In this document: positions 1 through 49,831 of the stretch, in pieces
How positions within the stretch are numbered: position 1 is the first letter of the stretch
Layout: each line of letters opens with the position of its first letter
Assembly (NCBI GenBank): GCA_026983675.1
Contig: JALSTP010000133.1
Coordinates: 1 to 49,831, forward strand
DNA: 49,831 bases
Origin: Sedimenticola sp.
GTDB taxonomy: Bacteria > Pseudomonadota > Gammaproteobacteria > Chromatiales > Chromatiaceae
Direction: 5' to 3'
Position numbers and translations under genes: made by a program
The notes under the pieces: generated by a model
Databases searched by the model: none
Told to the model about the DNA's origin: nothing
Seen by the model: the letters and a program-made list of their open reading frames with translations, nothing else

Positions 1-755
1 AGCATGGTGGGAAAGCGAGGCCAGTTTTTCTCGATTTTGAGGCGCATAGTGGGCCTATGCAACGAAAAATCGAGGAAAAATGGACCGCTTTCCCATCAGC
101 GCAGTAGATTAATCCTAAATCCGACAGACTCCTAGGGGCCCCTTTCAGGCGGGTTGCCGGTCCGACATCTCCAAACTGCCCCCTGGATATGCTGGATCAG
201 ATGCCGCACCGGCGATGGACATGGCGTTTTCCTGACGCCCGAAGGAATTGCGAGCAGTTTGTTAACATTTGTGTCTACTCCTTTAATTTATGGAAACATT
301 TCCCAATTTTTATATCCCTCCATCCACTCAATGGTGTATAGAGTAATCGGACATAGAGTGCATGCAATACTGCATGAAGTCTCTCTAAGTTATTAAGTTT
401 GCAAACAAGTCATCCACCTCACGGCACGACGCATGGCGCGGTGTGAGGTGTATGTTGCTGGAATGGGCGGTTTCCCGAGGGAAAGTTACGACGCCGCGCC
501 CCGCCAGGCTGGCGGATCACGGCGATCAAGAACGACTGCAGAACCCAACAGATGCCGGTTACGGAATGACGATCGTAAATCAGATGTACAAAATCGGCCC
601 CGGCTGCCGTTACTATTCCATGCCGTCCCGGTTGGGGAAAGACGGCAATCCGGACCGAGATGATCGAGACAGCGAATATAACCTTCTGCTATCGCCATCC
701 ACTGATGGCCATAGCGGGTTTATTTCAAACAAAAATAAACTGGGAGCAGTAGGCA
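1..755. other. Gene-free leader upstream of the exopolysaccharide operon
   Basis: No open frame here has a credible start, a ribosome site or recognisable protein content. The stretch holds a long stem-loop (8-95), a 17-bp motif AAATCCGACAGACTCCT (117-133) that recurs with one mismatch at 47818-47834, the palindrome AGGGGCCCCT (134-143), and an AT-rich section at about 245-410 that includes the palindrome GTTTGCAAAC (397-406). The AT-rich part is where I would expect the promoter of the operon starting at 756, but I cannot pick a convincing -35/-10 pair or a sigma-54 site. Confidence 0.6.
8..95. repeat. 88-nt imperfect stem-loop (possible dispersed intergenic element)
   Basis: The outer arms TGGGAAAGCG (8-17) and CGCTTTCCCA (86-95) are perfectly complementary. 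A second paired block is formed by 25-38 (TTTTTCTCGATTTT) and 65-80 (AAAAATCGAGGAAAAA) with a single bulge. The tip is GCATAG (44-49) paired with CTATGC (55-60) around a 5-nt loop. No protein is encoded. It could be a dispersed repeat, a structured RNA or the terminator of a gene lying outside the window. No second copy is present here. Confidence 0.6.
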
Positions 756-2162
756 ATGATATTTAAGAAAGGCACACTCCGCGAGCATGCTACGGAAATT
801 CTTTTCCTGTTTCGCCTGGTGGACTTGCTGACGGTCCTGGCAGTTGGCCTGATTACATTCGTCATCATAATGGACCGGATGCCAATCCATACGGAAAAAC
901 TCTACTTTATTGTTGCGTTGTCCTATTTCGCCTTGTTCGCCGAGTGGCTTGGCATCTACAGGTCTGCGAGAGGACGCAGCATATCGAGCGAGCTGCTGCG
1001 TGTTCTGCTCATTAGCTTCTTTACATTCTCCGCAATGTTTCTCACAAACCGCCTGACCGCCGATGCCGAAGCGTTCACGTCTTCCCGGCTCAACGACTGG
1101 CTGATGCTCTGGTTCTTCTCCTTGTCCGCCGTGTTGACCGGCATGCGCATCACGCTGCGAAAGCTCCTGGGCTGGGTGCGCAAAAACGGCTGGAACCAAC
1201 GCCATATCGTATTGGTGGGCGCTACACCCAACGCCGGAAAAATCGCTGACGCAGTATCCAAGTACCCCGAGTTTGGCATCCATATCGACGGCTATTTCGA
1301 CGACCGGAAAGCCACGAGGGATGAAATCCCGGAGGTATACACGAGGCTTGGGGCCATAAAGGATCTCGCTGAGTACGTCAACAAACACAACATCGATCAA
1401 GTGTGGATCGCCTATCCTTTCAAGGGTGAAGGCCGCGGCAAGGAGGTGCTCGACGAATTGCGCCATTCCACCGTCAATATTCGCTACATCCTGGATCTCA
1501 ATGCCTTCAAGAATTCTGAAAAAACCCTGACCGAATTCGGTGGTCTCCCTCTGCTGGATATAGATGTATCGCCGCTGGAAGGCACGGCCATCTATATCAA
1601 GGCCCTGGAAGACAAGGTGCTGTCTGCATTTGCACTTATTCTGTTGTCACCGCTTTTTCTGATCCTGGCCATCGGCGTCAAGCTCAGCTCCCCCGGCCCG
1701 GTCTTTTATCGGCAGGAGCGTATCAGTTGGAACAACAAGCCCTTCATGATGTTGAAGTTTCGAAGCATGCCCGTCGATTCGGAGAAGGACGGCGTGTCGT
1801 GGGGTGGTGCGCGGAACAAGAAACCAACCAAATTCGGTGCTTTTCTGCGGAAAACCAGCCTTGACGAACTCCCGCAATTTATCAATGTATTCAAAGGGGA
1901 GATGTCCATCATCGGACCACGGCCGGAGCGAACCGTCTTCGTCGACAAGTTCAAGGATGAGATACCTGAATACATGAAAAAACACATGGTCAAAGCGGGT
2001 ATCACCGGCTGGGCGCAAGTCAATGGACTGAGGGGCGACACGGACCTTCAGAAACGTATCGAATATGACCTCTTCTACATCAAGAACTGGTCATTGGGAT
2101 TCGATATCAAAATAGCGATTCAGACCATATTCAAGGGTTTCATAAACAAGAATGCCTATTGA
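756..2162 (+). CDS. Undecaprenyl-phosphate sugar phosphotransferase (exopolysaccharide initiation)
   Basis: This 468-residue membrane protein should transfer a sugar-1-phosphate, probably glucose-1-phosphate, from a nucleotide sugar to undecaprenyl phosphate, the first step of exopolysaccharide repeat synthesis. The N-terminal half has about four hydrophobic segments followed by a nucleotide-binding-like region (IVLVGATPNAGKIADAV). The C-terminal 190 residues form a complete bacterial sugar transferase domain: a membrane segment, SSPGPVFYRQERI, KFRSM, RKTSLDELPQ, GEMSIIGPRPE and AGITGWAQVNG. Length and order fit the WcaJ/TIGR03023-type family. The ATG follows GGGAG and AGG about 3-12 nt upstream. 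It is first of four co-directional EPS genes. The exact sugar cannot be read from sequence. Confidence 0.93.
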   Translation: MIFKKGTLREHATEILFLFRLVDLLTVLAVGLITFVIIMDRMPIHTEKLYFIVALSYFALFAEWLGIYRSARGRSISSELLRVLLISFFTFSAMFLTNRLTADAEAFTSSRLNDWLMLWFFSLSAVLTGMRITLRKLLGWVRKNGWNQRHIVLVGATPNAGKIADAVSKYPEFGIHIDGYFDDRKATRDEIPEVYTRLGAIKDLAEYVNKHNIDQVWIAYPFKGEGRGKEVLDELRHSTVNIRYILDLNAFKNSEKTLTEFGGLPLLDIDVSPLEGTAIYIKALEDKVLSAFALILLSPLFLILAIGVKLSSPGPVFYRQERISWNNKPFMMLKFRSMPVDSEKDGVSWGGARNKKPTKFGAFLRKTSLDELPQFINVFKGEMSIIGPRPERTVFVDKFKDEIPEYMKKHMVKAGITGWAQVNGLRGDTDLQKRIEYDLFYIKNWSLGFDIKIAIQTIFKGFINKNAY

Positions 2163-2281
2163 CCGCCATTGGGCATGACAAACCCGCAATACGGGCCCCG
2201 ACCCGGTCCTGGCGGTTGGCGATCCAGCGCTACTCTCGGATGGCACAATATGGACATAAAGCGCCGTCCAATTCGCTGCGC

Positions 2282-2310
2282 TTGGAGTAAATATTTACAT
2301 ATATTATAAT
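2282..2310 (+). promoter_or_regulatory. Predicted sigma-70 promoter upstream of the chain-length gene
   Basis: TTGGAG (2282-2287) and a perfect TATAAT (2305-2310) are separated by exactly 17 nt in an AT-rich island between the sugar transferase and the chain-length protein. A 12-bp palindrome GTAAATATTTAC (2287-2298) lies inside the spacer and could bind a regulator. The start codon of the next gene is 128 nt downstream of the -10, so a long 5' leader would result. The 275-nt gap suggests that the last three EPS genes can be expressed separately from the first. Confidence 0.5.
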
Positions 2311-2437
2311 TAATATGTTTTATCGGTCGAAAATGGTCGTGTATTGACGCCCGCAATTGAGACGGGACGGTGTTTCTCACGGGTCTCGTGAGGCGACACT
2401 GGGTGCTCTCCACTCGGCCAGTCAAGGAAATGAATAT

Positions 2438-4078
2438 ATGAACAAATTGTGGCAGATCATGAAACGCAGGAGGTTGGAAGCCCTCGCAACCGCCATTGCG
2501 ATTCTTGCAGCCGGCGTCAGCGCAGCATTCCTCCTTCCCCCGAGCTATCGCTCCACGGCGACCATCCTGGTGAACAGCCAGGAGATGCCCCAGGGCGTCG
2601 GTGATACCACCCATTCGGTCTACGCGGACCGGCGCCTGAAACTTCTGACCAAAAAGGTATTGTCAGGAGAACACCTCACCCGGCTCGCAAAGCAGTACCA
2701 TCTGGTCGATGACAAACTGTATCAGAACGGGAGACTTCCCGTCTCCGTGCTCGACGATCTGAGGAAGCGCATCGATATCAACCTCAACAAAGCGAAGGTC
2801 ATCGATTCCAAAACGCGCTTTCAAGTCGACGCGGTGATTGCATTCGATATCTCGTTTGTCGACAAGGACCCGGAAGTGGCGCAAAAGGTCACCGAGCGCC
2901 TCGTACAGCTGTATCTCCAGGAAAATACAACCGACAAACCCAAGACCGCCATCACCGCGACGCACGTGCTGTCGGATCAGGAGCGCCAACTGGCAGAAAA
3001 AGTCAGAAAGGCAGAGGACCGCTTGAAACAATTGAAGGAAAGCGCCGTCTACGAACTCCCCGAAATGAAGGACGTCAATATCCGGGGACTCGAGAAGGCA
3101 AACGATGCAATCGCCGATACGCGCATTCAGTTGAGGTCACTCCAGCAAAAACGAATATTTCTGCAGTCGGAACTCATGCGGCTGAGCCCCACCGCCATCG
3201 CCTACGACTCGGAAGGCGGGCGGATTCTGGGCCACGAAGACAGACTGAAGGTGCTCGAGGCGGAGTATGCCCAGAAAAAGGCAAAATACAGCCCCTCCCA
3301 TCCTGATCTGCTCCGGCTTCGCCGAGAAATTGCCAGTCTCAAAGGCGATGTGGGCAATGTCTCTGCAGGTAAGGACCTTAGAGGCCAGTTGCGGAAACTT
3401 CGTGCTGAACTGGCGTCTCTCAAAAAGAGATATTCGCCATCGCACCCCTCCATCAAGAGCCTGAAAAAACGGATTTCGGCGTTGTCGGCAGCGCTGAAAA
3501 AGGCGGAAAAACAGGCGTTGGCGCCCGCACGCAGGAAAGAAGCCGACAATCCTGCCTATATCAGCACGATGTCGAAACTCAAATCCACTGAACTTGACAT
3601 TGCCGCCCTCAAGGAAACGATGAAAAAGTTGCAGGCGGAACGGGAGAAATTCGAAAAGCGGCTGGAAAAGATGCCGGTAGTAGAACGTGAATACGTCCAG
3701 TTGGAACGGGAATATAAGGACGCCCTTACCGAATACGATGCCATCCGCACCAAACGTTTCAACGCCGAACTTTCCGGATCTTTGGAAGAAAACAGCAACA
3801 ACCAGGGTCTGAAGTTGCTGGAACCCGCCAATTTTCCGGAAAAGCCCTACAAACCCAACAGAAAGCTCTTGCTTCTGATCACCTGTCTCCTCGCCGGATG
3901 GGGCGGCATTGGAGTCGCGCTGGTACGGGAGCATTTCGATGACCGGATATGGACATCTGACGATATCTCGGCAGAGCTGTCCGATCCCCCCTTGTCCAGC
4001 ATCCCGGACTTCAAACACAGGTCCAAAGCGGCCAGAAAGACCCAGGATCTGGTTTTGGTTCCACAAGGAAACGGCTAG
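2438..4078 (+). CDS. Wzz/GumC-like polysaccharide chain-length determinant protein
   Basis: This protein probably controls polymer length and couples synthesis to export across the inner membrane and periplasm. I chose the ATG at 2438 (546 aa) because AAGGAAA lies 7 nt upstream and the product then begins with a short basic cytoplasmic tail and a membrane segment (about residues 15-37). A Wzz domain follows (about 38-150), then a long periplasmic coiled coil (about 185-440), and a second membrane segment near 475-495 preceded by PANFPEKPYKPNR, the proline-rich motif typical of this family. There is no Walker motif, so the kinase is separate (next gene). The coiled coil contains a duplicated YSPSHP block at about residues 283 and 330. 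Confidence 0.9.
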   Translation: MNKLWQIMKRRRLEALATAIAILAAGVSAAFLLPPSYRSTATILVNSQEMPQGVGDTTHSVYADRRLKLLTKKVLSGEHLTRLAKQYHLVDDKLYQNGRLPVSVLDDLRKRIDINLNKAKVIDSKTRFQVDAVIAFDISFVDKDPEVAQKVTERLVQLYLQENTTDKPKTAITATHVLSDQERQLAEKVRKAEDRLKQLKESAVYELPEMKDVNIRGLEKANDAIADTRIQLRSLQQKRIFLQSELMRLSPTAIAYDSEGGRILGHEDRLKVLEAEYAQKKAKYSPSHPDLLRLRREIASLKGDVGNVSAGKDLRGQLRKLRAELASLKKRYSPSHPSIKSLKKRISALSAALKKAEKQALAPARRKEADNPAYISTMSKLKSTELDIAALKETMKKLQAEREKFEKRLEKMPVVEREYVQLEREYKDALTEYDAIRTKRFNAELSGSLEENSNNQGLKLLEPANFPEKPYKPNRKLLLLITCLLAGWGGIGVALVREHFDDRIWTSDDISAELSDPPLSSIPDFKHRSKAARKTQDLVLVPQGNG

Positions 4079-4096
4079 CACAGAGGCTGATCGATT

Positions 4097-4903
4097 ATGG
4101 AAGTATTTAGCAAAGCAGTAAAGCGCGCGGCGGACGAACGGGGCGGGTCCCCGGAAGATGGATACCAGCAGTTGATCCTCCGGAATCGTGGCGACGACCT
4201 GCACGATATTCAATACAGCCAGACGCCGGTGCGCGTACTGCCCGGTGTTTCTTCGGTGATACGGGACGAATATGACGAAAGTCAGCTCTCCCCCGCCACT
4301 CATGCCTACAACATCCTCAGGGCCAGGGTACTGCAGCAATTACAGACCTACAACTGGAATCTACTGGCGGTAACCAGCCCCACGAAAGGCAACGGCAAAA
4401 CGACGACTGCGGTCAATCTTGCAGCGAGCATTGCCCGATCAGTCAATCATACCGTGTTGCTGGTCGACCTCGATCTGCGCCGCCCTGGTGTGCACCGCTA
4501 TTTTGGCGTCGATCCCGCAGTGGGCGTCACCGATGTCGTCATGGGAAAAGCCAGCTTCCAGGATGCGGCATTCAACCCCGGCATCCCCCGACTCACCGTC
4601 CTGCCGGGCCGGGAACGCATAGGCCACTCGTCCGAGTTTCTCTCTACACCGAGGATGGAACAGTTCATCAACGAGATTCGCAGCCGATACCAGAAACGCG
4701 TGATTATTTTCGATATGCCACCGGTGTTGGGCGGGGCGGACATGCTCTCCTTCATGCCGCTCGTGCAAACCAGCCTGCTGGTGGTCGAGGCGGGGCGCAC
4801 CACCCGGCACGAGCTCCACAAGGCGGTCAAGGCCTTGGAACAGACACGTATCATCGGCACGGTCCTGAACCGGGGTGATGAGGTAATCGACAGCTATTAC
4901 TGA
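4097..4903 (+). CDS. BY-kinase-like polysaccharide biosynthesis ATPase (CpsD/CapB family)
   Basis: A 268-residue cytoplasmic partner of the chain-length protein. It shows the three nucleotide motifs of bacterial tyrosine kinases: Walker A SPTKGNGKT (94-102), Walker A' VLLVDLDLRRP (120-130) and Walker B VIIFDMPP (202-209). The C-terminus has only two adjacent tyrosines (267-268) in place of the usual tyrosine-rich cluster, so autophosphorylation capacity may be reduced. It starts 18 nt after the chain-length gene, and the pair matches the arrangement of XrtA-associated EPS loci. Assignment to the family is firm; kinase activity is inferred. Confidence 0.88.
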   Translation: MEVFSKAVKRAADERGGSPEDGYQQLILRNRGDDLHDIQYSQTPVRVLPGVSSVIRDEYDESQLSPATHAYNILRARVLQQLQTYNWNLLAVTSPTKGNGKTTTAVNLAASIARSVNHTVLLVDLDLRRPGVHRYFGVDPAVGVTDVVMGKASFQDAAFNPGIPRLTVLPGRERIGHSSEFLSTPRMEQFINEIRSRYQKRVIIFDMPPVLGGADMLSFMPLVQTSLLVVEAGRTTRHELHKAVKALEQTRIIGTVLNRGDEVIDSYY

Positions 4904-4952
4904 TATTCTAAGGGCGTTGTAATACACAACCTTCGGGAAGAGAACAGACATT

Positions 4953-5903
4953 ATGTACGAGAGCCATTTTGGATTGCATGAAAAGCCTTTTTCATTGCTG
5001 CCGGATCCACAATACCTCATGTTCAGCGCCAAGCACCGGCTGGCGTACAGTCTGCTTGAATACGGGCTCAACTACTCTGAAGGCTTTACTGTCATCACCG
5101 GTGAAATCGGATGCGGAAAGACTACCTTGGTCCGCCACCTTTTGAAATCCGTGGGCCCGCTGGTCACCTTCGGCTTCATCTCGGACACCATCCGGCTCAA
5201 GGGCGAGATCCTGGAGCGGGTCCTCCTCGCCTTCGGTCTCGAAGTCAACGGAGAAGGAGACGGCTGGACAGAAAAATTCCAGCGTTTCGCGGAGTTTGCC
5301 ATTGATGAGTATTCGAAGGGACGGCGCATTGTCATCGTGGTCGACGAAGCGCAGAACATGGATGAGGAGGCGCTGGAGGAACTGCGTGTCCTGTCGAACC
5401 TGAATTCGGAAAAAGATCTGCTGGTCCAGATTATTCTGACGGGACAACCCGAACTGCGGCAGAAACTGGCCACACCACGGTTGAAACAGTTTGCCCAGAG
5501 AATCGGTAAGCTCTACCATTTGCTCCCCCTCAATCAAATGGAGACACGCGATTATATTCACCACCGAATTGCCGTGGCGGGAGGCGACCCGGCCCTTTTC
5601 ACTGATGAAGCGTGCGACGCCGCTTTTGAAGGCAGCGGAGGGGTGCCCCGTCTGATCAATCAGCTCTGCGATACCGCCCTTGTCTATGCCTATGGACTGG
5701 AAAAAAACGTGGTCGACAAAGAAATCATGGACACGGTGCTGGCAGACCGCGCAGATGCCTGGGTGATGACACCGGAAGTACCCGTCCCCGGAGCCGCGGG
5801 GCAGATCTTCCATGACAATACCGCAGAGCAACTGCAAGGCAAAACGCTGGAGGCGGAACCGCAGGAAGCCGCTCCCCCTTCAGTGATCAAAGGTATCAAA
5901 TAG
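4953..5903 (+). CDS. ExeA-like AAA ATPase of the XrtA/EPS locus type
   Basis: A 316-residue P-loop ATPase that opens with the typical ExeA/TIGR03015 signature MYESHFGLHEKPFSLLPDP. Walker A is GEIGCGKT (50-57), Walker B IVIVVDEAQ (126-134), and a sensor-like LTGQPELRQ follows at 162-170. No membrane segment is evident, and the tail after about residue 275 is low in complexity (proline, alanine, glutamate). In XrtA loci this ATPase normally sits beside the chain-length protein and the kinase, as here. The expected exosortase, deacetylase and glycosyltransferase genes do not follow; the next gene is on the opposite strand. Confidence 0.87.
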   Translation: MYESHFGLHEKPFSLLPDPQYLMFSAKHRLAYSLLEYGLNYSEGFTVITGEIGCGKTTLVRHLLKSVGPLVTFGFISDTIRLKGEILERVLLAFGLEVNGEGDGWTEKFQRFAEFAIDEYSKGRRIVIVVDEAQNMDEEALEELRVLSNLNSEKDLLVQIILTGQPELRQKLATPRLKQFAQRIGKLYHLLPLNQMETRDYIHHRIAVAGGDPALFTDEACDAAFEGSGGVPRLINQLCDTALVYAYGLEKNVVDKEIMDTVLADRADAWVMTPEVPVPGAAGQIFHDNTAEQLQGKTLEAEPQEAAPPSVIKGIK

Positions 5904-5949
5904 CGCGTCTGCCGGATATATCGATGGGTGTACTGGGCATCCCAGCACT

Positions 5950-6810
5950 TTACTTCAGCCCATCCCGCACCGTTTCTGCGCCGTTCAGAATGCCAACCAA
6001 CAAGGCACCGTCGGCCGGTGTCAGTCGGTGTCCCGCAGGCGTCACCCTCACCTCCGACTGCCCTTTCAGCACCGGAACATTGTTCATATCCTGACTGTAG
6101 GCCGGCACCAGCTGATCCCCAAGGCCCACCGGTCCGGTGCGGACGATGGAGACATAGCGGATGTCGGGATGGGGTTGTCCATTCAGCCAGTAGAGAAAGG
6201 TGCCTGGCGCTGGCGGCACCAGATCGACCAGCAGGCCCCATGAATCCTGCAGCACGTCGTAGATACCACCGGAAAAGAACTCCTTGAACCAACTGACAGG
6301 CCAACCGTCATCGGTATAGTCGAGGGCCTGTACTGCCCGCACTGTTCCCAGGTGAGGCGCCGCAATGGTGATCAACCCGCGCGCATCCGGGGCATAGCCC
6401 CTCACCAGTGCGGTACGCGCCACCACTCCACCGGCCGAATGACCCACGAGTACCATCGGCTCACCTGGATTCTGTTTGGAAATCTGCTTCAACATGGCCC
6501 CAAGGATATCGCTCTGCACCATCACCGGCGCCATCGACGGCAACTCGACGCTGTAGCTCTTGTTGGCCGACTGGCGATCGGGTCCCCGAATGATGCGGGG
6601 GCCGCCTGGCCCCATGACAACCACGCCGGCCCGCGGCCAACCTCCGCCCTCAAGGGCCGCATTGACGCCGCTGTACTCCCACGACGCCGCGTTGCCCAGA
6701 TAGCCATGCACCAATACCGCCACGTCCGCCCGCGCGGAAAAAGCGCCAAGAACCAACAGGCCCGTCACGACCAGAGACCCGATTCGGCTCAATCTGTTCA
6801 GGCTGTTCAT
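5950..6810 (-). CDS. Secreted alpha/beta hydrolase (lipase/esterase-like)
   Basis: A 286-residue exported serine hydrolase. A signal peptide (about residues 1-28) is followed directly by the first core strand with the oxyanion HG (35-36). The nucleophile elbow is GHSAGG (Ser125). GDQLVP (about 230-235) and AGHRL (about residue 265) are plausible acid and His positions. The ATG at 6810 is preferred over that at 6816 because GAGGAGG (6819-6825) is then correctly spaced. It begins 29 nt downstream of soeC on the same strand and may be read through from it. The substrate is unknown; nothing links it to sulfur oxidation except position. Confidence 0.8.
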   Translation of the reverse strand: MNSLNRLSRIGSLVVTGLLVLGAFSARADVAVLVHGYLGNAASWEYSGVNAALEGGGWPRAGVVVMGPGGPRIIRGPDRQSANKSYSVELPSMAPVMVQSDILGAMLKQISKQNPGEPMVLVGHSAGGVVARTALVRGYAPDARGLITIAAPHLGTVRAVQALDYTDDGWPVSWFKEFFSGGIYDVLQDSWGLLVDLVPPAPGTFLYWLNGQPHPDIRYVSIVRTGPVGLGDQLVPAYSQDMNNVPVLKGQSEVRVTPAGHRLTPADGALLVGILNGAETVRDGLK

Positions 6811-6839
6811 GCTCATCCCTCCTCTTCATAAATGCACGT

Positions 6840-7817
6840 TTACGCAGCGCTTTGATAGTAGAGATTTTGCGGGTGCCGGGCATCCGCGAAGAAGTAATAA
6901 CGCTCCATCAGGAGTCCCAGATACTGTACGACGAACGCGACCATGGGCAATACCTTGGACTCCAGTGCCCAGGCCAGCAGAATCAACATCGGCGGCACTA
7001 CGAATAGCAGCAAGATGAATCCGGCCCTCAGCGTTTTCAACGTCCCCTCAGAGCGACCGTGGAAAAACTCCCGGGTGTTGAAGGAGCCGCCCATAAACCC
7101 TTGCGCCTTCTGCGCCATTGTTGTGTGGCGCACGCCGATGGCGGTCTGCAGACTCGATTTGTGCTTCAAGCGGGCGTTACGGACCAGCGATGCAACGCGG
7201 GTCACCATGCCCAACAAGGTCGCGACCACGGCCCAGAGACCGTAAAAACCCACCAGATGGGTACCCTGCCAGGCCGACAGCGCCGCCGCCAGCGTGAAGC
7301 CCGAGGCGATGCCGAGAAAGGTGTAGTTGGCCACCGTCAGGGGCGTGTGCCACTCTTGCAGAAAGCGCAGGCTGGCGTAGATCATGGCGGTGCAAAGAAA
7401 GAGGCCGAATGCGGCGAGGGTCCCCAACACGCCGATGATCAACGACATATCCACCGGCAGGGTCCCTGCCAGGGTAAACAGCGGATCGGTCCAGTCCATC
7501 CCATGGACGATGCCGTAACACAACACCAGCAACATGAAGAGGGGCAGCACGATCACCTCGCGAGAGAGCCAGGAGGTGCGCCACTGGCTGACGGCGCGCC
7601 AGGCCCGTCCGGGGCGGCCGAGATGGAAGATCGAGGCGATCAGGCCCGCGGCAAGGAAACCCAGGGCGACGAAACTGCCCAGACTGTAGAAGGCGCCGCT
7701 CTGCGCCGGCAACAGCTTGGCGAGTGAATCGACCTGGCCGGTGAAGAGGGCCAGAAAGAGGCCCTGGCCGACGCCGATGAGGGTGGTGAGGAAAATGACG
7801 GAGAATGCCGGATGCAT
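6840..7817 (-). CDS. soeC: Sulfite dehydrogenase membrane subunit SoeC (DmsC/NrfD-like)
   Basis: A 325-residue integral membrane protein with about eight hydrophobic segments, similar in plan to DmsC-type anchors. It should hold SoeAB at the inner membrane and pass sulfite electrons to the quinone pool. It begins 14 nt after soeB ends, so the three subunits form one operon. The family includes anchors for DMSO, polysulfide and tetrathionate enzymes. The Soe assignment comes from the operon partners, especially the size and sequence style of the catalytic subunit. Confidence 0.85.
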   Translation of the reverse strand: MHPAFSVIFLTTLIGVGQGLFLALFTGQVDSLAKLLPAQSGAFYSLGSFVALGFLAAGLIASIFHLGRPGRAWRAVSQWRTSWLSREVIVLPLFMLLVLCYGIVHGMDWTDPLFTLAGTLPVDMSLIIGVLGTLAAFGLFLCTAMIYASLRFLQEWHTPLTVANYTFLGIASGFTLAAALSAWQGTHLVGFYGLWAVVATLLGMVTRVASLVRNARLKHKSSLQTAIGVRHTTMAQKAQGFMGGSFNTREFFHGRSEGTLKTLRAGFILLLFVVPPMLILLAWALESKVLPMVAFVVQYLGLLMERYYFFADARHPQNLYYQSAA

Positions 7818-7831
7818 AGCGTTTGCTCCTC

Positions 7832-8557
7832 TTACCAGGCAACGTCGTCGAGGGTCTCGCCCCCGCTGGGCAGTTCTGGGAGCCCCTCTTTCTTGAGGGG
7901 ATTGTCGGCCCGTACCAGTTCATCCTCGCGGATCTCGATCTGCGCCCTGCGCCGTGGCAGGTAGTGGTTCGCGGGACGGGTGCCCCACTCCGGCATCAAC
8001 TGATAACCGCCATTCTCGCGGATCGCCACCGACACCTCCGAATCCGAATCATGGATATCGCCAAAAAGCCGCGCACTGGTGGGACAGGCAAGCACGCAGG
8101 CGGGCTTGCGCTCCGCCTCGGGCAGCGACTCGTCGGTGATTCGGTCGATGCACAGGGTGCATTTCTTCATCACCTTCTGCTTCTCGTCCAGCTCACGGGC
8201 GCCGTAGGGGCAGGCCCAGGAGCAATACTTGCAGCCGATGCACTTGTCGTAGTCCACCAGCACCACGCCGTTGTCTTCACGTTTGTAGGAGGCGCCGGTG
8301 GGACACACGGTGACGCAAGGCGGCTCCTCGCAGTGAAGACAGCTCTTGGGAAAATGGACCGTTTCGGTATTGGGGAACTGGCCGATCTCGAAGGTCTGAA
8401 CGCGGTTGAAGAAGGTGCCCGAGGGGTCGGCGCCGTAAGGGTTCTTGTCGGTCAGCGGACCGGCCCAGCCGGAGGTGTTCCACTCCTTGCAGCTGGTGAC
8501 ACAGGCATGACAACCGACACAGACGTTGAGGTCGATGACAAGGGCGAGTTGGGTCAT
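7832..8557 (-). CDS. soeB: Sulfite dehydrogenase iron-sulfur subunit SoeB
   Basis: A 241-residue ferredoxin-like electron transfer subunit. Four cysteine clusters are visible: CVGCHACVTSC near the N-terminus, CLHCEEPPCVTVCP, CIGCKYCSWACP, and a split cluster with CTLC and CVLACP. This is the four [4Fe-4S] pattern of DmsB-like subunits. There is no Tat or Sec signal, consistent with a cytoplasmic position between SoeA and SoeC. It starts 12 nt after soeA. It should carry electrons from the molybdenum subunit to the membrane subunit. Confidence 0.9.
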   Translation of the reverse strand: MTQLALVIDLNVCVGCHACVTSCKEWNTSGWAGPLTDKNPYGADPSGTFFNRVQTFEIGQFPNTETVHFPKSCLHCEEPPCVTVCPTGASYKREDNGVVLVDYDKCIGCKYCSWACPYGARELDEKQKVMKKCTLCIDRITDESLPEAERKPACVLACPTSARLFGDIHDSDSEVSVAIRENGGYQLMPEWGTRPANHYLPRRRAQIEIREDELVRADNPLKKEGLPELPSGGETLDDVAW

Positions 8558-8569
8558 GGTATCGTCCTG

Positions 8570-11482
8570 TTATTCGGGGAAACGGGTCTTTTTGCGAAAC
8601 ATGCCGGCAACGAACCCCTGCCAGCGACTGCGCCGGAGCATCTGGCCAGGCACCGGTTTCTGGGTCTCGAACTGAGGCGAGGTTCGGGCCGCCCCTCCAT
8701 CGTCCGCCTTGTAGACGCGCACCCGCACGTCGAACCAGGCCGCCTGGCCAGTGACCGGATCGGAGTTGGAGAGGTGCTCCCCCGCCGGACAGGGCGGCAA
8801 CTCCTCGCGGATCAGGTGGTTGAGCAAAAAGCCCTTCTGCGACTCGTTCGCCTTGGGCGACAATCCCCAGGCGCCCGCCGCCTTGCCGATGGCGTTCCAG
8901 GTCCACACAGTGCCCGGCTCCACCGCCTCGGAGAAGCGGCACATGCAGCGCACCTTGCCGGTGGGCGACTCCACCCACACCCAGTCGCCATCGTCGAAAC
9001 CGTTGGCCTGCCCCAGTTTCGGGTTCACAAACAGATAGTTGTGGGTATGGATCTGACGCAGCCAGGCATTCTGAGAGTCCCACGAATGGTACATGGCCAT
9101 GGGCCGCTGGGTGAGCGCGTTGAGCGGGTAGGTGTGGGTGTCGATCAGCCGCGACTCCAGGGTCTCGTAGTAGAAGGGCAGCGGATCGAAGTAGGTCTCC
9201 ACCCGCTTGCGCAGATGCTCCGGCGGCTGCTTGCCCCGCCACTTGCCCTGGGCGGCGAGACGGAACTTCTGCAACGGCTCGGAGTAGAGATGCAGGGCGA
9301 TGGGCTCGGCGTAGCGGGTCATGCCGTGGGCGCGGGCCCAGTGCAGGTAGCCCTTGTTCCAGTTGCGCATGTACTGGTAGGAACGCGGCAGCCGGTGATG
9401 GTAGACGCACCCGTTGTTCGCGTACATCTCCCACTGCCTGGGATTGGGCTCGCCACGCAGGAACTTCTCGCCCCCCTCCCCACGCCAACCGGCGAGGAAG
9501 CCGATGCCGGAGCCGGGCGAGGTCTCGTAGTTGACCACGAAGTCGGGGTAGTCGCGAAACTTGCGCGAACCGTCCTCGTTGACGAAGGCGGGCAGCTTGA
9601 GACGCGCCCCCAGTTCGATCAACACCTCCTGGAACGGCTTGCACTCGCCGGTGGGCGGCACCACCGGAATGCGCACCGCATCCACCGGGCCGTCGTACTC
9701 AGAGATGGGACGGTCGAGCATGGAGAGGGCGTCGTGGCGCTCCAGGTAGGTGGTGTCCGGCAGCACCAGGTCGGCAAAAGCCACCGTCTCCGACTGAAAG
9801 GCATCACAGACGATGATGAAGGGGATCTTGTACTCACCGTTTTCGTCCTTGTCCACCAGCATCCGGCGCACCTGCTCGGTGTTCATGGAGGAATTCCACG
9901 CCATGTTGGCCATGAATAGCATCAGGGTGTCGATCCGGTACGGATCGCCACGCCAGGCATTAGTGATGACGTTGTGCATCAGACCGTGTACTGACAGCGG
10001 ATATTCCCAGGAGAACGCCTTGTCGATACGTACCGGCCCGCCCTCCTCGTCCACGAAGAGATCGTCCGGCTGCGCAGGCCAGCCCAGCGGCATGCCCTCC
10101 AGGGGCGTCTCCGGCCGCACCCCCTCGGGCCCCTTCGGTGGCTTGGGACAAGGGGGGATGGGACGCGGAAAAGGGGCCTTGTGGCGAAAGCCGCCGGGAC
10201 GGTCGATGGTGCCCAGCAGGGTCATCAGGATGCCCAGCGCGCGAATGGTCTGGAAACCGTTGGAGTGGGCGGCCAGGCCACGCATGGCATGGAAGGCCAC
10301 CGGATTGCCGGTGACGCTCTCGTGGTCCTTGTCCCAGCAGTCGGTCCACTGGATCGGGAGTTCGATCTTCTGGTCGCGGGCGGTGACCCCCATCTCGTGG
10401 GCGAGGCGCACGATGGTTGCCTCGGGAATGCCGGTGATCCCCGCCGCCCAGGCCGGGGTGTACTTCTCCACCCGTTCCTTCAAGAGCTGGAATGCGGGCT
10501 TGACCGGGGTGCCGTCCTCGAGGGTGAAGGCGCCAAGCAGGAAGGGGTCGGCCCCCTCGGTGTGGGTGGAGATGGGGCGGTCCAGTTCCCGGTCCCACCA
10601 GAGCTTGTTCTGGGGATCGAAGCACCCTTCCTCGATGTGCATCTCAAAGCGGCGGAACAGGCCGTGGTCCTCCCGCTCGGGATCATTCACCACCAGCTCG
10701 GCGGCATTGGTATAGCGCACCAGGAAGTCGCGGTCGAACAGCCCCTGCTTGATGATCTCGTGGATCAAGGCCAGGAACAGCGCCCCGTCGGTGCCCGGCT
10801 TGATCGGCACCCATTCGTCGGCGATGGCAGAGTAGCCAGTGCGGATCGGGTTGATGGAGATGAACTTGCCGCCGCGGCGCTTGAATTTGGAGATGTGGAT
10901 CTTGAGTGGGTTGGAATCGTGGTCCTCGGCGGTGCCGATCATCACGAACAGCTTGGCCCGGTCCAGGTCCGGCCCGCCGAACTCCCAGAAGGAGCCGCCG
11001 ATGGTGTAGATCAGACCGGCGGCCATGTTCACCGAACAGAAGCCGCCGTGAGCAGCGTAGTTGGGGGTACCGAACTGCTTGGCGAAGAGGCCGGTGAGCG
11101 CTTGCATCTGGTCACGGCCGGTAAAGAGGGCGAACCGCTTGGGGTCCGACGCGCGAATCCCGGCCAACCGCGTCTCCATGATGTCGAAGGCCTGTTCCCA
11201 GGAGATGGGCTCGAACTCCGACCGCCCACGGTCCGCCCCTTCCTTGCGCAACAAGGGCCGGGTGATGCGCGCCGGCGAGTACTGCTTCATGATGCCAGAG
11301 GCCCCCTTGGCGCAGATCACCCCCTCGTTGTGGGGATGGCTCGGGTTACCCTCGATGTAGCGCACCTCGCCGTCGCGCAGTGTCACGCGGATGCCACAGC
11401 GGCAGGCGCACATGTAACAGGTGGTCTCCTTGACCTCGGTGCGGCCGATCTCGCGATCGGACTGGGACTCCGGCTGCCGCAT
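8570..11482 (-). CDS. soeA: Sulfite dehydrogenase molybdopterin subunit SoeA
   Basis: A 970-residue complex-iron-sulfur molybdoenzyme catalytic subunit. The N-terminal [4Fe-4S] site is Cys22-X2-Cys25-X3-Cys29-X27-Cys57. Molybdopterin oxidoreductase and dinucleotide-binding domains follow across the rest of the protein. There is no twin-arginine signal, which separates it from periplasmic DMSO or polysulfide reductases and agrees with cytoplasmic SoeA, known from Allochromatium vinosum, oxidising sulfite to sulfate. Length also fits SoeA. AAGGGG lies about 9 nt before the ATG. Alternative: another DMSO-reductase-family enzyme, but gene order A-B-C, size and absence of Tat all favour Soe. Confidence 0.88.
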   Translation of the reverse strand: MRQPESQSDREIGRTEVKETTCYMCACRCGIRVTLRDGEVRYIEGNPSHPHNEGVICAKGASGIMKQYSPARITRPLLRKEGADRGRSEFEPISWEQAFDIMETRLAGIRASDPKRFALFTGRDQMQALTGLFAKQFGTPNYAAHGGFCSVNMAAGLIYTIGGSFWEFGGPDLDRAKLFVMIGTAEDHDSNPLKIHISKFKRRGGKFISINPIRTGYSAIADEWVPIKPGTDGALFLALIHEIIKQGLFDRDFLVRYTNAAELVVNDPEREDHGLFRRFEMHIEEGCFDPQNKLWWDRELDRPISTHTEGADPFLLGAFTLEDGTPVKPAFQLLKERVEKYTPAWAAGITGIPEATIVRLAHEMGVTARDQKIELPIQWTDCWDKDHESVTGNPVAFHAMRGLAAHSNGFQTIRALGILMTLLGTIDRPGGFRHKAPFPRPIPPCPKPPKGPEGVRPETPLEGMPLGWPAQPDDLFVDEEGGPVRIDKAFSWEYPLSVHGLMHNVITNAWRGDPYRIDTLMLFMANMAWNSSMNTEQVRRMLVDKDENGEYKIPFIIVCDAFQSETVAFADLVLPDTTYLERHDALSMLDRPISEYDGPVDAVRIPVVPPTGECKPFQEVLIELGARLKLPAFVNEDGSRKFRDYPDFVVNYETSPGSGIGFLAGWRGEGGEKFLRGEPNPRQWEMYANNGCVYHHRLPRSYQYMRNWNKGYLHWARAHGMTRYAEPIALHLYSEPLQKFRLAAQGKWRGKQPPEHLRKRVETYFDPLPFYYETLESRLIDTHTYPLNALTQRPMAMYHSWDSQNAWLRQIHTHNYLFVNPKLGQANGFDDGDWVWVESPTGKVRCMCRFSEAVEPGTVWTWNAIGKAAGAWGLSPKANESQKGFLLNHLIREELPPCPAGEHLSNSDPVTGQAAWFDVRVRVYKADDGGAARTSPQFETQKPVPGQMLRRSRWQGFVAGMFRKKTRFPE

Positions 11483-11701
11483 AACGCTAACCCCTTGAAA
11501 TACCGTAATGAAGACCGTAAATATAGACTAATTTTAATATTCTAATTTTCCTTTCTTCTTATACGCAATCCCCAATTGTGGATAGAGGGCGAACCCCCTT
11601 CGCGCCATCGCCTCGAAGGAAGCTCAATCCCACCCATCCGCGGCCGATAACCTGAAAGGTCCGGCAACCGATAACCGCTTGAACTCACGGCAAACATCCG
11701 A
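11483..11701. promoter_or_regulatory. Divergent control region between soeA and the GAF-HlyD gene
   Basis: This 219-bp gap separates the divergent soe operon and the SecA/HlyD operon, so it should hold both promoters. The part nearest soeA is AT-rich (about 11518-11565). A direct repeat ACCGTAA occurs at 11502-11508 and 11514-11520, 12 bp apart from start to start, just upstream of the soeA ribosome site. I see no clear Shine-Dalgarno for the gene at 11702. Confidence 0.45.
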
Positions 11702-13414
11702 ATGGACACCCTTTTCCAGTCCTGGCTCGAACTGCAATGCCGCATGCTCAGTGGCGTCACCAGCGCCCTGGTGCTGCCTGTGCACGAAGGCGGCGTGGCG
11801 CGACCCGCTGCCGTCTGGCCAACGGGGACGCCCGTGGACACCCTTCTTTCCACGGTGGCACAGCAGGCAGTCTCCACGGGCAGTGAATTCACGGACTCGC
11901 CCAATGGCCAGGCGATTGTCGCCCTGCCGTTGCTCATGAACGGGCGGGTCCAGGCGGTCGTCGCGCTGGCGTTGACCCGGCGCGACGCACAGGCGCGCGA
12001 CGCCGTGCTTCAGACCCTGCGCTGGGGCGGATTCTGGCTCGATCTGCTGATGCGGGCGCGCGAATCCGCCGCTGGCCAGCAAACCGACGCTCTCATGGGT
12101 CTGGTGGAAAAAGCACTCGGACAGGCGAATTTTCAAGCCGCGGCAATGGAGATCGCGACACAGCTCGCCACCCTGCTCGACTGCTCCCGGGTCGCCATCG
12201 GACTCAAGAAGCGCCACGGGATACAGGTGCAGGCCCTCTCCCACACCGTTCGGCTGGATCCCAGGAGCGCACTGATACAGCAACTCAACGCGGCGATGGA
12301 CGAAGCGGCGGACCAGGATGTCACCCTGATCTGGCCCCCAGAAGAGACGGCGCGGCACATCGCGCGGCGGCACGAGGTGCTCGCCCGCGAACAGAACGAC
12401 AGCGGTATCTGCACCGTCCTCTTCGGCGAGGACGGCCGCATCCTCGGCGCCATCACCTTCGAACGCCATCAGGGACCGCCCTTCGACGCCACCACGCGGA
12501 CCTCATGCGAGACCGCCACCCGCCTGATGGGACCGCTTCTGTTGCTGAAACAGCGCGCCCGGACCGGCCCCATCAAATCACTGCGCCACCGGCTCAGCGG
12601 CCGCAAGCCCCTCCTGACCACCGTGGGCCTCCTTCTGATGCTGGCCGCCGCGGGCCTGACCCTGGTCCCCGTTACATACCATGTGGACGCCGATGCCCTC
12701 CTCCGCGGCAGCGTGCAACGCAGCGTGGTGGCCCCCATCGACGGTTTCGTGGCCGAAGCCCCGGTAAGACCCGGCGATGCCGTCACCAGCCATGAGTTGC
12801 TCGCACGCATGGATGACCGCGACCTGCACATCCAGCAGGTCAAGTGGCAAGGCGAAAAGGCCCGGTTGGAAAAGGAGTACCGCGAGGCCCTGGCACAACA
12901 CGACCGGACCCAGGTGAGCGTGCTGCGTTCCAAACTGGATCAGGCCCAGGCAGAACTCGATCTGGCAGAGAAAAAGCTCGCGCGTACCCGGATCACTGCG
13001 CCCATCTCCGGCATTGTCGTCAGTGGCGATCTCAGCCAGTCCCTCGGCGCACCGGTGAGCCGGGGCGACACCCTGTTCGAGATCGCGCCACTGAACGACT
13101 ACCGGGTGGAACTGGAGGTGGATGAACGCGACATCGCCGACATCCGGCCCGGCGCGCGGGGGGCGCTGCGCCTGAGCGGCCAGCCCGGCATCACCCACCC
13201 CTTGCACATCACCCGCATCACCCCCCTTGCCAGCGCCGAAGAGGGGCGCAACTTCTTCCGCGTGGAAGGCCAGCTCGACCGCCCAGACCCCGCGCTCCGT
13301 CCCGGTATGCAGGGGGTAGGCAAGGTGGAAGCGGGAAAACGCTCGCTGCTCTGGATCGGCGGACACCGGATCTGGAACTGGTTGCGGCTCAAACTGTGGG
13401 CGTGGCGCCTGTGA
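11702..13414 (+). CDS. GAF-domain/HlyD fusion membrane protein
   Basis: A 570-residue inner-membrane protein of unusual layout. Residues about 1-280 are soluble and resemble one or two GAF-type sensory domains, the clearer one at about 150-280 after a helical stretch. One membrane segment follows (about 303-324). The remainder is periplasmic and HlyD-like: a lipoyl half (VVAPIDGFVAEAPVRPGDAV), an alpha-helical hairpin (about 375-430), the second lipoyl half (TRITAPISGIVVSGDL) and a beta-barrel domain. This suggests cytoplasmic sensing tied to a periplasmic adaptor. It is the first gene of a plus-strand operon and overlaps the next. No effector or cargo can be read from sequence. Confidence 0.82.
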   Translation: MDTLFQSWLELQCRMLSGVTSALVLPVHEGGVARPAAVWPTGTPVDTLLSTVAQQAVSTGSEFTDSPNGQAIVALPLLMNGRVQAVVALALTRRDAQARDAVLQTLRWGGFWLDLLMRARESAAGQQTDALMGLVEKALGQANFQAAAMEIATQLATLLDCSRVAIGLKKRHGIQVQALSHTVRLDPRSALIQQLNAAMDEAADQDVTLIWPPEETARHIARRHEVLAREQNDSGICTVLFGEDGRILGAITFERHQGPPFDATTRTSCETATRLMGPLLLLKQRARTGPIKSLRHRLSGRKPLLTTVGLLLMLAAAGLTLVPVTYHVDADALLRGSVQRSVVAPIDGFVAEAPVRPGDAVTSHELLARMDDRDLHIQQVKWQGEKARLEKEYREALAQHDRTQVSVLRSKLDQAQAELDLAEKKLARTRITAPISGIVVSGDLSQSLGAPVSRGDTLFEIAPLNDYRVELEVDERDIADIRPGARGALRLSGQPGITHPLHITRITPLASAEEGRNFFRVEGQLDRPDPALRPGMQGVGKVEAGKRSLLWIGGHRIWNWLRLKLWAWRL

Positions 13415-15552
13415 CGCCCCCCCTCTACAGCCCCCACTGGTACCGGGTCGCCGGCCTGCGTCCCGCCCTGCGGCCCCATACCGAGATCCACCGGCACGTC
13501 TACCGCGGCCAGCCGTGGTACATCCTGCAAGACCATGCCAGCGGCCGGTTGCATCGCTTCTCCCCAGCGGCCTACGCGATGATCGGCCTCATGAATGGCC
13601 GCCGCACCCTGGAGGAAATCTGGGACCAGGTGGATGCGCGGCTCGACGACGCGGCACCCACCCAGCACGAGACCATCGAACTCCTCGCCCGCCTCCACGC
13701 CGCCGACGCCCTACAGACGGAAATAACCCCGGATACCGAGGAGATGTTCCACCGCTTGCGAAAACAACGGAGCCAGCAATTCAAGAGCTACTGGTGGAAC
13801 CCGCTGGCCATCCGTCTCCCGCTGTTCGACCCCACGTCGCTGTTGGACCGGCTGATGCCACTGGCGCGCCTGCTATTCAGCCGCGGCGGCTTCCTGCTGT
13901 GGAGCGGCATCGTCACCACCGCACTCGTGATGGCAGCGATCCACTGGCCCAACCTGAGTCGCGACATGAACGACCGTCTGCTGACACCCTCCAACCTCTT
14001 GCTGCTCGGTCTCTGCTACCCGGTCATCAAGCTGCTGCACGAACTGGGTCATGGCCTCGCCACCCGATTCCAGGGAGGCGAAGTGCATGAAATGGGGGTC
14101 ATGCTGCTCGCGTTGCTGCCCGCCCCTTACGTCGACGCATCGGCCGCAGCCGTCTTCCCCACCGCCCGGCAACGCATCCTGGTGAGCGCCGCCGGGGTGA
14201 TGACCGAGGCATTCATCGCCTCCCTGGCGTTGTTCGTGTGGCTGCTCGTGGAACCCGGCGCCCTGCACGCTACCGCCTACAACGTGATGCTCATGGCCGG
14301 TTTTTCCACCCTGTTCGTCAACGGCAATCCGTTGCTGCGTTTCGATGGCTACTATGTCTTCGCCGATACCATCGGCATCCCCAATCTCGCCGGTCGCGCC
14401 AACCGCTATATCGGCCACCTCATACAGACACGGCTGTTCGGCCTGAAGGATCTCCCCTCCCCCGCCCACGATTCGCGCGAACGCCTCTGGCTGGGCGGCT
14501 ATGCCGTGGCCGCATTCTTCTACCGCCTCTTCATCCTCGCCACCATCGCCTTGTTCATCTCGGAGCGCTATGCCCTGGCGGGCATGTTGCTCGCCGGATG
14601 GGCGCTTGTGTCGCAACTGCTTGTCCCCGGGGCAAGACTGTTTCAGCGGCTGCTCAACGGACCCGAACTCCAGCCCCGCCGTACGCGCGCCATCACAGTC
14701 ACCGCCCTGCTGGGCGGTACTCTGCTGCTGGGCATCACCGTCCTGCCCGCGCCCCTCACCACGCTCGCCACCGGCGTGGTCTGGCTGCCGGAACAGGCGG
14801 ACCTCCGCGCCGCCACCGACGGCGAGGTGAAGCGCCTGTTGGCCCGTCCCGGCAGCCGGGTGAAGAAGGGTGATCCGCTGGTCGAACTCGAAGATCCATT
14901 GCTCCCGCCCCGTCGGGCGCGCCTGGAGGCCCGCCTGCGCGAACTGAAGGCCCGCGACGCCGCGCTGCGCGACCGGGACCCGGTCAAGGCGGCCATGGTG
15001 CGCGATCAGATGCCAGAGGTGGAGGCGGATCTAAACCGGGTGCGCGAGCAAATCGATGCCCTGACCCTGCGCAGCCCCACCGACGGCATCTTTCTGGTGG
15101 AGCGGCCGGCCGACCTTCCCGGCCGCTTCCTGCACAAAGGCGACCACATTGCCTACGTCGCCGACCCGAACACCACCACGATCAGGGTGGTGATCCCGCA
15201 AGCGGATGCCGACCTGGTGCTGAACCGGACACGTGGCGCGGAGGTACGGCTCGCCTCCCAACCGACCGTCGCCCGTCCCGCGGCGCTGCTGCCGACCACA
15301 CGGGCCGGCAACGAACGCCTCCCCAGCCCGGCGCTGGGACCGCGCGGCGGTGGACCCTTCGCCACGGACCCTTCGGACCCGAACGCCGACCGCACCCTGG
15401 AACGCCTGTTTCAATTGGATCTGCGACTCGACGCGCCCATGCAACGAATCGGGGAACGGGTGCGGGTACGCTTCGACCACGGCCCTGAACCCCTGTTGCG
15501 CCAGTGGTACCGTCGGCTCAGCCAGCTCATCCTGAGGCGGTTGGATGTCTGA
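13396..15552 (+). CDS. PqqD-like / M50 site-2-type metalloprotease / HlyD fusion protein
   Basis: A 718-residue polytopic membrane protein. The N-terminus (about 30-110) resembles a PqqD-type peptide-binding domain. The M50 core has the zinc motif HELGH (215-219) and the second motif NPLLRFDGYY (311-320, Asp317), so catalytic residues look intact. Several membrane segments surround them. From about residue 455 the chain is periplasmic and HlyD-like, with a lipoyl half beginning GEVKRLLARPGSRVKKGDPL, a coiled hairpin and a beta domain. It overlaps the upstream stop; GTG at 13396, 13402 or 13411 are possible starts, the last giving a GTGA overlap. It may process or gate an exported peptide. The substrate is unknown. 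Confidence 0.85.
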   Translation: MGVAPVTPPLYSPHWYRVAGLRPALRPHTEIHRHVYRGQPWYILQDHASGRLHRFSPAAYAMIGLMNGRRTLEEIWDQVDARLDDAAPTQHETIELLARLHAADALQTEITPDTEEMFHRLRKQRSQQFKSYWWNPLAIRLPLFDPTSLLDRLMPLARLLFSRGGFLLWSGIVTTALVMAAIHWPNLSRDMNDRLLTPSNLLLLGLCYPVIKLLHELGHGLATRFQGGEVHEMGVMLLALLPAPYVDASAAAVFPTARQRILVSAAGVMTEAFIASLALFVWLLVEPGALHATAYNVMLMAGFSTLFVNGNPLLRFDGYYVFADTIGIPNLAGRANRYIGHLIQTRLFGLKDLPSPAHDSRERLWLGGYAVAAFFYRLFILATIALFISERYALAGMLLAGWALVSQLLVPGARLFQRLLNGPELQPRRTRAITVTALLGGTLLLGITVLPAPLTTLATGVVWLPEQADLRAATDGEVKRLLARPGSRVKKGDPLVELEDPLLPPRRARLEARLRELKARDAALRDRDPVKAAMVRDQMPEVEADLNRVREQIDALTLRSPTDGIFLVERPADLPGRFLHKGDHIAYVADPNTTTIRVVIPQADADLVLNRTRGAEVRLASQPTVARPAALLPTTRAGNERLPSPALGPRGGGPFATDPSDPNADRTLERLFQLDLRLDAPMQRIGERVRVRFDHGPEPLLRQWYRRLSQLILRRLDV

Positions 15553-17503
15553 GCAGGTACTACGCCCCGGCAGCCGGCTGGGCGCCTATCCCGAACAGCG
15601 AGACAAAGCGGCCGGCGCTCGTCGCCTGCAAACCCTGCGCCAATGGATCACCCCCGAACCCCGCATTGGCGGACGGTCCTTCCGTTGTTTTCTGGACCAC
15701 CTGCACCGCCACGAATCGGGGCTACGGGAACGATCGGCGGCCGCCTTGAAACGGGAAACACACCGCCTGCGCCAACGTCTGTATCGCGAGGGTATCGACG
15801 GTGATCTTCCGGCGCATGGATTTGCCTTGGTCCGGGAACAGGCGCGGAGGATCATGGGCATGCGCCACTACGAAGTCCAGTTGTTCGGCGGCTGGTTGAT
15901 GCTCCAGGGACGTCTGGCGGAGATGGAGACCGGCGAGGGCAAATCCCTCACCGCCACCCTCCCCGCAGCGGTGGCTGCCCTGGCCGGTATTCCAGTGCAT
16001 GTCATCACCGCCAACGACTACCTGGCGCGCCGGGATGCGGAACTGCTGAGGCCGCTCTATACCGCGCTCGGCCTCAGCGTCGGCGTAGTGGACGACGCCA
16101 CCCGCGACCCCGAGGCCCGCCGCGACGCCTGGGCCTGCGACATCACCTATTGCACCGCCCAGCAGGTGGCCTTCGACTATCTGCGCGACGGCCTCGGGAG
16201 ACAGAATCACGGCGACCCGGGTGTTTCGCACCCCCTGCTACGCGGCCTCTGTTTCGCCATCGTGGACGAGGCCGACAGCGTCCTGATCGACGAGGCGCGC
16301 ACGCCCCTGGTCATAGCCCGCGAGATCCCTCCGTCCTTCCCGCCGGAGACCTGGCATGACGCCTTGGCGATCGCCGCGGAGCTGGACCGAAACCGCGATT
16401 TCAGGATCGACGAAAACCAGCGATCGGTGGAGATCACCGCAGCGGGGATACGCAGGATAGAACGTCAGGCCGCCCATAGAACGGGGATCTGGCAGCGCCC
16501 TCGGCAACGCCGTGAACTGGCGCGGCAGGCGCTCATAGCCCTCCATCTATTCCAGCGCGACCGCGACTACATCGTACGGAACGGCAAGGTGGAGATCATC
16601 GATGCCAACACCGGCCGGAGCATGGCCGACCGCACCTGGGAAATGGGTCTGCATCAATTGATCGAGGCGCGTGAGGGGTGCGCCATAACGCCGCCGCGGG
16701 AAACCCTGGCGCGCATAAGCTACCAGTCTTTTTTCCGCCGTTATCTGCGCCTTGCGGGAATGACCGGCACCGCCCGCGAGGTGGCCAGGGAACTGCACCG
16801 GGTATACGACCTGCCGGTGGTCCGGGTCCCCACTCATCGTCCCTGTCGGCGACGAATGGAGGGACGGCGCCTGGTGCGGGATCAGGCCGCGTTGAACGCG
16901 GCGCTGATCACTCGTATTCGCGATCTCCGGAATAAGGGACGCCCCGTTCTCATCGGGACCCGAAGCGTCGCCTTTTCCCAGACAATAAGCCGCGCATTGA
17001 CCGCCGCGGGATTGCAGCACACCCTTTTGAATGCACAACAAGACGCCAATGAAGCCGCCATCATCGCCCGGGCGGGCGAACCCGGTCGGCTCACCGTCGC
17101 CACCAATATGGCGGGTCGGGGCACGGATATCAAACTGGCGCCGGGCGTGGCGGAACGAGGAGGTTTGCATGTCATCTCCGTGGAGTGCAACGAGGCGCGT
17201 CGCATCGACCGGCAACTCTTTGGCCGCTGTGCACGTCAAGGGGACCCCGGCAGTTTTGAGACCTTCCTCGCGCTGAACGACCCTTTTCTAAACAATATGC
17301 TGCCGGTGCCGATAAGCCTCCTGATAAAAACCATTCAGAGGGGCAAAATCGGGTCCATGCGAACATCGAATCGGGTTGCCGGCCTCCTGGTGAGACTCGC
17401 GCAGTGGCAAAACGAACGGCGCAATCGCCGTGCCCGGCAAAGGCTGATGCAGGCAGAAGCCAACCTGAAGGAACAGCTGGCGTTCAGCGGAAAATCCGAA
17501 TAA
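15545..17503 (+). CDS. Short SecA paralogue (SecA-like translocase ATPase)
   Basis: A 652-residue SecA motor; housekeeping SecA is about 900. Conserved elements in order: VQLFGGWLML (111-120), Walker A METGEGKS (127-134), ITANDYLARRDAE (154-166), Walker B DEAD (241-244) within IVDEADSVLIDEARTP, a short preprotein-crosslinking region, LAGMTGTA (403-410), NBD2 with TNMAGRGTDIKL (520-531), and RRIDRQLFGRCARQGD (552-567). Only about 75 residues follow, so most of the helical scaffold/wing region and the zinc-binding SecB-interacting tail are missing. The ATPase motifs look functional. The ATG overlaps the previous stop by 8 nt. It is surely not the housekeeping SecA; it probably powers export of a specific cargo through the neighbouring envelope proteins. 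Confidence 0.9.
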   Translation: MSEQVLRPGSRLGAYPEQRDKAAGARRLQTLRQWITPEPRIGGRSFRCFLDHLHRHESGLRERSAAALKRETHRLRQRLYREGIDGDLPAHGFALVREQARRIMGMRHYEVQLFGGWLMLQGRLAEMETGEGKSLTATLPAAVAALAGIPVHVITANDYLARRDAELLRPLYTALGLSVGVVDDATRDPEARRDAWACDITYCTAQQVAFDYLRDGLGRQNHGDPGVSHPLLRGLCFAIVDEADSVLIDEARTPLVIAREIPPSFPPETWHDALAIAAELDRNRDFRIDENQRSVEITAAGIRRIERQAAHRTGIWQRPRQRRELARQALIALHLFQRDRDYIVRNGKVEIIDANTGRSMADRTWEMGLHQLIEAREGCAITPPRETLARISYQSFFRRYLRLAGMTGTAREVARELHRVYDLPVVRVPTHRPCRRRMEGRRLVRDQAALNAALITRIRDLRNKGRPVLIGTRSVAFSQTISRALTAAGLQHTLLNAQQDANEAAIIARAGEPGRLTVATNMAGRGTDIKLAPGVAERGGLHVISVECNEARRIDRQLFGRCARQGDPGSFETFLALNDPFLNNMLPVPISLLIKTIQRGKIGSMRTSNRVAGLLVRLAQWQNERRNRRARQRLMQAEANLKEQLAFSGKSE

Positions 17504-17508
17504 TCCCC

Positions 17509-18972
17509 ATGTCACCGACTGCAATATCAAGAAGACCCCGATCCATATACCGCCGGATGGCCCTCGTTTTGGCCGCCGCGGCCAGCCCTCTCTGCGGCTT
17601 CGCGGGGAGCGCGGAGATGCCGGAATTCGACTGCGTGGTCGATCCCAACATGACGGTCGAACTGAGCAGCGCGGTGGATGGCGTGGTAGAGAGCATGCAA
17701 GTGCAAAAGGGGGACCACGTCAAGAAGGGCCAGGTAGTGGCGCGCCTCGACGCCGGTCCGCAGGTCGCAGCGGTGGAATACGCCCGCACCCGCGCCGCCA
17801 TGAATGCCGACCTGCACCTGCAAGAGGAAAGCCTCGCCTACGGACGTCGCAGCCAGAAACGTATCACGGCCCTGCATGTCAAACACGCCATCTCCGATGA
17901 CGAGGTGGACAAGGCCGAGACGGAAACACGGCTGACGCGCATCAAACTCGAACAGGCACGTGAAAAAAGGCGCCTGGCCCGACTCGACCTGCGTCGGGCA
18001 ACGGCAACCCTCGCGCAATACACCATCCACAGTCCGATCGACGGCGTGGTGACCGAACGCTACCTCAACCCCGGTGAATCCACCAAGGATCATCCGTTAC
18101 TGAAACTGGCCCAGACCGATCCGCTGCGCGTAGAAATCATCGTGCCGGTCGTCCATTTCGGCGCCCTGAAACCCGGGCAGCAGGTGGACATCACGCCGGA
18201 AGCGCCCATGAACGGCCGGCACAGGGGCACAGTCACCATCATCGATCCAGTGGTGGATGCCGCCAGCGGCACCTTTCGGGTGCGGGTGATACTGCCCAAT
18301 GCGGATCACAAACTCACCAGCGGCCTGAAGTGCAAGGCGCGGTTTCTCGACGAATACGCGCCTCTCGCGCCGGCATCGCAGGAGCAGAAAGCATCGCCTG
18401 CCACGACACCCCCCACACCGGAACCGCCCGAGGAGAAGGCAGACGTGCCTCCAGTCGTCGGGGCGCCGCCCAAAGCGGCCCAGTGCATGACCCTTGGCCC
18501 CTTCACCTCCTCCCGCACAGCCCGCCGGCTCACGGCAGCGCTGACCGCTCATCAGGCCCAGGTACGCCAACGGCACGAAAAGGCGGATCCCCACAAGGCC
18601 TCCCGCTACCTGTTGCTCACCGACAGGATGGAAAATGCCGCGGCCGCCCGCCGGCTGGCGCAGGAGATCCGGGCGAAAAGTGGCATACGCGATGTCGCGC
18701 CCATCACCCGCGGCAGCATGAAGAACCGTGTCTCGCTGGGCGTTCACACCCGCCGTTCCTTCGCGCAGGAACGTCTGGAAAAGATCCGCAAGGCGGGATT
18801 CGATGCAGTGCTGATGCCTCAGTACAACGGCCGTCCACGTATCTGGCTGAATATCCAGTTATCGGGTGGTAAGGACCTCGATGCGATCAAGCCCGAACTG
18901 AAGGCGATTGCGCCGGGACTTCATTTCCGGAAGCACGCCTGTGGAGCCCCGGCCCTCGCGGCCTCCCGCTGA
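17509..18972 (+). CDS. Periplasmic HlyD-type adaptor with SPOR-like C-terminal repeats
   Basis: The start at 17509 (487 aa, 5 nt after the SecA-like gene) gives a basic N-terminus and a signal peptide ending near residue 35. A HlyD/MFP unit follows: a lipoyl half at about 48-80 (VDGVVESMQVQKGDHVKKGQ), a long helical hairpin (about 88-165), IHSPIDGVVTERYL, then a beta-barrel domain. After a proline-rich linker come two SPOR-like units, MTLGPFTSSRTARRLTAAL (about residue 327) and SLGVHTRRSFAQERLEKI (about 409). SPOR domains usually bind denuded peptidoglycan. The fusion would place the adaptor in the cell wall. No RND pump gene is adjacent. Confidence 0.8.
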   Translation: MSPTAISRRPRSIYRRMALVLAAAASPLCGFAGSAEMPEFDCVVDPNMTVELSSAVDGVVESMQVQKGDHVKKGQVVARLDAGPQVAAVEYARTRAAMNADLHLQEESLAYGRRSQKRITALHVKHAISDDEVDKAETETRLTRIKLEQAREKRRLARLDLRRATATLAQYTIHSPIDGVVTERYLNPGESTKDHPLLKLAQTDPLRVEIIVPVVHFGALKPGQQVDITPEAPMNGRHRGTVTIIDPVVDAASGTFRVRVILPNADHKLTSGLKCKARFLDEYAPLAPASQEQKASPATTPPTPEPPEEKADVPPVVGAPPKAAQCMTLGPFTSSRTARRLTAALTAHQAQVRQRHEKADPHKASRYLLLTDRMENAAAARRLAQEIRAKSGIRDVAPITRGSMKNRVSLGVHTRRSFAQERLEKIRKAGFDAVLMPQYNGRPRIWLNIQLSGGKDLDAIKPELKAIAPGLHFRKHACGAPALAASR

Positions 18973-19070
18973 TTCTTTGCCTCCCGCTGCACCGCCCAGG
19001 CGGCCTGAAGAATTGGAAAAAGCCGACGATAACCCTATTGACCCTGAATTTTTCAAGGACCGTAATCATC

Positions 19071-22000
19071 GTGCCGCAAATCTCGCCACCAGCCAGGGTG
19101 ACCCTGGGCCTTGTGCTGCTGGCCCTCAGCGTCCTGCTGCTGGGCCAGATCATGGGCTTTGCCCCGGATCAGCGGGACGGACTGCTCGATGGCCGGAAAA
19201 AGTTCTGTGAGGCCCTCGCCATCGAGTTCTCCTCCGCCGTCACCCAGGGCGATATGACACTGGTGAAGGAGACCCTCGACACCCTGGTGAAGCGCAATGA
19301 CGATGTACTGTCGGCCGCCCTGGTGCGCAGCGATGGCCAGACCATGGTGGAAGCAGGCGATCATGCCCGGCATTGGCTGCCGCTGCCCTTCGACAAATCC
19401 ACCGCCACTCACATACAGGTTCCCATCTACCAGGGCAACAAGCGCTGGGGCACCGTCCAGCTCAGTTTCGACGATTTGGTACCCGGCGGCCTGATCGAAC
19501 AGTTCTACCGCTCTTATCTCGGCCTCATGCTGTTCTTCCTGGCGTTGGCATCCACCTTGTTCTTCCTGTTCATCAAGCGCACCATCAAGGAACTGAATCC
19601 TCGTGCGGTGATTCCCGAACGGGTGAAGGCCGCCTTCGACAGCCTGGCTGAAGGAGTGCTCATTCTCGATGAAAAGGGACAGGTTGTCCTCGCCAACGAT
19701 GCCATCCTGAAGAAACTCGACCTCTCCCTGGACGGCATTCTGGGCAGAATGGCCTCCCAGATGGGGTGGCGTCCGCTCAAAAACACCCCATCCGAAAACC
19801 CGCTTTCCGAAACCCGGCTGATGCCCTGGGAACATGTTCTGAAGGAAGGCACACCGCAGACAGGGATGGCATTGCGATTCACCGATCACACAGGATCCAC
19901 CCGCACCTTCATGGTCAACAGCGCCCCCATATCCGATCCACGGGGACGGCTGCGCGGCGTTCTGGCGACCTTCGACGACATGACCATGCTGGAGAAGAAA
20001 CACGCCAAACTCCAGCACACCCTGAAGAAGTTGCGTCGCTCCGAGGCCGACCTCAGCAAGAAGAACCGCCAACTCGAGATGCTCGCCACCCGCGACCCCA
20101 TGACCAATTGTCTCAATCGCCGGGCCTTCTTCGAGGCATTCGAAACCCTGTTCAAGACCGCGCGCGAACAGGATACACCCCTCTCCTGCGTCATGTGCGA
20201 CATCGACCATTTCAAATCCTTCAACGACCGTTTCGGCCACGCCATTGGCGACAAGGTCATCAAGGCCGTGGCAACGACCCTTCAGACCCTGTCCAGAGAA
20301 GAGGACGTGGTGGGCCGCTACGGGGGTGAAGAATTCTGCATCCTGTTACCCGGCCTGACGGCCACTGATGCATTCGAGGTCGCGGAACGATTGCGAAAGG
20401 CCATCCTCAGCGGCGAAGGCTTCAAAACCACCTCGGCCCTCCGCATTACCGCCAGCTTTGGCGTCTCCGATCTGGAACAAGGCGCGCCGGACCCGGGCGA
20501 ATTGTTGAAACAGGCCGACAAGGCCCTCTATGCGGCCAAGGAGAACGGCAGAAACCGCGTCATTCTCTGGGACGACAACCATCTGCCCGATACCGCCCCG
20601 ACTGTTGCAAACGGCACGCCGGATCCGTCCGTGGAAGACGAAGAAAGCACCCTGGTACTGCAACGCCGAATCGCCGAGCTCGAGACAGACCTGGCAAACA
20701 GAACAAATGAACTACAAAAGGCCAGCACCCATGACAAGCTGACCGGACTGCCCAATCGCCTGCTCCTGATCGACCGCATAGAGAACATCATCCGTCAGGG
20801 GATACGCTATCACAAACAGGCGGCGCTGCTATCGCTAGAGCTCAGTATGTTCCGGCAAGTCAACAATACCTTTGGCCACGCCGTCGGAGAACGCATCCTG
20901 CAAGCGGTGTCGGACCGGCTCGCCCACATACTGCGCAGATCCGATTCCGTCTCTTTCCTGAATTCGGACAACAAGGACCTCACCCTTTCACGCATCGGCA
21001 ACGAGGAGTTCGCCATCCTGGTCACGGATCTTTCCGACAGCGAAGATGCCACCTGGATCATCAAGCGCATCTTCGAAACCCTCTCCCGCCCTATAGATGT
21101 GGAGGGTGACGACATCTATATCAGCGCCGACATCGGCATTGCCATCTTTCCCCATGATGGCGATACGGCGGAACAACTCCTGCACAACGCTGCACTCGCG
21201 CGGCAACAGGCCAAGACGTTGCTGGGCCGAAACAACTTTCATTTCTATTCCCCAGAGATCAACGAAAGATCCACTCATCAGTTGAGGTTGCAAAATCTTC
21301 TCCACAAGGCACTCGACAACGGGGAATTCTTCCTGCACTACCAACCCAAGATCGATGCCGTCAGCGACCGGATAAGCGGTTTCGAAGCCCTCCTGCGCTG
21401 GGACAACCCGGAACTTGGATTGGTGCCACCCAACGACTTCATCCCCCTCGCCGAAAAGAGCGGATTCATCAGTGAGATCGGCGAGTGGGTATTGCGCACC
21501 GCGGCCCTCCAGGCCAGGCACTGGCAGGAAGCCGGTTTTGGCCGATTGAGCATCGCGGTCAATCTCTCAGCCGTTCAGTTCCGCAACGACCTGCTCGTCA
21601 CCAATATCAACAACATTCTGAAAGAGGTGGGCCTACCGGCCGACCAGCTCGAATTGGAACTCACAGAAAGCACTATCATGGACAACCTGGACGTCGCCGT
21701 GGAGGTCATGCAGCAACTGCATGACATCGGCATCCGCCTCTCCATCGACGATTTCGGCACCGGCTACTCATCGCTCAGCTACTTGAAACGGTTCACCATC
21801 GACCAGCTCAAGATCGACCGCTCCTTCCTGTCCGAACTGCCCGGCAATCATCATGACGAGGCCATCGTGCGCGCCATTGTCGCCATGGCCCACAGCATGG
21901 AGATGGAGATCGTTGCGGAGGGTGTCGAGACCAAGGAACAGGCCGATTTCCTGCGGAAACTGGGCTGCAACGAATTCCAAGGCTTCTACTTCAGCCGTCC

Positions 22001-22088
22001 GCTGCCCTCCACGGAGGTCATGCTTCTTCTCGAAAAACAGCAGACCCCGGAAGGACATCTCTCCCTGGTCGCCGGTAAGGAATTGTAA
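19071..22088 (+). CDS. Membrane PAS-GGDEF-GGDEF-EAL cyclic-di-GMP enzyme
   Basis: A protein of about 1005 residues with two membrane segments flanking a periplasmic sensor region (about residues 35-150), then a PAS-like domain, a coiled coil and three c-di-GMP modules. The first GGDEF has GGEEF preceded by an intact inhibitory-site pattern REED-VVG-RY. The second is degenerate (RIGNEEF). The EAL domain retains FEALLRW, ELTEST, DDFGTGYSS, LKIDRSF and EGVET, so phosphodiesterase activity is likely. It may both make and break c-di-GMP. GTG 19071 is preceded by AAGGA; a TTG at 19038 in the same frame is an alternative. It lies 98 nt after the SPOR adaptor and probably regulates the upstream system. 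Confidence 0.88.
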   Translation: MPQISPPARVTLGLVLLALSVLLLGQIMGFAPDQRDGLLDGRKKFCEALAIEFSSAVTQGDMTLVKETLDTLVKRNDDVLSAALVRSDGQTMVEAGDHARHWLPLPFDKSTATHIQVPIYQGNKRWGTVQLSFDDLVPGGLIEQFYRSYLGLMLFFLALASTLFFLFIKRTIKELNPRAVIPERVKAAFDSLAEGVLILDEKGQVVLANDAILKKLDLSLDGILGRMASQMGWRPLKNTPSENPLSETRLMPWEHVLKEGTPQTGMALRFTDHTGSTRTFMVNSAPISDPRGRLRGVLATFDDMTMLEKKHAKLQHTLKKLRRSEADLSKKNRQLEMLATRDPMTNCLNRRAFFEAFETLFKTAREQDTPLSCVMCDIDHFKSFNDRFGHAIGDKVIKAVATTLQTLSREEDVVGRYGGEEFCILLPGLTATDAFEVAERLRKAILSGEGFKTTSALRITASFGVSDLEQGAPDPGELLKQADKALYAAKENGRNRVILWDDNHLPDTAPTVANGTPDPSVEDEESTLVLQRRIAELETDLANRTNELQKASTHDKLTGLPNRLLLIDRIENIIRQGIRYHKQAALLSLELSMFRQVNNTFGHAVGERILQAVSDRLAHILRRSDSVSFLNSDNKDLTLSRIGNEEFAILVTDLSDSEDATWIIKRIFETLSRPIDVEGDDIYISADIGIAIFPHDGDTAEQLLHNAALARQQAKTLLGRNNFHFYSPEINERSTHQLRLQNLLHKALDNGEFFLHYQPKIDAVSDRISGFEALLRWDNPELGLVPPNDFIPLAEKSGFISEIGEWVLRTAALQARHWQEAGFGRLSIAVNLSAVQFRNDLLVTNINNILKEVGLPADQLELELTESTIMDNLDVAVEVMQQLHDIGIRLSIDDFGTGYSSLSYLKRFTIDQLKIDRSFLSELPGNHHDEAIVRAIVAMAHSMEMEIVAEGVETKEQADFLRKLGCNEFQGFYFSRPLPSTEVMLLLEKQQTPEGHLSLVAGKEL

Positions 22089-22090
22089 GA

Positions 22091-22230
22091 TATTAACCTG
22101 GCAACACTATATCCCGTATTCTGCCGTGGCCTGTCTTTGAACATCATAATGACCCTTGCCTGCGCACTGCGCCTTGTTCCGGCGCCTGCCTGAAGCCCTG
22201 AATGCGATATATAGTGTTGTCGGGTTAATA
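22091..22230. repeat. 140-bp element with 22-bp terminal inverted repeats (copy C of the repeat family)
   Basis: The ends TATTAACCTGGCAACACTATAT (positions 22091-22112) and 22209-22230 are inverted repeats matching at 20 of 22 positions. The left 40 bp, with the core GTATTCTGCCGTGGCCTGTC, align with copies A (46614-46678) and B (47855-47900). The centre (about 22140-22195) is not shared. It starts 3 nt after the GGDEF-EAL stop and lies between convergent genes, so it could also end transcription in both directions. The size and ends resemble a non-autonomous palindromic element, but no target-site duplication is certain. Confidence 0.7.
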
Positions 22231-22251
22231 TTTCCCGTGGGGTCTGGCCCC

Positions 22252-22689
22252 TCAATAGCGACTGTTTTCGATGACCTTGTAGCCCATGTCCGGCACCCAT
22301 CCCCACGAGTGGGCCTGCAGGTCGCGCAACGCGGCCCATTCCGCATCCCGTGCGGAGTGTGCATCGAAACCGCAGCCATAGCTGGTGCGCTGTCTGCCGA
22401 TGCGCGTGGTATAGGTGGTCTCGATGATCACCACATGGGCGTGGGAAAGATCACTGGCCGCCTGCGCAAAGACATCCTGCCCTCTTTTGCGATAGCCCTT
22501 CGCCAATAACCGCTGTATGGCCTTCTGCTGCGCACTGGCGGCACTTTCCCTTGCATCGGCCACCCATTCCATCGCCAGGGAGTTACCCAGTCGCTTGGCC
22601 ACGGCACAGGCGGCGCCCGCCTCCACCCGGTCCGGCGCCACCACGGCACTCACCACGAGCAACAACGGTATCGACAGTTTTGCGTTCAT
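22252..22689 (-). CDS. Small secreted protein of unknown function
   Basis: A 145-residue protein from ATG 22689, which has AAGGTG at a suitable distance; in-frame GTG/ATG starts at 22698 and 22695 sit too close to it. A signal peptide (about 1-24) precedes a mature domain with three cysteines or fewer. Alanine-rich helical parts (SAASAQQKAIQRLLAKGY, SARDAEWAALRDL) alternate with a strand region (VVIIETTYTTRIG). The YGCGFDAHSARDAEWAA portion weakly recalls secreted DUF4189-like repeats, but I cannot assign it. It is convergent with the GGDEF-EAL gene across the repeat element. Confidence 0.65.
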   Translation of the reverse strand: MNAKLSIPLLLVVSAVVAPDRVEAGAACAVAKRLGNSLAMEWVADARESAASAQQKAIQRLLAKGYRKRGQDVFAQAASDLSHAHVVIIETTYTTRIGRQRTSYGCGFDAHSARDAEWAALRDLQAHSWGWVPDMGYKVIENSRY

Positions 22690-22830
22690 TGTCATCACCT
22701 TGACCGGGAGAATCCCCTCTCAATGACTCGTATCGGCCCTTGCCCCAGAAGATGAAGAACCGCCTCTCAAGATATGCCCGCGGCCGCCGACTTGGGAACT
22801 AAAAGGGATACCAAAAAGAATCCACACAGT
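22690..22830. promoter_or_regulatory. Divergent intergenic region
   Basis: A 141-bp gap between the divergent small secreted gene and the DUF481 gene; it must contain both promoters. I see no standout motif. An in-frame ATG at 22774 belongs to an unlikely upstream extension of the DUF481 gene, since it lacks a signal peptide. Confidence 0.35.
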
Positions 22831-23781
22831 ATGCTTAAACATCTACGACACACCCCGCTGTATGCGGTTCTCGTGGCAATGGGTGCTCCGGCCAGCGCAG
22901 ACAGCATTCAGCTCAAGAACGGCGACATCCTGCATGGAACCATAGGGGCAGTCACCGACACCACCCTGACCCTGGCTCACCCTCTGCTTGGCGATATCAC
23001 CGTTCAAAAGGACACGGTTTCCTCATGGTCACGGGAACAGCCCGCTGCTGTACAGGCGAAGGCACCACAAGAGACGTCTCCTCCAAAGGTGGTATCCGCC
23101 TCGCCTCCATCCCAAAGCACCGAATGGAAACGCAAGGTCGGGCTTGGTCTCTATGGCAACGGCTCCCGCGGGGATACCACGAGCAACAACCTCCACCTCT
23201 TTTTCGATTCCGAATATGAGAAGGAAAAAGATCGCTGGCTCTTCAAGATGGCATATGACCTTCAGGAGAAAGGCGGCGACACCACCGAAAACAAATTCTT
23301 CACTCAACTCGACCGGGACTGGACCCGGACCAATTCCCCCTGGTTCTGGTCGGCGCGCGGTCGATTCGACTGGGACGCCTTCAAGGACTGGCGTTACCGG
23401 CTGGGGGGATTCATCGGTCCCGGCTATCAGTGGATCAGAACCGATACGCTCGATGTCCGCCTGCGATCCGGACTCGGTGGCACCTATACCTGGCGCGGCG
23501 AGGAGAAGGGTTTTCAACCCGAGGGCCAATTGGGCGCAGATCTAAGCTGGAAGATTTCCCCTCATCAGACCCTCGATACCAGTACCATGTTCTATCTGGA
23601 CCTGGAAAGGCCAAGCCACTACCGCAACACGACATCAGTCGGCTGGAGCGTGGACATCGACCACATCTACAGGGGGCTCGCCTTCAAATTCGGCATCACC
23701 AACGAATACGACTCCAATGCCGCCGAGGACGACTCGAAAGACGATTTCAAATACCGTTTTTCCGTCCTGCTTGGACTGTAG
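22831..23781 (+). CDS. DUF481 (YdiY-like) outer-membrane protein
   Basis: A 316-residue protein from ATG 22831, chosen because it begins with a signal peptide ending at PASADS. The mature N-terminus has the short beta module usual for the family (IQLKNGDILHGTIGAVTDTT and LGDITVQKDTVSSW). A region of alternating amphipathic strands follows and ends in FKYRFSVLLGL, as expected for an outer-membrane beta-barrel. The role of DUF481/YdiY proteins is poorly known; YdiY is described as acid-inducible in E. coli. OpgC follows 106 nt later on the same strand. Confidence 0.85.
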   Translation: MLKHLRHTPLYAVLVAMGAPASADSIQLKNGDILHGTIGAVTDTTLTLAHPLLGDITVQKDTVSSWSREQPAAVQAKAPQETSPPKVVSASPPSQSTEWKRKVGLGLYGNGSRGDTTSNNLHLFFDSEYEKEKDRWLFKMAYDLQEKGGDTTENKFFTQLDRDWTRTNSPWFWSARGRFDWDAFKDWRYRLGGFIGPGYQWIRTDTLDVRLRSGLGGTYTWRGEEKGFQPEGQLGADLSWKISPHQTLDTSTMFYLDLERPSHYRNTTSVGWSVDIDHIYRGLAFKFGITNEYDSNAAEDDSKDDFKYRFSVLLGL

Positions 23782-23887
23782 GCCATACCTTGATAAAACC
23801 GATTTCCTTGTAACCTTCGGTCACAAATTCCCCCTCGATCCCGCCTGCAAGGTAGAATACAAGCTCCCCGGCTACCGAGGTCCAACC

Positions 23888-25075
23888 GTGCCCCACCCAT
23901 TTCCGGCGAACGATCGATTTGCCTATCCTGAGCCCGACGATGGCCGCGATCTGCGGCTCGATTTCCTGCGCGGCCTGATCATGATCTACGTGATCATCGT
24001 GCACATGGAATACTACTCCCTGCTCTCCATGTTCGCCTGGGGACGGTTGGGTCTGGTCTCCAGCGCCGAGGGATTCGTTTCGCTGTCGGGCTTGGTGCTG
24101 GGGCTGGTCTGCCAGCGGCGTCTGGCGCGGGAAGGGATGCAGGCGACGTTTCGGAAGTTGTGGCAACGCTCATGGCAGCTCTACAAGGCCCATGTGGTGG
24201 TGATCCTCAGCATTGCCCTGCTCGGGCTGATCCCCTTTCTGGATCTGTTCGAGTTGACCCATTGGTGGGTCCCCACCCACCGGGACCAGGCCTACGCCCT
24301 CTACCCGCCACCGGGGACTCACTGGCTGGAGCTGCTGAAACAGGCCGTCCTGTTGCGCATCGGCCCCCACCAGTACCAGATCATTGGTCTCTATGTGATC
24401 CTCATCGCCGTGGCCCCCATAGCGGTCTACGCCCTCCACAAGGGCAAGACCCGATGGCTGCTCGGCGCCAGTTGGGCGCTCTATGCCCTGAATGCCTGGC
24501 TGCACCTGCGCCCCAGCGGTGCGCGCTTCGAATATGCCTTTCCCCTGCTGACCTGGCAACTCATCTTCTTCCATGGCATGGCGCTGGGCTGGCATCGGGA
24601 GAAGGTACTGCCCCTGATCACCCGTATCCCCGCCATTCCACTCGCTGCCGCCGGGATGGCGCTGTTTTTCGTCTTTATCGCGCTGAACGCGCCGCATCCC
24701 CTCTTCTGGAACGGGCCCACGCTGTCGCTGATCCCGGCGGAGACCTTCCATAGCCTGTATGGCAACTGGTTCCAGAAGACACCACTGGGCCTTGGCCGTC
24801 TGCTCAACAACCTGGCATTGTTCATCATCGCCTACTACCTGTTGAGCCGTTACTGGCGGATCGCCCACAAGGGATTGGGTTGGCTGGTGATCCCGCTGGG
24901 GCAGGCGTCACTCTATGTCTTCACCGTCCACATCTATGTGATCCTGCTGGTGAGCAACACCCCCCTGCCCGGCTACGACAGCCTCTGGATCAACACCCTG
25001 CTCCACGTGGGCGCTATCCTCCTCATCTGGTGGATGGTGAAGCAGCGGGTCCTGTTCGGGATCATTCCACGCTGA
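23888..25075 (+). CDS. opgC: OpgC-like integral membrane acyltransferase
   Basis: A 395-residue polytopic membrane protein with about ten hydrophobic segments. The start LRLDFLRGLIMIYVIIVHME and later segments fit the OpgC family, which adds succinyl groups to periplasmic glucans. GTG 23888 is preferred: it has CGAGG 7 nt upstream and gives the usual family length of about 385-400; the upstream in-frame extension overlaps the DUF481 gene. No opgGH genes are nearby, so the acceptor may be another glycan. Its 3' end overlaps the end of apbE by 14 nt in convergent orientation. Confidence 0.82.
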   Translation: MPHPFPANDRFAYPEPDDGRDLRLDFLRGLIMIYVIIVHMEYYSLLSMFAWGRLGLVSSAEGFVSLSGLVLGLVCQRRLAREGMQATFRKLWQRSWQLYKAHVVVILSIALLGLIPFLDLFELTHWWVPTHRDQAYALYPPPGTHWLELLKQAVLLRIGPHQYQIIGLYVILIAVAPIAVYALHKGKTRWLLGASWALYALNAWLHLRPSGARFEYAFPLLTWQLIFFHGMALGWHREKVLPLITRIPAIPLAAAGMALFFVFIALNAPHPLFWNGPTLSLIPAETFHSLYGNWFQKTPLGLGRLLNNLALFIIAYYLLSRYWRIAHKGLGWLVIPLGQASLYVFTVHIYVILLVSNTPLPGYDSLWINTLLHVGAILLIWWMVKQRVLFGIIPR

Positions 25076-26072
25076 CGGCGGCCGTTTTCTGCCGGGAACC
25101 GGCCGGCATCTTCAGGCCGGAAGAGAAACGCATCCGTCCCTCTGCGTCGATGATCACCGCATCGACGCCTGGCAAGCGTTCCACCAGCGCCATGCCCCGC
25201 TCCGGTCCCAGCACGAAGACGCTGGTGGAGAGGGCGTCGGTGGTGGTGGCATCGGGTCCGAGGATGGTGACGCTTCGCACCTTGTCCGCGGAGTGGCCAG
25301 TCCATGGCGAGAGGATGTGGTGGTAACGTCTGCCTCCCGCCTCGAAGTAGCGCTCATAGTCGCCGGAGGTGGAGATGGCGGTATCGGCCAGGGGCAGTAC
25401 GGCAGTGGAGGCGTCTTTACGGCGCGGGTCACGGATGCCGATGTACCACGGCCGGCCGCGATGGTCGCCGATCAGCCGGCTGTCGCCCCCGGCGCTCACC
25501 AGCGCCTGGCGGATACCGCGCCGGCGCAGCAGCGCGATGGCGCGGTCCACGGCATAGCCCTTGGCAATCCCGCCGAGGTCGATGCGCACGCCGGGCATGG
25601 AGAAACGCACCGTGGACGCCGTGTCGTCCAGCACCACATGGCGATAGTCGATGCGATCGAGATGACGCTCGACCCAGGCGTCGTCCGGCCGTACATGACG
25701 GCGATAGTCATAGGCATAACCGACACTGGCAAAGGTGATGTCGAAGGCGCCTCCGGTGAGCACCGAGACCCGCAGCGCCCGGTGAATAAGTTTGAGCAGT
25801 TCCCCCGGCACGGGCACCGGGCGGGCGGCCGCCTCGCGATTGACCCGGGCCAGCGGGGTCTCGCCCTTGAAAGGGCTCATCAGGGCGTCGATTCGGCGCA
25901 TCTCCGCCATCACGGCGTCGATGGCCGCATTCGCCCTGTCCACGTCGTCCGCCCAAAGCCGTACCGCGATGCGGGTGCCCATGACCGCCTCCGTGCGGTC
26001 GACCCACGCCGCCTGGGCCTGCCATCCCCAGAGCAGGCCGAGGATACCGGCAACGAACATCCGCACCGTCAT
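25062..26072 (-). CDS. apbE: FAD:protein FMN transferase ApbE
   Basis: A 336-residue exported enzyme with a Sec signal peptide (about 1-21). It attaches FMN through a phosphoester bond to Thr or Ser of secreted proteins, using FAD. Family motifs are present: TGGAFDIT, RIDLGGIAKGYAVDRA, VSAGGDSRLIG, YHHILSPWTG and TTDALSTSVFVLG. It is the last gene of the minus-strand redox/ExbBD operon; its ATG overlaps the upstream stop (ATGA). Within the window the likeliest substrate is the DUF3570 protein (45455-46600), which carries a motif close to the flavinylation consensus. Confidence 0.92.
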   Translation of the reverse strand: MTVRMFVAGILGLLWGWQAQAAWVDRTEAVMGTRIAVRLWADDVDRANAAIDAVMAEMRRIDALMSPFKGETPLARVNREAAARPVPVPGELLKLIHRALRVSVLTGGAFDITFASVGYAYDYRRHVRPDDAWVERHLDRIDYRHVVLDDTASTVRFSMPGVRIDLGGIAKGYAVDRAIALLRRRGIRQALVSAGGDSRLIGDHRGRPWYIGIRDPRRKDASTAVLPLADTAISTSGDYERYFEAGGRRYHHILSPWTGHSADKVRSVTILGPDATTTDALSTSVFVLGPERGMALVERLPGVDAVIIDAEGRMRFSSGLKMPAGSRQKTAAVSVE

Positions 26073-27109
26073 GACGGCAGGAAGTCGATGGGATAGGTCA
26101 CCACCACCGTCTCCACGTCCTTGGCGCCGAAGTCGAACATTCGGATGCGCGCGAGGAGCTTGCGCTCCAGCGCCCTTGCGTTCAACCCGGAGGAGAGGAT
26201 CCGTACCCGCTTCACCTTCCCCGAGGGGGCGATGGTGAGTTCCACCACCACTTTCCCCTGAAGGGTTGGATCGGCCCGCAGGGCGCGGTCGTAGAGGGCG
26301 TGGATGGCCCCCTTGTTGCGATCAAACACCCACTGGATCTCCTCACGGGAGCGCCCCGCCTTGCCGTCGCGCCTCGCCCCCTTGCCAGACCCGACCCGGG
26401 AGACCGGCGCGTTGCCCGCCAGGGCCGAGGTGATCTTTGCGGTATCGCGGCCGGCGAGTTCCACCCCGCCCGTATCACGGCTCAGCCTGGAGGTATCGAT
26501 TCCCCCCGAGCCCTTCGCCACGCCGGCCGTGACCAGCGAACGGCGGCGCTTCTGCGCCCGGTTGCCCGCCCGGCTGAGGGGGCGGTCCGCCTTCACCTTG
26601 CGCAATGCCGAGGTCTCCCGCAGCGCGGCCAGATCATCGGCGAAGGCCAGCAACCCGGCGCGCGCCACGCGCTGACGGGTGCTTTCCAGTGCCGCCTTCG
26701 GCTTGGCGCTGGCGACACGCTTCGGCGCCACCCTCGGCCGGGCCTTGGCCGCCTTCGGCTTGGGTTTGGGCTTTGGCCGCGCCCGCGCCACCTTCCCCGG
26801 TTTTGGCTTCGGCCTGGGTTTCGACTTCGCCAGTTTCCTCGGCTTGGGTTTCGGCACTGGTTTCTCTACCCTCTTCGGCCGCGGATTGGGCGCTTCAGCA
26901 CGGCGCGGAATCAACACCAGCTTCACGACATCAAGGGGTCTGCCGACAGGGGACGCGAACTCCGGCTCCGGCACGTCGAACCAGGGTATCGTCACCCCGG
27001 CCAGCAGACTCAACACGAGGGCGCCCAGGGTGATGCGGCGGAAACGGCGCTCGGCCTCCGGTTCCGGACTCCACGGCAGTCTGGGCGTCATCACGGATTG
27101 ATGGCTCAC
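26069..27109 (-). CDS. TonB-like energy-transducing protein with AgmX/PglI-type C-terminus
   Basis: A 346-residue inner-membrane protein starting at GTG 27109, supported by AAGGAGG 7 nt upstream and a GTGA overlap with the preceding ExbD. One membrane segment (about 26-43) is followed by a long Lys/Pro/Ala/Arg-rich linker (about 85-160), then a C-terminal domain (about 250-346) with REEIQWVFDRNKGAIHALYD, GKVVVELTIAPSGKVKRVRI and FGAKDVETVVVTYPIDFLP, as in AgmX/PglI and TonB C-termini. It should carry force from the ExbB/ExbD motor to a periplasmic or outer-membrane partner. Confidence 0.85.
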   Translation of the reverse strand: MSHQSVMTPRLPWSPEPEAERRFRRITLGALVLSLLAGVTIPWFDVPEPEFASPVGRPLDVVKLVLIPRRAEAPNPRPKRVEKPVPKPKPRKLAKSKPRPKPKPGKVARARPKPKPKPKAAKARPRVAPKRVASAKPKAALESTRQRVARAGLLAFADDLAALRETSALRKVKADRPLSRAGNRAQKRRRSLVTAGVAKGSGGIDTSRLSRDTGGVELAGRDTAKITSALAGNAPVSRVGSGKGARRDGKAGRSREEIQWVFDRNKGAIHALYDRALRADPTLQGKVVVELTIAPSGKVKRVRILSSGLNARALERKLLARIRMFDFGAKDVETVVVTYPIDFLPS

Positions 27110-27612
27110 AGCGCTGCCTCCTTCGCCACCACCTGCCGGTTGACGGCGAGGTAGATATCGCTGAACTCCGCTTCGCCACAGGTGCTCATCACCCGCTTCA
27201 ACAGGCGGTAGGGGAGCGCCCGGTCGGCCATGATGGTGACGGAACGCCGCACCCTGCCCCCAGCCGCGCCGGGGGATGGCCATTGCGCCACCAGCGCCGC
27301 CTTCAGCGGACCGATGGTGGCGCTTCCGTCCTGCCTGATCTGGGCCAGCGCCACCACCGGCCGACCCTGGACACGGATGGTCTGGCCGTCCACCATCACC
27401 ACCACCGTCTCCCGCGGCGGCCGTTCCGCCACCGAATCCGGCAGAGCGACCCCTTTGGCGCTGGGCAACACCTGCACGTCGCCAGAGTTGACCAGCAAGA
27501 AGAACACCAGGATGGTGAAGATGTCCATCAGCGACACCAGATTGATGCTGGCACGTCTGGCGTTACGCCGGTGGTGGCGCTGCATGCGTTTCGCCCGTCT
27601 GGATTGCTTCAT
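27106..27612 (-). CDS. ExbD/TolR-family protein (Asp-containing)
   Basis: A 168-residue single-span protein. Its membrane segment has the pattern NLVSLMDIFTILVFFLLV, with Asp30 at the position of the essential proton-path aspartate of ExbD/TolR. A periplasmic domain follows. It overlaps the first ExbD by 4 nt (ATGA) and the TonB-like gene by 4 nt (GTGA). It is expected to be the working stator subunit of the pair. Confidence 0.88.
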   Translation of the reverse strand: MKQSRRAKRMQRHHRRNARRASINLVSLMDIFTILVFFLLVNSGDVQVLPSAKGVALPDSVAERPPRETVVVMVDGQTIRVQGRPVVALAQIRQDGSATIGPLKAALVAQWPSPGAAGGRVRRSVTIMADRALPYRLLKRVMSTCGEAEFSDIYLAVNRQVVAKEAAL

Positions 27613-28121
27613 CCTTTCTTTCTCTTCATGGTTACCGGCGGCGCGTCACCGATGGCGATCCCGGGAAACAGTTCCGCCCGCCGCCCGTTTTCCGATCCGG
27701 TCTGACGCACACTGTCCATGACATTCACCAGGACCTGATAGGGGATCTCGGGTTCCGCCAGCAAGGTGATGTCCCGCGTCCGCGGAAAACGCCGTTTGAG
27801 TTCGATCAGAAAGGCGTTCAACGCCGCCAGGTCGTATCCGCGCGGTCCCGTCTCGAAGCGTCGCAGCCGGCCGCCCGCGCGGTCGCCCACCTCGATGGCA
27901 TCGCCCCGGACGATCACCTCCAGCCGCACCGGCCGTTTGGTGACCGGCGACGGCGCATCCGGCGCGGCCGCCTCGGGCAGGCTCAGTTGCATGATCGCGG
28001 TGTGCGAGAAGGCGGCGGTGATGAGCAGGAAGGGGACCAGGATCACCATCAGATTCATAAACGCGGTGATGTTCAGGTCATCCTCTCCCGCTGAACGCCG
28101 CTGACGCCAGCGTCCACGCAT
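27609..28121 (-). CDS. ExbD/TolR-family protein (Asp to Asn variant)
   Basis: A 170-residue single-span protein with the membrane pattern NITAFMNLMVILVPFLLI. Asn23 sits where ExbD/TolR proteins normally have the essential Asp, so this copy probably does not conduct protons by itself. The periplasmic part carries the usual mixed alpha/beta ExbD fold (LEVIVRGDAIEV, RDITLLAEPEIPYQVLVNVM). Its ATG shares one base with the ExbB stop. The two different ExbDs probably form a heterodimer inside one ExbB pentamer. Confidence 0.87.
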   Translation of the reverse strand: MRGRWRQRRSAGEDDLNITAFMNLMVILVPFLLITAAFSHTAIMQLSLPEAAAPDAPSPVTKRPVRLEVIVRGDAIEVGDRAGGRLRRFETGPRGYDLAALNAFLIELKRRFPRTRDITLLAEPEIPYQVLVNVMDSVRQTGSENGRRAELFPGIAIGDAPPVTMKRKKG

Positions 28122-28789
28122 CAGGCCGCCTCCGGCATGCGCCGCCTGACGTCAGGCCGCTCTCTTTCACCAAGGAGATTGAGAAAACGCACCGAGGCCA
28201 TCTCCAGGCTGTCCACGATCTGGCCAGTCTTGCTCTGCAGCATGGCATGGAGCAGCAGCATCGGGATTGCCACCATGAGGCCGAAGGCCGTGGTGTTCAT
28301 GGCTACAGAGATACTGGCGGAGAGCAAATCCGCCTTCTGCGCGGGATCGGCCTGGGCCACGGCGGTGAAGGCCTGAATGAGGCCGATGATGGTACCGAGC
28401 AAGCCAAGCAGAGTGGCGATATTGGCCAGAGTGCCGAGATAGGGGGTGCGCCGCTCCAGCCGCGGCATCACTTCCATCAGTCCCTCTTCCATGGCCATCT
28501 CCACGTCCTCACGGCGGCGCGCGCTATGAGCGCGGCTGAGTCCGTAACTCAAAATGCGGCCGATGGCGGTCCTGGAGCTGGCGGCGATGCCCTCCGCCTG
28601 GCGGAAATCGCCCCGATTCAGACTCGGCAACACCTTCTTCCACACCCGCTGGTTGGCGCCACGCGCCAGCGTCAGGTAGAGGTAGCGTTCCAGTGCAATG
28701 GCCACGCCGACGGCGAACACCATCAGGATGGGATACATGAAGAGCCCCCCCTGTTGAAAGAACCGGACTATCGCATCAAAACTCGCCAT
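28121..28789 (-). CDS. ExbB/TolQ/MotA-family proton channel
   Basis: A 222-residue inner-membrane protein starting at ATG 28789 (MASFDAIVRFF), with AAGGGG upstream. Three membrane segments are visible: about 17-36, a pair-forming glycine-rich one with TLANIATLLGLLGTIIGLI (about 135-155) and SISVAMNTTAFGLMVAIPML (about 175-195). The second and third are the conserved ExbB/TolQ channel helices. It starts a block of motor genes coupled by stop/start overlaps. A 152-nt gap separates it from the upstream small gene and could hold an internal promoter. Confidence 0.9.
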   Translation of the reverse strand: MASFDAIVRFFQQGGLFMYPILMVFAVGVAIALERYLYLTLARGANQRVWKKVLPSLNRGDFRQAEGIAASSRTAIGRILSYGLSRAHSARRREDVEMAMEEGLMEVMPRLERRTPYLGTLANIATLLGLLGTIIGLIQAFTAVAQADPAQKADLLSASISVAMNTTAFGLMVAIPMLLLHAMLQSKTGQIVDSLEMASVRFLNLLGERERPDVRRRMPEAA

Positions 28790-28941
28790 GGCGTTTTCCC
28801 CTTGTCGTGCGCTGCGCCGGGATGGGCCTTTCTCCACCCCGGCATGGATCGTCTATTGATTTATGCGGAGGCAGATACGCCGCCGTTACCCGGAGGTGTA
28901 CCATCGGGCGCGTGACCCGACTGTGCGCCCGTTGGCAATCT

Positions 28942-29208
28942 TCAAGGTTTGGGATGCGCCGCGCGGTAGTACTCGATGCGTCTGCGAAACACCTCACGGT
29001 CAAGGGGCGCGACGGCATCTTCCAGATCCAGCGCCGGCGGCGCCATCGGCTCACCGGGGAGCGATTTCCGCCATGGCACGATATGCAATACGTTGGGCGC
29101 CTCATGGCTGCCCACCACCGAGGTCCCTTCCAGGTCGAGCCGCTGCGCGCCCATCGCCAGGCCACACCATGCCACCGACATCACCCCCCACAGCATCCAC
29201 AGTTTCAT
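28942..29208 (-). CDS. 88-residue secreted protein of unknown function
   Basis: A small exported protein with a signal peptide ending near residue 20 (GLAMGAQ) and a mature part of about 67 residues. The motif EAPNVLHIVPWR is distinctive and a charged C-terminal helix follows (REVFRRRIEYY). Its ATG overlaps the stop of the TPR lipoprotein upstream by 4 nt (ATGA), which strongly supports that it is translated. It sits immediately before the ExbB-ExbD-TonB block. I do not recognise a named family; a periplasmic accessory of the motor is an inference from position. Confidence 0.7.
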   Translation of the reverse strand: MKLWMLWGVMSVAWCGLAMGAQRLDLEGTSVVGSHEAPNVLHIVPWRKSLPGEPMAPPALDLEDAVAPLDREVFRRRIEYYRAAHPKP

Positions 29209-29822
29209 CGCCGTTCCCTCCCCGCCACTTGGGTCGAAACCCGCCTCTCCGTTACCGCGATCCAGCGCGCCATCTCCTTGTCCTGTCCGCCCATCAACCG
29301 CTGACAGGCGCGATATGCCGTCAACGCCGCTTTCGGCCGGTCCAGATAGAGATCGTAGAGAATGCCGAGATTGCGGTGGCCGTCCGGATCCTCCGGCGCC
29401 GCCGCGATGGCGCGTCGGTAGGCCTGTTCAGCACCCTTGAAATCGCCTTTCTGGCGGCGTACCAGCCCCAGCGCATTCCAGGCCGCGCCATTTCCGGGAG
29501 TGAGCACTACGGCCTTCTCCAACATCGGCGCGGCCTTCGCCACATCACCCCGGCGCAGGTAGATCAACCCAAGGTTGGCAAAGGGACCGGAGAACGCCGG
29601 CCAGTGGTGCGTCATCCCGATCAGGGCCTTTTCGCCGTCCACCTGTCGACCCCGCCGGATCTGTTCCAGCGCCTTCCGGTAGGTCTGTTCGGCCACCGCC
29701 CTCTCCCCAGTCGAAAGCGCCCCACCGGAAGGCGCCTCGCTGCGCATGGGTATGCCGGTGCATCCGACCAACAGCAGCCCTGCCACGATTGCCATCCATC
29801 CGCATCCATCAATCCAGCGCAT
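29205..29822 (-). CDS. TPR lipoprotein
   Basis: A 205-residue protein with a lipoprotein signal (LLLVGC, Cys21) and about four tetratricopeptide repeats between residues 45 and 180, for example FANLGLIYLRRGDVAKAAPM and AWNALGLVRRQKGDFKGAEQ. It is probably anchored in the outer membrane and acts as a binding platform for the motor or barrel proteins. It overlaps the large TPR lipoprotein upstream by 14 nt. Confidence 0.85.
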   Translation of the reverse strand: MRWIDGCGWMAIVAGLLLVGCTGIPMRSEAPSGGALSTGERAVAEQTYRKALEQIRRGRQVDGEKALIGMTHHWPAFSGPFANLGLIYLRRGDVAKAAPMLEKAVVLTPGNGAAWNALGLVRRQKGDFKGAEQAYRRAIAAAPEDPDGHRNLGILYDLYLDRPKAALTAYRACQRLMGGQDKEMARWIAVTERRVSTQVAGRERR

Positions 29823-32610
29823 CGATCACCTCCACCACCCGCTCCTGCCGCGCATAGCGCCCGGGTTGCAGCCGCGCCAGGGCGGCAAAACTCTTCTTCA
29901 CCCATGCGTCGTAGATCCCTTGCGTCGTGCGGCGGGCGTTCGCCCGGTGCAGTTCGATGGCTTTCTCCTCAAAGGGATAGGCCTGCTCCTCCAGCAGCAC
30001 GTCATACTGCGCCCGCTCTGCCTTCGACAGCCCTTTCGGCCGTTCCGATTTCATCAATGCCTCACCGAAACGTTGGTATAGATGAGCGATCCGATAGGAC
30101 GCTGCGGTTGCCACCTCCGCCACCGCATAACCGGCTGCTGCGGCATAGGCATCGATGGCCGCCTGCATATGCGCCTTCTTCCGTTTCAGGTTGACCCGCA
30201 AGGGGTGGACCAGGCGGATGCTGTCGAACGCGCGCTCCTTGCGTTCCGCCAATGCCAGCGCGGAGGTGGCGGCAAGAAAACGGGTGCGTGCAGTCGCCGC
30301 CTTGCCGGCACGGCCATCCGCCGCCACGATCTCCCGCAACCAACGCACACGGTCCGCCACGCGCCCTTTTTTCGCAGCCAGCCCAGCCAGATGCCATCGC
30401 GCCTCCACCGCCGGTTCCAGCGGCTTGGGAAAGTGCTCTATATACTGCTCCCAGGCCCGCGCCGCGGCATCGACCCGGTCTGCCTTCTCGTACAGCGCCG
30501 CCGCCTGCCATCCCGCCTCCCGGCGCATCGCGGCATCGCCGGCGCCCGCGGCCACCGCCACCAGCACATCCGCCGCCCGCGTCTCCTTGCCTGCCCTCAG
30601 GTAGGTGACCGCCAGATTGCGCTCCGCCTCTGGCCGCAGGCTGTCATTGGGATATTGCTTGCGGAAACGTTCCAACACCCTCGCCGCCTGCGTCCACTGT
30701 TTGGCGGCCATATGGGCCGTCGCGGCGTCGAAATCGGCCTTGGCGCAGATCGAAGCGCCGGGCGCGACCCGCGCCACGCGCAGGAACGCCTTCGCCGCCT
30801 CGGGGTGCCGACCCTTCTTGCGCAGCGTCTCGCCCTGCTCATAGACGGCGGCGGCCAGCCGTTCCATCAGCGCATGCCGCTGCTTCGCATGCGCCGGCGT
30901 ACGCTTCAGCGCCTCGACATAGGCCGCCTCGGCCCGCGCATACTGTTTCTGCCCAAAACGGGCGTGGGCGATAACGGTCCAGGCCGTGCGGGCGAGTCCG
31001 CGATCGACCCGCGGTCGCCGCGCCACCACCCTTTCCGCCGCATCGATGGCGCGTGGCGCGTCGCCCGCGGCGAACAGCCGATCGGCGGCGCGGGTCAGCA
31101 CCTGGGCCCACCGCCGGTCGCTGGGAAAGTGATCGGCAAAACGCAGTGCGCTCTCCACCTCACGCCGCTGCCACTCGATTTTCCCTTGACCCTTGGCCTC
31201 CTTCTCCATCGCCGCGTAGGCGAGCAACGCAGCGTAGCCCGCCTCTGCCGCCCGGCGCCGATCGCCATACTCATAGGCGACCTGCTCGTAGGCCGCAGCC
31301 GCCTCCGGGAATCGCCGGTAATCGAACAGCAGTTCGGCCATCAGAAAATGGCTGGCAGGGGTCTTCGCATCCTTGGGGAAACCCTGCACGATCTGACGGT
31401 AGAAGCCCACCGCCTTCTCCATCGCCTGCGGGTCCGGCATGTGCCGCTTCAACGCCGCCTGCGCCAATGCGTGATGGTAATGCGAGAGGTGGTGCAGGTA
31501 GCGAAGCAGATGCGGGCGCAGACGCGCGCGGGAGCGTTCATCCTGGCGCTGCCAGATGGGACCGCCGATCCGGTAGCGCTCAACGAAGGCGGCACGGGCG
31601 GCGCGCGCCTTGTTTGCAAAGCCGCCCTTGGCCCAGGCCTCCACCACCCGTACCTGAAGATCCGGCGCGCGAGGATGCGCGGGATTGTGTTCCACGAAGG
31701 CGAGAAAGGTGTCGGCCGCGTCCTGGATGCGATCCTGTTTCAGGTAGAGGTCGCCGAGGTGTCGATAGATCCGGTATTCATAATCGCGTGGCGCAGCGGC
31801 GAAGTAGTGCCGCACCGCCGACGCTCCGCCTTGCGCGGCAAAGTCAAGGCTCACGGCCCGCAACGTATCGTTCACCAGGACGCGGTCGCTCTTCGACAGG
31901 CTGGCGGCATCAGGTTCTCCCCCCTTGGGCAACCGCCGGTCGAGCAGCGCCATGAAGGCATCGAGGGAGGCCTTCGTCCGATGGGCCTTGAACAACGCCC
32001 ATCCCAGTTTGTAGCGGGCGCGGTCGTGGAACACTGTCTCGCTGCCACTGCCCAGTACCCGGCGATAGGCGCGCCGCGCCCCCGCATAGTCGCGCCGGGC
32101 GAACCGGTACTCGCCGAGTCGAAACCAGGCCTCGGTCACATAGGGGCTTTCGGGATACGTCCGGACGAGCCGTTCGAGCATCGCGGTCGAGCGGTCTGGC
32201 CGGCCGGCACTATCGTAGGCGCGGGCCAGTTGGTAGAGAACCTCGTCCGTCGCCTTGTAGCGGGGGTATGTCCTGAGCAGCATCTCGTAACGCTGAATGG
32301 CGTTTGCATAAAGCGTTTTTGGCGTCGTCCTCTCCCGGCCTGTCGCCATACGACGTTCACTGCGTTCCAGTTCCAGATCGGCCAGGCGGCGGGTGGCTTC
32401 GGTGCCGAGGCGCCTCTCGGGTTTCAGCTCGAGCAACGCCTGATAGCGCTGCATCGCATCCGCGAGGTCCGCCTTTTGTGGCCGGCTCGGCGGAACCACC
32501 ACCGGCGCCTGTGGCAGGGTGGCGAGGGTGGGGTCGGGACGGGATCCGCCCACCCAGCTACAGCCATTCAGCAGCGCCACCGCGCAAATCAATACCGTGC
32601 GGCGGCACAT
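29809..32610 (-). CDS. Large TPR-rich lipoprotein
   Basis: A 933-residue lipoprotein (LLNGC, Cys17) made almost entirely of tetratricopeptide-like helical pairs, for example YQLARAYDSAGRPDRSTAML and WFRLGEYRFARRDYAGARRA, continuing to about residue 860. ATG 32610 directly follows a GTG at 32613 that overlaps the previous stop; GGAGGAG lies just upstream. Very large TPR solenoids in such ExbBD loci probably organise the assembly in the periplasm. No catalytic motif is visible. Confidence 0.85.
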   Translation of the reverse strand: MCRRTVLICAVALLNGCSWVGGSRPDPTLATLPQAPVVVPPSRPQKADLADAMQRYQALLELKPERRLGTEATRRLADLELERSERRMATGRERTTPKTLYANAIQRYEMLLRTYPRYKATDEVLYQLARAYDSAGRPDRSTAMLERLVRTYPESPYVTEAWFRLGEYRFARRDYAGARRAYRRVLGSGSETVFHDRARYKLGWALFKAHRTKASLDAFMALLDRRLPKGGEPDAASLSKSDRVLVNDTLRAVSLDFAAQGGASAVRHYFAAAPRDYEYRIYRHLGDLYLKQDRIQDAADTFLAFVEHNPAHPRAPDLQVRVVEAWAKGGFANKARAARAAFVERYRIGGPIWQRQDERSRARLRPHLLRYLHHLSHYHHALAQAALKRHMPDPQAMEKAVGFYRQIVQGFPKDAKTPASHFLMAELLFDYRRFPEAAAAYEQVAYEYGDRRRAAEAGYAALLAYAAMEKEAKGQGKIEWQRREVESALRFADHFPSDRRWAQVLTRAADRLFAAGDAPRAIDAAERVVARRPRVDRGLARTAWTVIAHARFGQKQYARAEAAYVEALKRTPAHAKQRHALMERLAAAVYEQGETLRKKGRHPEAAKAFLRVARVAPGASICAKADFDAATAHMAAKQWTQAARVLERFRKQYPNDSLRPEAERNLAVTYLRAGKETRAADVLVAVAAGAGDAAMRREAGWQAAALYEKADRVDAAARAWEQYIEHFPKPLEPAVEARWHLAGLAAKKGRVADRVRWLREIVAADGRAGKAATARTRFLAATSALALAERKERAFDSIRLVHPLRVNLKRKKAHMQAAIDAYAAAAGYAVAEVATAASYRIAHLYQRFGEALMKSERPKGLSKAERAQYDVLLEEQAYPFEEKAIELHRANARRTTQGIYDAWVKKSFAALARLQPGRYARQERVVEVIDALD

Positions 32611-34460
32611 CACTCCTCCTCCCCTGCGCCCCCGGTGGCGGCCTGATCATAGATCTGCGCCAGGGCGAAGCGCGCTTGCACCAGATGGGCGCGGAGGCGC
32701 GCTCGACGCTGTTTCACAAAATGGGCGGCAAGACGTTGCAGGTGTGCCCGCTGCCGCTTCTGCGCCGCCTCCAATTTGGGCAGAAGCCGTGCGATCCCTT
32801 TTCCAGCGGCATCGATACGCTGCTCGAAATCGTCGAAGTCCGCCGGGGTCTGGCGCTCGATGCGTCGAATCGCGCTACTGCGCGTCTGCGCCATTCGCAA
32901 TGCCCGGTCGATGCCGCGCATCCCTTTGCGAGCCGCCCATTTGCGCGCCGAATACGCGCTGTGGGTGCGCCAGATCAAAACCCCTTCGAGCAGTCGCCGC
33001 CGGGCCTCCAGGGTTCCATACTGGGCGTGACCTTCCAGTCTTTTGAGACGTTCGCGCAGGGCATTGAGTTGCCCGAGCTGTGCCTGTTCCTCGTCGGTAG
33101 CGAAGGCAAGCGCGTCATCGCCCATGGCGTCGAGACGCCGTTGCAGCGCATCGCGCCAGTCCCGCAGCGCCCGCTGGCGGGCATCTGCCTCCACCGCCTG
33201 CACCCGGGAATGCTGGCGCGCATAGGCCATCCGGCGCGCCGCCAGCATGGCGCCGAAGGTCTGGACCGACTGGCGGTGCTGTTCGAGGCGCCGTTTCAGG
33301 AAGGCAAGATCGAGGTAGTCCTGCAGCGCCTCGCGGAAGCCGTTGTCCGCCAGCAACGGCGCCAGGTCGCGCCCCGCTTCGTCGAGCGCAAGCCATTCGG
33401 AGGCCGGTTGCTGGCCGATCTCCTCGGTCACCACGTAGACGCTCTTCAGAAATCGCCCGCCGGCGATGCTGTCCTCGAGGCCGCGCAAACGGTCGAGTTC
33501 CTGCGTCAGCGCGCCCTCTGCGGCGCGGTACTGCGACAGTGCCGCCCCCTGTCCACCCAACCGGCTGAGGGCATAGGGGACGGCAAGCAGGGCGTCGGCC
33601 ACGGCCGGTTCACGAAGCGGTCGGCGGGCGAGCCGTTTCCACGGCACCAACGCCATGTCGAGGCGTCCCTCTTTCGCATCGCTCCAACCGGCCGCCAGCA
33701 ACGCCTGATTGGACTGCAATGCCTCCAATCTCACCCGTTGCAGGACCGCTTTTGCCTCCGGATTACGGCCTGCACCAAGCAGGTGCATACCGAGGGCGAA
33801 GTTGGCCCGGTCGCGCAGGGCCTTCTGCTCCTCGTTCACCACCGGCGCGCTGCCAAGGGTATCGAGCAACGCCTCAGCCTCCGCGCCCCGACCCGAGCGC
33901 AGCAGCGCCACGGCGCGATTGAACCGGACATAGGGCGACCAGGCACCCTCGCCTGCCTCGTCGGGGATGAGCGCCGCCAGGGCGCCTCCATTGTCTTGCT
34001 GCCGTAACCGCATCACGCCCTCCATGACGCGCCGCTCGGCCGCCTCGTCCTGCGGCAGGGCATCACCCACACGCGCCAGCGCTGCCAGCGCCTCCCGGTC
34101 CAGTCCCCGGCGATAGCGCACCTTGCCGAGCCAGAACCAGGCCCTGTCCCGGATATCCGGCGGCGGGTCCTGCGCCAGCAATCGTTGGAACAGACGCTCC
34201 GCCTCCCCGTGCATGCGGTAGCCAAGGTAGAGACCGCCGAGCAGCAACGCGCCCTGTCCCGCATCCTCGCCCAGCACCTGCTTCGCCTGCGCTGCGCGCA
34301 GATGGGTGATGGCGGTGAAGTAGCGTCCCTGATAGAACTGGTAGAGGACCTCGCCATAATCGAGGCCATGGGGCGCTCGCGCCGACGTCTCCGCCGCCGG
34401 GACGGGCAACGCCAGCGCAACCGCGAGGGCAACGCCGATCCAACGGCACGAACGCATCAT
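32610..34460 (-). CDS. Exported TPR/helical-repeat protein
   Basis: A 616-residue protein with a cleavable signal peptide (ending near PAAETS). The N-terminal half has TPR-like repeats (YGEVLYQFYQGRYFTAITHL, WFWLGKVRYRRGLDREALAA) and the C-terminal third is a long, charged coiled-coil-like helix array. The ATG at 34460 forms an ATGA overlap with the upstream stop and has GGGAG upstream. It is the first of three consecutive TPR proteins. No enzymatic motif is seen. Confidence 0.82.
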   Translation of the reverse strand: MMRSCRWIGVALAVALALPVPAAETSARAPHGLDYGEVLYQFYQGRYFTAITHLRAAQAKQVLGEDAGQGALLLGGLYLGYRMHGEAERLFQRLLAQDPPPDIRDRAWFWLGKVRYRRGLDREALAALARVGDALPQDEAAERRVMEGVMRLRQQDNGGALAALIPDEAGEGAWSPYVRFNRAVALLRSGRGAEAEALLDTLGSAPVVNEEQKALRDRANFALGMHLLGAGRNPEAKAVLQRVRLEALQSNQALLAAGWSDAKEGRLDMALVPWKRLARRPLREPAVADALLAVPYALSRLGGQGAALSQYRAAEGALTQELDRLRGLEDSIAGGRFLKSVYVVTEEIGQQPASEWLALDEAGRDLAPLLADNGFREALQDYLDLAFLKRRLEQHRQSVQTFGAMLAARRMAYARQHSRVQAVEADARQRALRDWRDALQRRLDAMGDDALAFATDEEQAQLGQLNALRERLKRLEGHAQYGTLEARRRLLEGVLIWRTHSAYSARKWAARKGMRGIDRALRMAQTRSSAIRRIERQTPADFDDFEQRIDAAGKGIARLLPKLEAAQKRQRAHLQRLAAHFVKQRRARLRAHLVQARFALAQIYDQAATGGAGEEE

Positions 34461-34969
34461 TCCCACTCCCGTACGCTGAAGCCGGGCTGGTAGTTGTTCT
34501 CCTGATCCACGATCTTCAGTTCGACATATTTGGGTCCCAATCCCTTGTCCACTTTTCGGGTGGCGCCCCGCTTGTAGTCACGGCCCTTCGGTCCCTTGCC
34601 GATGAAGAACGCGGTGATCTCGTGGCTGCCGGATTTGAGGTTGCCGAGCCATAACCGCTGCACGCCACCGCGCTTGAGCGCCTCGAGTTCCCGCTCGGTG
34701 TAGAGATGGTGGGACACCTCCTTGCCGTCCACCTTGAGTTCCACCGAATCGAGCTGGAAGAAGGCGCCAACATCCAGCGAGAGGAAAACGGCGAATTGGG
34801 TGTTGCCGGGAAAAAGCAGCGCCTCCTCCAGCAGAAACAGGTCGCGATTGAGGTCCAGCACCTCCTTTTTCAGCGCACGGACCTCCGCCTCCATGCTCTT
34901 CGTTTCATCGGCAAAGACGCCCGCCAGGGGCCATATCGCAAGGAGCAGAACGAGAAAACGATACTTCAT
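34457..34969 (-). CDS. Secreted protein of unknown function
   Basis: A 170-residue protein with a signal peptide (about 1-20, GVFADE). A short coiled coil (ETKSMEAEVRALKKEVLDLN) is followed by a domain rich in beta strands with FLSLDVGAFFQLDSVELKVD and SGSHEITAFFIGKGPKGRDY. The second part resembles an immunoglobulin-like or carbohydrate-binding beta fold, but this is only an impression. It lies 12 nt after the DUF1501-like gene and overlaps the TPR gene by 4 nt, so it belongs to the operon. Confidence 0.72.
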   Translation of the reverse strand: MKYRFLVLLLAIWPLAGVFADETKSMEAEVRALKKEVLDLNRDLFLLEEALLFPGNTQFAVFLSLDVGAFFQLDSVELKVDGKEVSHHLYTERELEALKRGGVQRLWLGNLKSGSHEITAFFIGKGPKGRDYKRGATRKVDKGLGPKYVELKIVDQENNYQPGFSVREWE

Positions 34970-34981
34970 GGGTCCAGTACC

Positions 34982-36568
34982 TCACAGGGTGCCGTTGACG
35001 ATGGGGGCAAAGGCGGTGAGCCGGTCCAGCAAACTGGCGTTGCCCAGTCCGTGCGTGGGGAAGCGCGTGGCGAAACCGCCCTGCTCGCCGTGCAGGGCCA
35101 TGTAGTTGAGCGCCACCGTCTGCACCAGCAGGTTAACGTTGTTGGCGGCCGGGCTGGAGGCGGTCTCCACCGAGCCGTCCGGCCGGAAGTGGCCGATCTG
35201 CTGATGCTGCGCCTGCGCCTCGGGCGTCGCGCCCAACAAAGCGGGACGGCCGCCGGGATTGTAGACCAGAAAAAAGGAGGCGGCGGTGGAGGAGTTGTCG
35301 CCCGTCCATACCCCCTTGCCGCGACCGTCCACCGAGTTGTCGACGGCGCCATTGCTGGCCAGTGACCCATCGCTGAACACATACAGCATGAGCGGCACCC
35401 CGCGCCGCGCGGCATACTCCAGGCAGGCCCCCATACAGCGGCCGGCGCGCAGATCGCGCCGCTCGCCGGTGGCGCGGTCGCCGGTATGGTAGTCGAAACC
35501 GCCCATGGCGATGGTGCCGGCGCCGGCGTAGCCATTCACCACCAGCTTCATCACCGAGGCGGTCTTGCGGAACTCGCCCTCGCCATCGAACTCCGCCTGG
35601 GTGAAGATCGAGCCGACGATATCGGTGTCGATGGCGGGATTGAGCGCCGCGGGATCGCCATAACGGTCCACCAGGTCGGCGGCCTTGACGTAGCCGCAGC
35701 GGATCAGCTCCTTGAGCACCGCGTCGGTGGTGAGTTTGGTGTCCACCCGCGCCAGCTTCTTGTCGCTGATGCGTTCGATCGCCTCCATCACCGCCACCGC
35801 GTCGGACTGGTCCAGAAGTCCCACCAGCTTGCCGGTATCCACCAGGCCGGTGACGTCGCCCGGCCGGTCCACCTTGGTGGGCCGCACCGCAGGGTCGAGG
35901 GTCTCTGCCGGCGCCATGGAGTTGCCACCGGAGTCGCTGTTGCGTGAACCGATCAGGGTGAGCAGTTCGCCGTCCGCGCCCGCCTTGTGGATGGCGTACA
36001 TGGGATTGTGTGGATTGTTGCCGGTGTCGTTATCGGAGCGCGCAGGGATCACCGCGCCGGATATGTTGGCCGCGGTGGCGGGCGAGACCCGCTCCAGGAT
36101 GCCCCGCAGAAAGGCGCTGTCGGAGTGAAAGGCCAGGCCGAGGTCGCTGTTGATGAAGTCGTTCGCGCCGGTCTGGGGATTGGCCAGTGGTGGGATCATG
36201 TCCCCCGGCAGCCCCATCTTGCTGTAGCCGGCGGTGGTAAGGAAATCGAGTTGCCCTCCCTGCTGTCCTGCCAGCACGTTGGAGCCCGCCATGCTCGCGC
36301 CGCCGGCGAGGTCGAAGCAGATGAAGGGGATCTTGCCCGCTCCCTGCACGGCGATACCGCACGACTGCTTGAGCGTCTCCAGGTCCGGCGACAGGGCGGC
36401 GCGCGCCGCATGGGGATCGGCAAACAGGCCGAAGAGGGTCGGACCGATCACCGTCCCGGCACCGGTGATCAGGCCGCGGGCAAGGAATTCACGGCGGGTC
36501 ATGGGCCGGCGGTGGTCGGCATGGTACAGCGGCGCATCCGGGTCCAACGATCGTTGCTTTTTTCTCAT
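34982..36568 (-). CDS. Tat-exported DUF1501-like protein
   Basis: A 528-residue protein with a twin-arginine signal (TRREFLARGLITGAG, about residues 24-38) followed by a hydrophobic stretch. The mature part resembles DUF1501/alkaline-phosphatase-fold-like proteins: ICFDLAGGASMAGSN early on, GGFDYHTGDRATGERR and LMLYVFSDGSLASN later. Tat export implies folding, possibly with a cofactor, before secretion. In some genomes similar proteins are labelled as GspF, which nothing in this sequence supports. It follows the dihaem LamG gene by 27 nt. Function unknown; a metal-dependent hydrolase-like or structural role is possible. Confidence 0.72.
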   Translation of the reverse strand: MRKKQRSLDPDAPLYHADHRRPMTRREFLARGLITGAGTVIGPTLFGLFADPHAARAALSPDLETLKQSCGIAVQGAGKIPFICFDLAGGASMAGSNVLAGQQGGQLDFLTTAGYSKMGLPGDMIPPLANPQTGANDFINSDLGLAFHSDSAFLRGILERVSPATAANISGAVIPARSDNDTGNNPHNPMYAIHKAGADGELLTLIGSRNSDSGGNSMAPAETLDPAVRPTKVDRPGDVTGLVDTGKLVGLLDQSDAVAVMEAIERISDKKLARVDTKLTTDAVLKELIRCGYVKAADLVDRYGDPAALNPAIDTDIVGSIFTQAEFDGEGEFRKTASVMKLVVNGYAGAGTIAMGGFDYHTGDRATGERRDLRAGRCMGACLEYAARRGVPLMLYVFSDGSLASNGAVDNSVDGRGKGVWTGDNSSTAASFFLVYNPGGRPALLGATPEAQAQHQQIGHFRPDGSVETASSPAANNVNLLVQTVALNYMALHGEQGGFATRFPTHGLGNASLLDRLTAFAPIVNGTL

Positions 36569-36595
36569 AGTCGTTCAGCCTGTCTCAGATGAAGG

Positions 36596-39058
36596 TCATT
36601 GCAGCAGCAGGGCGGCACTGCCGAGGGTGGCGGCGCAGGCCGCCTTGACCACGGTGGGCGTACGGTCGGCGGCGCATCCCGCACCGCAGGCGGTGAGCCG
36701 GTCGATCAGCGCATTCAGTTCAGTGCTCACCTCCGCCGCCTGCGGCTGGGTGGTGAGGCCGATACCCACGACGTGGGTAAGCAACGGGTCGATCACCAGG
36801 CTGCGTTCCATCGCGGTATCGAAGGCCTGGCCCGCCGGCGCGCCGAAGTCGAAGCCGGGGAAGTAGCCGCCGCGCAACGCCGGGTCCTCCACCAGGGCGT
36901 TGCAGTATTCGATGGCGAGTTGCGAGACCGCCACCTGGTGCGCCGAAAGGAAGCCGTCGAGCCTCTCTGCCGCGGGCAGTTGCTGGCGGACGGCCTCGAA
37001 GGTGGCCTTTACCCCGCTCTGCTGCGGGCTGACGCCGGTCACGTCGGCCATGCTCTGGTTGATCTCGTCGAAGGTGCGCAGGCCGATGTCCGCCACCGGA
37101 TCGGCATCCACCGGGGGCGGCGGCGACAGAGGCGCGGCGGGCGTCCGCACGTGGGTGTTGTTACCCAACCGGTCGAAGGTGAGGAAGAACTCGTCGGCCT
37201 CGGCGCCCTTCTCAAGGGCGACGACAGTGCCCAGTTCGGAAAGCACCTGCGACTGATCGACAAAGCTGGCGTCGGTAACCACGGTGTCGATGGTGGCGAA
37301 GGACTGGCCCACCACCGCCTCCTTGCCGTTGATGCCGATGCGCATCCCCTTCACCGGGATGACGCCGGGACGCGCATCGGGATCGAGGCTGATGAAGCGG
37401 GGCCGGTTGAAGAGGTAGCTGTAGTTGTCGAACTGTGCCACTTCGAAGAGGATGTAGCTCTCCGGCACACCGGTCAGTTCCGCCACCGAGAAAAGCAGGA
37501 AGAACTTCTCCCCCACCCCGGCGGCGAAGTTGGTGGCGATCTGCTGCGGCGTGAGGGCACGGTTGTGGATCGCCACCATGCGCAGTTTGCCAGCCCACGG
37601 GCGGTCGCCCGAGACCTCGTTGCCGAGCACGAAGGCGAAGCTGTCGTCCCAGTCGTTGAGCCCGCCGGGAGCCACGCCGTCCAGGTCGCCGGTGAACTCG
37701 CCGTTTACGTAGATGCGCCGGCCGTTGACCGGATCGTAGGTGAGAACCACGTGCTGTTCGGTGGCTTGCAACACTTCATTCGCATCGGCGGTGGAGAGGG
37801 CCGGTTCGCCGTTGGCGCCGGTCCCCTCGGAACGGTGCAGAAAGTCGTAGTTGTACTTGGTCTGTCCCAGGGTGAAGTTGCGCGCGCCGGTGCCCGCCGA
37901 GTAGCTGACGATGCGCGCCGGTCCCTCCTGGGTGACATTGGCCGGCACCACCCAGGCCTCGATGCTGTATTCGCCGGTGGCGCGGATCAGGTCCGCCAGT
38001 TTCTTGCTCGCGGCGGTGGCGCCCTGGGCCTTGCCATTGGTGAACTCGATGCCCCAACCGCTTACCCAGCTCACACCGCCACTCAACTGCAGATTGATGG
38101 CGGGCTCCACGCCGCTGGTGTCGTAAGCGATTGTCCCCTTGCCGGTCTTGAACTCCCACAGGGCAATGAGATTGGACTCGGAGCGGCTTCCACCGCTGGC
38201 CACCACGCCGTCGCCAAGTTTGAGCGCCTTGCTCAACACCAGACTGGGATCGACCTGGGTGACCGGCACCTGGGCGGCGAAATTGGCGAGCGCCGTCTCC
38301 ATCTCCACGGCGTTGCTCTGGCAGTCGCTCCAACAGTTGTGGAACTCTTGTCGCAGACGCACCACCAGCCGCGAGTTGGCCGGCGTATCCAGGTCGATCT
38401 TCGCCTTGGCCTCGGCGTAGGCGGCATCCACGTCGCTGCTGGCGAAGAAAGGCGCCTGCGGCGTGGCGGCGCCGTCGTCATGGCAACGGCTGCAATGAGC
38501 GGCGAGCAGCGGATGGACATTGGCGGCGAACAGATCGGACGCCTCCGGAAAACTCTTGCTGGCGCCTGCTTCCTTGATCGGGGGAGGCTTGAGTTGAATG
38601 GTCCTGCCCCCGCCGGCACTGTCTCCCGCCCAGGACTCGATATAGGCGGTGATCACCGCCGCGCAGGCGTCGTTGCTGTCGAGCCAGCAATTGTGTCCGC
38701 CGGCCACTTTGGTCACCATCCGCGAGTTGGGTGGATCGAGCAGATTGACCACGCGGTTGGCCGCATCGTAGGCGAGATTGATATCGTCCTGGCGTACGAA
38801 GTCCGGCGACTGCCCGCCCTCGACGTGACAGGCCCCGCAGCGGTTCTTCGGTTTGAGGTTATCCCATACGCTGAGCTTGAAGGCTTGAACATCTGCAGTG
38901 CGCGCCGCCGGCCCCGTATAGTCAGGCACCTCCCTGTTTGAAGTCACCGGATTCTCCGAGGTGCTGACGCCATCGATACAGCCGCCCAGGCCAAGCAGTA
39001 TCCCCCCGGTGATCAGCAAGGCGCGCAGGCCGGCGCCGACTCTTGTTTGGATCGTCAT
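36596..39058 (-). CDS. Dihaem LamG-domain lipoprotein
   Basis: An 820-residue lipoprotein (LGLGGC, Cys27) starting at ATG 39058, which has GGAGG 9 nt upstream. Two c-type haem sites lie in the N-terminal third: CGACH and CSRCH, each followed by a conserved HNCW segment. A LamG/concanavalin-like domain follows (AYDTSGVEPAINLQLSG, YSIEAWVVPAN, RIYVNGEF, IHNRALTPQQIATNF), then a C-terminal helical part. The combination suggests surface binding together with electron transfer. It lies between the monohaem protein and the DUF1501-like protein. Confidence 0.85.
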   Translation of the reverse strand: MTIQTRVGAGLRALLITGGILLGLGGCIDGVSTSENPVTSNREVPDYTGPAARTADVQAFKLSVWDNLKPKNRCGACHVEGGQSPDFVRQDDINLAYDAANRVVNLLDPPNSRMVTKVAGGHNCWLDSNDACAAVITAYIESWAGDSAGGGRTIQLKPPPIKEAGASKSFPEASDLFAANVHPLLAAHCSRCHDDGAATPQAPFFASSDVDAAYAEAKAKIDLDTPANSRLVVRLRQEFHNCWSDCQSNAVEMETALANFAAQVPVTQVDPSLVLSKALKLGDGVVASGGSRSESNLIALWEFKTGKGTIAYDTSGVEPAINLQLSGGVSWVSGWGIEFTNGKAQGATAASKKLADLIRATGEYSIEAWVVPANVTQEGPARIVSYSAGTGARNFTLGQTKYNYDFLHRSEGTGANGEPALSTADANEVLQATEQHVVLTYDPVNGRRIYVNGEFTGDLDGVAPGGLNDWDDSFAFVLGNEVSGDRPWAGKLRMVAIHNRALTPQQIATNFAAGVGEKFFLLFSVAELTGVPESYILFEVAQFDNYSYLFNRPRFISLDPDARPGVIPVKGMRIGINGKEAVVGQSFATIDTVVTDASFVDQSQVLSELGTVVALEKGAEADEFFLTFDRLGNNTHVRTPAAPLSPPPPVDADPVADIGLRTFDEINQSMADVTGVSPQQSGVKATFEAVRQQLPAAERLDGFLSAHQVAVSQLAIEYCNALVEDPALRGGYFPGFDFGAPAGQAFDTAMERSLVIDPLLTHVVGIGLTTQPQAAEVSTELNALIDRLTACGAGCAADRTPTVVKAACAATLGSAALLLQ

Positions 39059-39084
39059 CGTTGTCCTCCGTTCGGCCCGGCCGA

Positions 39085-40305
39085 TCAATCACCCTTGCAG
39101 TACACCGCCGATTCGGCGAAGACCTGCTTGAGGCTGTAGTTATGGTTCTTGAAGGAGGCCACCATGGCGTCTACCTGAGCGCGGTCGGCCGCATCGCCCG
39201 GTGCGCGAAGGCAAACCGCCTTGAACACCTTCTTCACCTGGCAGCGCGCAAACGCCTCGCTGTGGGCCAACTCCCGTCCCATGCTCTTGGCGCCGTGACC
39301 ACTTCCGGGCAGGCCGGGGTCCCAACCAAGGGCGGCATTGCGCCCTTGTCGCCAGTAGTTGTCCCAGCGGTCGTCTCGGGTGACGTAGCCATACTTGAAG
39401 GTATTTGCATTGATCAAGTACTTCTTCTGTACCCGCGTGCCGGTTTCGGGGTCGACGGTGCCCTTGCGGTTGTAGACCAACCGGCCCAGCGCCTCATCAA
39501 AGTCGTAATAGGCGTAGGCTTGGGTCAGTGGTTCCATGCCGGTATGACAGCCCACGCAGTTGTTGAGAAAGATGCGGCTGTCGCCGCCAGGGCTGCGGCT
39601 CACGTCTTGCCGCACGCGGTCGGGCGGCAGCGTGTTGTCCTTGATCTCCGCCAGATCGGCGCAGAGATGGTTGAGCATGGTGAAGCGGTACATGGCGCGG
39701 TTGGTACCGGCGGCGAAAAAGGCCTTGGCCGCCGCGCGCGATGTCATAATCCCGGCGGTGGCCTCGGCCGGCAGATCGGTGACCGAGGACTGAGTGACGG
39801 CGACCAGGTGTTGCTTTAGGTCGATGCCCTGCGCCTCCAGCGCCTCGTAGTGGTCGTTGTTGGTCATGGAATACGGCGGCAGACCCAGGGCGGGATCGCC
39901 CACATAGACCAGATCAGCAGACAACAGTTCGGTGAAGGGGACATCATCACGCACCATGCCGATGACGGTGGCGGTGTAGTCGTTGAGCGGAACGAAGACC
40001 GACTGCGCCTCGTTGGTCCAGGGCGCGGCGAGATTCTTCAGGGTCACATTGTAGAAGGCGCTGTTCTCCATTGCGGTAAAGGCGGCCTGCAGATCGTTGC
40101 CTGCGGCGATGTCGGCCTCCATGGCATCCAGCACTGCATGACTCGGGGGTACGCCGGCGATGCGGTCGTGAATGCGGCGCGCCTGCTCGCGCGGACCGGC
40201 CACGGCGCACGACACCCCAAGGACGATGAGCGCGGCACAGGTGAGATTACGCAGCCCCTTCCTCTTGGTTGGCGCGCCAACAGGCAATTTGAGCGATTCT
40301 GACAT
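39085..40305 (-). CDS. Monohaem c-type cytochrome-like secreted protein
   Basis: A 406-residue exported protein (signal near residues 15-36) with a single haem-binding motif in FLNNCVGCHTGMEPL. The C-terminal part, HSEAFARCQVKKVFKAVCLR with two cysteines, recalls the end of DUF1585-type proteins. It is the first gene of the minus arm; GAGGAG sits just before the ATG. It probably passes electrons to or from the LamG dihaem lipoprotein downstream. Confidence 0.78.
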   Translation of the reverse strand: MSESLKLPVGAPTKRKGLRNLTCAALIVLGVSCAVAGPREQARRIHDRIAGVPPSHAVLDAMEADIAAGNDLQAAFTAMENSAFYNVTLKNLAAPWTNEAQSVFVPLNDYTATVIGMVRDDVPFTELLSADLVYVGDPALGLPPYSMTNNDHYEALEAQGIDLKQHLVAVTQSSVTDLPAEATAGIMTSRAAAKAFFAAGTNRAMYRFTMLNHLCADLAEIKDNTLPPDRVRQDVSRSPGGDSRIFLNNCVGCHTGMEPLTQAYAYYDFDEALGRLVYNRKGTVDPETGTRVQKKYLINANTFKYGYVTRDDRWDNYWRQGRNAALGWDPGLPGSGHGAKSMGRELAHSEAFARCQVKKVFKAVCLRAPGDAADRAQVDAMVASFKNHNYSLKQVFAESAVYCKGD

Positions 40306-40602
40306 GGAGTCTCCTCTACGCTGTTATTGTTCGAGACCTCCCTGTGGCAGCGGGCCAGCACCCGCCACGAACTCTCCCTTGCATTCGTTGAAACAGATGA
40401 TCGACGTTATCGCCTCGTCCTTCTGTGATCCGGTCTGCAATCACCTCCGGGCGGATGTGATGGCGTTGGCAGAAGGGCCATTCGGCCATCGTTCATACTC
40501 TGTTCGCATCCTGTGTATCGGATATGCATATACGTTCCATCGATAAATAGCGGCCGAAACGACGAAGGCCCGCCTGCATCAACGCCGCGAGGAGTCTGCC
40601 CA
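40306..40602. promoter_or_regulatory. Divergent control region of the redox/ExbBD locus
   Basis: This 297-bp gap separates the two arms of the locus and should contain both promoters. A bulged GC-rich hairpin occurs near 40344-40368 and a palindrome ATATGCATAT at 40522-40531, about 70 nt before the plus-arm start. I cannot identify a convincing promoter pair or a known operator. Confidence 0.4.
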
Positions 40603-43248
40603 ATGACGATCTCTACCGACCTGTTTTCGTTTCGTCGACGTGGTTTCGGTGCAGCCTGTCTGTTGTCGGGCGCGTTTCTGATCGGCGGCTGCCAGGGTGG
40701 GGGCGGCATCAACGGAAGCGCTCAGAAGCCGGATCCGGTGGTGGTGGACAAACCCATCGCTTATGTGAAGCGGCCTCTGGTGAACGCAGGCGTCACCGAC
40801 GTCACCCGGGCGACCGTTTTCAGCAAGGGCGGTGACCTCTACATCAAGGATCGCGCCGCGCCCAGCGCCGAGGAACGCAACGTGACCGCGCGTGTAACGG
40901 GCGGCGAGGGAGACGTGAAAGACGTGGAGGTCTCCTACGACGGCGGACGGTTGCTCTTCGCCCTCCGCCTTCCCGAGCTCGAGGGCGAGGATCCTCCGAC
41001 CTGGAATATCTGGGAGTACATCATCGATGAAGACCGTCTGCATCGCATCATCGCCTCCGACATCACCGCGGAGGAGGGGCAGGACGTGGCGCCCCATTAC
41101 CTGCCCGACGGCCGCATCGTCTTCTCCTCCTCCCGCCAGCGTCGCTCAAAAGCCGTGTTGCTGGACGAGGGAAAGCCGCAGTATGCCGCCATCAGCGACA
41201 ATGACGAACCGGCCATGGTGCTGCACGTGATGAACGGTGACGGCAGTGCCATCCACCAGATATCCTTCAACCAGAATCATGATCTGGACCCCACGGTCAC
41301 CGCCAGCGGCGAGATCCTCTTCAGCCGCTGGAACCCGGACGGCGGCATCAGCCTCTACCGCATCCTGCCGGACGGCACAGAACTCTATCCCCTCTACGGC
41401 AGTGGCAGCCACGCCAGTGGAACCGACGGCAGCAACGTGCAATTCCTCATGCCGCGCATGACCCAGGCCGGCACCGCCATGGCTTTGATCCGCCCGACGA
41501 CCGCACAGGGCGGCGATATCGAGAATATCGACATCGCCCAGTATGTCGACCAGACCCTGCCCCTGTGGGACTACCGCAACAGCCTGAACGGCCCGGCACA
41601 GACCCCGGTCACTGTCAACGATATACGCACCGACGGTTCCCCATCCCCCGGCGGACACTACGCCGCCTTCTTTCCGCTGCATGATGGCACCGGCCGCATC
41701 TTGCTCGCATGGAGCCAATGCCGCCTGATCGGGAATGGCCGCACCCTCCCCTGCACCGCCGGCAACCTGGCGTTACCCGACATTCAGGAAGCGCCGCCCC
41801 GTTATGGGATCTGGATCTACGACCCCAATGAGGCCACGCAGCTTCCCATCGTCCCGCCGCAGGAAGGCATTGCGATCACCGAAGTGGTGGCCGCCCAGCC
41901 CCGTCCCCTTCCCGATATCCGCCTGGACAAGCAGGCCGGTGTCGAGCTGGATGCCGACAATGTGGCAGAAGGCGTGGGTGTGTTGCACATCCGCAGTGTC
42001 TACGACGTGGATGGCGCCGACACCGCCTCGCCCGATATCGCCACCCTGGCCGACCCGGCCCAAACCCCCGCCGCTCAACGCCCCGCCCGTTTCCTGCGCC
42101 TGATCAAGCCGGTCGCCCTTCCGGGCCGTGACGTGCTGCGTATTCCTGCCAGCGCCTTCGGCCCCCGCCGCTCCCTGGGCATGCGTGAGATCCTGGGCTA
42201 CGGCATGATTGAACCGGACGGATCAGTCAAGATAAAGGTGCCCGCCAACGTCGCCTTCAGCTTCGATATTCTCGATGCCAAGGGCAGGCGCACCGGCGCA
42301 ACGCACCCCCACTGGCTGCAGTTGCGCCCCGGCGAGGTCCTCCAGTGTCACGGTTGTCACGAGGCCAATGCCGCCGTGCCCCATGGTCGGCCGGATGCCG
42401 CGCCGCCGTCGGCCAACCCCGGCGCACCCGCCACCGGCCAGCCCTTCCCCAACACCGATCCGACCCTGTTCGCCAACGCGGGCGAAAGCATGGCTGAACT
42501 GCGAACGCGCATCAGTTGTGCGCTGGACGCCTGCGCCGCCCTCTCGCCCGCGGTGGACGTGGTCTATACGGACCTCTGGACCGACACGGCGGTGCGCACG
42601 CCAGACACGCCGTTCTCGTACCGCTACGCCGATCTCGATACCCCGGCGCCCACGAGCAGCAGTTGCATCGCCCGTTGGCGGACCAATTGCCGCACCGTCA
42701 TTCATTACGAGCAACATATCCACCCGTTGTGGTCCAAGCCACGGCAGGTGCTGGACGGCGATGGCAATCTGATCGAAGACCACACCTGCACCAACTGCCA
42801 CGGCCTGGCCGACGCCAACGGCAACCTGCAATTGCCAGCGAAGCAACTCGATCTCAGCGACGGCCCCTCCAGTGAAGCGCCAGACCAGTTCAAGGCCTAT
42901 CGCGAACTGCTCTATCCCGACAACGCGCAGGAGATCGTGGACGGCGTATTGCAGGACAAATCGGTACAGGCCACCGACGCCAACGGCCAGCCCTTGTTCG
43001 AGACCGACGCCAACGGCAACCCGGTACTGGACGCGGACGGGCTCCCCATTCCGATCATGGTGCCGGTCCCCGCCCCAGGTCCTTCGATGCAAGCGGGTTC
43101 GGCCAGCGGCGGCTACTTCCTCTCGCTGTTCGACACCGGCGGGGCGCACGCGGGCTGGTTGACACCGGCGGAACTCCGGCTGATCGCCGAATGGCTCGAC
43201 ATCGGCGCCCAGTATTACAACGACCCGTTCGCAGTTCCGGTGAACTAA
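40603..43248 (+). CDS. Dihaem beta-propeller lipoprotein, HzsA-middle-domain-like
   Basis: An 881-residue lipoprotein (LIGGC, Cys30) starting at ATG 40603, which has GAGGAG at good spacing. The N-terminal half contains propeller-like PD40/TolB repeats (VSYDGGRLLFALRLPE, HYLPDGRIVFSSSRQRRSKA, LDPTVTASGEILFSRWNPDG) and resembles the middle domain of hydrazine synthase subunit A. The C-terminal half carries two c-type haem motifs, CHGCH and CTNCH. Nothing suggests hydrazine metabolism, since HzsB/C are absent; the similarity is structural. It is first in the plus arm and is likely an outer-membrane redox component. Confidence 0.83.
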   Translation: MTISTDLFSFRRRGFGAACLLSGAFLIGGCQGGGGINGSAQKPDPVVVDKPIAYVKRPLVNAGVTDVTRATVFSKGGDLYIKDRAAPSAEERNVTARVTGGEGDVKDVEVSYDGGRLLFALRLPELEGEDPPTWNIWEYIIDEDRLHRIIASDITAEEGQDVAPHYLPDGRIVFSSSRQRRSKAVLLDEGKPQYAAISDNDEPAMVLHVMNGDGSAIHQISFNQNHDLDPTVTASGEILFSRWNPDGGISLYRILPDGTELYPLYGSGSHASGTDGSNVQFLMPRMTQAGTAMALIRPTTAQGGDIENIDIAQYVDQTLPLWDYRNSLNGPAQTPVTVNDIRTDGSPSPGGHYAAFFPLHDGTGRILLAWSQCRLIGNGRTLPCTAGNLALPDIQEAPPRYGIWIYDPNEATQLPIVPPQEGIAITEVVAAQPRPLPDIRLDKQAGVELDADNVAEGVGVLHIRSVYDVDGADTASPDIATLADPAQTPAAQRPARFLRLIKPVALPGRDVLRIPASAFGPRRSLGMREILGYGMIEPDGSVKIKVPANVAFSFDILDAKGRRTGATHPHWLQLRPGEVLQCHGCHEANAAVPHGRPDAAPPSANPGAPATGQPFPNTDPTLFANAGESMAELRTRISCALDACAALSPAVDVVYTDLWTDTAVRTPDTPFSYRYADLDTPAPTSSSCIARWRTNCRTVIHYEQHIHPLWSKPRQVLDGDGNLIEDHTCTNCHGLADANGNLQLPAKQLDLSDGPSSEAPDQFKAYRELLYPDNAQEIVDGVLQDKSVQATDANGQPLFETDANGNPVLDADGLPIPIMVPVPAPGPSMQAGSASGGYFLSLFDTGGAHAGWLTPAELRLIAEWLDIGAQYYNDPFAVPVN

Positions 43249-43378
43249 AAGGGCCAATCACGGGCAGGACATGCGCTGTTTCACAGAACGTCTCACCGTT
43301 CCCCCCGAATCCACTCAGGCCGTATATGCTGGATGAAAACACACTGTATAAAATCACAACGAGGCAGCTCAGTGGGCC

Positions 43379-44119
43379 ATGCGCCGACCGATCATCTTTC
43401 TCACCATCATCATGCTCTTCCACCGCATCACCGCCATGGGCGGCGAGCCCCTTCTCGGCGCAGAGGTGGCGACCCCCTTCCTGGAGATGCATACCGGGCC
43501 CGGACGTGGATATCCCGTGTTCAACGTGATCGAACAGGGCGAGCCGCTGACGCTTGTCAAGCGCCGGACCGACTGGATCCTGGTCGAGACCCTGGGCGGG
43601 AAGCGTGGTTGGGTCTCGCGCGATGCGCTGGCGGACGCGCGCGACGCGGAGGGCCTGCCGCTCTACATCGCCGATGCCGATCGCGCGGACTATCTGGCGA
43701 GTCGCTGGGAAATGGGGGTGATGGGCGGCGACCTGGAGGGCGCACGCCTGCTCACCTTCTACGTGGGCTACCGCCTCAGCCCCAACCTCTCCGCCGAGGT
43801 CTCCCTGTCGCAGGCGCTGGGCAATTTCTCCACCAGCCGGATGGCGAACTTCGACCTCGTGGCGCAACCCTTTCCCACCTGGCGCCTGTCGCCCTTCTTT
43901 GCCCTCGGCGGCGGCTGGGTCGAGACCCAACCAAGGGCCACCCTGGTGCAGGAAGAGGACCGGCTCGACACCGCCGCCCACGTGGGCATCGGCGCGCGCA
44001 TGTACCTCAGCCGGCGCTTTTTTCTGCGCGCCGAGTACAGAGATTACAAGGTCTTCACCAGCCGAACAGAGAACGAGGAGCTATCCGAATGGAAAGCAGG
44101 TTTCGCATTTTTCTTTTGA
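43379..44119 (+). CDS. SH3-domain plus outer-membrane beta-barrel protein
   Basis: A 246-residue exported protein. After the signal peptide (about 1-21) comes a bacterial SH3-like domain (about 27-88: LEMHTGPGRGYPVFNVIEQG, WILVETLGGKRGWVSRDAL). A small beta-barrel of about eight strands follows and ends in a terminal Phe (AGFAFFF), the usual outer-membrane insertion signal. SH3 domains of this kind often bind peptidoglycan. The next gene overlaps its last 31 nt. Confidence 0.83.
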   Translation: MRRPIIFLTIIMLFHRITAMGGEPLLGAEVATPFLEMHTGPGRGYPVFNVIEQGEPLTLVKRRTDWILVETLGGKRGWVSRDALADARDAEGLPLYIADADRADYLASRWEMGVMGGDLEGARLLTFYVGYRLSPNLSAEVSLSQALGNFSTSRMANFDLVAQPFPTWRLSPFFALGGGWVETQPRATLVQEEDRLDTAAHVGIGARMYLSRRFFLRAEYRDYKVFTSRTENEELSEWKAGFAFFF

Positions 44120-44733
44120 CGCTGACGGTCGCCGCCTTGGTGCTGTTCGCCCCCGTCTCCTTCTCCGCGGACACGGGCGCGCAACCCGTGATCGCACCAG
44201 AGGCGCCGCGCCGTGAGATTCATGAGGCGCAGATCGACACTGAAGATTTCGAATTCGGGCTGTTCGCCGGCATCATGAGTGTGGAGGACTTCGGCGCCAA
44301 CGCGGTATACGGCGTCCGGCTCGACTATCACCTCACCGAGGATTTCTTCGCTGAACTGGCCGTCGGCCGCACCGATACCGACAAGACCAGCTTCGAACGA
44401 CTTGGCGGTGTGGACCTGCTTACCGATGACGCGCGCACCCTCACCTATTACAACCTGTCGCTGGGCGTCAACCTACTGCCCGGGGAGGTGTTCGTCGGCC
44501 GCAGCTATGCCTTCAACTCCGCCTTCTATCTCATCGGCGGCGTAGGTTCCACCCGCTTCGCGGGCGACGACCGCTTCACCCTGAGTATCGGCGCCGGCTA
44601 CCGGCTGCTGCTGACGGACAGCATTGCCCTGCACATCGACGGCCGGGATCACATGTTCGACATCGATATCCTGGGCGAGAACAAGACCAGTCACAACATC
44701 GAATTCACCGGCGGCATCTCCGTCTTCTTCTGA
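44089..44733 (+). CDS. Small outer-membrane beta-barrel protein
   Basis: A 214-residue protein starting at ATG 44089 with GAGGAG upstream, inside the 3' end of the previous gene. A signal peptide (ending near FSADTG) is followed by eight or so amphipathic strands (FEFGLFAGIMSVEDFGANAV, VYGVRLDYHLTEDFFAELAV, FTLSIGAGYRLLLTDSIALH) and a C-terminal Phe (GISVFF). It resembles OmpA/OmpW-type barrels without the SH3 part of its neighbour; the two may have a common origin. Confidence 0.83.
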   Translation: MESRFRIFLLTLTVAALVLFAPVSFSADTGAQPVIAPEAPRREIHEAQIDTEDFEFGLFAGIMSVEDFGANAVYGVRLDYHLTEDFFAELAVGRTDTDKTSFERLGGVDLLTDDARTLTYYNLSLGVNLLPGEVFVGRSYAFNSAFYLIGGVGSTRFAGDDRFTLSIGAGYRLLLTDSIALHIDGRDHMFDIDILGENKTSHNIEFTGGISVFF

Positions 44734-44743
44734 GGATCGAATC

Positions 44744-45244
44744 ATGCGGACGAAACGACACACTTTTCTACGGGTCATCGCCGTCTTGTTGGCAGCGGTC
44801 TCCTTCAGCACCTGGGCATCGACCGGAAGCGTCGCACCCGATTTCACCCTCAAGGGCCGGGACGGCCGCAACATCAAACTCAGCGAGCTGCGCGGCGAGG
44901 TGGTGATGATCAACTTCTGGGCCTCCTGGTGCGCGCCTTGCCGCCAGGAGATGCCTCTGCTCAACGACCTCTACCAAAGATACCGGAAGCTGGGCTTTAC
45001 CCTCCTCGGCGTCAATGTGGAACAGAATCCACGCGCGGCGAAGCGGCTGCTGAAGGATATCCCGGTGGACTTTCCAGTGCTGTTCGATGACCGCAACGAG
45101 GTGAGCAAGGCCTACGATATATCCGCCATGCCAAGCACCGTGTTGGTGGATCGCGACGGCCATATCCGCTTCGTACATCGTGGCTACAAGCCAGGACTGG
45201 AGGAACGCTACCAGCAGCAGATCCGCACTCTGATCCGGGAGTGA
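44744..45244 (+). CDS. TlpA-family thiol-disulfide oxidoreductase
   Basis: A 166-residue periplasmic thioredoxin-like protein with signal sequence, active site WCAPC (Cys63, Cys66) and cis-proline region AMPSTVLVDRDG. It should reduce disulfides outside the cytoplasm, possibly the haem-binding cysteines of the cytochromes in this locus or the Cys-rich end of the DUF4266 lipoprotein next to it. It starts 10 nt after the barrel gene. Confidence 0.9.
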   Translation: MRTKRHTFLRVIAVLLAAVSFSTWASTGSVAPDFTLKGRDGRNIKLSELRGEVVMINFWASWCAPCRQEMPLLNDLYQRYRKLGFTLLGVNVEQNPRAAKRLLKDIPVDFPVLFDDRNEVSKAYDISAMPSTVLVDRDGHIRFVHRGYKPGLEERYQQQIRTLIRE

Positions 45245-45246
45245 GA

Positions 45247-45468
45247 ATGCGCACTGCCCCGCTTTTCGCCCTTGTACTCCTTCTGCTGGAGGGATGCGGC
45301 ATGTCGCCCTGGGTGAAACCCTACGAACGGGCTCACCTCGCCGACCCGATCATGCGCTTCGAACGCAATCCGGTCTCCTCTTCATACCGTCATCACGTCT
45401 TCCAGGCCCGCGAAGGAGCGCGCGGCGCGGAGAGCAGTCAAGGGGGGGGCGGCTGTGGCTGTAACTGA
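45247..45468 (+). CDS. DUF4266 lipoprotein
   Basis: A 73-residue lipoprotein (LLLEGC, Cys17). The conserved core WVKPYERAHLADPIM and the glycine-rich tail ending GGGGCGCN match DUF4266. ATG 45247 follows GGGAG at 5 nt; a GTG at 45241 overlapping the TlpA stop is an alternative. The last 14 nt overlap the DUF3570 gene. Genes of this family are commonly found beside DUF3570 and ApbE genes, as I recall. Function unknown. Confidence 0.83.
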   Translation: MRTAPLFALVLLLLEGCGMSPWVKPYERAHLADPIMRFERNPVSSSYRHHVFQAREGARGAESSQGGGGCGCN

Positions 45469-46600
45469 TCACATCCTCCGATGGGTTGTTATCGCGGCCG
45501 CGGGCCTTTGTGCAGCAGAGGTCTCTGCGGGCGTTCTACCCGAGGACCGGGCGGACGCCCTCTATCACAGCTACGACGGCGGCGGTGTGGAGGTGAACGG
45601 CCCGTCATTGCTGGTCCGGAAATCCCTCGGTCAGAATGTCTCGGTTTCCGCCAGGCACTACGTGGACGCCATCTCCAGCGCTTCCATCGACGTGGTGACC
45701 ACCGCCAGTCCCTATGAAGAGGAACGGACCGAAAACGGCCTTGGCGTCGACTACCTTGCCGGTGACTCCACCATGAGTCTGAACCTCACCACCAGCTCCG
45801 AGAACGACTATGAAGCGAAGACCTTCGCCTTCAGCATCGGCATGGACATGTTCGGCGACCTCACCACCGTGAGCCTTGGCTACTCCGTCGGGCAGGACAA
45901 GGTGGGCAAAACGGGCCAACCCGAATTTTCCAAAGACGTGGACCGCCAGAGCTATCGGCTTGGCCTGTCCCAGATACTCACCAAGGACTGGCAGGCGGAG
46001 CTGGGTCTGGAGACCATCACCGACGAGGGTTTTCTCAACAACCCGTACCGCAGCGTGCGCTACCTCGACCCGGCCAGCCCCAAAGGCTACAGCTACGAGC
46101 CGGAGGTCTATCCCCACACCCACACCAGCAATGCCGTCTCGATCCGAACCGGTTACTACCTGCCCTGGCATGCGTCGCTCAAAGGCGAGTATCGCTACTT
46201 CACCGACACCTGGGGCATCCGCGCCCACAACGCGGAGATCGGCTACACCCATCCCCTCGGCAACCACTGGACGCTGGATCTGAGCTACCGTTACTACACC
46301 CAGACCGCCGCCGATTTCTATGCCGACATATTTCCGCGACAACAGGCGCAAAACTACCTCGCCCGCGACAAGGAACTGAGCACCTTCCACAGCCACACCT
46401 TCGGCGCAGCGGTCAGCTATCTGTTCGAACCGGCAGGATGGCGCTTCATCGATCACGGTTCGCTGACTGCGTCATACGACCATATGTTGTTCCGCTACGA
46501 GGACTTTCGTGACCTCAGCGCGGCGGGTCCCGCAGGCGAGGAGCCGCTGTACGACTTCACCGCCAGTGTGATGCAGCTCTACCTCTCGATCTGGTATTGA
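45455..46600 (+). CDS. DUF3570 protein, candidate ApbE substrate
   Basis: A 381-residue exported protein starting at GTG 45455 (preceded by a G-rich ribosome site) with a signal peptide ending near VSAGV. The mature chain is rich in amphipathic strands and ends in LYLSIWY, consistent with an outer-membrane beta-barrel. Near the N-terminus VDAISSASIDV (Asp71, Ser74, Ser77) resembles the ApbE flavinylation motif Dxx(S/T)GA(S/T), with Ser in place of Gly. ApbE is encoded in the other arm of the locus. Covalent FMN here would put a flavin at the outer membrane beside haem proteins. Family assignment is good; flavinylation is a hypothesis. Confidence 0.85.
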   Translation: MAVTDHILRWVVIAAAGLCAAEVSAGVLPEDRADALYHSYDGGGVEVNGPSLLVRKSLGQNVSVSARHYVDAISSASIDVVTTASPYEEERTENGLGVDYLAGDSTMSLNLTTSSENDYEAKTFAFSIGMDMFGDLTTVSLGYSVGQDKVGKTGQPEFSKDVDRQSYRLGLSQILTKDWQAELGLETITDEGFLNNPYRSVRYLDPASPKGYSYEPEVYPHTHTSNAVSIRTGYYLPWHASLKGEYRYFTDTWGIRAHNAEIGYTHPLGNHWTLDLSYRYYTQTAADFYADIFPRQQAQNYLARDKELSTFHSHTFGAAVSYLFEPAGWRFIDHGSLTASYDHMLFRYEDFRDLSAAGPAGEEPLYDFTASVMQLYLSIWY

Positions 46601-46613
46601 GAAGAATACTGAC

Positions 46614-46678
46614 TATTGACCCGGCAACGATACGGCACGCCACGGCTGAATACGATATATATCGTTGCCGGGTTGATA
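46614..46678. repeat. 65-bp palindromic repeat (copy A)
   Basis: The arms 46614-46632 and 46660-46678 (TATTGACCCGGCAACGATA and its near reverse complement) pair at 17 of 19 positions and enclose GGCACGCCACGGCTGAATAC. It lies 13 nt after the DUF3570 stop and 11 nt before the stop of the convergent CARDB-like gene. It could act as a two-way terminator. It is in the opposite orientation to copies B and C. Confidence 0.75.
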
Positions 46679-46689
46679 TAAACCCGGCT

Positions 46690-47754
46690 TCAGTACTTCG
46701 GTACATGACCGGGACGGCGGAGGTTTTCAGGATTCACGGGGACGCCCGGAACCGGCTCCGTCGCCGGACGCTGCCTGTTTTTCCTTGGCAGGACGGGCGA
46801 CCGCCCGGGAACCGCATGCATGTGACACATCAGATAGAGCTCCTTTGTGTTATTGGACTCGTTGCTTTCAAGGATGTTGTTGCGGTCGTCGATGACCACC
46901 TTGAACCGGGCGCCCCGGTCGATTGCCCGGTCGGGAGTCACGGTGATGGTGCCGCCCGGCCTTTGTAATTTTCTGGTCGGGTCGAACTCGTTGAATTTCA
47001 TCCTGGCAAATACCTGCCAAGGCTGGGTTGGCTGACTGCGGGTATAAAGCGCAAGGGCAGCACCGTTGCCCTGCCAGGCATGTGCCGAAACCTCTCCCCC
47101 CAGGTTTTTGATCTTCACCCGGGGGTAACAGTAGCGTCCCACGCTTTTCACACCCACGGAAAGTATCGCCAGATCTGCTTGCCTGCGCACCTGTCTGTGG
47201 ACCCTGCTGGTAAGCTCGACAAGCCGGCTGTTGTCATCGTATCGGCTTTCCCGCTGGGGCGACTGCAGGACTATGCCGAAACTGTCGGTACCCTGGAATT
47301 TTCTTTCTGTGACAAAGCTGAAATTTGCATTGGGGCTGGAATAAAACCGGCCGATGGCGCGCTGCATCGGATCGAGCTGGGCCAGACTGTGCTCTTCCCA
47401 GAGGGCAAAGCGCTGTTTCCTTTGGTCAAAACGGTAAATCCTGATCTTTGTCCGCTGAGAAAATGTCTTGAAGGGAACGGTGAAATATTCGACCCTGCCC
47501 GCAACTCGACTGGTCACGGTGGCGTCATGGTTGATCGTGATACCTATCCTGCCGTCCCGCATGGCCTTGACCGATGCGATATACAGATTGGGATAATGGG
47601 GTGAGGCATTCGATTCAAAAAGGGAACCGACGACCTCCTGAAATAGCTTGACGACCATGGGCTTTGGCATGGCAAAGACAAGCGTGCTGGGAATCGTCAG
47701 GGAAAGAAAGAGCCCAATGCCAGGGAAGCCAAGCTTCATCCTCTTGTTCTTCAT
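46690..47754 (-). CDS. Secreted CARDB-like protein of unknown function
   Basis: A 354-residue exported protein starting at ATG 47754 (AAGGAG 6 nt upstream) with a signal peptide ending near VFAMPKP. The N-terminal 170 residues are unassigned. Residues about 185-295 resemble a CARDB adhesin-like fold (ADLAILSVGV, VKIKNLGGEVS, and the diagnostic NNILESNESNN). The tail is proline and arginine rich. Copies A and B of the palindromic repeat flank the gene in inverted orientation, which may point to acquisition or rearrangement. Confidence 0.75.
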   Translation of the reverse strand: MKNKRMKLGFPGIGLFLSLTIPSTLVFAMPKPMVVKLFQEVVGSLFESNASPHYPNLYIASVKAMRDGRIGITINHDATVTSRVAGRVEYFTVPFKTFSQRTKIRIYRFDQRKQRFALWEEHSLAQLDPMQRAIGRFYSSPNANFSFVTERKFQGTDSFGIVLQSPQRESRYDDNSRLVELTSRVHRQVRRQADLAILSVGVKSVGRYCYPRVKIKNLGGEVSAHAWQGNGAALALYTRSQPTQPWQVFARMKFNEFDPTRKLQRPGGTITVTPDRAIDRGARFKVVIDDRNNILESNESNNTKELYLMCHMHAVPGRSPVLPRKNRQRPATEPVPGVPVNPENLRRPGHVPKY

Positions 47755-47817
47755 CTGATGCTCCTTAGAACTTCGTCGGACCTTCAAAGCGAGAATCACT
47801 GAAGAGCGGTCCCCACC

Positions 47818-47834
47818 AAATCTGACAGACTCCT
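47818..47834. repeat. 17-bp motif shared with the window start
   Basis: AAATCTGACAGACTCCT here matches AAATCCGACAGACTCCT at 117-133 with a single difference. Both lie in non-coding DNA, this one between the start of the CARDB-like gene and repeat copy B. It may be part of a dispersed intergenic element or a binding site. Confidence 0.4.
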
Positions 47835-47854
47835 TGCTCTGATGCTATAAAATC

Positions 47855-47900
47855 ATTGACCTGACAACGATATACATCGTATCCAGCCGTGGCGTGCCCC
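47855..47900. repeat. Palindromic repeat, copy B (right arm degraded)
   Basis: ATTGACCTGACAACGATATA and the core CGTATCCAGCCGTGGCGTGCC align with the reverse complement of copy A and with the left half of copy C. The expected right arm is only recognisable as CTATTCCGGGA (47900-47910), which now forms the last codons and stop of the hemerythrin-like gene. Confidence 0.65.
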
Positions 47901-48346
47901 TATTCCGGGATGGCTTCGGCGCCGATGCCTGCATGTTCCAGCCTGGGGAAGAGGATCTTCTCCTCCTGTTCCACGCGGGTACCCAGCCGCTCGAAGAGAT
48001 CCAGGGTGTCATCGATGAAGGCCTGGGTGAAATCGAAATCGCAATTCTTCAACCATTTCTTCTGGTAGTCGCCCAATGCGCGGCGCAACGACTGTTCACC
48101 GCTCTTGAAGCCCCATGCCACCGATTTGATCTTCGGATCGTCGGACACGAGCAGCGACGGATAGAGATCCTTGTCCTCGCCCTCCACGTGGTCAGAAATC
48201 TTCTTGACGATATCGCACAACATGTCATGTGCCGTCTTGGCCAGCGGCTTGATGGCCAGATCCTTCTCGTTCAGCATCGGCCGGATCTCCTCCACCATCT
48301 GCGCGATCTCTTTGTGTTCCTGCCGAAGCGTACTGATATTTCTCAT
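47900..48346 (-). CDS. Hemerythrin-like (HHE) domain protein
   Basis: A 148-residue cytoplasmic four-helix protein. Candidate diiron ligands His11, His40, His53 and Glu57 (in SDHVEGEDKDLYP) are present. In the fourth helix the usual His is replaced by Arg124 (TRVEQEEKILFP), although the Glu pair remains, so the metal site may be altered. GGAGGAGAGG precedes the ATG. Possible roles are oxygen, NO or iron-stress sensing. It is divergent from katG, which suggests a shared stress context. Its stop lies in repeat copy B. Confidence 0.8.
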   Translation of the reverse strand: MRNISTLRQEHKEIAQMVEEIRPMLNEKDLAIKPLAKTAHDMLCDIVKKISDHVEGEDKDLYPSLLVSDDPKIKSVAWGFKSGEQSLRRALGDYQKKWLKNCDFDFTQAFIDDTLDLFERLGTRVEQEEKILFPRLEHAGIGAEAIPE

Positions 48347-48515
48347 CTTACCTCTCCTCCAGTGGTGTGACTGCGGGCGGATTCTTCCGCCTCTGTTGAT
48401 ACAACTATAGACCGTTTCCCCGAAAAAAAGTAAGGGATGATCTCAATTGCCCGTGCTTCTTCCAACGCAGCTTTCGCATGCCTCTTTGCCCTGCTCGTTC
48501 TCAATCCACAGATCC

Positions 48516-48552
48516 ATAGCGAAACACTATCTCAATGATTACTTCAATCAAT
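48516..48552. promoter_or_regulatory. OxyR-type operator upstream of katG
   Basis: The pattern ATAG-N7-CTAT-N7-ATTA-N7-CAAT occupies 48516-48552 with the exact 4-7-4-7-4-7-4 spacing of the OxyR consensus ATAG-N7-CTAT-N7-ATAG-N7-CTAT. The first half-site pair is perfect and the second has three mismatches in eight positions. It ends 77 nt before the katG ATG, as expected for activation, and a TTGGAT (48552-48557) at its edge could be the -35 box. I do not see a strong -10. Confidence 0.75.
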
Positions 48553-48626
48553 TGGATATATTTCATGACGTGGCCCACACTCAAACTACACCCACCCCAC
48601 CACCGTCGTGGATACGACAGGAGTAG

Positions 48627-49831
<1,205 letters not shown>

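Follow-up and report, generated by a model that had tools for sequence, protein, structure and literature searches.

The window that we analysed (the whole stretch of 49,831 nucleotides from Sedimenticola sp.) carries a locus of about 18 genes, in which an ExbB/ExbD/GltG-like/TPR block is found together with genes for CXXCH proteins, a TlpA-like thioredoxin, a DUF4266 protein, a DUF3570 protein and apbE. The genes, and the two motifs of the DUF3570 protein, are as follows.

25062-26072, minus strand: apbE, lineage B, candidate cognate flavin transferase (PF02424, 274 bits; tree; residues)
26069-27283, minus strand: GltG-like TonB protein, start uncertain, ORF overlapping ExbD-like 1 (NF033768 AgmX/PglI C-terminal domain, 70.2 bits, cut-off 40)
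27106-27612, minus strand: ExbD-like 1 (PF02472, 55.6 bits)
27609-28121, minus strand: ExbD-like 2 (PF02472, 48.9 bits)
28121-28837, minus strand: ExbB/TolQ-like (AglR-like) motor subunit (PF01618, 102.4 bits)
29205-29822, minus strand: TPRlip, TPR lipoprotein with a weak GltE match (profile matches)
29809-32613, minus strand: TPR934, TPR protein (TIGR02795, 117 bits; TPR families)
32610-34466, minus strand: TPR618, TPR protein (PF14559)
34457-34969, minus strand: cc170, conserved locus protein without Pfam or NCBIfam match (25 of 27 loci)
34982-36568, minus strand: o528, no match above cut-off among Pfam profiles
36596-39088, minus strand: o830, two CXXCH, Laminin_G_3 (CXXCH count; profile match)
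39085-40305, minus strand: o406, one CXXCH, weak PSD2 (CXXCH count; profile match)
40513-43248, plus strand: o911, two CXXCH, match to the hydrazine-synthase-alpha middle domain, start uncertain (PF18582, 54.1 bits)
43379-44119, plus strand: SH3OMP, SH3 domain and small barrel (PF08239 and PF13505 above cut-off)
44089-44733, plus strand: OMPb, small outer-membrane barrel (TIGR04565, 156.5 bits, cut-off 60)
44744-45244, plus strand: TlpA/ResA-like thioredoxin (PF00578, 109.4 bits)
45241-45468, plus strand: DUF4266 small lipoprotein-like protein, ending CGCN (PF14086, 79.5 bits)
45455-46600, plus strand: DUF3570 protein of lineage B, predicted 16-strand outer-membrane barrel, candidate ApbE substrate (PF12094; predicted model)
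45665-45685, plus strand: motif 1, D71-A-I-S-S-A-S77, candidate FMN acceptor Ser77 (D71, A76 and S77 invariant in 32 aligned rows)
45689-45709, plus strand: motif 2, D79-V-V-T-T-A-S85, second candidate acceptor Ser85 (D79 and S85 invariant in 32 aligned rows)

The score of o911 lies far below the cut-off of the hydrazine synthase equivalog. PF13899 was not among the matches of the window TlpA-like protein, and DsbD was absent from the scanned proteins of the window locus. We compared 27 loci, selected for having apbE on the fetched stretch (some locus genes lie partly beyond these stretches). With their blocks shuffled, o406, o830, o528, o911, SH3OMP, OMPb, TlpA, DUF4266 and DUF3570 recur in them, as do cc170, TPR618, TPR934, TPRlip, ExbB, the two ExbD and the GltG-like gene; the CXXC of TlpA is present in all 27 loci, and the C-terminal CXC of DUF4266 in 26. 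The position of apbE varies: it stands behind the GltG-like gene in the window and in G435, G436 and G551, and elsewhere near o528, directly behind DUF3570 (L020, L029-L033) or in other places. The locus is split in G186 (L218, L219) and G623 (L036, L230), with apbE beside cc170 and the ExbB/TPR half, and in G342, G368, G611 and G609 apbE adjoins no locus gene.

Outside this locus, positions 11702-18972 of the window hold in a row a GAF/HlyD protein, a HlyD/M50-like protein, a SecA-like protein and a further HlyD-like protein (the first profile-scanned, the others identified by eye), which looks like an accessory secretion cluster. At 6840-11482 (minus strand), a molybdopterin oxidoreductase found by profile scan lies beside an iron-sulfur protein and an NrfD-like membrane protein, both recognised by eye, and a hemerythrin-like protein is encoded at 47900-48346 (minus strand).

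Motifs and predicted fold of the DUF3570 protein

The ORF at 45455-46600 has a GTG start and encodes 381 amino acids. It matches PF12094 with 138.9 bits (cut-off 25), and the profile match begins at residue 80, directly after motif 1. An earlier note on this DNA had pointed to Asp71-Ala-Ile-Ser74-Ser-Ala-Ser77 as a candidate flavinylation site, and we indeed find DAISSAS at residues 71-77; it had missed a second Gly-less copy, motif 2 (DVVTTAS, residues 79-85), which parallels the first. The canonical [ST]GA[ST] occurs nowhere in the window DUF3570 protein, SSAS and TTAS standing in its place. When the mature part was shuffled 20,000 times, D..[ST][GS]A[ST] arose in 1.1% and at least two copies of D..[ST].A[ST] in 0.125% of cases. 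Poor conservation of Asp71 and Ser77 was named in the earlier note as evidence that would speak against the site, and the opposite was found: Asp71, Ala76 and Ser77, together with Asp79 and Ser85, are invariant across 32 aligned lineage B relatives. Residues 71-77 have conservation rank 34 of 348 among seven-residue windows, and residues 74-80 are in the top ten; motif 1 is thus well conserved, yet it is not the best conserved stretch of the protein.

Across the 27 loci, D..[ST][GSN]A[ST] is present in every DUF3570 protein, in its strict form in 7 of them. None of the 13 other proteins of the window locus has [DN]..[ST]GA[ST] or D..[ST][GSTAN]A[ST], and in the 17 other gene families over the 27 loci D..[ST][GSNTA]A[ST] never falls in a column shared by two proteins. 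As only isolated matches were met (strict ones in 1 of 20 o528 and 1 of 22 o830 proteins, loose ones in 1 of 26 o911 and 1 of 13 TPR934 proteins), we rejected another locus protein as a better ApbE target, and the previous observation, made by eye, that the locus holds no better match stands.

The AlphaFold model of the window DUF3570 protein, made with 32 sequences (pLDDT 84.1, pTM 0.80), has 16 strands as counted from DSSP. Many outer-membrane barrels are among its structure matches, with PelBC as the best Foldseek match and with VIA-align Z values of 21.6 for a BamA model, 19.6 for PelBC, 19.2 for 4y25 and 18.4 for BcsC. As far as the predicted model goes, these matches fix the fold class of DUF3570-B, not its function; searching the PDB by sequence with a DUF3570-B profile yielded no hit with an E value of 1 or less. 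Outer-membrane barrels usually have both ends in the periplasm, and in that case the loops after odd strands should face outward. In the model, these loops average 11.75 residues in comparison to 4.0 for the other turns, which fits the assumed topology. By this usual rule, motif 1 would run from the top of strand 3 into the outward loop 76-86, whose residues 80-84 are below pLDDT 50 and which is predicted to lie near the long conserved loops 193-221 and 284-310. We infer the placing of side chains in the barrel from the same model.

Two DUF3570 lineages

We gathered DUF3570 loci with their surroundings from three sets: 33 named records, a sample of 398 genomes from the phylum (29 with DUF3570) and a sample of 195 genomes from the order (39 with DUF3570). 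Comparison of the last 200 residues left 111 distinct proteins out of 130 ORFs, and 108 of these were long enough for a tree, the short L145, L035 and L037 being dropped beforehand. Lineage B, to which the window protein belongs, comprises 69 of these 108 rows on one side of a branch with an SH-aLRT of 92 (a value from a quick method; L106 forms an extreme long branch in this tree). The remaining 39 rows, which we call lineage A, all fall outside it. At first, lineage B was defined through a sequence pattern of which the motif is a part, and the tree afterwards gave the same group as a branch side; G481, the motif of which lies off its contig, was assigned to lineage B by profile coordinates alone.

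In lineage A, the fifth motif position is Gly in 38 of 39 proteins (the exception, L112, reads DAITAAS), and the strict motif falls in the motif 1 column. Lineage B keeps the Asp, the Ala and the acceptor Ser, and has Ser at the fifth position in 61, Gly in 6 and Asn in 2 of its 69 proteins; the canonical [ST]GA[ST] is absent from both sites in 54. Because the 6 Gly rows are scattered over several places of the lineage B tree, it seems that Gly and Ser exchange within this lineage. There is also a difference in surroundings. In 38 of 39 full-length lineage A rows apbE lies at most 1.1 kb from DUF3570, and it does so in 7 of 71 lineage B rows, being otherwise kilobases away or unlinked, while the SH3OMP and OMPb partners were found with 69 of 71 B rows and with 0 of 41 other rows. 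The expectation that DxxS(G/S)A(S/T) forms might go with nearby apbE was therefore too simple, as the Gly form marks lineage A and the Ser form lineage B. Simple loss of apbE was also ruled out as an account of the Ser form, with an ApbE in 71 of 72 DUF3570-B genomes and none in G624.

Flavinylation of this family by ApbE is already published. The ApbE of Chlorobium luteolum flavinylates DUF3570 at two [ST]GA[ST] motifs, and flavinylation was abolished only when both serines were changed (Meheust et al. 2021, PMC8238504); we equated these sites with motifs 1 and 2 via alignment with lineage A rows. What is new here is that the window protein is in a second DUF3570 lineage, in which Ser mostly replaces Gly. 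PMC12052999 relates, with reference to Bertsova 2019, that a tested substrate with Ala in place of the motif Gly still shows about 50% flavinylation, so this Gly is not essential. The same source reports a minor effect of Asp to Ala in the tested substrate, which makes conservation of the Asp weak evidence of ApbE recognition, and a preference for Thr over Ser in the motif. Judged by sequence, flavinylation of Ser77 by ApbE is likely. One may ask whether it occurs mainly at Ser85 of motif 2 rather than at Ser77, the more so as Ser85 is equally invariant in the 32 rows, several B proteins have SGAS at motif 2 and not at motif 1, and both sites are used in C. luteolum (PMC8238504). However, motif 2 varies in spacing and letters among B proteins (TTAS, TSGAS, TQGS) and motif 1 does not, and it is the motif 1 column at which the strict motif of lineage A sits, which makes a main site at Ser85 rather unlikely.

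The ApbE of lineage B

The earlier note placed apbE in the same locus as DUF3570. This is correct in so far as a conserved locus spans both genes; in the window, however, they are 19,383 bases (19.4 kb) apart on opposite strands, so that apbE does not lie within five genes of DUF3570, the distance by which the published DUF3570 systems are judged here. The window ApbE matches PF02424 and has the catalytic residues. In a tree of 83 rows, a single clade (29 rows, support 100/100) gathers the ApbEs of B loci and is separate from the A-associated ApbEs (37 rows, 99/96) and from 17 further ones; three rows of the ApbE-B clade come from outside the loci, and their genomes also have DUF3570-B. Five catalytic positions are kept in 29/29 ApbE-B rows, and the Mg-site Asp and Thr in 27/29 each. 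Residues A98, A104, S105, G107, Y110, Y112, R113, S223 and S250 are fixed in ApbE-B and different in other ApbEs, and they are candidates for the basis of a changed motif preference.

When scored with the window ApbE, B-type ApbE and DUF3570-B were found together in 32 of the 195 and 10 of the 398 sampled genomes and neither alone, with a threshold of 290 bits in one sample and 363 bits in the other, both set after seeing the scores (the next ones being 224 and 173). The genomes are related, the 32 lying in few genera, and due to this Fisher values for the co-occurrence overstate it; the 10 lie in 5 families. One genome is common to both samples. In the resulting 41 genomes, both genes are on one contig in 27, namely within 30 kb in 26 (6.1-27.1 kb) and at 100 kb in G186, and on different contigs in 14, whose assemblies are mostly fragmented. 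In a further set of 33 genomes, mostly metagenome-derived and chosen because they have DUF3570-B, a B-type ApbE was found in 26 (in 25 with at least 308 bits, in one as a 217-bit fragment) and not in the other 7, most of which are metagenome assemblies. Four of these seven make up two pairs of sisters in the DUF3570 tree (G592/G596 and G602/G612), so a real loss of ApbE-B is possible there. No ApbE of any type was found in G624, a single case of a metagenome chromosome, whose DUF3570-B gene (L037) matches residues 1-171 only. The marker cc170 is present in 33 of 195 and 14 of 398 genomes; the six that have it without DUF3570-B (2/195 and 4/398) also show no B-type ApbE, and hence ApbE-B follows DUF3570-B and not the TPR block.

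This bears on the idea that DUF3570-B has lost flavinylation, the Gly-less motif surviving as a structural remnant in strand 3 and its loop, and that ApbE serves another locus protein or an FMN_bind protein. Such a loss would agree with the missing canonical motif in 54 of 69 B proteins, and the genome does hold one FMN_bind protein and a second ApbE; moreover, apbE remains with the ExbB/TPR half in the split loci of G186 and G623. We nevertheless regard it as unlikely, since the ApbE-B clade and DUF3570-B coincide without exception in two samples, with the six cc170 genomes following the same rule, the motif is in a shared column in no other locus family, and the acceptor serines remain invariant. 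Another possibility is that ApbE-B acts as an FAD pyrophosphatase, as the Treponema enzyme does, and not as a transferase, given that the best solved-structure matches of the window ApbE are entries of the Treponema pallidum type. This is highly improbable, as the flavin-stacking residue is described as Tyr in FAD-binding transferases and polar in pyrophosphatases (PMC4767422), and 27 of the 28 ungapped ApbE-B rows have an aromatic residue or His there, which is Phe in the window ApbE.

A putative outer-membrane flavoprotein and its closest known systems

We thus consider it quite probable that DUF3570-B is an outer-membrane barrel to which a dedicated ApbE of the same locus attaches FMN, at Ser77 and perhaps also at Ser85, in a motif that is usually of the form Dxx[ST]SAS. 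Beyond what computation has established, i.e. the motif, the lineages, the co-occurrence, the shared locus and the barrel as a prediction, DUF3570-B is probably flavin-tagged covalently by its own matched ApbE, which would tie a flavin redox part to a proton-driven envelope machine.

In this scheme, DUF3570-B and ApbE-B would descend from a DUF3570/ApbE pair, with the motif now usually having Ser for Gly. ApbE-B would modify the DUF3570-B chain in the periplasm, ahead of its folding into the outer membrane, and FMN might end at the outward loop between strands 3 and 4, or else in the barrel mouth, a position that would adjoin the two long conserved loops. Electrons may then pass among the CXXC of TlpA, the CXC of DUF4266, the c-type hemes of the CXXCH proteins and FMN. 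The FMN adduct and its residue, the side of the membrane, this electron path and the link to the ExbB/ExbD/GltG-like block are what we infer. A more far-reaching and tentative proposal, one that we would not expect to hold in full, is that the gammaproteobacterial Agl-Glt-like core is a redox machine, in which a proton-driven ExbB/ExbD/GltG/TPR complex would be coupled to an outer-membrane barrel with covalent FMN on its outer face, fed by thiol carriers (TlpA, DUF4266) and heme carriers, with a dedicated ApbE shifted from DxxSGAS to DxxSSAS.

If true, the ApbE motif would be widened beyond Gly, and scans for flavoprotein motifs would miss a whole lineage. It would also offer a clean enzyme-substrate pair for studying the evolution of ApbE specificity, suggest that an outer-membrane barrel can have a flavin facing outward, and give a handle on the function of the core complex reported in 2011.

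Among the literature matches listed for ApbE with a flavinylated outer-membrane beta-barrel there was only a NosX paper, and among those for ApbE alongside Glt/ExbB/TonB gliding machinery only PMC8238504 has ApbE; the word barrel is absent from the main text of the latter. In the DUF3570 clusters which that paper describes, DUF4266 and a thioredoxin-like protein occur, in some cases with DsbD as well. The window system shares with them the PF12094 protein, the DUF4266 protein with a C-terminal CXC (PF14086, CGCN end), the thioredoxin-like protein (here TlpA-like) and ApbE. It differs from the DUF3570 of PMC8238504 in that Gly is missing at both sites, that ApbE is of its own clade and not adjacent, and that there are SH3OMP and OMPb partners in an ExbB/TPR/cytochrome locus with no DsbD among its scanned proteins. 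As for ApbE itself, PF02424 and the catalytic residues are those of an FAD:protein FMN transferase, but ApbE-B forms a separate clade with its specific residues around 98-113, 223 and 250.

The other close system is the Agl-Glt core complex of gammaproteobacteria, for which no function was known in these bacteria in the report by Luciano et al. (2011, PMC3169522); the main text of that paper lacks the words ApbE and TlpA. An ExbB-like gene and two ExbD-like genes are present in the window as well. The window GltG-like protein reaches 49.1 bits with the GltG equivalog, in comparison to a cut-off of 650, and passes that of the AgmX/PglI C-terminal domain, while the three TPR proteins give a sole Glt match, GltE at 21.5 bits (cut-off 225). 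The locus, which does not reach the Glt equivalog models, fits the Agl-Glt core complex in composition and may be a form of it. Common to this complex, as described in PMC3169522, and to our locus are the ExbB, two ExbD, GltG-like and TPR genes in one region together with an extra conserved gene, whereas in the window these genes are joined to apbE, DUF3570, DUF4266, TlpA and the CXXCH proteins.
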